A stretch of DNA of 64,000 nt from Neckera pumila. Lineage: Eukaryota > Streptophyta > Bryopsida > Hypnales > Neckeraceae. Both the position numbers and the translations under genes were made by a program. Location of the stretch: NCBI GenBank assembly GCA_963969595.1, contig OZ018418.1, positions 315,001-379,000 on the forward strand, given 5' to 3'. Positions 1-64,000 of this stretch are shown one piece after another (position 1 is the stretch's first letter; the number at the start of each line of letters is the position of its first letter). The notes beneath the pieces were generated by a model. That model did not search any database. It was not told where the DNA came from and was given only the letters and a program-made list of their open reading frames with translations.

Positions 1-3000
1 CTTGAACATAATTCACAGAGAGAAAGTAATTAACTACCATGCACTATAGTTTAAAGAATGAAAAACTAAAATGTCTTGAAATTAGAACGCAAAGACCGTG
101 AAAGAAGAAAACGTACAAGTTGTTTATAATCTAAACAGAAAGATTTTGTGAACGCTTTAAAATTAGAGCCCATATTTAAGAACATAGTTCACGAACAGAA
201 AAAAGTTAATTACCATGCCCAATAGTTAAAGAACCGTAAACTAAGATGTCATGAAATTAGAACGCAAAGAGCGTGAAAAAATAAATGTACAAGTTGTAAA
301 TAATCCAAATATAAAGATTTCGTGAATGCACTAAAATTAGAGTCCCATTTTCTTGAACATAATTCACAAATAGAAAAAAGTTAATTACCATGCCTTGTAG
401 TTAATGAACCAAAAACTTAAATTTCATGAAATCAGAACACAAAGACCATGAAAATAAAAATGTACAAGTTGTATATAATCCAAACATAAAGAATTCATGG
501 GCAAACAAAATTTAGAGCCCCGTATTTTTGAACATATTTCACAAACAGAAAAAAGTTCAATACCATGCCCTATAATTTAAAGAATCATAAACTTAAATGT
601 CATGAAATTAGAACACAAAGACCGTGAAAAAGAAAATGTACAAGTTGTAAGTAATCCAAACATAAAGATTTCGTGAGTGTACTAAAAGTAGAGCCCCATA
701 TTTTTGAACATTATTCACAAACAGGAAAAAGTTAATTACCATGCCTTGTAGTTAATGAACCAAAAACTAAAATTTCATGAAATAAGAACACAAAGATTGT
801 GAAAATAAAAATGCACAAGTTGCATATAATCCGAATATAATAAATTTGTGGGCACACCAAAATTAGAGCCGAATATTTTTGAATATATTTCACAAACAAA
901 AAAAAGATAATTACCATGCCCTGTAATTTAAAGAACCAGAAACTTAAATGTCATGAAATTAGAATGCAAAGACCATGAAAAACAACAACATATAAGTTGT
1001 AAATAATCCAAACATAAAGATTTTGTGAGCTCACTAAAATTAGAGCTTTATTTTCTTGAACATAATTCACAGAGAGAAAATAATTAATTAACATGCACTG
1101 TGGTTTAGAGAACCAAAAAAAGAAAATGTCATCAAATTAGAATGCAATGACCGTGAAAAAAAAAATTTACTAGTTGTGAATAATCCAAACAAAAAGATTT
1201 TGTGAATGCACTGAAATGAGAGCCTTATTTTCTTGAACATAATTCACGAATAGAAAAAGGTTAATTACCATGCCCTGTAGTTAAAGATCCAAAAACTAAA
1301 ATTTCGTGAAATTAGAATGCAAAGACTGTGAAAAAAAAAAGGTACAAGTTGTAAGTAATCCAAACATAAAGATTTTGTGAACGCTTTAAAATTAGAGCCC
1401 CATATTTAAGAACATAGTTCACGAACAAAAAAAAGTTAATTACCATGCCCTGTAGTTTAAAGAACAAAAAACTAAGATGTCAAGATATTAGAACGCATAG
1501 GGAGTGAAAAAATAAAATGTATAAGTTGTATATAATTCAAACAAAAAGATTTTGTGAACATTTTAAAATTAGAGCCTCATACTTAAGAACATAATTCATG
1601 AACAAAAAAAAAGTTAATTACCATGCCCTGTAGTTAAAGAACCAAAAATTAGAATTTTATGAAGTTGGAGCGCAGAGAGTGCAAAAGAAAAATAGTACAA
1701 ATTTTAAATAATCCAAACATAAATTTTATTGAATGCACTAAATTTAAAGCCCCATTTTTTTGAACATAATTCATGATTAGAAAAAAATTAAATGCCATGC
1801 CCTGTAGTTTAAAGAACCAAAAACTAAAATGTCATGAAATTAGAATGCAAAGACCGTGAAAACCCCCCCGCACAAGTTGTAAATAATCCAAACAGAAAGA
1901 TTTTGTGAACGCACTAAAATTAGAGCCTTATTTTCTTGAACATTATGCACAAATAGAAAATAATTAATTACCAGGCCCTGTAGTTTAAAGAACCCTAAAA
2001 CTAAAACCTCATGAAATTAAAACACAAAGTCCGTGAACAAAAAATTGCACAAGTTGTAAATAATCCAAACAAAAAGATTTCGTGAACGCCCCAAAATTAG
2101 AGCCCCACATTTTTGAACATAATTCACGAACAAAAAAAAGTAAATTGCCATGTCCTATAGTTTAAAGAATAAAAAACTAAAATGTCATGAAATTAGAACG
2201 CAAAGAGCATGGAAAAGAACAACGCACAAGTTGTAAATAATCCATACACAAAAATTTTGTGATAAAAAACAAAACTAGACCCCTGTATTTTTGAACATAA
2301 AGAAAGCAAAGAGCGCAAAAAAAAAAAAACGTACAAGTTGTAAATAATCCAAACATAAAGATTTCATGAACGCACTAAAATAAGAGCTCTATATTTTTGA
2401 AAATAATTCATGAATAGAAAAATGTTAATGACCATGCCCTGTAGTTTAAAGAATCAAAAACTAAGATTTCATGAAATTCAAATGCAATGACCGTGAAAAT
2501 ATAAATGTACAAGTTGTATATAATCCAAACATAAAAATTTCATGGGCGCACCAAAATTAGAGACTTGTATTTTTGAACATATTTCACAGACTAAAAAAAA
2601 GTTAATTACCATGCCCTGTAGTTTAAAGAACTTGAAACTAAAATGTCATGAAATTAGGGCACAAAGGGTGTGAAAAACAAAATGTACAAATTGTAAGTAA
2701 TCCAAACATAAATTTTTATTGAGCGCACTGAATTTAGAGCCCTATTTTTCTGAACATAATTCATGAACAGAATAAAGTTAATTACCATGCCCAGTAGTTA
2801 AAGAACCCAAAACTAAGATGTCATGAAATTAGAACGCAAGAGCGTGAAAAAAAAAATAAACAAGTTGTAAGTAATCCGAACATAAAATTTTTGTAAGCCC
2901 ATTAAAATCAAAGCCTCATTTTTCTGAACATAATTCATGATTAGAAAAAAGTCAATTACCATGCCCTGTAGTTGAAGAACCAAAAACTAAAATTTAATGA

Positions 3001-5348
3001 AATTAGAACTCAAAAAGCGTGAAAAAAAACCCACACAAGTTGTAAATAATCCAAACACAAAGATTTTGTGAATGTGCTAAAATAAGAGCCTTATTTTCCT
3101 GAACATAGTTCACAAAGAGAAAATAATTAATTACCAGGCCTTGTAGTTTAAAGAACAAAAACTAAAATGTCATGAAATTAGAACGCAAAGACCGTGAAAC
3201 AAAAAAACGTACAAGTTGTAAATAATTCAATTAGAAAGATTTTGTGAAGGCACCAAAATTAGATCCCCATATTTTTGAACATAATTCACGAACAAAAAAG
3301 GCTATTTAGTATGCTTCCTAGATATAGAACCAAAACTTAGAACCTCATGAAATTAGAATGCAAAGAGTGTGAAAAAAAAAATACACAAGTTGTAAATAAT
3401 CCAAACAGAAAGATTTTGTGAACGCACTAAAATTAGAGCCCCATTGTCACGAACAGAAAAAAGTTAATTACCATGCCCTGTAGTTAATGAACCCAAAACT
3501 AAAATTTCATAAAATTTGAATGCAAAGACCATGAAAATAAAAATGTTCAAGCTGTAAATAATCCAAATATAAAGTTTTTATGGGAACACAAAAATGAGAG
3601 CCCCATATTTTTGAACATATTTCACAAACAAAAAAGTTAATTACCATGCCCTATAGTTTAAAGAACCCAAAACTAAAATGTCATAAAACTAGAACACAAA
3701 GGGCATGAAAAAAAAATGTACAACTTGTAAATAATCCAAACATGAAGATTTTGTGAACGCACTAAAATGAGAGCCTTATTTTTTTGAACATAACTCACAA
3801 AGAGAAAAAAATTAATTACCAAGCCTTGTAGTTTAAGGAACCAAACACTAAAATGTCATGAAATTGGAACGCAAAGACCGTGAAAAAAGAAAACCTTCAA
3901 GTTGTAAATAATCCAAACATAAAGATTTTGTGGGCGCACAAAAATTAGAGTCCCATATTTTTGAACATATTTCACAGACAAAAAAAAGTTAATTACCATG
4001 CCTTATAGTTTAAAGAATAAAAAATAAGAATGTCATGAAATTAGAATGCAAAGATTGTGAAAAAAAGAATGTACAAGTTGTAAATAATCCAATTAGAAAG
4101 ATTTTGAGAAGGCACTAAAATTAGAGCCCCATATTTTTAAACATAGTTCACAAATAGGAAAAAGTTAATTACCATGCCCTGTACTTTAAAGAACCAGAAA
4201 CTAAGATGTCATGAATTTAGAACACAAGGAGCGTGAGAAAAAAAATGTACAAGTTGTAAACAATCCAAATAGAAAGATTTTGTGAACGCACTAAAATTAG
4301 AGCCCCATATTTTTTAACATAATTCACGAATAGAAAAATGTTAATGACCATGCCTTGTAGTTTAAAGAATCAAAAACTAAAATGTCATGAAAATCAAATG
4401 CAAAGACTGTGAAAATATAAATGTACAAGTTGTAAATAATCCAAACATAAAGATTTTGTGGGCGCACCAAAATTAGAGCCCTATAATTTTGAACATTTTT
4501 CTTGGACAAAAAAGAAGCTAATTACCATGCCGTACAGTTTAAAGAATCAGAAACTAAAATGTCATGAACTTAAAACGCAAAGGGCGTGAAAAAAAAAATG
4601 TACAAGTTGTAAGTAATTCAAACATAAAGATTTTGTGAGTGCACTAAAATTAGAGCCCCATTTTTCTGAACATAATTCATGATTAGAAAAAAGTTAATTA
4701 CCATGCCTTGTAGTTAAAGAACCAAAAGCTAAAATTTCATGAAATGAGAATGCAAAGAGCGTGAAAAAAAAATGTGCAAGTTGTAAATAATCCAAATATA
4801 AAGACTTTGTGAATGCACTAAAATTAGAGCCTTATTTTCTTGAACATAGTTCACAAAGAGAAAATAATTAATTACCATGCCCTGTAGTTTAAAGAACCAA
4901 AAACTAAAATGTCATGAAATTAGAAAGCAAAGTCCATAAAAAGAAAAATGTACAAGTTGTAAATAATCCAAATAGAAAGATTTTGTGAACGCACAAAAAC
5001 GAGAGCCTTATTTTCTTGAACATAATTCACAAAGAGAAAAAAATTAACTAACATGCCCTATAGTTCAAAGAACCAAAAACTAAAATGTCATGAATTTAGA
5101 ATGCAAAGACCCTAAAACAAAAAAATGTACAAGTTGTAAATAATCCAATTAGAAAGATTTGGTGAAGGCACTAAAATTAGAGCCCCATATTTTTGAACAT
5201 AATTCACAAACAGAAAAAAGTTAATTGCCATGCCCTATAGTTTAAAGAACCAAAAACTAAAATTTCATGAAATTAGAACGCAAAGACCATGAATAGAAAA
5301 ATGTACAAGTTGTAAATAATCCAAACATAATGATTTTGTGAATGCACT
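1..5348. repeat. Tandem satellite array, monomer about 176 bp
   Basis: About 30 head-to-tail monomers run from the left edge to about 5,348. The block TTAATTACCATGCCCTGTAG recurs near 31, 206, 382, 556, 732, 909, 1085, 1261 and onward, giving a spacing of 175-177 bp. Other blocks in each monomer are ATGTCATGAAATTAGAA, TACAAGTTGTAAATAATCC and TTTTTGAACATAATTCAC. Monomers differ from each other by many substitutions and small indels, so the array is old and not recently homogenised. It is cut by the window edge. A period of about one nucleosome plus linker is typical of plant centromeric or pericentromeric satellites; a centromeric role is only an inference. Short open frames here are not genes. 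Confidence 0.95.
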
Positions 5349-5399
5349 AAGAATCTAGGAAAAAAATTCAAAACAAAATCATTTAGTTTTCACTCATTA

Positions 5400-5995
5400 A
5401 AAATTTGTGAAATAGAAGTAGGTTCAAGATTGAGAAAAAATGAAATCATTAATAGCTGTAAGATAGGGTTGAAATATACTAATTTCAATGGTGACATTGT
5501 TCTAGCAAGAAATCTTAACCTTGTGAAACTTTTTTGGAAGTAAATTGTCAAATTTGAGTCCAGAAAGGACTCCCAGTCGTTCCAGAAGTTGTTTTTTCAA
5601 GAAGATGCTGTAATTGCTAAAAAACTCAGAGTGTCCATAATCTTTATAGTACAGAATTGAATTCAGCAAGTAAAGGGGAAAAAATCCAAATAAACTTAAT
5701 TTTAATTATTCCATAAATTATTAAGTAGGAGTAGATACAAAAAAAATCTAAAATATTAATATCTTTTATATGGAGTTTGAAGTAGCACTAATCCTAGTGG
5801 CAAGATTGTTCTACCCCAAAAATTAACCTTGTGGATCCTTTTTTTTAAATTGTAAAAATGGCGTTTAGAAAAGAATTTTACAACTCTGCAAGTTTTTTTC
5901 TTTAGGAAGATGCTCTAAGTGACCAAAAAACAAGATTGTCCATGACTTTCTTATAAAATATCCAAATGAAATGAATCAAAGCTTTTTAAAGAGCC
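5400..5995. repeat. Diverged direct repeat, period about 307 bp
   Basis: Two related AT-rich copies follow the satellite. The stretch around 5,490 (ATTGTTCTAGCAAGAAATC then TTAACCTTGTG) recurs near 5,797 (ATTGTTCTACCCC then TTAACCTTGTGGATCC). AAGAAGATGCT near 5,600 pairs with AGGAAGATGCT near 5,905. The copies are too diverged to be recent. No coding content is seen. Confidence 0.6.
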
Positions 5996-6928
5996 AAAAA
6001 AAAAACTATAAGAAAAAATTTAAAGGAAAGGGAAAAGTTCAGAGTTTCATATAGGGTTCTTATTCTATTTCAAATTCGACAACCAAAACCAACACGGCTT
6101 GCCCACAATATTTAGCAACTTTTTTATCCTTGAAATTGACAAATTGGAAACTTCCCAATGAATAATTCTAAAAAACAATGATGTACAAGTCATTTGAAAT
6201 TATAAGCACTCGTGGTACAAGTAGCGTTGGTGTTTCGGCCTTGAGGGCTCATGATTCAAACATCTTTTTTTTATAGGTTTCACAAGGTCATGATCTCTTA
6301 GAACAACAATTTCACTGTGGATACCAGCTATTACTGTGGCAATTCCCTCTACAATCTATTTACAGTTTAGAATTTTCTTTAATCCTAAATTAAATTCTAC
6401 AATTCTACCTAACAATTATTTAAGGGATGAAAAATAACTAATTTTTTTTTTCCTGATTTCTAATCACAATTCTTGATGAATGGAAAATAACAATTCTTTG
6501 AATTTTGGATGTATTTCCTTTCAATCGTTCTTTCAAACTGACACTTATAGGCTTGAAGGAATTAATGTTTTCTTTTGAAATAATCACATAAAATAAGTGA
6601 TGCAAAAAAGAAATCTTACAACAACATCCACTAATTGACATATGGATTTCTAAATTGGATACACTCAATAATTTGCAAGCAAACAATTCCAATCACATTG
6701 CAATCTAATATAGTACATAGTTTCCAAAACAAAATCAAGCTTCAAGATTTTGTACATAAAATTGAGCAGACTACATATACAATATTAGATTTACTTATGA
6801 GATTGCACATGGTAAGAAGTACTTTTATAGATTCATATACCATACTACAAAAATAGAGGCAAACAACAGGGCTTACATTTTCATTTCTTCCATGTGCTAT
6901 CCTCACCACAGGAACTCGTACACTCCTT
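5996..6928. other. AT-rich non-coding interval
   Basis: No domain, repeat or splice-bounded exon was recognised between the diverged repeat and the 3' end of the kinase-like gene. The short open frames on both strands are in AT-rich sequence and resemble nothing known to me. Confidence 0.5.
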
Positions 6929-8519
6929 CTATACAGTTGAGTCTTGAAAAAATGCTTTGGAGGGCTTTATGCACCATGGTGCAGCCATGAGCGAGTACGT
7001 CATCTCAATGCATGTCTGTCTCTTCTTTGGATCAGGGTTCACAAGTTGACCCAACTTATAAGCAAAAAACCTAGATCCGCCAACATTCTTGAATAGGTCC
7101 GGGTCAAAGTCAGTCATATCTCCAATCTTCATCCGTTCCTTCAACTTCTTAATAGAGTATGAGTCCCAGTGCTGTGTATATTTCCATGTTAATTGCATAA
7201 TCTCTATGCTTGTTTCGGAATTTTGGGGCCCATGTACATAGAGCAACTCCAGAGCCACCCACCAACGTTGCCGCTATTGTCATTCCCTCTCATCTACATC
7301 GGGGTAGCCGTAATGCGATGGGGCTTTTTCGTCAAAACGACTTGAAATTCTCCAATCACAAATCCCAATGTGGATTATGTCATTTGAATAATCAGGGAAA
7401 TGCAACATTGCATTCCTCGGAGACAAGCCATTGTGTAACACCAGAGACTTGTGTATGAGATGTGTCATGTACACTAGAGCCCACGCCATCTTTCCCTTGT
7501 GTCTTCAAAACAAGTCAACTTTTTTTTTTTCTCCTTCAAATGGTTCGTCAGCCGCTTCACTTTGTTCCATTCAAAACTCATTGGTACCTTGCTATCTTGT
7601 CCCCTCAACTCATCAAGGTTACCACCATTCCACCATAATGTGTATGCTTCCATAGTTCTTGAATGAATGGCAAAGAATTTAATTACACCAAGAATATTTA
7701 AGGGGCAGGCAAGGGCCTCTATGGACCGTTCCACCCTCGCGTCATGCATATTGTTTGTCTTTGGCAATTTTGCAGCAAGAGCAATGTATGGCGAGATTGT
7801 ATCCATCCCTTCAATGCGCACCTTACACACCTTTTCATGCCCACCTTCACGTATAAATCCAGTGAGGGCCACCACCTTTGCCAAATGAGAGATCCATGTC
7901 ACAAACAATCCACCATCTCGCTGAAATGCCGCAAGGGTAGTGTTATTTTTCCACTTGACTAATTGATTTTTCCCCTTACTGATTGTTTTGATAGTTTCTT
8001 TATTGTTGTCGCCCACCATTCCATCTTTAACACAAATTCCTTGGCTTGTTCACCTCCTGGATAGCTTGGCACTTGTGGGCGCATTTCTTCCATCAGCTTC
8101 TTGGTATTGAATATGCATTGCTTGATAACGTCATCCAACCAGGCGTATAGTTTGTCAGCATAAGTGAAGTCCACATCGTTAAAAGCCTGGGATCCTTTGC
8201 CATTGCTTTGTATTAAAATTGTCAAATCATCCGTCAACTTCACGCTGCCCATTGTTGGATCCCTTGAGTATGTAGACTCCAAGAATTCCACACTCTTTCC
8301 CTCATACCATTGCAAACACACTTTGTATGCATACTTTGTATACTTTGAAGGAAGATACGTTGGATCCCTATAATGTGCTGATTGCTTATTTTTCTTCCTC
8401 CCTTGGGGAAAACTCCCCATTGCCCGACCTGTAGATATAGGCACTTCAAAGTTCTCTACATCATTCGGATCCCAAGGAGATTCCTGCCTTGTGCTACTAC
8501 CTTCCCTTGGATTAGACAT
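6929..8519 (-). pseudogene. Kinase-like (pseudokinase-type) protein, frameshifted
   Basis: Four overlapping minus-strand pieces join end to end: 8519-7959, 8019-7474, 7489-7280 and 7258-6929, together about 530 codons. The first starts with ATG and encodes an N-terminal region without a recognised domain. The second holds a kinase N-lobe-like part, including GGHEKVCKVRI and a hinge-like NILGVIKFFAIHSR. The third has HNGLSPRNAMLHF, which lines up with the catalytic loop HxDLxxxN but has Gly for the catalytic Asp, followed by IGICDWR where DFG is expected. The fourth begins with VALELLY, like the APE region. Kinase family membership is a motif judgement. Loss of the catalytic Asp argues against phosphotransfer even before decay. 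At least two frameshifts and a stop between pieces three and four break it. A GC-rich motif cluster lies directly upstream. Confidence 0.65.
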
Positions 8520-8685
8520 GGAGCTTGTTCAAAACAATCGATGTGGGTTTGGACTAAATCGTAGATAAAAAGGGCAAAAACTTGCCCCTCCTAATTCACC
8601 TCGGCCCACGAGCACACAGTCAACCACTTCAAGGTGGATGAAAGACAATGCGTAGAGCCAGGATTGGAGACTATGGGTGTGGGGA

Positions 8686-8955
8686 ACACTTAAGTACCCG
8701 AATTTGTCCAGAGGCGCATGCGGATGGTGGGAAGGAGGCGCGTACTGGTACAAAGCGATCACGCGTCCGGGTACTAGGCGACCGCGTGTCCGGGTTTAGA
8801 CGACCTCGAGTATGACGGTCGACCGCGGGTACAACGGGTGACCTCGGGTATGTGGGGATTGCGTTTGCTTCAGTTGTCCGGACTCGGTTGGGCGACTGCG
8901 GGTAATTCAGGCGACCGCACCTGTCTATGGCGACCGCGCCTAGGCAGCCATAGAC
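8686..8955 (-). promoter_or_regulatory. GC-rich motif cluster upstream of the kinase-like gene
   Basis: Copies of GGCGACCGCGGGTA-like words (minus-strand reading TACCCGCGGTCGCC) recur every 20-40 bp in DNA much richer in GC than its surroundings. The cluster begins about 170 bp upstream of the kinase-like start. Related words occur in five other places in the window: 10.84, 12.8, 49.9, 54.8 and 58.9 kb. Whether it is a promoter array or transposon subterminal repeats cannot be told from sequence alone. Confidence 0.55.
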
Positions 8956-9370
8956 CTTTGTTTTTGAATTTTTGGGATGGAACCAAGATGGCACTCATTT
9001 GAAATTTTGTGAAGTACAATATTTCTACATTCATCCATATTTTGGATAAAAAACACTATTCAATCAAAAATTTGCACTTTTTCATCAAAATTAGCCGACT
9101 TTGTCCACACTTTTGACAAAAAGGAAAAGTCTTAGGCAAAATTAAATTAATTTTCTCTGGCAAAAAATAGACATTTATTTTGAAATGATGCGATGTGGCC
9201 CTATTATGCCAAAAAATAAAGGGCTAATCGGATGTCCGCAGCACTCTTCAGCGTTTGCAGTTTATGGCGACCGACTGATTGAGGCTTTCTAACCGTATGG
9301 TAGGTCACCAAGGCATTCAAAAAAATCCACAATATAATGAAATATGGCATCTAATGAAGAGAGAGCACAC
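8956..9370. other. Non-coding interval
   Basis: AT-rich spacer between the motif cluster and the composite repeat block. Nothing recognised. Confidence 0.5.
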
Positions 9371-9649
9371 TTTCCAATACTTCTGCGTTTCTTAGATCCC
9401 CATGAAGTGATCTTGCATTAAATGTGGCATATAAGTTAATAGTGAATTATGATTGAGTGCACTTATAAAGGAACCCGAGGCCATCCTAAATCCAATGAAT
9501 TGTGTACCCTAAACATTTATTTGGGAAAAAAAATGATAAGTGGTTTCATACTTTTCCCTAAACATTTACATTTCAAAAGAATGGGAAGGAATTTCTTACT
9601 TTTTCCTCCACAAAAGCACAACACATGACTTTAAAATGTCCTTTCCAAA

Positions 9650-10300
9650 TTAAACTATAGTGTCCTTATTTTAATGTGAATTAGCAAAATTAACTCATGA
9701 TGGCTTGATTTTAGTTTCAAGTAGCAAAACTAAATCATGGTATCTTGATTTTAATTTGAAGTAGCAAAACTAAATCATGGTGGCTTGCTTTTAGTTTGAA
9801 GTAGCAAAATTGGCTTGATGCAGGTTTGAAGTGGCAAAATTTAAATCATGGTGACTTGATTTGAATGTAAAGTAGCAAAATTTAAATTATAGTGGCTTAG
9901 TTTTAGTTTCACGTACTAAAATTTAAATTATGGTGGCTTGATTTTGGTTTGAAGTGGGAAAATTAATCATGGTGCCTACATTTGAATGTGAAGTAGTAGA
10001 TGTAAATCATGGTGTCTTGGTTTTAGTTTGAAGTACCAAAATATAAATCATGGTGTGTTGCTTTTAATGTGAAGTAGCAAAATTTAAATTATGGTGTCTT
10101 GATTTGAATGTGAATTAGCCAAATTAAATCAGAGTAGCTTGCATTTAGTTTGAAGTAGGTGAATTAAATCAAGGGGGCTTGGTTTTATTTGTGAAGTATC
10201 AACATGAAAACATGGTGGCTTGGATTTTATTTGAAGTGCACAAAATGAAATAATGATATCTTGATTTTAATTTGAAGTAGCAAAATTAAATCATGTAAAA
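9650..10300. repeat. 41-bp minisatellite array, block 1
   Basis: About 16 degenerate units, each built from TTGATTTTAGTTTGAAGTAG, then CAAAATTTAA, then ATCATGGTGGC. Units vary in length by a few bases, so there is no conserved reading frame. Confidence 0.85.
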
Positions 10301-10589
10301 CTTGGTTCTAATGTGAAGAAACAAAATCAAAATCAAAATCAAATCGTGGCTGCACTCAAAATGTCATTTATCCACCCTCTCCACGCAAAAAAATGTCAAG
10401 CCAAGGTGTGATTGTAAATAAGCAGCAAATATAATTTGCTTGTGAAGAAGCAAGTGATGAATTTTGAGGGTTTGGAGGAATCCCGCTTCAAAACTCGAGA
10501 CTGTCCCTTCCAAGCCTCCCATTTCATCACCTCCCCCCATAAGTATATTGTGATCTCCACCCAAGTACAAACACAAATTGATTGGACGC

Positions 10590-10752
10590 TTTTTTTTTTT
10601 TTTTTTGTATGGTTGGCTACCATAACCAAACCAAATCCCACAACCAAGGGGGTGACATCACCAAACAAGGCAGAGGATGTCATTGGAAATCAAACTGTTG
10701 ACCACCTCAAACTCAAATGAATTCTAAGAAGCCCACCACTTACGGCCATGCC
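10590..10752 (-). mobile_element. tRNA-derived SINE-like unit, copy 1
   Basis: Read on the minus strand it has GGGCATGGCCGTAAGTGGTG, which fits a Pol III A box (TGGCNNAGTGG). About 50 bases on comes CAGTTTGATTTCC, a degenerate B box, and the unit ends in a long A run (the T run at 10,590-10,606 on the plus strand). This is the layout of a plant tRNA-derived SINE of about 160 bp. The same unit sits at the same place in block 2, so both copies spread by block duplication and not by separate insertion. No target-site duplication was found. Confidence 0.6.
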
Positions 10753-10837
10753 CTCGTGGTACTACAAAGCCACCTTGGTCCCACTCAAGCGGACCTTATT
10801 CATGAGTTCATAGTTTTCTTATAGCCTGGTTTCTGCA

Positions 10838-11080
10838 CCCGAAGTTGCTTAAGTTGAAGTCGCCTACCAGGCGAGGTCGCCTAAGCCAAGGTCGCCCTTG
10901 ATAACCAAGGTCCAGAATTACTCGAAGTCATTCCACCCGAGGTTGGCGAACCCGTGGTCGCCAACAGACCTCTGAAACCAAGTTTGATCAAACAAAGACG
11001 AACTTTTGTACCCGAGGTTGCACCTTATACGAGGTTGCCCTTCAAGCGCGGTCACCCAACACCCGAGGTAGCCAATGTCC
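10838..11080 (+). repeat. ACCCGAGGTCGCC-type motif cluster, block 1
   Basis: Words such as CCCGAGGTTGGCG, GAGGTCGCCTAAGC and CCCGAGGTTGC recur in plus orientation at 20-35 bp spacing. It is homologous in position to the cluster at the end of block 2. Confidence 0.7.
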
Positions 11081-11279
11081 GTTTTTGTTTACACTTATGA
11101 AGGAACCCGAGGCCATCCTAAATCCTATAAATTGTATACCCTAAACATTTACCTGGGAAAAAAAAATGGGAAGGAATTTTGTACTTCCCTCTAAACATTT
11201 ACACAAAAAGAAAATGTGAAAAGATTTTGTACTTTTCCCTCCACAAAAGCACAACACTTGAATTTGAAATGTCCTTCCT

Positions 11280-12270
11280 AAATTAAACCATCATGTCCTT
11301 CATTTTAATATGAAGTAGTAAACTTTAAATCATGGTGGATTGATTTAATTTTGAAGTAGTCTAATTTAAGTAATGGTGGCGTGAATTTAGTTTGAAGTAG
11401 CAAAATTGAAATAATGCTGGCTTAATTTTAATAGTGGTGCTTCAAAAATTAAATCATGGTGGCTTGATTTTAGTTTGAATTAGTCTAATTTCATTAATGG
11501 TGGCTTGCTTTTTGTTTGAAGTAGCAAAATTTAAATCATGGTGGCTTGGTTTTAGTTTGAAGTAGTCTAATCTAAATCATGGTGAATTGATTTTAGTTTG
11601 AATTAGTCTAATTTGATTCATGGTGTCTTCCTTTTAGTTTGAAGTAGCAAACTTTAAATCATGGTGGATTGATTTAATTTTAAAGTAGTCTAATTTAAAT
11701 TTTGGTGGCTTGGTTTTAGTTTGAAGTAGAAAAATTTAAAGCGTGGTGGCTTGATTTTAGTTTGAAGTAGGAAAATTTAAATCATGATATCTTGATTTTA
11801 ATTTGAAGTAGCAAAATTTAAGTAATGGTGCGTGAATTTAGTTTGAAGTACCAAAATTAAATCATAGTGGCTTCCTTTTAGTTTGAAGTAGCAAAATTTA
11901 TTCATGGTGACTTGCTTTTGGTTTGAAGTAACAAAAATTAAATCATGATGGCTTGGTTTTAGTTTGAAGTAACAAAAATTAAATCATGGTGACTTGGTTA
12001 TCGTTTGAAGTACATAGTACAAAATTTTTTTCTAAGTGAATTGATTTTAGATTGAAGTAGTCTAACTTGAATAATGGTGGATTGGTTTTAGTTTAAAGAA
12101 GTCTAATATGAGTAATTGTGGCTTGATTTCAATTTGAAGTAGCAAAAATTGTGTAATTGTGGCTTGATTTTAATTGAAGTACGAAAATTTAAGTAATGGT
12201 GTTGTGAATTTAGTTTGCAATAGCAACATTAAATCATGTAAAATTTGGTTCTAATTTGAAGAAACAAACT
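11280..12270. repeat. 41-bp minisatellite array, block 2
   Basis: About 24 degenerate 41-bp units of the same kind as in block 1. Some carry GAAGTAGTCTAATTT in place of GAAGTAGCAAAATTT. Both variants also occur in block 3. Confidence 0.85.
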
Positions 12271-12559
12271 CAAAATCAAATCATGGTTGTACTCCCCGTC
12301 CAAAAAAAACGTCAAGCCAAGGCATGATTGTACATGAGCAACAAATATTATTTGCTTGTGAGGAAGCAGGTTTTGAATTTGAGGGTTTGGAGGACACAAT
12401 TTCAAATTTCGAACGAAGATGTTTGTGGTTATATGGTATTACAAATATACCGCTCCGAAACTCAAGATTGCCCCTTCCAAGCGCTCCATTTCATCACCTC
12501 CCCCCTCCACAAGCAAATCGTGATTCCCTTCCAAATACAAACACAAATTGATTCGATGC

Positions 12560-12724
12560 TTTTTTTTTTCTTGTATGGTTGGCTACAACAACCAAACCAA
12601 ATTCCACAAACAAGGGGATGACATCACTAAACAAGGCAGTGGATGTCACCGGGAATTGAACTATTGACCACCTCAAACTCAAATCAGTTCTAAGAAGCCC
12701 ACCACTTATGGCCATGCCCCCAAG
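12560..12724 (-). mobile_element. tRNA-derived SINE-like unit, copy 2
   Basis: The better preserved copy. On the minus strand GGGGCATGGCCATAAGTGGT (A-box-like) is followed by TAGTTCAATTCCC, close to a B box (GGTTCGANTCC), and the unit ends with an A-rich run. Its flanks match those of copy 1, so it arose by duplication of the block. Confidence 0.6.
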
Positions 12725-12799
12725 GTACTACAAAGCCACCTCGGTCCCACTCAGGCTGACCTTACTATTGCATTTTCATGAGTTCATGGTTTTCTTATC

Positions 12800-12965
12800 G
12801 CCTGGTTTCTACACCCAAGGTCACCCAAGCCGAGGTTGCCTACCAGGCAAGGTTGCCCTTGATAACTAAAGTCTAGAATTACCTCATTCCTGGACCCAAA
12901 GTCGCCCTATCCAATGTCAACAAGCCCGTGGTCACCACACCTGAGGTCGCCAACGGACCTTTGAA
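12800..12965 (+). repeat. ACCCGAGGTCGCC-type motif cluster, block 2
   Basis: Repeated words ACCCAAGGTCACCC, GCCGAGGTTGCC and CCTGAGGTCGCC, diverged from those of block 1. Confidence 0.65.
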
Positions 12966-13741
12966 ACCAGGTTTACTCAAAAGAGGACAAACTTCTAAGG
13001 GCGTATTCATTAAAGTGAGAAAAAGTGGATTCTCATTTTAATTATTTTCCTAAATTTAGAATATAAAAACGTTCATTAAATTGAGACTATTGACTAAATT
13101 GATATTATAATTTCACCTACGCACTGGATATTTAACTAAGTTCAAATACTACTAGCAACTAGCAAGCTAAACCCACAAGTATGACATAAATATGCACAGA
13201 CTTAGTGAAGAACTCATTGCTCTTTAGTGCCTTCCAACATGGAATGGTCTAATGCTTGTGAAAGAGAAGGATGCCTAGATGAGCCCAAGGAGATTTGCAC
13301 AAACACTATACATTATTTTTAAGAAATCCAAAGGCGGTTGAGGACAAAGTACAGCAACAAAATGATACAGAGTTCTCCAGAGAATTCATAATTTTGTCGA
13401 TACCAAAAAAATATGTGGTTTATCATTGGGAATAAAAGACATATTTACCAAAGAAATACAAAATACAATACCGAGACTAATAATACATTTGAAATAGAAT
13501 AATAATAAAAATATATTATAAAACTTACTTTCTGCCATACATTGCCAAACAATAGTACTAGAAATAGATGCACATGCTAATTTGTATGCTAAACACACTT
13601 GAATAGCCCCGTAGTACTACAAATATACCTATCAGCTAGTCGTTGAACAATGTTGCCATCACAAGACGTGTGGGCATCCGTCAAAGATCGACACCACTAT
13701 CTTCGAAATGCAATAAAAACTACTACACACGGTGCCTTGCA
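12966..13741. other. AT-rich interval left of the CACTA-like end
   Basis: No gene or repeat was recognised. It forms the left flank of the proposed 20-kb element. Confidence 0.5.
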
Positions 13742-13751
13742 CACTACAAGA
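13742..13751 (+). repeat. CACTA-type left terminus
   Basis: CACTACAAGA, followed by AGCCCACAATAG. The same ten bases start the element at 60,987 and, inverted, end at 34,059. Confidence 0.6.
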
Positions 13752-13788
13752 AGCCCACAATAGTATTATGCCTACTAACTATTAATCC

Positions 13789-16636
13789 TCAAGTCGAGGA
13801 TGCATTGTTGCCTTCGCCAGCCACAATAGCGTCCATAGACTGCTTGATGATGTTGATCTGGCTTTTGGGATTTTAATTCTTGGATCTGACATCTCCGCTC
13901 TGACACATGGCTTCCAAGCAGTCATAATATTGCAATTGGGCGTCCAACCCGGTAAGAAACTTCTATCCTTGCACCATGAATTCCCTTGTACTGTATCCCA
14001 CCCCTCATATGTGTCCTTATCAATGTGTAAAAAAGATGAAGGCGTCCAATATTGAACCTGAATTGAACCGACATGCCCTAGATCCGGATTAGGATTTGTA
14101 AGCGCTCGAGCAACCCAAACTGGTTTGGGATCATCATCAGCGGGACGCACTGCGACAAAATAACCCGCAAATGTATCACAAAGAACATTGAACAAAGGAC
14201 GTGGACGGTCACGTCTTTGACCAACAAAGGGTGCATCTTGCGCAATCTCTTCACGCGGTCTGCCATCATCTTGAAGTTTATCTACTTCCTCCCTTCCGAC
14301 AATAGAATTGGGCCAAAAACCATATTGCAATGTCTCCTAGACAAAAAGAGGTTCACTCAGAGCGCTTCTAACACCTTTCCAATACCTCTGTACTGGATTA
14401 ATCTTTCTGCGATACTCCCCAGACATGTCATTAGCATCCATTTGGCTCCAAAGCGCAATATAGCTATCCAATCCCTTGCAAACCTCATCAAAACAACGCA
14501 TCTTCTGCGGAGGCAAGGGTGGTGGAATACCCGTAGGCACATATGGGCGCCTATCTACAGATTCTTTCCACAATCGAATTCCTCCCCCTTCCTTTGGCAA
14601 CCAATCGTTGTCTGTGCAAAGGATCTTATACTGCATCAAGGGCCATCTATTGGCATCCTTAAAATAACTTGAACTGTTGGGCTTGGGAATGGCCTTGAAG
14701 AGAGTCATCGCCTGTGAGCAAGTATCCTTCTACAAACAGCTTAAAGTCAGAAACCTCTTCAATCAGATGAGGAATCACGGGTTGAGTTTTGCGCTCCATG
14801 AAGGACTTCATGAGCCTTGGAATTGTAAGGTAGTCATTTATCCTCAGCTTATTGCTCCAACGACCGAAGAGAGCATCAATGTCTTTGTGAGTATGTCCGA
14901 CAATGAGGAAACTAATGTATATTTCCTGAAATATTGCTCTATACACAAGGAGGGAGCAAAATGCAAATACCCATTGATTTTTGATGTCTCCGGCACAATT
15001 GTTGAGCTGAAGATTCAATGTTGGAGGAATAGGACTAGCGTCAATCACCTCTTCAGGGGGAGTTGGAAGGGATTCAATGCAAATTCTAGATCCTAATAAT
15101 AAGGCCTTCGGCAAATCACATCTGTTTTCATCCACTACAAACAACTGACGAGATGAATACTTTGGTTGGGACTCCAGATCTTGCAGCAACTTTGCAATGG
15201 ATCCTACAGTGTGATTTGAGTCCGTTGGAAAAATGTCTAATCCAAAATGCGCATACCGAATGTCACCGTGTCCATGAGCAATCATCCCTGTGACAGCAAC
15301 TGGTAGCTTCATATAAGAATCAGTGCCCTTGTTCTTGTGAGTATAGTGGGAAAAAGCGGTTTTGGAATGATCCATTTTGTCATGGGTGATGGTTAGAACC
15401 TTCTCAAGATACTTCTTAGAAATGATGCGATTTGCATAGTATAGCTCCCGGTGTGCTGTTTGCCCTTCAAGGTGGACTTTCAACTTCTTAGACTACAATT
15501 CTTGAGCACTCAACCTAGGAGTGCAAGCACTCTTCAATTGCTTAAATTTTTCGCACACACCACAACGAGCAAAACTTTCACCACGAGGCTTCGGAGCGTA
15601 TTTTGGAAATGATACTCTCCTGATGTTGCTTAGCTTGCTTGTCAAAACACAGGTCATTTCAAATGAGTCATTCACATCGTTGACCTCTGTCAACTTGTCC
15701 CTCCATCAAAATGCAGACGGCAAGACCATTGAAGGAACTTTCTTCCCAAAGGGAAGGGTAAACGACTTGTGCGGCATTGAGTCTGCATCTTTCTCTACTA
15801 ATAGTTGAAGTGTCGCCGTGGCCTGCAAAGTGTGTGTTCGTGGCTTCTTCAAACCAAGATTACCATGTTGCTCTGATTGCTTGTCTGCTTCTGCCATTCC
15901 TTTGTATCTATAATAGGTAGCCTTGGATACTACGTGGATTAGACACCAGGCGCTTGGGCAGACTTTAAGATTACCCAAGGTAATCTTGCCCGTGCCACTA
16001 CTATCAGGATGTGTTTGCTTGTGCACATCGAGAGGACGAGACATCCGGTTGTACACTTCACCGTTTACATGTAGCTGGGACCGCACGGCTTGGATCTGAC
16101 CACAGGGAAAAGTCTGTAAGCAATTCTTATGGCAACACGCTTTAGAAGCCACTACAGCAATAGCGTCCGTTGTGAGGAGGATTTCTTTCTTGGGAAGGTT
16201 ATTGGGCTCCCTTCTCTCGCGAGAGCTTTCGTAGGTGCAAACACCAACTTGAGGACGCCGCCGGGAAGCATTGACAGCTTTGTTGTACATGTAAGTTTGG
16301 TTGTGGTCGTACAAGCTGGCACCATTGAGAAAGACTTGCCTAATGTCTCAAGAGTGCATTGACCACATCCACGACGAGGAAAATTCGGCTTTGCATAAGG
16401 ACCGCGCAATTTGAATGGCCACACGGTCATCACCGAGTGCTTGTCCATCCATGTCAATTACAAATTTTGGCATCAACACTGTGACATATGCCCCTTGCCA
16501 CGTCCAAACCGTCCTCATTAGCAAGTGTGACGCACTTTGTATTCTAGGACGCACGAGGAATACCCTGACATGCTTCAACTCTTGTAGGCAAAGTTGGTGC
16601 TGGAATTGCAAACTCGTTGGAGGCCTCAGTCTCCAT
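13789..16636 (-). pseudogene. RNase H-fold transposase-like gene (DUF7869-type), copy A
   Basis: Minus-strand pieces from an ATG at 16,636 down to a stop near 13,789 encode one protein of about 900 residues, broken by several stops and frameshifts. The N-terminal third has ACCHKNCLQTF (possible zinc ligands), then CPSAWCLIHVVSKATYYRY. The middle has FARCGVCEKFKQLK, another Cys pair. The core has ITHDKMDHSKTA, then NNCAGDIKNQW, then GHTHKDIDALFGRWS, spaced as expected for acidic residues of an RNase H-like catalytic site. The C-terminal part (14,330-13,790) has VWVARALTNP and VQYWTPSS, a small beta-rich domain also seen in copy C. I recall this family under the label DUF7869, often found in repeats; no search was done. 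The last codons run into a palindrome copy at 13,785-13,801. Confidence 0.7.
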
Positions 16637-16840
16637 TTTGTGAGACAACACCAAAAAATGTACATGAGGAAACCACTTCCAAATTACCAAGGATGATTAC
16701 ATACAGACTAAGATTGCTGTATAATTCATTAAGAACTATCTATGTCAATGTAACCTCAAGAGCATCGACTTGAATATATTGGAATCCCCTTGTAAATATA
16801 ACCAATTGAATAAAACTCACATTCTCCGAGGCATATGAAT

Positions 16841-17552
16841 TATCCTCGGCTTGAGGATATGATTTACTACAATTGTCATATCCATATCCTCCAAGAAGAA
16901 AGAGAATTCCTACCTTACTAAGTATCTTAAATATCTCATTAAAGAATATTCAAGACCGTGTATTATCCTCAATTCGAGGATAATGTTGACAGTCAAAACT
17001 ACACAATACCTCGTTCACATTTACCTATTTACACATTACACATTACTCATTACCTCTTTCTATTTTGAGTTCAGGATAACAAACTCTTTTCTGTTGAACT
17101 CGCAGACATCTATAATGTGAGCAAGTATATCATCCTTATCTCCTCAAGTTGAGGATACCCAGGATATCACATACAAGTGATATCATTGAGTAGCAGATTA
17201 TCTCGTGCCTAAAACACTCTACACGATCATCGGATGTTCTAACAATTTCAAATTTATCTAGGACGCTGTTTCTCTCGATATGATGGAAGGAAGCGTATTT
17301 CCTCTAAACAAGATTATCCTCGACTCGAGGATATCCAAGATATATCATGCAAGGTTTATCCTCGAGTTGAAGATAATCTCTCTCAAAGTTTCATCATGTG
17401 TTCTTGGTGTGAACAAGAAGTATCAAAGGATTATCCTTGAGTCAAGGATACTTATATTAATTAATAAACGGTTCTTGCGTCACTGTTTTTTCAATATGAA
17501 GTACTGGCACTGTATTTATTCTCATGAAGATCATCCTTGAGTTGAGGATAAT
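16841..17552. repeat. Palindrome family P1, cluster upstream of copy A
   Basis: Seven copies of a dyad of the form TATCCTCGACTCGAGGATA lie at about 16,841, 16,962, 17,137, 17,313, 17,354, 17,430 and 17,530. The copy at 17,313-17,334 has perfect arms; others differ by one to four bases, often with compensating changes. A single copy sits at the 3' end of copy A (13,785-13,801). A possible minus-strand splice donor (CAG|GTAACG) near 17,800 would place the cluster in a 5' leader intron, but this is uncertain. Confidence 0.85.
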
Positions 17553-17559
17553 ATTTCCT

Positions 17560-18600
17560 TCATCTCATTACCACAATCCTCCAAAAATCCTAGCGGAAAT
17601 ATGGCTACTCAATTCATCCAATACAATCGCAGTAAGACAAAGGCAACTGTCTCACCACATTACAAATGACAATTTCTTCAAATTCAGAGAACAGTGCACA
17701 TTGAAGGCAATACAATAGCAATTTCAGTCGACAGTAAAAGGAAGAAATCAATTCAAATCATCTGGAGTGTGCAATTCAAAGGACTGATCTTCCGTTACCT
17801 GAAAAGTGATACAATGAATGATGTTGGAAACGCAGAAGGTGAAAAAGGCTAATTTTTTCAAAGAAGTAACTCAATGAAGATCTCCACTCTAGAGAATAAC
17901 TTAAGCTTGGAACTACAAAAAACTGACCCACTGTCTAGGAACTAGCTTGCGCACTCCGATGTGCACATATTGAATCCACAAGGCACTAAAATCGAACGCC
18001 GCATGGGATGAGATTCAGCGGAGTCTCAAAAAATTGAAATGACAAGATGAAAGTGATGGTAGGGGACTATGAACAAGAGAGGCAATAGAGAGAGAGAGTG
18101 CACAACAAAAAAAGGCACTCAAGCTGTTCTGATATTCGCGAAAGTGAGGTGGCATTCTTGATTGTCATCTATTTCTAGTCACCCCAAAATAGATTGAATG
18201 GAATGACAGCCGCTACAATCTTGATGCCCCAAAGTCAATGAAGTCTAATGTTGTCAGGGATAATGGATCCTATAAAGGGAAAAGTATGTCATGCAATTAC
18301 AATTTTGGAATCATTTACAAAAAAAGGATTGCCTTGGTAATGCAGTACAGTCAACGGGAATTATGAGATACTCCAAAAATTCTAAACAAGACTTGTAGTA
18401 AAGGTATCCCTTAATTAGTATAAAAAAAAATTATAAGCAAAACTTATCTACCGCCAACTCGTTCCTATGGTGGTTATGACTGTTTTCCAAAATTGACTAT
18501 GCCTCAATAAAAAGGAACAATTACTGTAGTAATTGTTAAGAGTTCACTACTGAAAATCCTTACTATCTATATGCACGCGTTTGGAACTTTTATTAAATAT
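17560..18600. other. Non-coding interval
   Basis: Nothing recognised apart from the possible minus-strand splice donor near 17,800. A short GAGAGA run lies near 18,090. Confidence 0.4.
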
Positions 18601-19008
18601 CTAATAATCATCCAGCAAAGAGAATTTGTACATGTCCAAGTTGCAATCTAAGTCTGACTCAAAATTCCAGTTCACATAACCTTCAACATATTCATCGTCC
18701 GCATTGTACGCATCCTCCTCGTCTTCCTCCTCGTCTTCCACAACTACCTCCTTCACTGCAACTTCCTTGTCTTCCGCGTCCATCTTCTCAATTTTGTCTC
18801 CATCCTCCTCCTCGTCGTTTTCGTCCGCCTCTTTTTTGTCTTCATGTTTGTCATCAACATCGTCGAAGTCGAATAAATTAAAACTCCATAACTGAGTTGA
18901 ACGAAAAGCAACTTCGAACTTTCTTTTCTTTCTCCCTGCGTGTTTTATTCTTGGCACCAATTCGGTGACATCAGAGTCACAACTACCATAGGTGAATACT
19001 TTATTCAA
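18601..19008 (-). CDS. Acidic C-terminal exon of unknown protein
   Basis: The frame lacks an ATG at its start and reads through 135 codons to a stop at 18,601, so it looks like a last exon. The first 45 residues include a basic patch (HAGRKKRKFE). The rest is dominated by Glu and Asp (for example EDEEEDEEDAY) and ends with FSLLDDY. No domain was recognised. It lies between the P1 cluster and the satellite region and could be a leftover of a gene pushed apart by insertions. The opposite-strand Ser-rich frame is its shadow. Confidence 0.35.
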   Translation of the reverse strand: MNKVFTYGSCDSDVTELVPRIKHAGRKKRKFEVAFRSTQLWSFNLFDFDDVDDKHEDKKEADENDEEEDGDKIEKMDAEDKEVAVKEVVVEDEEEDEEDAYNADDEYVEGYVNWNFESDLDCNLDMYKFSLLDDY

Positions 19009-19135
19009 TTACTGATTACAACTAATGAAATTGTGAGCATAGTTATTCTATTCAACTCTAAGAATGAGACATGATTTCTTGTTCTTTAATCGCTAAAAGT
19101 CGAAGTACTAATTGAATAGTAAAGCAATCTCTCCA

Positions 19136-19252
19136 AGCTGAGTCTATAAAATCTGGAACTTTGGAATCATCTCCTACCTACTACCAAAACATAAGCTGAA
19201 TCTACAAAATCTAGAACTTTGGAATCATCTCCTAACTACATTACCAAAACAT
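19136..19252. repeat. 58-bp tandem duplication
   Basis: Two copies starting AGCTGAGTCTATAAAATCTG (19,136) and AGCTGAATCTACAAAATCTA (19,194), a period of 58 bp with a few substitutions. Non-coding. Confidence 0.8.
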
Positions 19253-20072
19253 AAATCATGTTTACCTTTTGGAAGTGGGGACATAAGAGCTCCTTAAGCC
19301 TATGAAGTTTGGGGCCCAACTTCTAGTATCCGACATTTGTTCTCTCTTCTTCAATCCAAGAACAACTAACTATTACTTCAGCATCTAGTACAGCAATCCT
19401 CACACACTAAGTTTATAAGCAATTTCAGTATGCAACCATCTCTTACACAAATCACCACTAAATAAATGAAGTTTAACTTTGAGAATTAGGGAATGTAATA
19501 GCTCCTTAAGTTCCCATCTTGCCAATGAGTGCTTGTCTATAATCATTATGCACTTGAGTTACCATATTCAAATTTCAATTACTACTTCAGACCGCAATAA
19601 TTTGGATTTTGATGCTTTGAACACTTAGCTCATGATTTCAAGAAACATATCTCAATTGTTACTTGATTTACTTTTTATGGAAAAGAATATTGAACATGTA
19701 TATGAATTACATTTTATACTATACAATTCTAATTAGTCCAGTAATTGCCTTTAAGCAAATCCAAATATGCTTTTCATTAGGAAAAATGGAGCACCCATTG
19801 ACCTACAAAAGTTCTTCTACTATGATTGAAGTGAAATAATTAGTTATTTTCCATAATGCAATTTGTCAAGTTGCTTCTCCTAATAATTGTCCAAAAGAGG
19901 GATTATAATACTATACCAAAAACAAAATATCCTGTAAGAGTGTAGCGAAGTAGTATTTCATTGCTTTTATTATTTCTAAAACCATTGGAGATTTTGATAT
20001 GAAATTGTAACCAAAAATTAAGAAAAATGGATATTTCATGACTTCTCTTTTGTAAAGAGAATATCTAAGTAT
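19253..20072. other. AT-rich non-coding interval
   Basis: No gene, repeat or terminal inverted repeat was recognised. Confidence 0.45.
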
Positions 20073-20190
20073 TGCAAAAATCGTTTTTAAGCATAAGACA
20101 TTGTTTCCAATGATTCAAGGTCCATCACTTTGCAAAAATCGTTTTTAAGCATAAGACATTGTTTTCCAATGAATCAAGGTCCAACACTTT
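20073..20190. repeat. 58-bp tandem duplication, unrelated sequence
   Basis: TGCAAAAATCGTTTTTAAGC starts at 20,073 and again at 20,131, a period of 58 bp. The copies are almost identical, so this is fairly recent. Confidence 0.85.
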
Positions 20191-20582
20191 GTTTGCACGT
20201 ATCCAAAACTCATCAAGTACAAATGATTGTTCTCCACATAGGCTTCACCTTCAACATAATTTGTGAGGAATAAAATAATGTTTCATTGAAAATCTAAGTT
20301 TCATCCAAAATAATTGCATTATAGAATTTTGTAGTTGTAGGTGACTATGTTTCTAGGTTTTTGAGAATAACCATGATGTCTCGCATGATGTAAGTTAGTA
20401 CTTCATTCAAAATCCAATGAATGATCAACATTTTGCATGAAGCGCACACTACGGAATCGTAATAATTCATCAAACAGAATAATCATGGTGCATTCTTAAG
20501 AAGTATATTATTTATGCATTTGTTTGTTTAAACAAGTGCATTATGTATGCACTTGATTGAAATTAATAACAATTTGTTTTAG

Positions 20583-21320
20583 GGTCGTTGCAAGAAACAC
20601 CGTCCAGTTTTGGTCTATTTTGGCCCATTTTTGGCCAGTACTCCAGTACTCATGAGCTTTTGCATATGAATTTAAAATAAAAATAAAAATAAGGATAATT
20701 CATACAAGACTAAAATTAGCAAATCTCCAAAATTTCAGATCTAAAAAAAATCTACGTCAAAAGTTATTCACAAAAAATAGTGACCTGAAATTATAAAGCA
20801 AAATATATACTTTGACGTTTTAATTTTTTTTAAATAGGAAAAACAATTTTCAAAGAAAATGAAAATAGAGCATTTGGGAAGACTTCATGGTGTAGAGATT
20901 TGACTAAAAAATTAATCTTGAAATCATCTAAAATGTTCAGAATTGCGTGCAGAAGAGAGCCGTATTTGCATGGACGTAGACAACACAAAATAAAATATTT
21001 TTAAATGCCCCTTGGTAGAAACATGAGTTCCTACTATGCAAATAGACCATAGAAATTTTAGCTCTAAATCATTAAATTTGGATACTCCTTTTCACTCAAA
21101 GCCCCTAAAACGCAGAACGTGACAAATTAGCTAAATTGAAATTTAAATGTAAAATGATTTTTAAATTTCTGAAAAGTATGAGATATGATTAGCCTCAAGA
21201 CTCACATCTCCAATAAAAAATTCATCTTCATGTGAATTATGCTTCAAAAGTTATTGCAAGAAGAAGCTTTGACAAACTCCTTGTGACAAATCAATAGGAC
21301 CGGTGTCTCTTGCAATGACC
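20583..21320. mobile_element. Non-autonomous element with inverted ends (about 738 bp)
   Basis: The left end GGTCGTTGCAAGAAACACCG (20,583) matches the reverse complement of the right end, which reads GGTCATTGCAAGAGACACCG inward from 21,320. That is 18 of 20 bases. The inside is AT-rich without coding content. A clear target-site duplication was not found, so the superfamily is open. Confidence 0.65.
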
Positions 21321-21559
21321 GTCCTTTTAAAGAACATTCAGCAAGTCTAAAGCATTCTTAATTAAAACATAGAATTCATGATAACTTTCAAATTTTTACT
21401 GTTTTTCAGGTAAATAAACTTTAATATAAAATAGTAAGCCTTATCATGTATTTTGAAGAGGTGAAATTAAGCCCTATTAAAACCACAGAAGTGTTTAGGG
21501 TAAGAAAAAAACAAATAAAGAAGCTCTAAAATTTCTAAAGATGTAGAATTCATGAACAA

Positions 21560-21960
21560 ATTTCATCATGGACTACAAACTCTACCACGTATTTAGTGGA
21601 ACACAATCTCAAATGTCATGAAAATAAATGGCAATTGAAAGAGGGGAAGAAATGTACAAATTGTAAATTTGGCCTACATGGAGAATCCATGTGGAATTAA
21701 AATTCTTGACCCTTTCAGCATATTATTTATGCAATCAATAAAAAACTTAAAACAAACTTTGCCCTGTACTTAGTGGAACTCAATCGCAAATGTCATGAAA
21801 ATAAATGGCGAGTGGAAGAGGGAAAAAAATGTACATGTTGTAAATTTGGCCTACATGGAGAATCCACGTGGGATTAAAATTCTTGACCCTTTCGGCATAT
21901 TATTTACGCAATAAAAAGAAAACTTAAATCAAACTTTGCCCTGTACATACTTCGTTTATC
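21560..21960 (+). repeat. Satellite subfamily with internal dyad, about 178-bp period (plus)
   Basis: Parts of three monomers share TTTGCCCTGTACTTAGTGG, AAATGTCATGAAAATAAATG and AATGTACATGTTGTAAATTT. The order and spacing of the GCCCTGTA, TGTCATGAAA and TACAAGTTGTAAAT words match the 176-bp satellite at 1-5,348, so the two are related subfamilies. Each monomer also has a short dyad near 21,673 and 21,851 (TACATGGAGAATCCATGTGG) that the first satellite lacks. Confidence 0.75.
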
Positions 21961-22099
21961 TACATTCTATCACATGAAAAATTGATGAAAGTAATATACT
22001 TAATGCTTAGCAAAGCAAGCGTCAATCGCTTGTCATACTACTAAAATCATAACTCCCTCTGTATTATCACAAATGCTACCATTTTTAATAAGGGCTCAT

Positions 22100-22741
22100 G
22101 CTTGCTATGCTACACATTCATTGTATTACATATTAGTAAAATTTTGATATGTTTGAATAGAGTGCATGATAATGATTTCAATAAGTCTTTGAAATAATTA
22201 ATTTTATTATTTTGTAAAAATATTTTCAATCATGCATACATAAAAATAATATTTTTACACAATCTTTTATTACAAAAATAGGATAGTAGTTTGCAATCAC
22301 CTCTATAATATCACTTTTATAGCTTTTATGATTTCAAAATTCTATTGGTACTACCAAATGATTTGAGAAATTTATTTAATTGAAGCGATTTTGGATTTCA
22401 AAACAAATAAGTTGTCCACGAAGTTTTGGAAATTTACAAGTGTTTCTTTTCAATTCACCAAGCTTTTGGGTTGCCACTATTTGTAACAATTGAATCAACT
22501 TTTGAATGCATTACAATAAATGTGTATCTTTTACAGTATTCGCCATTGTATATATTTCATTCATCATTCTGAAAAAAAAAATTTTGTTCATTTCATTATT
22601 TGCTTATTTATAAACAAAATCATACAAAGATTTTAATAACTTTTATTTGAAGATTTATTGAAATTTTTGTTCTGAATTTTATCTATTTAATACATAAAAA
22701 TTCTAGTAAAATTCTAATGATGATTGTGTAGCATAGCAAGC
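22100..22741. mobile_element. Possible foldback element (17-bp perfect inverted ends)
   Basis: GCTTGCTATGCTACACA at 22,100-22,116 is the exact reverse complement of TGTGTAGCATAGCAAGC at 22,725-22,741. The 642-bp interval is AT-rich and non-coding. Flanks show no clear duplication. A related word (AGCAAAGCAAGCG) occurs just outside at about 22,012. Confidence 0.5.
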
Positions 22742-22789
22742 GCCAATTGCTAGTCATTGTATTGAAATCAGAACAACTTCTACATATTT

Positions 22790-23060
22790 TAATTCAATTT
22801 TGAATAATATTATAGAAATTCAGTTGCTTTTGTAATAGCGATAGGATACAATTTTCTACTATATATTATGTATTTTAGACTTTAGAGATTCCATACCTAC
22901 CAAGAAACTAACCCAAATTAAAAATCTTCACAACTTTTATCAATCTCATTGATCAAAAATTCAAACTGGGAAGATTCAAAGCTTTTTATGTACAAACAAT
23001 TTTAGAAAACCAACTTCAAATTAATGTGCCCGCATAAAATAATTTCTTATAAAATTGCAA
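22790..23060 (+). repeat. Inverted duplicate segment, left copy
   Basis: This segment (with ACTTTTATCAATCTCATTGA and GATACAATTTTCTACT) recurs inverted at 26,860-27,190. In both places it is followed, in its own orientation, by an array of about 176-bp monomers. The two loci are therefore inverted copies of a [segment + satellite] module with different satellite subfamilies. Confidence 0.7.
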
Positions 23061-23084
23061 ATAGTGACTTCTTTTGTAATTTCC

Positions 23085-24000
23085 ATTGAAACTAAAAAGA
23101 ATAGATCTGCCCTATATTTTTGAGAACGACAAATGCATGAATCACAAAATAGGTGCACGTAGGTTTGTTAAAAAAAATGTACAAGTTGGAAACACTGTAG
23201 GCATTACTTTCAAATCCATGGCCGCATTGAAGTATTCACCCTTCATCTTTTTTAATTTCCGTTGAAACCCAAAAAGAATGAATGTGCCCTGTATTTTTAA
23301 GAACGACAAATGCATGAGTTACAAAATCAGTGCAAGTGGTTTTTTAAAAGAAACCCACAAGTTGAAAATACCATAGGCATCACTTTCAAATCCATTGCCA
23401 CATTCAATTCATCACCCTTCTTTTTTAATTTCCATTGAAAACCAAAAAGAATGAATTTGCCCTGTATTTTTAAGAACGACAAATGCATGAGTTACAAAAT
23501 CAGTGCACGCGGATTTCTTAAAAGAAACCCACAAGTTTGGAATACGGTAGGCATTCCTTTCAAATCCATAGTCGCATTCAATTCACCCCCCGTCTTTTTT
23601 AATTTCCATTGAAATTTAGAAAGAATGAATTTGCTGTGAATTTTTTAGGAACAAAAAAAAAGCATGAGTTACAAAAGAAGTGCACGTGGGTTTGTTTCAA
23701 AAAATGTACAAGTTGGAAGTATTCTAGGCATTATTTCAAATCTATGGTTGCATTCAATTCACCACCCATTTTTTTTAGTTTGCATTGAAAACCAAAAAAG
23801 AATGCGCCATCCTTGTATTTTAGAATTTGACAAAATACTATATGAATCAAAAATTAAGTGGACGTGTGTTAGTTTCCAAAAATGTACAAGTTGGAAATAC
23901 TATAGGCATTACTTTCAAATCCATGGTCGCATTTAGTTCACCACCCATTTTTTTAAATTTGATCTGAAACCCCCAAAAAATTAAGCTTGCCCTGTATTTT
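23085..24000 (+). repeat. Satellite subfamily 2, period about 172-179 bp
   Basis: About five monomers with TTGCCCTGTATTTTTAAG, AACGACAAATGCATGA, ACAAGTTGGAAATAC and AATTTCCATTGAAA. The GCCCTGTA words fall near 23,107, 23,286 and 23,459. Word order resembles the 176-bp satellite, so a distant relationship is likely. Confidence 0.75.
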
Positions 24001-24720
24001 AAAATATTAAAAAACAATATATGAGTCCCAAAAAATTGGGATTAAATATGATTGGGTCTATGTTTTAACCAACACGCCAAACCCTAAATCTATGGACATT
24101 GTATACAAAGAACTTACCCAAAAATTATAGAAGTTGCAAATATTGCCATCAGTAGGAATCTATTGGTGGTTGTTTTTCATTGACTCTTATATGATTAAAA
24201 AAATATGGGAATAAAAGTGGTCCTCAGTTCAAACCAACACACATATTTAAAGTCATGGAATTCATACGTAAATTGCTTATTAAGAAATTGTAGAAGTTCT
24301 AAATATTGTCAAGATTACAAATCCAAGAGAAAATTCAATTGGTGGTCAATTCAAATTCTATTGACCCCTACGTGTTTCCAAAAAAATGAGTGTAAATGTG
24401 GGCCTGTGTTTTAACCAAAATGCATATTCTAAATCATGGAATTTGTACGTAGAAGGCTTATCAAAAAAGTGTATAAGTTGCAAATACAGTCAAGAATTGG
24501 AATCCACAAGAAAATTCAATTGGTAGTCCTCAATTATCAATCTATATGTGATTAAAAAAAGATGGGGAAAAATTGTTGGCCGGTACTATAATCACCACGC
24601 ATATCCAAAGTAGTGACTTTGGATGTGAAACGCTTCATAGATATTTGTAGAAGTTGTAAATATTGTCAAAATTTTGAATCTATGAGAAAATTCATTTGGT
24701 GGTCGTTTTTAATCAACCAC
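24001..24720 (+). repeat. Satellite subfamily 3, period about 165-180 bp
   Basis: About four diverged monomers with AAATCATGGAATT, TGTAGAAGTTGTAAATATTG and GAGAAAATTCAATTGGTGG. It follows subfamily 2 without a break and keeps a similar period. Confidence 0.65.
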
Positions 24721-24830
24721 TATGTTAAATTTCAAAGTGCGTGGAATATAGTAATTAATCTAAAGTATGCATAATCACTATTGTTGTGTATTTAGTTCAT
24801 GACATGAAGAACATGATCATGTACAATGAA

Positions 24831-25375
24831 AAGACACTAAGGTAAACCTGCCTGTGGCAAGCGGAATGGGTGGTTTGGTATGTTGCCATTAGGAAAGAGA
24901 ATTAATTTCTTTTTTATACAAAGACAAATGTGAGACATAAAAGAAGCAGTTGAAATTTTATTTTTTGGACAAAATATGAATTAGTTATGAATTTCCAAAG
25001 TGTTCTGCCCAATTGCTCCAAAAGAGTTTGTAGACTACCCCAAATCAGCAAAAAGTGTTTCTTTAATGGTCATCTTACCACCTAAAGCAATCACCAAATT
25101 TTCTAACATGGCCATGATTTGAAGGAATAAAAAAAATAACTTTCTATGACAAGTTTACACTAAAAAGGTGTAAGTGTCCTATGATAGTCACCACTAACTC
25201 CAAGGCCATCTCCCAAGGTATTGATTTTGGCCACTAACCAACCCAATGAAGTCATAATCTCATTTATTGACAAAAATCTGAAATGGGTTGATGTAAGACT
25301 GTAATAGATCTGTGGTTTTGTACATGTCTGCATTAGGTGGTCTGCCTGCTATAGGCAGGTTTACCTTATTGTCTT
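24831..25375. mobile_element. MITE-like element, 545 bp
   Basis: The left end AAGACACTAAGGTAAACCTG (24,831) matches the inverted right end AAGACAATAAGGTAAACCTG (read inward from 25,375), and similarity continues for about 33 bp. The core TAAGGTAAACCTGCCT is perfect. The inside is non-coding and the size fits a MITE. Flanking bases do not show an obvious target-site duplication, so the superfamily is not assigned. Confidence 0.75.
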
Positions 25376-25890
25376 CTAAAGTTTTCATTATAATTAAAAC
25401 TTGTTAATTTTGTCATTTTTTACTTCCAAGTGCTACGGGCTATTTAATTTTCATAATATATATATGTAATGATAATTTTAAAGCACTTACATTAAGCCAC
25501 CAAGCAATCCGATTATTATCGTCCAACATGCAAGCCATCATGAATTTTTAGTGCCCCACTCAATGCAATTATACTTGAATGATTGTAATTGTTCTTTGTC
25601 TTCAAGATGCCTTTGAATTTTTACTGAAGGAATTCAGCCTATTTTAAACTTTTCAAGGTTGTTTTTTAGTTGTCAAATGTGTTATCATTCATTAATCCTA
25701 CATAGTATTTGACCTCAAGCATTTTAAATGTATAAAGATCCTTTGGAGACTTCAAATAAAGTAGTTCATGTCTCTAAAGTCATAAACTTTACATAAAAAA
25801 AAAAAAGTAAAAGTATCCGTTCAAAATGTTGTGAACATTAAATACTGACATTCAAGTTCATTAAATGAATGACGCATTTCTTAAATTCAA
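25376..25890. other. AT-rich non-coding interval
   Basis: Nothing recognised. Confidence 0.5.
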
Positions 25891-25894
25891 AAGC

Positions 25895-26560
25895 GGCTCA
25901 ATTCAATTCATAACACTTCGGACTCGCTCCACAAATTACAAATAATAAATAATATGCCAAAAGGGGCAAGAACTTTAGTCCCACATAGATTCTCCATGTG
26001 CGTGGGTCAAATTTACAACTTGTACATTTTTTTCCCTCTTCCAATCGCCATTTATTTTTGTGACATTTGAGATTGAGTTCCACTAAGTACAGGGCAGAGT
26101 TTGATTTCAGTGTTCTTTTAATTACATAAATATTATGCCAAAAAGATCAAGAACTTTAATCCCACATGGATTCTCCATGTCGGCCAAATTTACAACTTGT
26201 ACATTTTTTTCCCTCTTCCAGTCGCCATTTATTTTCATGACATTTGAGATTGAGTTCGACTAAGTACAGGGCAAAGTTTGTTTTAAGTTTTTTTTTTATT
26301 CCGTAAATAACATGCCAAAAGGGTCAAGAATTTTAATCCCACATGGATTCTCCATGTGGGCCAAATTTACAACTTGTACATTTTTTTCCCTATTCCAATC
26401 GCCATTTATTTTCATGACATTTGAGATTGAATTCCACTAAGTATAGGGCAGAGTTTGTTTTAAGCTTTTTTTGGGATTGTGTAAATAACATGCGAAAAGG
26501 GTCAAGAACTTTAATCCCACATGGATTCTCCATGTGGGATAAATTTACAACTTGTACATA
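25895..26560 (-). repeat. Satellite subfamily with internal dyad, about 178-bp period (minus)
   Basis: Nearly four monomers in the opposite orientation to the copies at 21,560. TGACATTTGAGATTGAGTTC recurs near 26,060, 26,238 and 26,416. Each monomer carries the dyad CCACATGGATTCTCCATGTG near 25,982, 26,161, 26,338 and 26,517; the last two have perfect 10-bp arms around a 3-bp centre. Confidence 0.8.
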
Positions 26561-26859
26561 TTTTTTGAAGAAATTTATATTGTACAATATAAAGTAACTA
26601 AAGAAAATCTTTTTGTCATAATTTTACAAAATAACCTTTGCAAAGATGAAAACATTGCAATAAAAAAAGATTAATCAAGTGAACAATGTAAGTAGAATCT
26701 TCACATTTGAATATGTAGAGCAACGCTAGCGGTCGGTGCTTCTTTATTTTTGAATATCACATTTAAAAAAGCTATGGAATTTATCTATACTATTTGCATA
26801 GATATTTGGAACACTATTTGCAATTTTATAAGAAGTTACTTTATGCGGGAACATTAATT

Positions 26860-27190
26860 TGAAATTGCCTGGTTTTCTAGAATTGTTAATACATAAAAAG
26901 CTTTGAATCATCCTATTTTGAATTTTTGATCAATGAGATTGATAAAAGTTGTATAGATTTTTAGTTCACGTTAGTTTCTTGTTAGGTATAGATTTTCTAC
27001 TCTAAAATACATAATACATAGTAGAAAGTATCCTATGGCTATTACAAAAGCAATTGAATTTCTATAATATTATTCAAAATTGAATTTCTATAATATTACT
27101 CAAAATTAAATTTCTATAATATTACTCAAAATTAAATTTCTATAATATTATTCAAAATTGAATTGTGATATTATAGAGGTCGTTGTAGTT
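26860..27190 (-). repeat. Inverted duplicate segment, right copy, with 31-bp tandem expansion
   Basis: Reverse-complement match to 22,790-23,060. At 27,054-27,175 it has four units of about 31 bp built on AATTTCTATAATATTA and TCAAAATT, where the left copy has only one unit. The expansion came after the duplication. Confidence 0.7.
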
Positions 27191-27879
27191 TTAGTAGTAC
27201 GATAATCCAAGGATGTAGATTATTATCCGTAAACATTAAATATGTAGATTGGATCTTAGGATGTATTATATTGGTTTGGCAACATGTTAAAAGAAATACT
27301 GAATTATCCTGTGGATTGCAAGATATATTAAGCATTCAAATTCACTAAAATTCTTTTTGGGACCCTACAAAATACGGAACACTTTTGTAGTCCTACAAAT
27401 TACTGTGGCCTTGGAGCTCATCAGAATTAAAAATTTTATCGGGCAGCCAGACAGTTTTGGAAATTCCGCCATGCAAGTAAAGTCTTCACGGGCAGGGGAG
27501 TCTGGCGGCGCGGGCAACCATAAGGAGAATTTCAGTGTTTGGGGCTCAAGGAGTTTGGGACCCACCTTTGTATTTTTGATAAGCTTCCAAAGAATTTGTG
27601 GTTTTGTCATCCTTTGTTGAATTTTTGCTTGCTCGGCATTGCAGAAATTGTGATCTCTTGGCATGCTAAAGTTCTGGACGGATTGCTAAGTTGTTGTAAG
27701 CAAAGACGGTGAGATTTTCAATTTTGAGTTGTTTTGCTTGATTCTACAAGTTTGCCGCGTTCTTTCACCTTGCAGCGTGCTGCATGACTGGTTGCAAAAA
27801 TTGGGTTTGGTGTCTGTGATTGCAGTTCAATTGTCGTGCGGATTGGCAATGAGCTTACGGTGTGCAATTTGGGTTCCTG

Positions 27880-28460
27880 TTGTGTGTCAGGGTGTAAGGG
27901 TGTGAGGGTTGAAATTTTGGGTCTCAGGAATGTTACGGTGTCACTGTAAGGCAATTTTCGCTTTGTGTGTGAGAGTGTAGCGTGTGGTGTGAAATTTTGC
28001 TGTGCATTGCGAAATTATCGTCTGAGGGTTAGCTAACGGTGTAACTGGGAGGCGGTGTATGTGTAAAAGTGTGAGTGTGTGAGTGTATGAAGCTTAGTGA
28101 CTATGAGGGTGTGAGGGTGTGAGGCTTGTAACTGTGAGGGTATTACGGTGTGAATGTAGGTGCGTCTTGACTGTGAGTGAGGGTGCTACGGTGTGATTGT
28201 GGGCGCGTCTTGATTGTGAGTGAGGGTGTGAGTGTATTGTGTGAAAGTGTGAGTGTGTGAGGCTCATTGACTGTGAGGGTGTGAGGCTCGTGACTGTGAC
28301 AGTGTGATTGTGAATTACGGTGTGATTGTATGTTTAGGATGTGATTGTGAGTTATGGTGAAATTGTGAGGGTGTTACGGTGTGATTGTGGGTGCATCTTG
28401 ACTGTGAGTGTGCGAAGGTGTGAGTGTGTGAGGCTCTTGCAGTTTACGGTGACCTCATTT
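27880..28460 (+). repeat. GT-rich minisatellite (GTGAGGGTGT-like)
   Basis: Degenerate units such as GTGTGAGGGTGTGAGGCT, TGACTGTGAGTGAGGGTG and GTTACGGTGTGATTGTG repeat through about 580 bp. It lies upstream of the ParB/methyltransferase-like gene B and may belong to its promoter or leader. It is not the plant telomere repeat (TTTAGGG). Confidence 0.75.
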
Positions 28461-29015
28461 GTGAATGTGTAAAGCTCGTAAAGCTGAATTTATTAATTCA
28501 AGCTGTTTGGACACAATGTACAGGAATCGACCCAGGAGGAAAACCGACAGGCAAATTTCTTTTGCTAATTTGCAAGACGTCATTCTCGTGCCTTCATACA
28601 CTAGCCTGCATTGCTTAATAGTTGAGTTTGGTCTGCTATATCATTGATTTTTTGTGAAATTATATTTCTCATTTCAATTGTGTTGTAAGGGTAGAGAATA
28701 GGCCTTTGAAACAATAGTGTGGATTGGAGACATGAATATTGAATTCTGTGACTTTGCCTAACTAGTTTGCTATTGCAGGTCGCATAGTAAACACAATTGT
28801 AAGAAACATAGGAGGAATTCGATCATATAAAGAATCAATTCAGCTACAGCCACGGAATTGTGCAGGTAAGAAATTTCTTCACATCCTTCATTTAGAATGT
28901 GTGTCAAATTCTAGTTAAGGCAAGTCCTTATATAAGGTTTCAGTTGCTAAATTAGGATTTTGGATTAAAAACAACCTATTATTTAAGTTAAAAAGGCACA
29001 AGAATGAATCCAAAA
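28461..29015 (+). other. Probable 5' leader of gene B
   Basis: A good splice donor (TGCAG|GTAAGA) lies at 28,866. A matching acceptor (TTGACATTCAG|G) ends at 29,475, ten bases before the ATG of gene B. This suggests a non-coding first exon ending at 28,865 and a leader intron from 28,866 to 29,475. Confidence 0.4.
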
Positions 29016-29393
29016 ATTATCCTCGATTCGAGGATATTGAGAAAAGCCAAGAGATTAAAACAAATTGCAACCAATCTTCAAGTCAAGGATGCAAAGATGA
29101 TGCTCGAGCCAAGGATAAGCATCTTCAAACTCTAAACAATTATCCTTGACTCAAGGATACGATCCAAATAGTAAACAAGAAAAGAATAAAAACACACACT
29201 AAGAGAAACACGTAACACGCAACAAATCAATAACCCACAAGTCAAACGCAACCAAGAGAAATGTCCTACAAGGATCCTTAGAGAATCAGATTCAAAACCA
29301 AATGACCAAGTGCAAGCCTAGAGTAGTTTGTAATGCTGCAGCTTAGAGCCCAACTTCTAGCCTAGGACCCGATATCCTCGAGTCGAGGATAAG
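29016..29393. repeat. Palindrome family P1, cluster in the leader of gene B
   Basis: Five copies at about 29,016, 29,071, 29,100, 29,139 and 29,372. The first (TATCCTCGATTCGAGGATA) is perfect. They lie in the proposed leader intron and are the same family as the cluster upstream of copy A, 12 kb away. Confidence 0.85.
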
Positions 29394-30929
29394 TATAGGG
29401 AATAATCCTGAACCCCTACACAAGATAAATGATCACTCTAATGATATTGAACTAACAAAATGCTTTGACATTCAGGAACAACACAATGAGTACGTCAAAC
29501 CCGACTGACTACAACTACTCTGCGACTGAGCTGTTCCTGGAGCCGTTCAAGAACCCACTGGGCGATACTCCATTCATACACCCAAATCTTGCCTTGAATT
29601 ATGGAAAATTGTGGCAGTTTAATGCCTCCGTCAAATCCTGGAATTACAGTGTCAATCGGCACAAGAATTATGTCTTCCTCTGCCGAAGAATGCAGGGGAC
29701 GCCGATGTTCTTAAACAAGAATATTAACAAGAAGGTGACTCTCGTCGACATCCATCATGATGAGTATATTGCCATTGTCCTCCAAGAAGTCGACGACAAA
29801 GGCAATCAGCTTCCACACGAACACTCCATCGTGACAAGAGTAGGAGGTCAAAGTGGACAGTTCAATATGGAGATGTTCCTCGAGTTCATCGCCAATACGC
29901 ACTTAGGATTAGTCGCTCAAGAATTCACAGAGAAATTCTGGCCCTGGAATCTGGCAAATGCCAACGTGAACGCACGGAAGATTGCCTCAATCTTCACCAC
30001 ACTCAATTGGTACGCCGCCCTGCAGGTGCAAAAGATAGTGAGTGCTCCCTCAAGGAGAGAGCAAAGACGAGGCGACACTGACGCCGAACCCCTGTCTCAG
30101 TTGGGAGCAATGCCTCATGTCAGCAGGGCAAGCAGGCAAGAGCAGACATCGTCATCAAATAAGAAGAAGAAGAGAATCGATACTGAAGCTGGTGAAGAAG
30201 GCTCTAGAAGAGGGAGAAAAGTCACAGCGGCCCGTTTTGGAAGAGCTGGAAGCTCGAGCTCCGCCCTCACAAATGTCACTGCAGAAGAGGAGGTAATTCG
30301 AGATGTTCTGGACTATGATAAATTCGCGGAGGAGCAGCGGATATTCTGGGAAACCCACAAATCATGCTACTTGTTTGAGTCAAGAACATTTGAAGTGTCT
30401 GTCAACAAGTGCATCCGTGCTAAGGATCATTATGTGATTTGGAACATAGAAAAGGGGGTCTTCAGAACTATGAGGAACATGCTGCTTCGATTATCAGTCA
30501 TATCCTAGAGGCAGAAGCTTTGTCTGACCCCTGTTGACAAAGACGGCAATCTCCTACCGGCCCCTCCTACGAAGTGGGAGGACATTAAGAATGGGGATTT
30601 CATGATTATAAACGGCCAACACAGCATCGCTGTCTCCAAGGAGTTCCATTCTGGTGGTTGCGGAGCTTAAAGGAAGAAGGATCTACAGAAGTGGGAGGCA
30701 AACATTGTCTGGTCCCTTGACCCGACCAAGTTGACCAGAATCTCCGAATTCCTAAACAGCACCAATCACCGAATATGCCCAGCCGACATGGGGTAATCAA
30801 ATGATAAGTTGTCGGAACACCTGGATGAACCTCAAGCGGCCATCAAATGCCGCTAATGAGGGAACAAAACGAGGGAACAAGTCTATCACCAACATCGTGC
30901 AGTATGAGGTAAAGTTTCTCTGACCGTAC

Positions 30930-31094
30930 GATCCTCGACTTGAGGATAGACATCTAAATGCGATGGGTGACATATTCTCTTCCGTACAGTCATCATTGAT
31001 GAACAAGTCAAATTAATGCTCTCCTGCTGCTTTTTTTGTACCAGTTACCGGGCATGCAGAATGTGCATATGATTATCCTCGATTCGAGGACATA
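30930..31094. repeat. Palindrome family P1, two copies in intron 1 of gene B
   Basis: ATCCTCGACTTGAGGAT at about 30,931 and TTATCCTCGATTCGAGGA at 31,073, both inside the intron 30,909-31,141. Confidence 0.85.
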
Positions 31095-32485
31095 ATCACT
31101 CATTAACCTGAATGATATTATCAGAGATTTATGTGTTGCAGCAATTTGATGGCTTGATTGTCAAACGATTCCAAAACATCAATCTAGACGAGGACGGGGC
31201 TAATGTGAAGAGGTCGGCGGACATCAAAAACAAGATCCGGATGATCACATTGCCCGACGAGATCTACGCGCTCTGGAAAGATTTTATGAAAAAGCACGCC
31301 GAGGGAAAATTGATTGACCCAATGACCTGTAAGCAATACAAGGATTCTAAAAGATTCAACCCCAAGTCTAGTTCCTTAAAGCGAGAATTTTTCAAACACA
31401 TGGGTCAGTTCACGGATGAAGACCTGAAGGTGTTTGCTACGCACTTGCTTGGAAAGACACCGGGTTGTACTTTGTCCTATCCAAAGGTTTCAGTGAATAA
31501 AACAAAGTTCTTGGCAAACGACAATCAATTGGCAACTGACTGGGTTGAGCGCGGGAAACGCAAGAAGATAGTTCTCGATGAGCTGATGGAAATCAAACCA
31601 ATATTCAATTTTAAAGACAACAACAGGGACGTTAAGCAAGAGTTCTAGAAGGCTTGGAAGAAGAGGCATCGGTTCTCATCGGTGACTTGGGATTTTTTGC
31701 TCAGTGACATTTCGCAGCAGTTTCTGGCTAAGCGCCTGACCAATGAAGGGAAGATCAGAAGTGCCGAGTACTTCTCGGACAAATACCTGGAGATTGTGCC
31801 CATGTTGGAGAGATTTATGGAGTTAAAGTATCATCTGCGTCCAATATCAGGAAGCATCCAAATACAGGCCCACAACATGGTGTTGCTGGCACTCACAAAG
31901 AGTACTGCCGTGAAGTACATGAGAAGGACGCTAAACTTTGCAATCATGGACCTTTGAGACGCCCCCAGAGGAAAGCACAATCCAACAAAACCCCTGCCTC
32001 TTGTCCCATTCATGAAGACCATGGAGCCTGCAAAGACTGACCCTAATGTCTGGATGTGGATTGTTGGGGACAATTGGGACACCAAGGCAGCTACAGACTT
32101 CATCTCCTCTGAATTGAAGGAGTTCAAATGCATGGTATCGTCCTATGTTTTAGTGAAGGCAAAGAGGCTCAACGATATTACTTCTAGGGGAACGAACTCC
32201 GAAGTGCCTCTACTTTTTTTCTTCAAGACAGGAAATGCTCACGCAAGCCTGATGTAGACCAGAATGAGGCCGAAGTACACGGTTCCGGAAAGTCTCGAAT
32301 ACTACCAACCCAAAACGACTAAGAATAATGAGCATAAGTGGAGAGTCTCAACAAGCAAACTGCCTATGGGGTTCTACAACCAGATACTTCAAACTTTTGT
32401 GTCGTCAAGAGAAAACATTGTGGGTATCTATGCAGGAACAAAGTGCATGCTCGCCGCTAAGGTCAGTCATCATCACATCTAGTAG

Positions 32486-32609
32486 TTATCCTCGACTCGA
32501 GGATAGCACCTACTCTGGGGTGGACCATTTCCTTTGCATCCTTGCAATTCCTTTCAAATATCAACCAGTCTCAGTTGTCGTGTTCATTCTATCCTCATCT
32601 CAAGGATGA
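32486..32609. repeat. Palindrome family P1, two copies in intron 2 of gene B
   Basis: TATCCTCGACTCGAGGATA near 32,487 is perfect; ATCCTCATCTCAAGGAT near 32,591 is degenerate. Both lie in the intron 32,462-32,672. Confidence 0.85.
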
Positions 32610-33370
32610 AGTCATACTGCCCGCTAGATTCTTGACAGGCATACTTATTTACTTCATTGTTGTTTGAGGCAGTTGTATGGACTACACTACTGGGCGATCG
32701 CCAACAGTGTGCACAGTCCAAAACATTGGGAGTTGGCGGAGCTGGTCGACAAGCTGGACCTAAGCGACTTCTTGCACGACAATTCCCCATACAAAGCCTA
32801 GTATATTAGACCAACAAATGTACAGGCCACCTCCAAAGAAAGCCGTCAAGACGGATATCTGGAGGTCAGTCCGATCATGGGACACCTAACATTGACGAGT
32901 TTGGGACAAATCGCAGTCAACCTGGAGAATGCTCTCATGGAAACGATGATGAAGAGGAAGACGCTCTCGATATTCCTGTCAATGATGCTTAGCCTATTGA
33001 AGGCTTTGAACGGGGAATTCAAGCTCACAGCTTGGATCCCACCAGTCAACATGAGGGCACTGAGTTGAAAGACCATATCTCTAGACAATTGAAGATTCCC
33101 GAGATCGTGGATGTTTGCGGTGAAAACTCGGATGCAGGTACCAACCCCAAAGTTCAAGAGATCTCAAGCGCTAATGTTCGTCTACCCGTCAAGGATTCTT
33201 GTAGTTCTAGTGGCACGGAGAGGGCAAGAAAGAGGTAAGCAACGGTGGGAAAAGTCACGTCACGGAAGAAGTTAAAGAAGGCCCAGACTGAATCTCATAG
33301 TACGGACACGGAGATGGAAGAGCTAAAGGCGAAGGTTGCAGAATACCAACGCCTGCTTCTCTTGAAAAGG

Positions 33371-33621
33371 GATCCTTGAGTTGAGGATATGGCGGTACAG
33401 GGTGGTCGAGTCGCTGAAGGTTCTGTTTGGAAGGGGACTGTACCTCCGACAGCTGAACTTGCTCCACCTCCCTCCAGACCAGAGACCAAAACTCTGGTTA
33501 ATCCGTCCTCCCTTTCGACTGATGAGGTTGTTGGCACTCCCGTTGTGGGGAGTGCGTGCAAGTCACCGGAGATGCTAGGTACTCAGGAGGATTAGGATTA
33601 TCCTCGGCACAAGGATAATCC
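33371..33621. repeat. Palindromes inside the coding tail of gene B
   Basis: Two P1-type dyads lie within otherwise open coding sequence: ATCCTTGAGTTGAGGAT near 33,372, which includes an in-frame TGA, and a longer dyad at 33,596-33,621 with arms GGATTATCCT and AGGATAATCC. Between them at 33,534-33,555 is GCACTCC, a spacer, then GGAGTGC, the dyad type (P3) otherwise seen only in the intron of gene D at 42.5 kb. Confidence 0.7.
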
Positions 33622-34049
33622 TGTGAAGGACAGCAATGTGGTCCTGGAGGTGGTTGGGGAGCCTGTCCTTAAGTACAATAATCTAGAGGCTGAAGAAGAG
33701 GAGGTGGATTATGAGGAAGAGGCTGGCATAGACACAATGGAGGTAACAGAGAGATAATGCGATGTCTCGGGGGAGAAGCAAGATGTCTCTTTGACAAAGG
33801 AGGCAACTGAGGTAATCTCTTGTGACCTCCATGACCCTTATGAATACTAGTGAGTCAACAAATGCTGCTTGATGGATGCGTTTTGTGACTTCCATCGAAC
33901 TATCTTTACAGATTAAGTGACTCTTAATTCTATTCATTCTGGTTTGACAGGGAGGACCGGATTCTTTGTGATTTTGTGGCGTAGATGCGTCTCTCATGAA
34001 TTTCCGTGATCTCTAGCGTAGAGTAGATTTACAACTGCACGTAGTTTTA

Positions 34050-34059
34050 TCTTGTAGTG
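34050..34059 (-). repeat. CACTA-type right terminus
   Basis: TCTTGTAGTG, the exact reverse complement of the ten bases at 13,742. It lies about 200 bp past the stop of gene B. Confidence 0.55.
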
Positions 34060-34335
34060 ACCGCCGGCTATAGATTAACAAAGTATACTATGGGTGTATA
34101 ATATTTTGACAGTTATATAAAATACATGTTACAGAAAATGCCATGTCTCTCCCCTAATTTCATTCTTTTCTCATTGTTTTTGTGACTAGCCTGAAATCTT
34201 CAATATTGTGCACCGTCCGTTGCCAATGAAACCATCAATTTCTTGAGGTGTTCCGCATTCGATTAGCGAGCTTCAGTGCTTAATCCTGCTTTGTAGCTCA
34301 CCTGGTTCTCCATTCATTTAGGTAATTCCTTTTCT

Positions 34336-34788
34336 ATGGTGTTTTCTTATTGTCAAGTAGTAGCGGAGAGCGGCAGAGATATTCTGCTTAGGGGTGTGTC
34401 CACCATAGAAGCCCCAGCGCGGCGTAAATGGTTGAACCTTGTTCTGGACTTAAACGAAATACTGAGTCAGTGCGTGCCTAAGTCCCAGTATAAAGACCTA
34501 ATTACTTACAAAGTGTCAGACAATACTTTCTCTGCCCAAACACCTACTATTGTTGGTTCAAAAGCTGTCTTTGCCCATCCAAAGTTAAAGGATTTTCTGC
34601 AAGAGATTTTCCTTATCGCTGATCAAGTTGTAGTCTGGAGTTCCATATTTAAGAAGAATGCGGAGGATGTCGCAGGGTATTTGTTTCAGGGATCAAAAGA
34701 AACCTTTGATATACTTGGGCAGGAGCATTATGGGAGGGTTGAGATCTCCAAGGGGAATTTTCTGCCCCATCCGGACAATTACAGGAAG
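34336..34788 (+). pseudogene. FCP1/NIF-like HAD-fold gene, N-terminal half
   Basis: The frame encodes RKWLNLVLDLNEILSQCVP, which lines up with the HAD motif I of FCP1/SCP-type CTD phosphatases (LVLDLDETLVH). The second Asp is Asn and the Thr is Ile, so phosphatase activity is doubtful. It continues with HPKLKDFLQEIFLIADQVVV, like the RPgLdeFLeel...vvvfTa region of the family. The frame is cut exactly after codon AAG at 34,788, where a Mutator-like element is inserted; the rest resumes at 47,983. The 5' part before about 34,336 is unclear. The CACTA-type right end at 34,059 lies 280 bp upstream and may have removed or separated earlier exons. Confidence 0.7.
34780..34788. repeat. Target-site duplication, left copy
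   Basis: TACAGGAAG; the right copy at 47,974-47,982 is CACAGGAAG. Nine bases is the usual length for Mutator-like elements, and the single difference is a C/T change. Confidence 0.8.
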
Positions 34789-34852
34789 GGGATCGCTATT
34801 TTGCGTGCGTAGAGATGCAAGCGGAGAGCGTAGAGCATAGATTTGCGAGCGG
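34789..34852 (+). repeat. Left terminal inverted repeat of the Mutator-like element
   Basis: Starts GGGATCGCTATTTTGCGTGC. Aligned without gaps to the inverted right end, the 12-bp core is identical and 26 of the next 46 bases match by eye. GCGGAGAG-like words are repeated just inside. Confidence 0.75.
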
Positions 34853-34859
34853 AGAGTGC

Positions 34860-35650
34860 TAGAAGTTTGTTATTTTTTGGAATGCGAGCAAGAAAGTAAA
34901 AGTTGTAGAACATTTTAAGTGAGAATACTCTTGAAATTTATAATAATGACGGACCTATGACCGTGGAGTAGGTTGCAGAAATATGGTGGAGAGGAGTTTT
35001 ATTTTGTCAGTGCACGTACTGTCTAGAAGACAGAAGTCGCAATTATCGGTCACAGGGTCCTATAATCATGGTGATAAGGGTGTGAGAAGATATAATATTT
35101 GTGGTTGTGGATCGAAGCAAAAAGAAGAGCGGAAGGGAAGCCGAGTGGGAGTGAGGAGGTATTGTTTAGGGGATTGCAAGAGTTAGGGAGGGTACGTGAT
35201 AGAGAATGGGCGCGGAGGAGTGAAAAAGAGCGGTTATATTGGTGGTAGAGGAACAGATAGTGGTTATATTAGTTTAGCTTATGTTTAGAGTTTAGAAGGT
35301 GTACGCAAACAATCTAGGGTGCGGAGAGATGGTGGATTTAGAGTGTACGGTGATTACGAAACACTTGGAAGACAGCAACAGTCGGCCCCGACAGCGGAAA
35401 TGGGTTTAGGGATTCAGAAAACCAAGAAGGCTTGGATATGAGACAGACATTTAGGGTTTATGGTACAAACTCATGTCATGCACTGAGAAGATGAGTGCAA
35501 AATACTCCAAGAACTTCTATAGAATTTGATTTTGGAGCAAGCACACAACAACAACAGCTTTGTGCACAAACTCTGGCGGTGGCCCTTCAAGTCTCACTGC
35601 CGTCTTTTTAAAGTAGAAGAAAGGATCATACTGCGATATTCTCGGACTAT
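34860..35650. other. Subterminal non-coding part of the Mutator-like element
   Basis: AG-rich on the plus strand with no gene recognised. It lies between the left terminal repeat and the 3' end of the transposase. Confidence 0.5.
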
Positions 35651-35659
35651 TCATGCTCA

Positions 35660-38600
35660 CTATGCACCATAGTGTTTTAGTAGCAGAATCTGTAGAACCT
35701 GTTTTATCTCATTCCAGCTGAAACTGGGAGCATGCGTAAAGATATTTACCTCCAGATCTAAACCACAAACAATGACGAATATGTAGTACAGGTGCTCACA
35801 GTAAGTCCATGCTCCTTGCTTGCCAAGTGACTTGTGTGACATGTCTTTAAATGATTGGCAGTTGCAGCTTGGGAATTGACCAATTGTCAGCAAATACCTA
35901 GATACCTTAGAAATATTGCTAGACTCTAAATTAACAATGCAGCCACGAGCTGGAGGAGGAACCATTAGAATACTGCAGATCTCCCCAACAATGGACAGAG
36001 TAGAAGCGTAGTTGTTGTGGTGCTTCGTTGTTGGAGCGGTAGGGTTTTTCCAAATGTTCTTCCCGTATCGCTTGGTGGGGTGATTTGAAGGATTTGGAGG
36101 AGGAGGATAGTCGCCCAGGTTTATAGAAATGCCTTCCCCAAACAACTTCCGAGGTGATAGATTGACACGCTCCATAAGGTTGAATCCGGTGTTTTCGAGA
36201 GTTAGAATCTCTTTCCTTGTCAAGTTCGTGCCCATCTTAATAGGCCAAGCCTCAGGGACGGCAGGTTTAGAAAGTACCCATTTCCGTCAAGTTCCATTGA
36301 CACAGCAATTGATGTCATCATTACAAAAGAAGAACTGCATGTTCTTTAATCTGACCTTCTTGTAATTGTCCATCAATCCGGTGTAAGTTGAGGCAACTGT
36401 ACTTCTATTGTCTTGCACAATCCTTGCTACACATTTCTTTTTGGTCTTGGCCTGCAAAGCAAAGCAAGCTTTTGCAGACGTCCTCAAGAGTCTTGCAATA
36501 TGCCACTGCCGCTCATCGCAAACAGTCTCCTGAACTGATTTGACATGCTTTGGTGGAGAGTGAGTCAATGGTGACTGGAGTGGGGGAGTAGTGCCTTCTC
36601 CTTGGCTAAGTTCAAATTTTGATTGTGGGTCCTTGGCAATGAGATTTACAATCACTGGATTGAACCGTTGGGCCTTGTGCCTCGAGCGGGAGACACTGAT
36701 CTTGTAAGGGCGGTGTGAGTTGAATTTTGATATCGGAGAGAGATCTGCCTTTTGCTTCAAGGAAATGAAAACTTCTTCCCCTTCCAGATGCGGATCATGT
36801 GTGCAGAAGACGTCAGCACCAAGCATATTGGTGAGGGCGGCATGAAGAACCTTCAAATTTCCGGAGCATTGAGCGGTGCGTTGGGCTATACAAAGACTGA
36901 GTTCTTCTTTCCTCGGACCAGTACCTGGCTTTCCACCCTTCAAGAATTGGTAGTAGGCAACAATTGGCATGAATGCTCTGACCATGTCATTGACGGAAGC
37001 AACGTACAAATCATTTCTTCTTTTGCCCGATTGTTGCAACCATTTGTTGTGGACCGACTCCGCCAAATTACATGACGGCATCTCGGCCAATTCGGTTGGT
37101 GAAAGGTCCTGTACGCAATCCTACAAGATGAGTGTTGAAACGAGGAACAAGACTACAAAACATTAGGTGACTAGGGAAGAAGAGATGCAAGAACTACCAC
37201 TACCAAGGAGTAGTGCCAATAGCGGCATGGCAGTGGCAGGGTACGCAAAATCAAGCGAAAAAACAACTGAAGTTTGCACTTACCAGTTCCATGAATCCTC
37301 CCCATTGGCAGTACCAAAAATGCCAGAATGCGAGCCATAATTTGAGTCTTGGAAGTCCATCAGTTGAAGCTCCAAATGATAACCACCATGCACAGATGGC
37401 CAAATACCTACTCTGAGCCTCCTCCAATAATTCAGAGTTCTTGTATTGTTTACAGAGTCGTTGATGCTGATCTTACAAGTCTGCTCTGATATCTGCCTTG
37501 GTGTGTTTCTCCAGTGATTGGGTCCAGTGGAAAAGGCAAGTCCTTTCACGGTTGAGTATGGAGATTGCTGGGTCACCAGAACCGTATATAATACATATAG
37601 CATTCCAGTTTGCCTGAGCACTGTCTGCCATGAATCCTTTGAAATTTGGATTAGTAATACCAAGCCTAGAAGACACAGCATTTAGATTCTTCCAGAACAC
37701 TTGTTGAGCTGCCACATCTTCAGATTGCATATTGCAAGCAGCAATTGTCATAATGCGGCAGTATGTGGAGTCATAGACGTGACAAGCCATTGTGATCCAG
37801 GATTTTACCTTTTTGACATGGTCAAACATCATCCACGCGTTTTCCAAGTCACCTCCGGGTTGCATACGCCTGACCAAGTCGACCCCACTTCCGGAGCCCA
37901 GTTCCGCCATTTTGAAAATGAAGACCCTGTCAGAGTCCACTCCTTGTCCCGGAAACCTGTTCTCCTGGATGAAGGCCTAGTTGCTGGACCCTCTCAGTTT
38001 GGTGATGCTATTTAGGACTCCAAAACGACGGAGGTAATGAAAAGTGGTGACCTCGTTTCGAATACTTGGAGATGACATTTGCTTGAATTTGTCTAGGACC
38101 GGGAGTAGTTCCTCAATCCCTAGAGTCTTCTCAGGCACACCTTCTGGACATAGAAGTAATTTGCCAAGGTACTCCTTAGTCGCCTCCAAGACAATGGCAG
38201 AGTTTGTCGCTGATGGAGCCCTTTCTACATGTTCGCCAATAAGACTCCAGAGTTTGGAGCTGATTCTTGATAATTTCCTTGTTTCACAAGATGTGCATGG
38301 AATCCAAGATGGATACAGGCACGGGTCATGTGACTTGGGCCGTAAACATAATATATCTTTGCAGGGCAACTATCTACGCAAGTAGGCTTCACAAGGCAGA
38401 GGGCACAGAGGACAGTAGAATTACAGGGGGGATCAGATCCGGGAATGAAGGTAGAGGAGGTAAGACCTTCCCACTCAATTTCATTTGATGGAGACAAGCG
38501 GTTGGGCCGACTTCTATATTTTGCAATCAATATTCGTGCAACGTAGATGTCCCAAGCAATTGGACAATTTGAATGAAAGTTGAGATGCTGATTGGATATG

Positions 38601-39391
38601 CGTAGTAGCCGTTCGAGTCCAAGCGTGTCCGTCATCCTTTTTATCCATGCCATGGAGCTGCCCGGCCTTTGTGGATAGCGGATACTTCTCCATTTGAGGG
38701 AGCTCAAAGATAATATCACCATTTAAATCTGGTGGCAAACACTCTACCTTCTCTATTGTAATTGAATTGTAATCTAACTTGCTAAGAATTGACCTAGCGC
38801 CCTTGTTGGAATTCAACTGGCGTAGGCAGCAGACGATACTCTCAGCAGGTGGAAAGGGAGGCTTAGAAGTGGATGGACCTGAACAACGAGAGGGAACAGA
38901 CTCAAGAATGGAATGTGCGTGCACAACCGCGGGTCCTGCAAGGTGGGGAGCAGTAAATTCAGGTGTGGAAAGGATGCAGTCACTATTAGAATCATCACTG
39001 AGAACAAGGACAAGACCATCGACATGCTCTAATTTGACGTTCCGAAGCATTGGGGTGACCTTTGATGTTGTAGAAGAACTTCTAGGTGTACAATCAACCG
39101 TATTATCTTTCATTCCATACACGCAATACTTCCGGGTGATAAAGACCAGACCTCACTGCCAAGAGAGTCACTTGACATTTGCGCTACAGTGTGAGAGACC
39201 TGCCTTGAAACTGGATTAATGATGTCTAAATCCAAATGCAAAGTACCTTCCATAATCTGACCCCGCGAAGCCAGACAAGGACCAGTAACTCTAGCAAAGC
39301 CATCCTCCCCCACGACAAAAGAAATAGGCAGTGTTGGTCCATCTCCTCGAATGACAACTACATTGGAGATGGCATCCTCCAAGGTAGACAT
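35660..39391 (-). pseudogene. Mutator-like (MULE) transposase with SWIM zinc finger, gene E
   Basis: Minus-strand pieces at 39,391-39,110, 39,122-38,514, 38,722-38,225, 38,369-37,977, 37,940-37,473, about 37,460-37,280, 37,090-36,287 and 36,235-35,660 make one protein interrupted by frameshifts, stops and probably short introns. The N-terminal zinc-binding part has LSNCLGHLRCTNIDCK, then CALCLVKPTCVDSCPAKIYY and ACIHLGFHAH. The core has ACHVYDSTYCRIMTIAACN, NFKGFMADSAQANW and TCLFHWTQSLEKHT, matching the MULE pattern of Asp, Asp and C-x-x-H. CNLAESVHNKWLQQSG supplies a Glu candidate. Near 35,880-35,790 GQFPSCNCQSF followed by WTYCEHLYYIF fits a SWIM finger (CxC...CxH). It lies inside inverted ends with a 9-bp duplication, consistent with a MULE, and is transcribed away from gene D. 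Confidence 0.8.
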
Positions 39392-40266
39392 GACAACTCT
39401 AACTCGTGAAGAGGCAATACAACAAACATGAAAGCTATGTGCAAAATGAGGACCAAGTAAAATCTAATTACAGTATTCCTTAAACAAGTAAGGTAGAGTA
39501 CGAGGTATATGTCATTAAAGTGTACTCATTTCATAACTACAGACATGCCGCCATTCAGTAGTTCATTAAGGCAACATAGTACTGAGACAAACTTTGTGGT
39601 ACATGTTCATTTTAATTAATATCCGTTCCCAATTACAGTGAACACTGTCGGAGCCGCAGCCGGTTTTAAAAGGTAAGATTTTCGGATGCTGTATGACTTA
39701 CAATGAATGAAATAAACTGGATATTAAAAGTATGTGTGATCATAAGAGCAGTCTTTTAGTTTATTTTTCATTAGGGGACTACTCTACGAATCGCTACAAC
39801 TACTCTAGAGGTAATAAGGAGCCCAAAGGTTTGTAACTAGTTTTTCTTGAATTTGTTGAACTGTCTAAGGAGAACTGCCAATTGAAGTGTCGGTATACTC
39901 AAATCCACAAATTGGAGGAGGGACGAATTTTGCAGAACGCAAACTCCATTCATGATATGGAGCGCCAGGGTTGAACAAGTTATGACGGTGCCACGGGGTC
40001 GAAGGGACCGACCCGTCATTAGTCATCATCGGCCCATTAGAGTGGAATGACGCCATTAGTGTTTTTCACTTGAGCTTTAAACCTGTAATCATCCATGCTT
40101 GTTGGCATGTCTGAAAGATTTAGCACCTTATTGGGCTGCGTAATATAGTCTTTATGGCACAAGCACTTGGAATAATACGTAAATAGCTGTGATCATACAT
40201 TAATAGGACAAGGGTAATTAGTATTGCGGGGAGTGGAAATGACAATGAATTCTTGCACCCTTTAGA
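39392..40266. promoter_or_regulatory. Divergent intergenic region between genes E and D
   Basis: About 875 bp without coding content separate the start of the transposase (minus) from the ATG of gene D (plus). A shared bidirectional promoter is the simplest reading of the arrangement. No specific promoter element is assigned. Confidence 0.4.
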
Positions 40267-40659
40267 ATGCCGAAGAGACGAAAACTACGACCTTTGTATT
40301 TTACAAATCCAAAGCGCTTGAGGAGGTCTAGGATCATGAGGGAGTTGCAATCAAATGCTAGGATAGCTGATGCTGGAGAAACTGTTAGAGTCCTAGAATT
40401 TGCTACCAAAGAACCATCTGTTAGTGAAGTGCAGGTTCCTCCTCCATGTAGCCTCACAGAAATTGTAGAGGACACAATGAAGTGAGGACTTTCAAAGAAA
40501 GCCTCTCCAGGTAGTAGCGAGAGTGGAAGTACACCTGATGAGAGTGCTGGTGATCACCCAGAAGGATCGAATAGAGAGACCACTTCAGAGCAAGGTAATG
40601 TGACAATTAAATTCATGGTTTGCCTCCTAACATCATTGTTGGTGTTCTTGAAGGTATTG

Positions 40660-42270
40660 TCACCAGTACCTTTTGCTCTGTCCGGCTTTGCGCTCCGTGA
40701 TGGCTTGAGCTCTGTCTGGTTGCTTGCACTTTGTCTGGTGGTTCCGTGGTGGCTGGCGCTCTGTGAGGCCTTGCACTTCGTCTTGCTTGGATTTTGCTTC
40801 ATTTGGCTTGCGCTCCTTCAGGCTTGCACTCTGTCTGGTGTCTTCGCTCCATTGGCTCCATTGGCTCCGTTGGCTTGCATGCTGGTTTAGCTCCGCTAGC
40901 TCCGTGCTGTTTTAAATCCGTCTGGTGGCCCCTTGCTGGTGGCTCCGTGCTGGTTCCGCTCCGTCTGGATTCCGTTCAATCAGGTCTGCATCTTCAGATT
41001 GATAAGGTCTTTTGCCCCGTAGGCTTGCCTGCCGGTTTCGCTCTGTTGGCTCGGTTGGCTTGCATGCTGGTTTTGCTCCATTGGCTTGCGTTTTGGATTC
41101 ATTCTGTCTGCTTGCTTATTGGATTTTCTCCCTTGGCCTGTGAGTTGGTTTTGGTTGGTTGGCTTGGTGCTAGTTTCGCTCCGTCTGGTGGCTACTTGCT
41201 GGTGGCTTCGTGCTTAGGTCTTGCGCTCCGTTGGCTTGCAAACTGGCTTTGCTCCGTTGACTTTGTGCTGGTTTCGCTCCGTCAGGTAGCTCTTTGCGTT
41301 TTGCTAAGTTTCTAGCTACGCTCTATCGCTGGTCTCGCTCCGTTTAGGGTTTTGCTCCGTCTGGTAGCAGTTTGCATTTTGCCCTGTTGCTAATTCCACT
41401 ACGTCGCTAATCTCGCTCCATTTAGTGTTTCGCTCCGTCTGGTAGTTGTTTGCATTTTGCTCCGTCGCTGATCTCGCTCCGTTTAGGATTTTGCACCGTC
41501 TGGTAGTTCTTTGCGTTCTGCTCCGTTGCTGGTTCCGCTCCGTCGCTAGTGTCGCTCCATTTAGGGATTTTGCACTGTCTGGTAGTTCTTTGCGTTCTGC
41601 TCCGTTACTGGTTCCAATCCGTCGCTCCATTTAGGAATTTGCTCTGTTTCCAAGTTTTGCTCCATGCTAGTTTGCTTCGTACTGGTTTTGCTCCGTTGCA
41701 TGTTTCAAGACCTTTAAATTTTGTGGTGGTCTTGCTCCGTGGTGGTCTTGCTCCGTGCTGGTTTTGTTCCGTCCGGACCCCTTTAAACTTATTCACAAGG
41801 TCTCGCTCCGTTGCAAGTTTTGCTTGGTTGCAGGTTTCACCCCGTTGCAGGTTTCACCCCGTTGCAGGTTTTGCTTGGTTGCAGGTTTCACCCCGTTGCA
41901 AGTTTTGCTTGGTTGCACGTTTTGCTCAGTTGCAACTATAGAGACGTGCTGCTTTCGAGACGTTTAGGATTTTGGTTTAGGGACGTTTAGGATTTTGAGA
42001 CGTTTAGGGTCTCGATTTCAAGACATTCTGGTTCCGATTTAGGGTTTCAGTTGTCTTGGCCCCGTGTTGGGTTCGCGTCTTGCTAGATTTGCTCCGTGAT
42101 AATTTTGCTCCATCCGGACCCCATTAATCTGATTCCCAAGGTCTCCCTCCCTTGCAGGTTCCGCTGTGTTGCAGCTTCCTTCCATAATGGTTTCGTGCTA
42201 TCCTCATTTTGAGCCGTGTTGGTTTCGCTTCGTTCGGACCCCTTTAAACGGATTAATAAGGTCTTGTATG
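40660..42270. repeat. GCTCCGT minisatellite in the first intron of gene D
   Basis: About 1.6 kb of words such as TTTGCTCCGT, CGCTCCGTCTGGT and CTCCGTTGGCTTGC. From 41,300 to 41,660 a higher-order unit of about 80 bp (CTGGTAGTTCTTTGCGTTC, then GCTCCGTTGCTGGTTCCGC, then CATTTAGG) is repeated. At 41,800-41,940 shorter units with GTTGCAGGTTTCACCCC appear. Long open frames on both strands come from the repeat and are not genes. Confidence 0.85.
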
Positions 42271-42466
42271 GTTGCAAGTTCTGTCAAGATGCTTGAAACC
42301 TCTGAAACTACGGAGTGCGCAAAGAAAACGGGCGTGGACACTAAAGAGGCGAATCAACCACCAACCACGAAGAAAGATCCATCAAATGGATTGAGGCAAC
42401 AAGGGCAATGAAGAGGAGACGACGAACACACTTGGAGGTAAGTTTTTGATCATCTTGGGAATTCTA

Positions 42467-42642
42467 GCACTCCCTTAGGGGGAGTGCCGCATTAGCACTC
42501 CCTCTAAGGAAGTGCGGTCAATCATTGAGCACTCCCTTACAGGGAGTGCCGCCATCGGCACTCCTTCTAAGGGAGTGCTGATCCTTAGGACAACACTTCC
42601 TTAAAGGGAGTGCCACCATCGGCACTCCCTCTAAAGGAGTGT
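42467..42642. repeat. Palindrome family P3: six hairpins in an intron of gene D
   Basis: Six 21-bp dyads of the form GCACTCCCTNTAAGGGAGTGC lie at 42,467, 42,495, 42,529, 42,558, 42,593 and 42,622. Arms are 7-9 bp. Start-to-start spacing alternates near 28-29 and 34-35 bp. They are in the intron between 42,437 and 42,694. A single similar dyad is in gene B at 33,534. Confidence 0.9.
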
Positions 42643-45400
42643 TGGTTTTATGGCTTCCTCGTGGCAGATTGTTAATATTTTGTATTTGTGTAGGTGAGAC
42701 GGATAATATGACAGATATTGACAGAAGGGATGGACTGCAGTCTTCATCACAGCCAGACATTCTCGAGTTGGGTGCGTATCCTTGACGGCCAGGGATTCTC
42801 AATTCCGGTTACTTGAGGTTAGGATGTTTGTTCTTCTTTTGCTAGCTAAGTTTTTTATGCAGAGGAAGTGGGTAACAAGGATGTCGAGACCTCCCAGGAC
42901 ACACCTGAGACAGAAAAAGCAATGACGGAGATGACGGCTGAGGAGCTTGGTAAGGAAATGGACAAGATGGTTGTGCAAGAGTCAATCAATACAAACATTG
43001 TATTGGACAAGCTCTGTTTCAAGCCAAGGGAGAAGTCAAAACTGAGCATCCCGCTCTGTCGCATGAAAGCTTTGGTTGCTGTATTTGTCCATACCTAAAG
43101 AACAACGTCATGGCACTAGGCGCATATTTCGCAAGTATCGGATATATGGATGGGCATGGTGTCTTCTACGTCGCCTTGCAGGACAACGAGGGCAAAACAC
43201 GGGACATGACCGACAAGGATGTGGCCTCCTAGAGTCCGTTATGGGTTGCTGCAAATGACAACTTTGATAGGGAGCTATAAAAGGAAGACTTGTGGAAGCA
43301 ATTCTCGGGGAAAATGTTTTTTGTTTGGGACAGCAACCATCGGCTCGCGGCCCGGCTGCCAATAATTAACAGAGACCACCGGAATGACCCGTCATGCCAT
43401 TATGCGGTTGAATCAATTGTCTTGGAGGTTGAGGACCAAATCAGGCCACTTCTCACTACATTGCACCAAGTGAACTGGTAATCCACAAATTGGAGACCTT
43501 CCCTCATACTGTTTGACTGCGAAGTATGTCTGTTATTCAGTTCTAACATTGATTTGCTCAAATAGGAGAAACCTGACCTGTCACGTGAAGTTAAACCTTG
43601 TTCACAAGTTGTACAGGCTTCAAAATATAGCTGGTCAACCCCAATCCAATTACAACAATCTAGTTACCAAGGAAGAGCTAGCTGACGCTGAGAAGAAACA
43701 GAAATCAAAGACTCGAACTTGGTACACCTTGACGCTAGACGGGCTAATTGGGGTTCTCTATCAGGTACGGTACAGTTATATACATAAATTATTTAATATG
43801 GATTTGCTTTTTGTGATGTCTGTTGTCTGCTTCCGGATTGAAGAAATGGAGTGCCGATATTGTCACTTAATGTGTATATTCTAAGATTCAACTTCAAAGA
43901 TGAAGAATTTTCTACATCTCAGATGAAGAATTTGATCTTCTTCTGAGCAGTTACTATAATGTGAGTATCCTGTAAGTTCATTATACGAAAAAACCTCATT
44001 TCATGTTCATTGTCTTGCAACAAGAGCTAGGTGACGCAATAGCTCATGTGACCAAGAGATTCAAGGAGAAATATCCGGAGAAATCGAGTGAATGGACTAC
44101 TGGGAAGCTTTATGATGCCATTGGGAAGGCTGTGGATAAAGTGAAGAAGGATATGTCATCTGATGTGAAGAAACAACTTCCCATTGCTGATCCGAGGCAA
44201 ACACCGCAATTCCTAGAGCAAGTTCGGATTTACTATGAGAACCAAGAAGACGATCCAAAGATGTTGCAGGAGAAGTTGTGGTATCTTTCAACCTCAGTCA
44301 TGGACGTGGCAGTGAAAGTCAAATGGTTGGAGCGGTGGAACAAACTTGCCTTGCTTTGGGAAGCAATGAGGTTTCCGAGAAACAAGTTTTCTGATCATGC
44401 TTTTCCTGAGTGGCTTCACAAGGTGACCTGGTGGGCACAGGTAACTTGATTTATCTTTTCTTCTTTTTCTTGAATTCGATCCTGGCCCCGTCAAAGTTGT
44501 TACTAATTCCCTATTATAGTTGGCTAGTTTTGTGCAGGAACTGTTCGATGTGGCTCTCTTTGAGCTGGATGTCACGATCAATTATCAACCTTCTGGTGAA
44601 AGTCCAATTCCTAGCATCGTTGATTATGTGGAGCAAAATCGCGTCCATCTTTGGAATACTGCATTTTCCCATGAGTTTGATGGCAAAGGAGTTCACAAGA
44701 ATCATCCTCCATAGTTTCAGATTGGTCTGGATCAGGCTATGACTAGGGTTCTCTATTGATATTTCAAGTTTGTGCTGTATGCACGGAATGCCATGTCGAA
44801 GACGTTGTTGTTTTTCCCAAGCTACTTGAATAGACGTGCCCAGAATTGCATGATATCGGATGAGATTGCCAGGAAGTGGAAGAAGGAGCACTAGAAAGTT
44901 TGTGGGTGGTACATTGACTGCCCTCTGAACAATCCTCCTCCCTTTGAAATTGATTTAAGGAACAAGGTGCAACCCGATTTAACTGGGTTAAAGATGATTC
45001 ATGATACACCCCCAATGGAGGCACTTGCAAAAAAGACAAGGGGCTCAAAGAGAAAGGCCGAGGAAGAAGCAAAGAAGAAGGCCGCCTCGGATGTTGCGGC
45101 CACACAAGAAAGTGATGTATTCGCTGATGGGAGTGCAAGAAAGGATGCTGGACCGTCTGCAAATCCAGTGCCGGATGTGGATACGGACATGGAAGTGTTG
45201 GAGGTGGTTCACCCCCCACCTCCGCAGCCTACTCCTGGTGGTGCTCACAATCCTCATCTGCCTGCTCTTCATGCACTATTGAGCCCGCTGTCATTTGCTA
45301 TGCAGAAGCTAAAGACCACAGTCACCTCTCAAAAAGTAGATTCGTCATCAAGATCTTTCCTTGAATCCTTAGTTTGTGTTCAAAATTCTAGCCTCTTCTA

Positions 45401-45438
45401 GATTATGGAGGCTCTTCCAGATTATGGAGGCTCTTCCA
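45401..45438 (+). repeat. 19-bp tandem duplication breaking gene D
   Basis: GATTATGGAGGCTCTTCCA occurs twice in a row (45,401-45,419 and 45,420-45,438). Removing one copy gives an open frame that reads IMEALPDVHTCLETVNKFVL up to the splice donor at 45,483. The duplication is therefore a secondary frameshift mutation. Confidence 0.8.
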
Positions 45439-46722
45439 GACGTGCACACTTGCCTCGAGACTGTCAACAAGTTTGTTCTTAAGGTTTGTCTTTTCAATCT
45501 TAAGTTACCCTTATGTATTCCTTGAAATTAGTCTGCTTAGTTATGGTTTCTTGTTGTTATGATGCCTTGCCATTCCACGGTTCAAAATCACTGCCAATGT
45601 CGGCACTTGGGTATTCTCCGTCAGTGTCCATGTCACGTTGTTGGGACAGTTGTTCAATTTCTAAGGCAAATCGGTTTCTCAATGCATTTGTGTCATGCCA
45701 TATTCAACTAATTGATTCCATCTTTTTTAATGTCCAGGTCAAGAAAGAAGACAGTGCTAAGGCTTTGAATAAGTCTTGTCCTCATAGTGGCTTTGATTTG
45801 GTTCTTGGCGATTTTAATGATGGCCTTTGGATTCCATCCATTTCAGTGAATCCCGGTGATGTCCCTCCCTAGAATGAGTACTCAGAGCAACACACTGAAA
45901 GTGTTTTTGAGTTTGCGAAACATTTTCTTCACGGTGCGGGTGCAATTCTGTTGTTTGTCCTAGATGTTCCAAAGATCCAGACTGATGTGCTGTCCTATGC
46001 AAACGGCTACAACTTCATTTTGCATCGAGAGTGGTGAGGAATTAATAACCTGCCCTCTGCATCGTATTACAACTCAACAAATAAGGTAACTATTGTTTCA
46101 AATCTGGTATTGGAGTCACTGGATTGGAATTCACTTTCTGTTCTAATTCAATTTCATCGCAATCTTCATTTGCAGAGCAGAGGATTCCGGATTCAGCTCT
46201 TCATTCACCAGGCCATGAATGCTAGCAAATTCAAGATAGCGGCGGATAAATCACTTGTGGAGTTCGGAATGGGAGTTGCTGAATTTGATGTGTTATTCAA
46301 TTTCACTTCCGCGGCCTCTCAATCCATGAATGGATCTGTTCCATGGAGAGGCACCCATGAGAAGGATCTAGTTTTCCTTCAAATGCTAATTGAGGCTTTT
46401 ACCAAGCCGAGGTCCATCATCCTTGATGCATTTGCTTCTCTTGGTGAGTACTGTTTTCTCTCGTGACGAATTTCTCTCGTTAAGCGGGTCATGTATAATA
46501 CTAAATTTCTTCATTGGAATTCAGGTAATTCTATTTGAGCTTGCAAGGTTATTGGACGACACATTGCGGCCCTTGAAGACAACGTTATGATCTTCCGGGC
46601 TAAGTTGCAGCAGTTCCACCAAGTCAAAGCTATAGCTCAATGTCAACTTCCCACTTTCGACAATCGACTAGTGATTGCACTAGACGTCCCTATTCGGCAG
46701 ATCACTAAGAGGAACAGATTTA

Positions 46723-47565
46723 GTAAGTACGTCTCCTGCTTGATTCTAATATCTTTCAGTCTTCTGTTCATAATCAATTCACTAACACAAACTCGTTTGG
46801 CTTAGAGTAATCACTCTACTCCAATCTCCAGCCAAAGACTATTTTATGGCACCGTGGGACGCAAACCTCATTCAGTTGTAGGTGGCAGAATCTTCTCCGA
46901 CCTACACACGCAGTGGTAGAAGTTTTTGTAAACGCATTTGTCGTTTTATTGATAACAAGGCAGACATTGATATGGAACCAAGACCAGCATCTTCTGGCAG
47001 TTCCTCAACTTTTTCATTTTAATAATTTCAATATCACCCGGATTTATTGTTTGAGTTCTTTTCACCCACATACATCTTGTGCTTCCATTTGTAATGTTGT
47101 GCGTCTGTATATGTCAATGTAATGGTTCATCTTAGCATCCATTCAAGGTGCAATTGAATTTCCTTATTCACCTCAAATATATCAATTCATCAAAGTCTTT
47201 CTGGCATGGGCTACGCTCTCTGATACTGAGGAATTATTTAACATACACTACATTAAAAATCAAACCCTCCAAAATTTAAGGAAGTTCCTCATGTGAAGTC
47301 TCCATGATTTTAATCTTCACTTTGTTCATAAATTTGTTGCTGTCTGTTTGCTCTATCATCGATTAATGCATTCACAATATAAGTTTTATTTATGCATGTT
47401 ATCGGAGGACATTTCTTTTCTGTTTAGGACAACCCTAAATCCACAATAGTTTGCAATTTTGTCTTCAATTGTTTGAGACACACTCATGGTTGCAGTTTTT
47501 TAACGAATATGAAATGGTTCTATTTGGATTAATGGTGTGATAGTATTTTAAAGATCTCTTCTCGT
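46723..47565. other. 3' non-coding part of the Mutator-like element
   Basis: AT-rich with no recognised gene. Confidence 0.45.
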
Positions 47566-47701
47566 GGCCTCAGGGTAACAACGGCCATAGGGTAACAACG
47601 ACCATTGGGTATTAATGGCCATAGAATAACAACGGCCATAGGGTATCCACGGCCCTAGGATAACAACAACCATAGGGTATCCACGGCCATAGGGTACCTA
47701 C
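47566..47701 (+). repeat. 17-bp tandem array, eight units
   Basis: Eight contiguous 17-bp units, consensus GGCCATAGGGTAACAAC. The unit is not a multiple of three. It lies about 270 bp inside the right end of the Mutator-like element. Confidence 0.9.
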
Positions 47702-47906
47702 TCTATTTATTCAATGAATCATTTTTGTTTACCATTTACCTGCCGTGTGCTGCCTATTACCATGGTCAATCATTTCTCACATTCAACCAATCTCACGGCT
47801 ATAGGGCCCTACTGTTGTAGATTGGTTTCTATTTTTAACTTTTGTTTTGCTTAGATTTTATCATCTACTTTTACTTTTATAGAATATGCCCACTTTGGGG
47901 ATCCCG

Positions 47907-47973
47907 GGGCCCGCAAAAGTATGCTCACTGCTCTGTGTTCTATGCTCACAGTACGCAAAATAGCATCGTCCAT
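47907..47973 (-). repeat. Right terminal inverted repeat of the Mutator-like element
   Basis: Reading inward it gives ATGGACGATGCTATTTTGCG, with the core identical to the left end. Confidence 0.75.
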
Positions 47974-47982
47974 CACAGGAAG
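47974..47982. repeat. Target-site duplication, right copy
   Basis: CACAGGAAG, matching the left copy at 34,780-34,788 in eight of nine bases. Confidence 0.8.
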
Positions 47983-49134
47983 CCCTTTTTCCTCAAAGTT
48001 CTTGAGGACCAACTGTTTTCACGTTAATAACACGCTGCTTATTGACGACTCCTCCGAGAAGAGTATGTGTAATGAAACGAATAGTGCGATTTTTTGGAGA
48101 TCATGGACTCACAGTCAACCAAATGATGACTTTCTTATGGGGTCTCTCGCACCATGGCTTTGTTGATTGCACAAGGATTGTAATCTGGGAAAATTACTAA
48201 ATTACGTGAACAACAATAGAATAGGATATGACCCTCTTCCTTCGAATTTGCAGACGCATTCCTATATTCTACAGGGCATGTGGGAGTCTGCAAAGAAGAT
48301 GGAGACGCGATTTCAGCTTCGGGGGATAGATTACGTCATTGACTACGGGAATTGTAGTCCATATTGTAGCATGCATTGAGCACTTGGGGCATTGGATAGG
48401 CAGTTAGTTTCTGTAGATATGCTTTGCTCCTTTCTTTGATCCTAAGATTCTATGTTTCCTTGCGCCAGATTTTTCATCACTGTAAATGTCTTGGATCTGT
48501 ATTATATAATTTTGAGGCGCCAAATTGATACTTTGTGCTTCTCTTGTTCCTACGCGGCTTCTTCTGTAGTTCTGGATGCTCAAGTGGAGGATAACTTGAT
48601 TGTTGCACTTGGATTTGATTCCTGTTTCAGGTTGGAGGATCTTGTCTGGACTTGCATCTGATGAGGAGTCTACGTTCTGGCTTAGAGGTTTCACTCTCGA
48701 GGTTGTCAAGTCCGGCTGGGGGGAGCTGATTGCCGTCTCCTTTTTTGAGACCTTACATGATGTGCTCTGCTACAGATGCGGCATCAGCGGCTATAGATTA
48801 TTCCAAAGGCAATGTGGAGGAAGGTGTAGTCGACAGCCCTCCTAGTCGATGTCTTGTGAAGACACCTATTTGCTCACCGTCCCCGTTGAAGCGGATGACA
48901 TCACCACCTGGACGTCAGCATTTATATTTGTCATCTACCCGGACGAAGGCCAAACCGCATAGGAAGCTGTATGCGGACCTAAACCGAGTGGATTCTACAC
49001 TTGCAAATGAAAGTAGAATGACCGGACCGGATTCGTTTACGGATGCCAAACTACCTCGTCCCGAGGATAATGGATTTGTCCGCTCGTTGTCTCTTAGAAG
49101 CGGGTCTCAAGACACAGGTGTCACCTTTTATTGA
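47983..49134 (+). pseudogene. FCP1/NIF-like HAD-fold gene, C-terminal half
   Basis: The reading frame from 34,788 continues here as PFFLKVLEDQLF, then after a one-base shift as NNTLLIDDSSEKSMCNE, PNDDFLMGSLAPWL and YVNNNRIGYDPLPS. This matches the end of the FCP1/SCP catalytic domain, where the Lys, the DD(N)SP motif and the W...L..LI.FL region occur in this order. One in-frame TGA lies near 48,160. Downstream, acceptor-bounded sequence near 48,632-49,134 encodes a Ser/Pro/Lys-rich tail ending RSLSLRSGSQDTGVTFY and is probably the last exon(s). Together with the N-terminal half this is one gene interrupted by the Mutator-like element. Confidence 0.65.
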
Positions 49135-49218
49135 CGTAGCATTTTACGTGACAGTTGGCGGCCGGCCAACTCTTACCAATTTGGAAATGGGTATGTATAC
49201 ATAAACAATATCAGTAGG

Positions 49219-49440
49219 ATGCAGGGAAAGATGCCTCCTCGACCATCGAAATCTCTTTCCAACTTCGAGATTCCTCAAAGCATATGGATGCTAAAAATGA
49301 AGGAGAGTAAGTCAATGTCTTTGGGGGCATGCGGAGAGTTTCTCAGTGGAAGTGGGCCTTTCAGGCATTCTCGACGCAAGGATATTTTGAGAGGAAGAGC
49401 AAAGGTGAAGGAAATGGAAGAAGCAAAGACAACTTTGTAA
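49219..49440 (+). CDS. Short basic open frame, unknown
   Basis: 73 codons, Lys/Arg/Ser-rich with no domain recognised. It could be a further exon of the FCP1-like gene or chance. It starts 85 bp after the tail stop at 49,134. Confidence 0.2.
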   Translation: MQGKMPPRPSKSLSNFEIPQSIWMLKMKESKSMSLGACGEFLSGSGPFRHSRRKDILRGRAKVKEMEEAKTTL

Positions 49441-49898
49441 AGCTTAGGCCATGGTTAGGTAGTTTGCATGTGTGAAGGAGATCTTGTGATCACTATGAAA
49501 TAGATTAGTTACTATTTTTAGTGGAATTAGGATTCTTGTAAATAGATATTTACATAAAATTATAATATGTGTATCAAGGTAGGCTTCTCCGTTGTATAGA
49601 AGTAAAAATTTCAAGTGAATTCCTACTCTTTTATGTAAATTTCTCTTTTTGGTATAATGCAACATACTTCTTGGCCTCTATAGCGGATGTGCAATTCTCA
49701 TTCTATATTTACCTAGTGTGGTTGTCTTTGAGTATTGTATGTCTTTTGCAAATCAAGCTTTAAAAAATTCAATTTGTAACATAGGTTTGTCTTAATTTAT
49801 CCTTGCCTTCAACTATCCTTGAAATGTAGGCCTCCAAAAGTGGGGTACGGATGTCTCAGTTTGTGCATTCTATCTCATTTTAATGAATATTGCCTTTT
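49441..49898. other. AT-rich non-coding interval
   Basis: Nothing recognised. Confidence 0.5.
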
Positions 49899-50030
49899 TT
49901 GTACCCGAGGTCACACCTTAGACGAGGTCGCCCTTCAAGCGCAATCGCTCAACACTCGAGGTAGCCATTGTCCGTTTTTGCAAAGGTGTAGAAACTCTTT
50001 TGCACTCGAGGTTGCCTACCCGTGGTCGGC
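49899..50030 (+). repeat. ACCCGAGGTCGCC-type motif cluster, block 3
   Basis: ACCCGAGGTCACACC, ACGAGGTCGCCC, CTCGAGGTAGCC and CTCGAGGTTGCC in plus orientation. It resembles the end of block 1 but here precedes block 3. Confidence 0.7.
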
Positions 50031-50039
50031 ATACCTTAC

Positions 50040-51550
50040 TTGTTTACAGAAAATTCAGGAGACCAACCCTTTCAAGATTTCTGCGTTTCTTAGAACACCG
50101 TGAAGTGATCTTGCATTAAATGTGGCATGTGAGTTAATAGTGAATTAGGATTGAGTGCACTTATAAAGGAATCCAATGCCAACCTAAACCCTATGAATTT
50201 TATACCCTAAACATTTACAAGGAAAAAAAAATGGGAAGGGGATTTGTACTTTCTTCTAAACATTTATATGAAAAAAAAATGGGAAGGGACTTTGTACTTT
50301 CTCCTCCACGAAAGCACAACACTTGAATTTGAAATGTCCTTCCTAAATTAAACCATGATGTCCTTCTCAAATTAAACCATGCTATCTTTCATGTTAGTGT
50401 GAAGTAACAAAATTTAAATCTTGATGGCTTGATTTTAGTTTGAAGTAGCAAAATTTAAATCTTGATGGCTTGATTTTAGTTTGAAGTAGCAAAATTGAAG
50501 TAATGGTGGCTTGGTTTTAGTTTGAAGTAGTCTAATTTTAATTATGGTAGCTTGATTTTAGTTTGAAGTAGCAAAATTTAAATCATGGTGGCTTGGTTTT
50601 AGTTTGAAGTAGTCTAATCTAAATCATGGTGAATTGATTTTAGTTTGAATTAGTCTAATTTGATTCATGGTGGCTTCCTTTTAGTTTGAAGTAGCAAACT
50701 TTAAATCATGGTGGCTTGGTTTTAGTTTGAAGTAGTCTAATCTAAATCATGGTGAATTGATTTTAGTTTGAATTAGTCTAATTTGATTCATGGTGGCTTC
50801 CTTTTAGTTTGAAGTAGCAAACTTTAAATCATGGTGGATTGATTTAATTTTGAAGTAGTCTAATTTAAATTTTGGTGGCTTGGTTTTAGTTTGGAGTAGC
50901 AAAATTAAATCAAGGTGGCTTCCTTTTAGTTTGAAGTAACAAATTTTAAATCATGGTGGCTTGGTTTTAATTTGAAGTAGTCAAATTTTAATTATAGTAG
51001 CTTGGTTTTAGTTTGAAGTACGAAATTAAAGCATGATGGCTTGGTTTTAGTTTATACTAGTATAATTTGAATCATGGTGGCTTGGTTTTAGTTTGAAGTA
51101 GCAAAATTTATATCATAGTGGCTTGGTTTTAGTTTGAGTGGGTATAATTTAAATTATGGTGGCTTGATTCTAGTTTGAAGTAGCAAAATTTAAATCATAG
51201 TGGATTGGTTTTAGTTTGAAGTAGTCTAATTTAAATTGTGGTGGCTTAGTTTTAGTTTGAAGCAGGAAAATTTAAGTAATGGGGCGTGAATTTAGTTTGA
51301 AGTACCAAAAGTAAATTATAGTGGCTTCTTTTTAGTTTGAAGTAGCAAAATTTATTCATCGTGACTTGCTTGTGGTTTGAGGTAACAAAAAATAAATCAT
51401 GGTAGCTTGGTTTTAGTTTGAAGTAACAAAAATTAAATCATGGTGGCTTGGTTATAGTTTGAAGTAACAAAATTTAAATCATGGTGGCTTGGTTATAGTT
51501 TGAAGTAACAAAATTTAAATCATGGTGGCTTGGTTATAGTTTGAAGGCAA
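50040..51550. repeat. Composite repeat block, copy 3, with 41-bp array
   Basis: The head (TTTCTGCGTTTCTTAGA, GTGATCTTGCATTAAATGTG, GCACTTATAAAGGAATCC) matches block 1. The 41-bp array (50,340-51,545) has about 29 units and contains larger duplications: about 120 bp around 50,580-50,700 recurs at 50,700-50,820. The SINE-bearing tail is missing, so this copy is truncated. Confidence 0.8.
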
Positions 51551-52785
51551 TACTTTGATGAAACAATTTTGAAATTGATGATAATGACTTTCGTAATTTA
51601 AAAGAAGAAAATGAAAGCTCGACAATGTTTTAATAGAAGGTGTAGAAGAAATGGATTTGTTTAAAATGACACAAGCATTGTATGCCGACTACAATACCAA
51701 ATTTGGATGTGAATAAAAAATCAAAATTACATAAAATACAGCCCAATATCAATTTATAGAAGTCAATTTTATATTTACCAAAATTTTGAACTGCACGTTT
51801 GTTATCATTTATCAAAGATTTAATTGCTTAAGGCATATAGTCTTTTTGGGAGAGAAGTGTGATATCCTACACGGACGTGTTGTCTCCATGTTTGCCATGA
51901 GTTATTGGAACTCTTCTTGAAGAAAGTAAAATTGATTTATTTTTGGGGCCTTTTGGGGGGTGCAATTGGTGCAAAAGAACAAAATGCATGCCCAAAAATG
52001 CTCAAAAAACAAGAGAAGAGGCAAACAAAGTACAAATCTATGTTCAAATAATTTTTTTCTTTCAATATATATTTTCCTCATACATTATATGTTTCTTTAC
52101 ATAGAAAGCTTTGATTTATTTTGTTTGGATTTGTTTTTAGGAAGTTATGGAGAATCTTACTTGTTGATCCATTAGAGCATGTTCTTGAAAAATTAACATA
52201 CATAATTCATTAATGGTTGCAGTTTTTTAAACAATTCTTCAAATATTTTCACGTGGTTTACTTTTCTTGCTAGACATATCACATCATTCACATTACTGCA
52301 ATTTAATTCCATCTTAGAATTACTAATACCTTAGATTTTCCTTCTATGTTGTATGTAATTCTACTGCATCCCTGAATGCCGCAGGCACCCTAATGTGGTG
52401 TTGAATAAAGATAGAAGTCAAAAAGAGCCTAATGAAATTGCAATTTTTATTAGTTTACATTTCTAAAAGACTTTTTCTTAAGTTCAGTTGTAGCCTGAAC
52501 AATTTTATATTGGAAATGAATGATTCCGATTTCTCTTTTCAAGATTTGGTGCCAAGTTATCCATTGCCATATTGACTTTTTGTATTATTAAGGGCTTCTG
52601 CAAATGAGCCTTAAAGAAACCCAAAATCTTAGAGGAAGAATCACACTAGAAATTCATCTTCAAAAAGTATATAATACATTTTTGAGAAGTCAAAAATTAA
52701 CTGGGGCTATATTTGTTAGGCTTGTCAATCTCATATTTTTTTGGTCTTCAATTTTTTAGATTCAATATGCAAAAGGAGAAGTCAG
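51551..52785. other. AT-rich non-coding interval
   Basis: No gene or repeat recognised. Confidence 0.5.
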
Positions 52786-52907
52786 AGGTTTGCATAGTTT
52801 TTATTTATATTTTTTGGAACGAATAGAGTGAACCATCGCATTCGAAAAGCCCCAGCATCTAAACTGCCAAGCCTTTACACTTGGTCAACAAAGATTTGCG
52901 TAGTTTT
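52786..52907 (-). mobile_element. tRNA-like retroposon with target-site duplication
   Basis: A 90-bp body (52,802-52,891) is flanked by AGGTTTGCATAGTTTT (52,786-52,801) and AGATTTGCGTAGTTTT (52,892-52,907), 14 of 16 identical. On the minus strand the body reads GACCAAGTGTAAAGGCTTGG, like the A-box region of tRNA-Ser/Leu (GACCGAGTGGTTAAGGC). It has GATGGTTCACTCTATTC in the place of the T arm and ends in an A-rich tail. Length, tail and flanking duplication fit a LINE-mobilised tRNA pseudogene or minimal SINE. Confidence 0.7.
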
Positions 52908-53460
52908 AACAACCAGATGATCAAAGATTATAATCTTTGAATCATTAAATGATTTTTTTTTTTTTTCTTCTGTGATCTTTTACATCAATTATATGTGTAG
53001 TTCAAATTTGTATGGTTATAATATTAAAAAATTGATTCAACATATATAAATGTTGGCTTTTGGTTCAATTTAGAGCAAATTCCAAGAGGCTCAAAACAGG
53101 CCTTGTGCAATTAAATGATAATATTTCTATGGCATTTGACAAATCAATTTTCTTTATTTTTCCTGGATTGTAGATCCTAAACTCAATCCTCTGCTACAAA
53201 GATTTAAAGCTCAAAATTCATTAGTGCACTACCCTAAAATTAAGAAGGCTCAAAGTCTATTGATGTTCTTTTACAATGTGTTTTGGAATATTTTTTTTCA
53301 ATTTAAACTGGAAACACAAATATCTTGTAGTCTCTGTTGTCTAAATTTTTGAAATTTTGTTGCACACATTGTCCTACTTGTTAGGTTTATGATTTTACAG
53401 TTATATGAGCATAAACCACTCTTTCCGCATTCTGTAATCTATACTATAGAAATTGCAGTC

Positions 53461-54394
53461 TTAACCCCTAAAGGACCAAACACCATTTTTTGGCAACATA
53501 GCAATTTTGGGCATCTCCCTAGGAATGAAAATTTCAATTTTTTTCTTTAAAATATTTTGCACAAGATGTGCCCAAGGAATAGCTTCAAGGCCCAACAACT
53601 TTCATAACTTTTGACTACATGGGTAAAGAGTTATTGCATGATATGTAATTTTCTGCGTTTGGCGGGCAATCCGGGTAGCTCAAAAAATTCATTAAAAAAC
53701 GCTTTATTGAGAAATAAAAGTTTGAAATTGTTTTAATAGATTTATATATACTTAGAAAGCTTTGAATTATTCCATTTGAATTAAAAAGTCAAAAGTTATG
53801 AGGATTCTTAGTTGGAAAGTAGTTATGGAATCTCTACTCTAAAATAAACTTTGAAGTACTTTATTAAACTCAATTTTTTGAATAAAACAAAAAAATTCGG
53901 GTATATATTGTCTATTACAACATTACAACTGTTGAAATTGGAATTTCTCAATTCCATAATTAAATTCTTGACAATTTAGTATTTTGAGTCATTCTGTACC
54001 TATTCCTACTTACTATTTTTTTCCTATATGTTGTACAATTCCAAATGATCTGAAAATTTTCAAGCATGTAGCCAACTTGCCTTGAAGAATGAATCCAAAA
54101 AGTAACCACCATTTTGGACATTTTTTCATACAAATGTGACCTTGCGAAGGGCTGCTGCCCGAATTTTTGCAGTGATTAAAAAAGGATTTTTGTGAATTCA
54201 AACGCTATTATCTTGCAATCTACATGGTGGGAAATTCTGAAATTTTTACCACATATTCTTAAACTAGTGTACTACATGATCCTATAGTTACATGTGTTCA
54301 AAACTTTTTTTTTCTAAATTTGGGTACTTGTATTAGAAGTGGCATTTTTGGAGCGGTTTTGGTGAAAACATAGTCAAAAACCCTTAGGGGTAAA
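53461..54394. mobile_element. Possible piggyBac-like non-autonomous element
   Basis: Starts TTAACCCCTAAAGGACC and ends GGGTTT-like (CCCTTAGGGGTAAA on the plus strand). The inverted ends match over about 14 bp with a C-run next to TTAA on the left and TAAA on the right. TTAA plus CCC is the piggyBac signature, but the right target is not exact and the inverted repeat is short. No transposase inside. Confidence 0.4.
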
Positions 54395-54608
54395 CTAATT
54401 ACATGCAAAAAAAAAGGCATTGGTGTTTTAGAGGTTCAGAATCCAGAGTCTTCTATCATCTCACAATTTCTGCCTAAAGCATTATATAGCCCTATTTTGA
54501 ATCATACCTTTTTTTTCCTAACAAATGGAGTTTGAATCGTACTTGGGATTTCATAGAGATAATGAACTGTAGATATGCTTCATCAGTCGATTTTTGCCGA
54601 CACCTGCG

Positions 54609-54800
54609 CACTAGAAGAAACACGTGTTTAATGTGACGAGCTTGATTTTTCTAGACATCCACAGTAGACAAAACCATGTTTTAATGTTACAGTGGATGAT
54701 ATAATTGACATCAAAACATGGTTTTGTCTATTGCGAATGTCTAGAAAAATCCGTCAAGAAATATCAAGCTTGTCATATTAAACACAAGTTTCTTCTAGTA
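54609..54800. mobile_element. CACTA-type hairpin MITE, 192 bp
   Basis: Almost the whole element is an inverted repeat: CACTAGAAGAAAC at the left matches GTTTCTTCTAGTA at the right, and the arms (about 80 bp) share GTGTTTAAT, AAGCTTGAT-like, TTTTTCTAGACAT and TAGACAAAACCATGTTTT. The right arm has about 13 extra bases. GCG flanks both sides (54,606-54,608 and 54,801-54,803), the 3-bp duplication expected for CACTA elements. It sits at the edge of the GC-rich motif cluster upstream of the hAT gene. Confidence 0.85.
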
Positions 54801-54814
54801 GCGGTCTCTCCTTT

Positions 54815-55030
54815 ATCTGAGGTCGCTGCAAGACCCGCGGTCGCCGTAGCCTAAGACCCGTGGTCGCCCATGTAGCCGCAGTTGTTCTCAATTGTAATGG
54901 ACCCGAAGGTTGCTCCAGTATACGCGCGAACGCCCTTTACTTGCAAGTGAACGAGGTTGCTGCTTCAAAGTACCCGAGGTTGTCCTATACTCAATGTTGC
55001 CCCTGCTAAACCCGATGTCGTCCCTTCTAA
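54815..55030 (+). repeat. ACCCGAGGTCGCC-type motif cluster upstream of the hAT gene
   Basis: GAGGTCGCTGC, ACCCGCGGTCGCCG, ACCCGTGGTCGCCC, ACCCGAAGGTTGC and ACCCGAGGTTG recur in plus orientation up to about 130 bp before the first ATG of the hAT frame. Relative to transcription this is the same orientation as the cluster upstream of the kinase-like gene. Confidence 0.65.
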
Positions 55031-55157
55031 ACCCGCATTTGTTGATGGGGCAACCTTGAGCACCGGAAGTCCATCAGTATAAAGCCGGGGGGCTATCTTT
55101 CTTTGACTACTTGCTCTGAAGATTAGACTCTTGATTTGAATCTTCAAAAGAGGCTTC

Positions 55158-58100
55158 TTGCAAACGTTTGTAAAGATGAGGGCATTGAGTCATTTTGGAT
55201 TTGGTGGCTCAGACATGTTAGACCGTTGTAAGAAAATGCCTAGGATTGTACATGACAAGTTTAGGGATTATCAAGGGGTTGTCCCTAAATCCATGAGCTA
55301 TAAAGAGATGTATGAAGATCTAGTTATCGGCAACGCTGATGAGTCCATTGTTCAACATGCACCAAATATTGAGGGAGAAGGCTTTGCAAATCCTAGTGGT
55401 ACAAATGAGACACCGGCCCCTACCCCTGATTCAGTTGATTCCACACCCGCGATGGTCTAGAGAAGGACTAATCGGCCAACCCTTTCCCGTCAACGAAGTA
55501 TGGATGAGGCGTTACAAGTAGGCTTGAGGTAGAAGTTGGATAAAATGTGGGCTTCCTTCTTTTATGAGGCCAACATTGCATTCAATGTCATGCGAGACCC
55601 CGCCTTTGTAAACGTAGTGAAGGAAATAGCTGCAGCTGGATTTGTGTACCATTCGCCCTCGTACAACACAGTGCAAATGAAGATGATAGATGTAAAAAAA
55701 AAAGTCGTTAAGAAGATGGTCTCTGAGAGGACTACGAACTCAATCAACCAATACGGGGTGACTTTTTGTTTGGATGGTTGGTCGGATACCAATGTCCGTC
55801 CATTGTTGAACATGATGCTCGTCTGTCCTGCCGGAGATGTCTTTTTGGGATCGATCAATAGCACTGGAGACAGAAAAGACATGGCTTATACGACGGAGAA
55901 GATGGGAAATTACATAGACGAGGTGGGCCCTTTGATCATTGTCCAACTATGTACGGACAATGCCGCAGTAATGACTGGGGCCATGACAAGCTTGGAAGAA
56001 TAGTACCCTCACTTGTATAGACAAAGGTATGCTGCACACATTCTGGACTTACTTTTGGAAGACTAGGGAAAGTCTCAATCGATGAAAGATTTGGTACAGG
56101 AGTGTAGGGAAATTGTGAAGTACATCAAGAAGTATCAACACACATTGGTTCTTTTTTGGAAGTGGTCACCCAGCAAAGTCTTACAACTTCCTTCTGAAAC
56201 ACGCTTCGCCACCAACTTCCTCATGATAGACTGATTGGTGGATTGCAAGCAAGCATTGCACTCTATGATTACTGATGACAACTACATGCAGTTTGAGTTC
56301 AGTTTGGTGAGGAGGAAAAATGGACGCATACTTCAAGCCTGAGCGAGACAGATCCGTCACAACTTTCATTTGGAGGCGTTCTAGGTAAAATGTGAGAACT
56401 TCTTGCATATGGTAGAGCCCGTACTTCTTGCTCTTTGTCATTTTGATGGAAAAATTCCGGCCATGCCCCGAGCTTGGATAATAATGAAGGAATTGAAAAC
56501 CCACGTGTATAGTTTGAGGCAAGCGCCATTTTGGTTGGTTCCAGTGTTGGCAGACAGATACGAGAAGCAATTTGACGCCAATTGGAAGTTGATGCATACA
56601 GGCCTGCACTATGCAGGGGCACTCCTAAATCCATTTCCAGCAGATGTCCCAGAAGTTCTTGCCAATGGCTAAGCCAAGCAAGCCTTGAATCAAATCATAC
56701 GGAAAATGAGTCAGTCTTTAAGAGTGTCAGCATTAGAAGCAATGATGGAGTTGACGCAAATTGAAGAGAAACAGGGCCTTTTGAACCCTTATTGGAGGCT
56801 TCTGATGTCAATGAATGTAACTTGCTGCCTCATTAGTGGTGAAATTGAGTGGGTGGCAATGCTCTTCCAAAGATAGCAAAGAGAATTCTAGGTTTGATGT
56901 GCTCAGCGTCTTCATGTGAAAGGAATTGAAGTATGTATTCGTTTGTGCATAACAAAGTGCGGAACCGCCTGAGTACATCCAAGGCAAAGACATTGGTGTA
57001 TATCTACGCGAACTGCAAATTTGAACGCCAAAAACGTAGGTACAATCCACCCCTTTTCTACGAGCAGCTCTTTTTAGATGCGGATGACGCTTCAGACCAC
57101 AAGGAGCAATTGCCTTCCGGAGACAAAGAGGAGGTGGTTTCCAATTTCATGCAAGCAAACGAGAACCGTAGGGACGAAGAGGAGCGCATGCGCGACAGTG
57201 AATGGGCTGCAATGATCCCTCCTCAACATAGTCCCCCTAGATAACGTCGATTTTTTGCAAACACGTTTGTGGATGGCAATAATGAGGACAGTGCTGTTGA
57301 GGAAGAGGTCCTACGTTCTCTAGAACAAGTGCGCGTCCATGCATGGCATGAAGATACGAAAAATAATACTCCGCCATTGAGGGAAAGAAGTCCTGACAAC
57401 AACAACGGTGACGTATATATTCCAATGCCAAATTTAGAGCCACATGCAAGATCACCGGTACCAACTCAATTGCCTTTGAGAATGCCAATGAATCCCTGCA
57501 GTGCTGCAGAAGGTATAGTGAGAAGCGAGCGTCAAGAACAGCAAACTACTGTTGATGAGGTCGAACATGAGAGAATTGCAAATCCTGTAGTATTCAACGC
57601 AACGGCAACTCAAATGTCTGAAATTGACAAGTTCGATGACAATGCGCCATTGGGAAGTCTTTTGCCCATTAACTGTAACGTAGTCTTGAATCAAGGAAGA
57701 GGCACAAACTTGCCTATAGCTAGGAGGTCTGCACCAAGTTCACCAACCCCACCAGCACGGCTACGGGGGCATCAAGGTGCACTAGCAAGCATTGATGAAG
57801 AAGTCTGTGGCTTAGCGTCGCAACCCACTCAACCGTCATCGGTGTCGGGTCCTCGAGATTCGTCATTGGAAGTGCGTAGACACAGGACTGACAAGGATAG
57901 AGGCAAAAAGCGTACTAGGAAACTTGAGGAGAAGATACGCAAAAATCATAAACGCGCCAACCAAGTTGTCTAGCAATATAGCATGGGTGCGAGATGTTCC
58001 ACCCAAAATGTTGGACAATCAAGCAAAGAAGGACAACACCCCACACCCAACAGTAATGGACTCACCGATGTGAACAGGCTCAGAAAACGATTGGTGCAAA

Positions 58101-58303
58101 CAAAAGGCACAGTTGGCGTGGATATTGAAGTACGGAATCTGAACTCTGAGGTAGAACGTGAAGTACAAAACATACCAGTACCTTGAGAAAATGACAAGAA
58201 CGAGAGCTCCGGCGACAACAGCAGTAGTAGAGAGTTGCATGAAGATACAGACCCTGATGCTGATGAAGTGCCAAGCGATTCAACTTTCACACTCGAGGAC
58301 TAG
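55158..58303 (+). pseudogene. hAT-family transposase (DUF659-type), decayed
   Basis: One frame runs from 55,158 to about 56,875 with in-frame stops (55,458, 55,530, 56,001, 56,065, 56,232, 56,340, 56,670). A shifted frame then covers 56,933-57,242, and further frames run to 58,303. The N terminus resembles the last part of a BED finger (RALSHFGFGG then CKKMP); the upstream finger Cys residues are not seen. GVTFCLDGWSDTNVRPLLNM and GPLIIVQLCTDNAAVM are the DUF659 hallmarks with the first catalytic Asp residues. RYAAHILDLLLED follows. VRNRLSTSKAKTLVYIYANC is the C-terminal hAT dimerisation region. The last 300 codons are a disordered, basic tail. Target duplications for the whole element were not located. 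It lies between two motif clusters. Confidence 0.85.
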
Positions 58304-58849
58304 ATGTGCATACAATGTAGTACTGTCATAAGGATTTAGCATAAATGTTATGTATTGAAGTTTTGCATGTTGAAGTTCCTTGCTTAATAGCTTATTTGTG
58401 AGTATTTTCTAAGTGCCTCAACAGGCATGTTAGACAATTATAGTGAGACATACATAAATATGTTTTGAATTGTTTTTGTTGTTTTTATCTTCGGTGGTTT
58501 GATGATGATCAAAGCCTAATTATAGAAGTTCAATGCTAGTACAACTTCAATTGGAGTTTTCTTCACACCAATGTATGTGAGCTACTGCTAATATACAAAG
58601 ATTATTATTGATATTATTCTTGTGGACTCATATTGGATTATGTGTTTGAATTGGAGAGGGAGATTTTAACTTCAAAAATTTCCAAGATATACTATAGAAA
58701 TTGTAAACTATAGAAGTTCTTAAAAACAAAATGTATTTTGCGAAATTGTACCCCCATTGCCCTCGTGGATACAACCATGGTCGCTCTTGGACTTGCAGTT
58801 GCCTACAAAAATGTTAGCCGCGATTGCTTTGTAATCCGACGTCGCCCCT
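58304..58849. other. 3' flank of the hAT gene
   Basis: AT-rich, nothing recognised. Confidence 0.5.
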
Positions 58850-59185
58850 GTTTTCACACGAGGTCGCCAATCACCCAAAGTCACCCTTCTATAAAACCCA
58901 AGGTCACGCATAAACTCAAAGTTGGCCAGCGTTCTGTACCCAAAGTCACCCAGCATTGTCAACCCGAGGTTGCTTAGCGTTTTGAACCCAAAGTCGCCCA
59001 GCATTGTCAACCCAAGGTCGCCTAGAGTTTTGAACCCAAAGTCTCCCAGCCTTGTGAACCCAAGGTCGCCCACAAATTTGAACCCAAAGTCATCCAACTG
59101 CTTGAATCTAAGGTCGCCCTAAATTTTGGACCTGAAGTTGCCTTAGTTAGACCTACACGCGCCCCCACCCAAAGTCGCCCACATT
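58850..59185 (+). repeat. Motif cluster downstream of the hAT gene, about 30-bp tandem
   Basis: About ten units of roughly 27-31 bp alternate between AACCCAAAGTCGCCCAGC and AACCCAAGGTCGCCTAG, separated by words such as ATTGTC and GTTTTG. It is the most regular of the six clusters. Translation on either strand gives a repeat peptide, but this follows from the DNA repeat and is not evidence of a gene. Confidence 0.8.
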
Positions 59186-59333
59186 GACATGGGTTTGGAT
59201 TTCCAAGTTGGTTTTCACAACCCACCACGTAGTCAAAATTGAGTTACCACGGGGTAAAATTTTTAACCCTTACACAACGGGATGCGACGGCTATTCGACA
59301 CTTTGTCTTATATGACACGCAACATCAAACGTC

Positions 59334-59849
59334 CTATATGACACCAAACCTCAGGAACATGTCAGACAAGACAACCCTGGTTACTTGACCTCCCGTTGGG
59401 TTTGTACTCAGTCCCGACAAGATTTCCTTCTCCGCATTGGACCTCTGCAAATGTTCTGGAAGAACCTCCACAGTAACAAGATGCTCCCACACTTTTTGCA
59501 GCACAGCTTCTTTAGCTTTAGGACCACAAAGCAATTGAAGTGTTTGGTTCAGGGCTCCAATAATGCACTGCACAGCTCTCCTAACGTTGCGAGCATTTGC
59601 CTCTCCTTCCATGCTAGCAATTCTATTATTCACTGCACTTTCCTTTCCTTCTTGCTCCCTCTCAACTTTGGTAGTTACCTCCAAGTCCCTGTCTCTCCTT
59701 CATCTCCGATAATCCCTTTTTTGCTCCGCCTCCCATTGTCTATTCTCCTCCATGGTCCTTTCCCTCTCAGCAGGTCTAGGCTTGTGTGTTCTTCTTCCCC
59801 TCCTTGCATTTTTTTGGTCAACCATTTCTCACCTAAATCTAGACCCTAA
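59334..59849 (-). pseudogene. Unrecognised helical protein, one in-frame stop
   Basis: From an ATG at 59,849 the minus strand encodes a very basic and Glu-rich N terminus (NARRGRRTHKPRPAERER), one TGA near 59,700, then a helical segment with RRAVQCIIGALNQTLQLLCG and VWEHLVTVEVLPEHLQ, ending LSDMFLRFGVI at 59,334. No family was recognised. It could be the N-terminal exon of a transposon protein. The stop is a likely CGA-to-TGA change. Confidence 0.45.
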
Positions 59850-59860
59850 ACACAATAAGG

Positions 59861-59978
59861 AACCTGAGCCAAAAAACAAAAGTGCAATCCAAACACTAAG
59901 GCATAAACCGGAGCCCAAAAACAAAAGTGCAATCCAAAGACTGAGGAGTAAACCTGAGCCCAAAAACAAAAGAGGAAT
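59861..59978. repeat. 43-45 bp tandem repeat, three units
   Basis: GAGCCCAAAAACAAAAGTGC occurs three times (with small changes) at about 59,868, 59,911 and 59,956, just upstream of the start of the helical gene. Confidence 0.8.
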
Positions 59979-60986
59979 TTGAATGGAAGAGAAGACTCAA
60001 AGCCCTAAACCCTAACAGAACTTGGAATTGGATGAAAGATCAGAACCCAATTCCATCTGTGTACAGACGTGGCAATATTGCTCAAACGAACTCCCATGTA
60101 GTCTAGATCATGCTACCTTTTGAAGTTCTCATGTGCTCCCATTTTGTCAAAGAAAAGACTAAGCCCAGGTAACAATTACAAAGACTTCTGCAAAGAAAAA
60201 AAAATTCCAAAAAAAATGAAAAATATTAAAATATGGTGGTCTCAAAATTTAGCCTCAATCTAGGCACTAAAATGTCCATGGCTATTATTGCAGTCCACTT
60301 CTCTAACATTATAGCACATTTCTACAATACTTAAAGGATGATAAATCAAAAGTGTAGTCCCTATGTACGCATTATAGCTAATTTGATACATTACGCCTAT
60401 TGTTTTCATATGATGGTGTCAATGGGACACTCCAAATGTATGCATTGAACCTATATTTAACTAATCATGGACAATTACACCAAATATGGACAAATTCATA
60501 GTCCACATTCACCTAAAAAAGAAGAAAAAATGATTTCAATGGTAGAAAAGTGTTGGCGGCCCACCCACACATTGTCTAGCTCAAGTGTTTGTCTAACAAA
60601 ATGCATTCAAATAGAACCATTTGACTAACAAAAATTAGAAGTAAGATAATTTAGTAGCAAATGCAACAATGATAGCAGAAGAGATGCCTATAACCGTGCC
60701 CCACAACTCTAGAAGCAAATCCTCAAAATAAATCCAATCATGAATATCAAATCATTTCCCAATCTTCAATACAAGACAAGCTAAGCCCCATAACATGTAT
60801 CAGCTGGCAACCGATAAGAAAGTCCATAGTAACAAAAGAAGTCATATATAAACAAAGCAATGAATATTAGAGCAATACCAGTGAACATTCCAAGAGCGCA
60901 ATAATCAAAGTAGTGAGAAAATTGCTCGCGCAGGAGCATCATATAGATACAAAACAAAAATGACAAAACCGGCAGTTTAGATACTT
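59979..60986. other. AT-rich non-coding interval
   Basis: Nothing recognised. Confidence 0.5.
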
Positions 60987-61199
60987 CACTACAAGACTAG
61001 CCGGAGGACGACAAGAAGGGGAATAAATTAAGCTAATATTGCAGTGCCCACATACGCTAATTGTGTCGGCGGGGAGTTGACAATAATTGCAAATGGCTAG
61101 GGTACCGCCCAAAAGGATGGCTGATCTAAAGTTACTCCCTGAAGATCCAAAATGAGACTAAGAAAAGTCAAAACCCAATTGGAGTATCAAAACATGATT

Positions 61200-61600
61200 A
61201 TCGTAGTGACAGAAGTGTGCAAAGAATACGTAGAAGTGTGCGATATATAGGCTGGCTGCTAGCACCTCCATCCAAGTGTTGATCCCAACGAACGGAGTCA
61301 TCCGCAAAACTGAGAAGATGTATTGTATTGGCTGGCAGTTGACATCCACATCCGAGTGCTGATCCCAACAAGTGAAGTGATCTACAGAAGTGACAAGATG
61401 TATTCTATCGGCTGGCAGCCGACACCTCCATCTACGTGCTAATCCAAACGAGTAGAATCATCTGCTGAATTAACAATAAGTATATCCTATTGGCTAGCAG
61501 CCAACACCACCATCCAAGTGCTGCCTTTACTAGCAGATTCCTCAGAAGAACTGATATAAAGTGCTGTATTGGCTGGCAGCCGACAACCTCCGAACAACTA
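61200..61600. repeat. 80-bp tandem repeat carrying palindrome family P2
   Basis: Five units of 78-82 bp, each starting with a TCGGCTGGCAGCCGA-type dyad (at about 61,248, 61,327, 61,408, 61,490 and 61,568), followed by CACCTCCATCCAAGTGCTGA-like sequence. The dyad at 61,408 is perfect. The array lies just 3' of the last exon of copy C. Confidence 0.85.
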
Positions 61601-61606
61601 GTGGCG

Positions 61607-64000
61607 TTAGTCCTCACCTTTGTTGTCAGCATCTCTGTTAATAGCAGCACCTGCAACCTCCAGATTTGCAATTGCAGCAATAACCAAGGCCTCCGGAATC
61701 AGATGAGATGTTGGAGGTCCTTTCTTTGCATGGGAGGGCATTCTGTGCTAGTACAAAACAATGCAAACATGAACAACTTGCGGAAGACGGAGTTCCTTAT
61801 GCCATCTCCGGGTCCAGCATTACCTTGCCACCACCGCCTTCCCCTCCCGTTTGCCCTTCAAAGGAGTCCACCATTCCACCTTGAAATTTCCATACAATGG
61901 CCTTGGAGTCAAGACCACACACTCCAATACCCACCCCTGCCAAATAGGAAGGTAGTTGTTGTGACATGACCGACAGAGAACAAAGTCCCCTAGCAGAATG
62001 TCGTGGAAAGGATTAAAGCTCAACCTCGACTTGTCCTTTGCAAGCCCACAATATGGCAAAGGATCTTGATTGTCCTCCGGAGTGGTGTCATGCGTATTAT
62101 TTGGATCCACTCTGTCTTCTGGAAATGCCAATCTGTGATCTCGTGACCACTCCGACAACAGCCAAAACCCTTTTTGAAGCAATTTTGGTGTAGCAGGCAG
62201 CGGCAAACAAATCTTTGCCAAAATTCTTTCCCAATATGCCATAGTACCTGCCATTTCTTCTGCGTATTGCTTGTTCCTGGCCATTCCCGATTTCCAAAAC
62301 TCGATGTACTTTGCGATTCCACTTTTGATGAAGCACTGTTTTTCACTACATTTGCTGGCTCTGGCAGCTTCTTTTTCTGCATTCGTCTTTCTCAGATTAA
62401 TTTCCATGTTTCCCTAGAGTGCCTTGAATCAAACAAGTAATGGATCCCCCTCCAAAATTTTTATATTACCATCATCATCCATTGTCCACATTTTCACAGC
62501 TGGGCCAGGAGGAAGCTACAACAAATTTGTTGTCCTTTTCTTGTACTGCATGACCGGCCATCCTCGATCATCTCCAAATTCTTTGACGTAGAATTTGAAT
62601 AGGTCTTTATCCCCAAGTCCTACTATCTTGGTCACACGGTCATAATAGAAGCCCTTCAGGTATGATTTGAAGTCAGCAATCTCCTGAACAAACTCCGGGA
62701 TGAAGGCCACAGTCTTTTGCAAATCCATGAAGGCATTCATGAGATCTATGAGAATGTAAGTGTTCTTCCTCTTGATTAGCTTCGACAAATAATTGAAATG
62801 CGCGTCAATGTCTTTGTGCATATGTCGACAATGATAAATCCAACCGTTACTTCCTTGAAGATGCACCTGGCCGTGAGTAATGAGCAGAATGCCATGAGGA
62901 ACCAATTCTTATTGTCCTTGGTTGAATTGTCCAGTTGCAAGAACAGCTTTTGCAGGAGTGGAATATGAGGTTGTCTTGGTCTGGGAGTGACTGTGATTCT
63001 GTCAGAGTTCGGCGGAATGGACAAATTGCATCTCGATTTTCTATGAAGCAGAGCTCAAAGAAGCTATTTTGAGGTGGAGTTGAGAACAAGATTTTTGATT
63101 CCCTAATCGGTGGCAACTCCAGAGCTTGTAAGACCCTACATAGCAACAATATTATGAAGTTTGAATCCCCCGGCTAAAGTGATGTGGAGTAATGAGCAAA
63201 CTCGCCATCGCCATGTCCGTGAGTGAGCATGCCAGTATATAAGATTGGTATTTGCCCGAGCCCGGCGGTGGCCTTGGTGATATGCTGCATCCTGGTAATA
63301 GCGGTCTTTGTGGTGTCCATCTTATCGTGTATTATGCTGAGGAACTTTGATGGATTTTGCAAGGATTGCGTGGTCCATCCACCATAGACATATCTACATG
63401 CACGATGGTAATTAAAATGTCATTCTCTGTCATCAACTAGTGCTTGCCACTCATCACAGCCTCTAGGATACTTTGCAATGGACTCGACAAGGAAGTCACA
63501 TTCCGTGCATTTTGAGAAGTTGCTTCCAACCGCCTTGACTTCAACATTCTTGAAATGAGCTTTCTGAAGGCGACTGACGACAGACTAAGAGACTGGCTTC
63601 AAATTGCATATTCCATTGACCTGCCGTGCAAAGCGACAATGATTTTATCAAAAGATTGGAGAGACCGTTCTGTTAGCCGGCAGCCAACAAATCCGAGCAA
63701 TGAACTGTAACAAAGTTGGGTGGATTAAACTGTATTGGCTGGCAGCCGACAAAAGCCACTCCTTGTTCTAGGGAAGTCCTAATTGCACGAGAAGTCAAGC
63801 GGAGTTGATTCAAAGGTACGCTGTGCAGGTAGAACAAACCATATCGGCTGGCAGCCGACAGAAACTAGATCGTATTGCAAAGAGGGAGAGGAAGATCATG
63901 GATTCTTACATAATTAACTTGCTTGCACATGTGATCCAATTTCATTGCAGAGGGAACGACCTTGAGATTATCCATGCGTTTGTTTCCAACAAGCTTGAAC
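61607..64000 (-). pseudogene. RNase H-fold transposase-like gene (DUF7869-type), copy C, partial
   Basis: Reading leftward: an exon at the right edge (64,000 to about 63,913, ending VNY then GTAAGA), an intron with P2 palindromes, then coding from about 63,628. SNFSKCTECDFL matches the Cys pair of copy A, IIHDKMDTTKTAI the first acidic motif, LQLDNSTKDNKNW the second, and HKDIDAHF the third. FKVEWWTPLKG near 61,880 matches the C-terminal domain of copy A. A donor near 61,825 leads to a last exon ending VAGAAINRDADNKGED at 61,607. Several stops and frameshifts break the gene, and the N terminus lies outside the window. Copies A and C are clearly homologous but diverged, so they are different subfamilies. 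Confidence 0.7.
63673..63861. repeat. Palindrome family P2, three copies in an intron of copy C
   Basis: TAGCCGGCAGCCA (63,674), TTGGCTGGCAGCCGA (63,735) and TCGGCTGGCAGCCGA (63,844). They lie between the donor near 63,913 and the acceptor near 63,629, so they are intronic. Confidence 0.8.

Follow-up and report, generated by a model that had tools for sequence, protein, structure and literature searches.

A decayed Mutator-like transposon of the moss Neckera pumila bearing a divergent gene with ParB-like and methyltransferase-like regions

What kind of element interrupts a NIF/FCP1-like gene in the moss Neckera pumila, and why does it carry a second gene (gene D) opposite its transposase? The window, by which we mean the whole 64,000-nucleotide stretch analysed (contig OZ018418.1, positions 315,001 to 379,000), had been described in an earlier note as holding a complete 13.2-kb Mutator-like element (MULE) with a ParB/DNA-methyltransferase-like gene as cargo; that observation is confirmed, and its interpretation holds in part. 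The locus is probably best read as a decayed Mutator-superfamily transposon, present from end to end, with divergent genes arranged around a control region and with gene D as an accessory gene that was later silenced and eroded. What it builds on was observed: inverted ends with a target-site duplication, a host domain cut in two, a transposase of identified family and fold, relatives of gene D elsewhere, a methyltransferase-like C-terminus in that gene, lesions with a C>T/G>A excess, and a one-way GCTCCGT array; the link between gene D and the transposase comes from this one locus.

MULEs are recognized by long terminal inverted repeats and an 8-11 bp target-site duplication, and both are present here, the duplication with one mismatch. 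The element runs from 34789 to about 47973 (13.2 kb), its inverted ends lying inside near-identical duplications (no strand assigned) that can be read in two ways: i) as 9 bp, TACAGGAAG at 34780-34788 and CACAGGAAG at 47974-47982, equal at 8 of 9 positions, so the 9-bp duplication reported earlier is present but not identical; or ii) equally well as 11 bp, ATTACAGGAAG at 34778-34788 and ATCACAGGAAG at 47972-47982, equal at 10 of 11, which places GG at the start of both element ends. The left terminal inverted repeat (34789-34860, plus strand, starting GGGATCGCTATTTTGCGT) and the right (47900-47971, minus strand) are identified by the alignment of the ends and by a core, GCTATTTTGCGT, that is exact at 34795-34806 (+) and 47953-47964 (-); the five other matches to this core in the window each carry two mismatches. 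Gapped alignment of the left end with the reverse complement of the right end scored 77, compared with a mean of 32 and a maximum of 52 in 300 letter shuffles, and spans about 220 columns, of which the first 60 are densest; inverted ends with a weaker match over some 60 bp, as proposed earlier, are thus borne out.

The NIF/FCP1-like gene that the element splits occupies 34297-34788 and 47983-48169. Against the Pfam NIF profile, the left flank alone scores 23.3 bits (profile positions 2-78), the right flank alone 16.4 bits (106-148), and the flanks joined without the element 37.5 bits (2-148), a joined reading that passes over a frame break about 45 bases past the junction. The earlier note had the frame restored exactly by removal of the element; it does continue across the junction, but meets a stop about 45 bases further on. 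The gene also reads DLNE where DxDx(T/V) is usual, with Asn in place of an Asp that is normally invariant. With this early stop and the DLNE, the interrupted gene was itself broken. It might, along with the frames upstream of it (29456-33800), have been carried by another element.

Elsewhere in the window lie a minus-strand frame with DUF7869 (14659-15492; PF25273, E = 2.8e-41) and a second minus-strand frame (62516-62908) with, by eye, a similar HKDID motif, both assigned to another transposon family; and a plus-strand fragment of DUF659 (55533-56003; PF04937, E = 5.8e-20), a domain we take to be typical of hAT elements. Long tandem arrays with a period of about 175-177 (350-353) bp occupy 2-5350, 21575-21946, 23068-24024, and 25945-26566, and arrays with a 41-bp period lie on both sides of the element (9647-12238 and 50394-51546); tRNA and Rfam scans gave no match.

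The Mutator-like transposase pseudogene lies on the minus strand at about 35660-39391 (start codon chosen by eye), as identified by relatives, tblastn coverage, lesions, and the fold of a relative, and consists of an N-terminal part, an RNase-H/DDE core with C..H, and a C-terminal SWIM-like finger (about 35780-35870). MULE transposases are RNase-H/DDE proteins related to IS256, with C..H after the second catalytic Asp, a SWIM-type C.C..C.H finger, and frequently a WRKY-GCM1-type N-terminal zinc finger; the RNase-H/DDE transposase, the C..H and the SWIM-type finger are all found here. Across 124 relatives from public contigs, D355, D421, C450, and H453 are each kept in at least 90% of 70 alignment rows, and all 5 C-terminal relatives have C.C...C.H, as does the window's own copy, so that the MULE-type transposase with a SWIM finger noted earlier is indeed present, although now a pseudogene with stops and frame changes. 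Pfam MULE and SWIM models, an aid and not a defining feature, matched none of 30 N-terminal and 5 C-terminal relatives at a threshold of E 1. No Pfam transposase matched these 30 and 5 relatives either, and the family is perhaps an uncatalogued MULE branch. The predicted fold of the catalytic part of one relative (P0003) has as its best solved structural match ISCth4, an IS256 family member, which is prokaryotic, shows 9% identity, and is not known to carry an accessory gene. Searched against PDB sequences, the transposase profile gave only two chains, both of them unrelated (E 0.27 and 0.78), and no viral contig held a transposase piece or transposase alignment.

Divergent from the transposase (plus versus minus strand), and like it inside the element ends, lies the gene D pseudogene (42694-46726, +), whose ParB-like motif and methyltransferase-like C-terminus sit in a model of about nine exons (ten segments) drawn by eye from genomic sequence alone. 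GT follows eight of the segment borders and AG precedes nine; the break at 43095/43098 shifts the frame rather than marking an intron, and no GT follows the segment that stops at 45368. A 211-residue composite of gene D found 15 relatives among 85 candidates: the exon with the ParB/Srx-like motif (43098-43477, +) is matched by 12 of them (P0121-P0131 at 55-68%, plus P0134), an exon of unassigned domain (44021-44440, +; from 44025 in the drawn model) by 3, and the N6/N4 methyltransferase-like exons (45738-46726, +), identified by profile matches and motifs, by none. Used as a single 953-residue query, gene D had none of 7459 candidates accepted, probably because single-exon relatives were excluded by a length rule. 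Eight of the 12 ParB-exon relatives break off precisely at ...VNW, the point at which a GTAA donor follows the exon in the window, as a common intron would give among relatives compared as reading frames.

Does gene D have the ParB/sulfiredoxin-like core ascribed to it? Its GK.F.VWDGNHR..AW, invariant in 11 aligned relatives, resembles ParB/sulfiredoxin domains, and the DGNHR motif speaks for ParB, but profile and fold searches gave no match: no ParB profile was found among its relatives with Pfam (0/11), NCBIfam (0/4), or the PHROGs ParB family (0/3), and the predicted fold of this part (low confidence, pLDDT 42.6) had 73 matches, none at E 0.001. Alignment by hhalign to ten phage ParB domains brought the motifs together at P 0.094, with one unrelated control at 0.28. 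Viral contigs yielded neither a gene D exon nor the ParB-like alignment, prokaryote genome contigs likewise lacked the latter, and tblastn of phages with the ParB-like P0123 returned one unannotated record at E 10.

All five comparisons place a match to N6/N4 methyltransferases on one and the same stretch of 45-60 residues in the C-terminal region: Pfam (E 9.5e-4), PHROGs (E 5.6e-3), NCBIfam (E 1.8e-5), PDB sequences (DpnA 6.1e-3, CcrM 0.34, and MboIIA 0.87, in a search where two chains of unrelated proteins also appeared, with E 0.27 and 0.38), and, by hhalign, four phage ParB-methylases (P 8.5e-4). These matches are short, reach no curated cut-off and, coming from a single query, are not independent; each is weak, but they agree in place and family. 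Phage tblastn with the same region found 14 records (best E 0.01), named methylase or methyltransferase in 10, hypothetical or portal in 1, and unannotated in 3; no viral contig held the methyltransferase exon. Motif IV before motif I is the beta-class order of amino-methyltransferases, and here a degenerate motif IV, GDFNDG, is followed by motif I, DAFASLG, and then by ACK..GRH.AALE. The catalytic [DNS]PP[YFW] is absent from this copy, which reads GDFNDG instead in a region covered by none of the 15 relatives, and because it is missing we call gene D methyltransferase-like only. The beta-class N4/N6 motifs claimed for gene D are matched in order, and in profile around motif I, but are degenerate at the catalytic site; profile searches gave similarity to N6/N4 methyltransferases but no ParB/Srx match.

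Both the transposase and gene D are pseudogenes, and the "complete" element is thus complete in its ends but not in coding capacity. Gene D, in its exons as drawn, is interrupted by 8 in-frame stops as well as by a frame change; in the transposase, with its own stops and frame changes, two stops face residues shared in 114 and 72 aligned relative stretches. Among 397 codons of the transposase and ParB-like exons that are kept in at least 90% of relatives, 41 are changed: C>T/G>A accounts for 26, the opposite change for 5, transversions for 6, and ambiguous or multiple changes for 4, an excess of C>T/G>A over its expected share of 0.488 among transitions (P = 5.8e-5). A looser-frame count, in which overlapping frames count one place twice, has 46 of 428 changed (28 C>T/G>A against 5 in the opposite direction, 7 transversions, and 6 other), with C>T/G>A and reverse changes divided 9 to 1 in gene D and 19 to 4 in the transposase. 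Methylated cytosines that deaminate would produce such an excess, to which a general AT bias could contribute.

Between the two genes, 22 copies of the heptamer GCTCCGT, selected after k-mer counting, lie within 40692-42097 (+); all are on the plus strand, neither strand has a further copy anywhere in the window, and 100 shuffles gave a mean of 1.93 and a maximum of 6. The array, absent from the earlier note, is partly in tandem units of 17, 61, and 78/79 bp, and its one-way orientation would also be given by tandem duplication alone, other arrays existing in the window. It is an obvious candidate binding site for the gene D protein. Just upstream of gene D, GCACTCCC/GGGAGTGC repeats occur in both orientations (42466-42641), and a 17-bp tandem array of 8 units lies near the right end (47565-47700, +). 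A 17-bp period is likewise the strongest one within the GCTCCGT stretch, there with a different sequence.

The earlier note took a phage-like ParB plus DNA methyltransferase cargo in a plant MULE to be, to its knowledge, an undescribed arrangement; we reject this, for the combination itself is on record. According to PMC12477816, the 21.5-kb Ectocarpus transposon Sola1-1_Ec32 carries opposite its transposase a gene whose product, 1104 residues long, joins a ParB-like domain to a methyltransferase domain for which formation of 4mC or 6mA is predicted, and transposon accessory proteins of this ParB-like and N4/N6-methyltransferase kind are proposed there as a class from algae. The likeness to our locus is one of domain content and layout (the same predicted domain pair, a protein of about 1000 residues, a position opposite the transposase, and a giant DNA transposon), whereas the elements differ in being a 21.5-kb Sola1 and a decayed 13.2-kb MULE. 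With the Ectocarpus precedent, both readings of gene D, as ParB-like and as methyltransferase-like, become likelier than the tests alone would have them; it also raises the accessory-gene reading and lowers that of chance capture. We also reject the label "phage-like cargo" for gene D. Four phage proteins (L002, L006, L008, and L009) do join a ParB domain and an N6/N4 methyltransferase in one protein, but have canonical motifs (DPPY in three, SPPY in L002), lack introns, and align significantly with gene D in the methyltransferase part only; a bacterial ParB-methylase has nicking activity in its ParB domain, according to PMC5512222. According to PMC5890265 and PMC8885841, respectively, DNMT- and Dam-like-carrying elements are likewise eukaryotic transposons with DNA methyltransferases, but are retrotransposons with C5 or Dam-type enzymes, and the bdelloid rotifer N4CMT is likewise a bacterial-type amino-methyltransferase in a eukaryote and acts on transposons, but belongs to the host and has SPPY together with a chromodomain. 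No MULE with a ParB-like/methyltransferase gene was found among the open-access search results viewed. What would be new here is a MULE with an accessory gene of ParB-like/methyltransferase class; the domain pairing itself was already known from algal transposons.

We suggest that i) the transposase would have mobilized the element through a cut-and-paste mechanism; ii) gene D may have been a ParB-like/amino-methyltransferase accessory gene of the kind described in algal transposons; iii) the protein it encoded probably bound DNA of the element itself, with the GCTCCGT array as a candidate site; iv) in intact copies this protein probably marked element DNA, much as has been suggested for the algal proteins, influencing silencing or recognition; and v) this copy would later have been silenced by cytosine methylation and then eroded by deamination.

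The main alternative, unlikely but to be taken seriously, is that gene D was VANC-like, a DNA-binding anti-silencing factor with a catalytically dead methyltransferase fold and no methylation. The GDFNDG and DAFASLG readings of motifs IV and I are in keeping with this, and VANC21 target motifs, according to PMC5735166 and PMC10398659, stand in one orientation and at high density in non-coding tandem repeats, also upstream of the transposase gene, an arrangement that the one-way GCTCCGT array resembles; but the catalytic motif may have been lost in this decayed copy alone, and for the algal proteins the authors of PMC12477816 predict methylating activity. Arabidopsis VANDAL21/Hi with VANC is, as described in PMC5735166, also a MULE with an accessory gene and short, one-way, tandemly repeated non-coding motifs, whereas VANDAL ends are described as degenerate (PMC10398659) and those here are clear, and the VANDAL motif differs from GCTCCGT. 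Next comes Pack-MULE-type capture, distinctly improbable in our judgment, by which gene D would be a host gene taken by chance and without a role in the element. MULE-borne host gene fragments are usually non-functional, and Pack-MULEs and KIU elements carry non-transposase genes, although their cargo consists of host fragments or Ulp1 proteases, unlike gene D (all from PMC13317346); the gene D relatives, too, are known as sequences without genomic context. Chance capture is opposed by about nine exons with introns, by the divergent layout on a shared control region, by a decay similar in both genes (C>T/G>A to reverse 9:1 and 19:4), and by the algal precedent with the same layout as published in PMC12477816.

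That gene D came from a second element nested in the MULE is very improbable: other elements and tandem arrays do occur in the window, but none of 8 inverted pairs in 39400-47600 brackets gene D, a weak argument in that such searches missed the MULE's own ends. Hardly credible is a chance match of ends with no single 13-kb element, for despite the mismatched duplication and the divergence of the ends beyond about 60 bp, the alignment score far exceeds every shuffle, the exact GCTATTTTGCGT core is confined to the two ends, and a NIF domain is split by the element and regained once the flanks are joined.

Returning to gene D as an accessory gene, it is possible, and we put it forward tentatively, that the ParB-reader/amino-methyltransferase is a portable self-marking module taken up separately by unrelated transposon superfamilies, Sola1 in algae and a MULE here, in this case with the GCTCCGT array between the two genes as target, and that it labels or un-silences the element. 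If true, VANC would have another counterpart, one of different construction. Such a MULE would extend the accessory class proposed from algae into another transposon superfamily, and its closely packed heptamers, which the protein may read, would offer a ready test.
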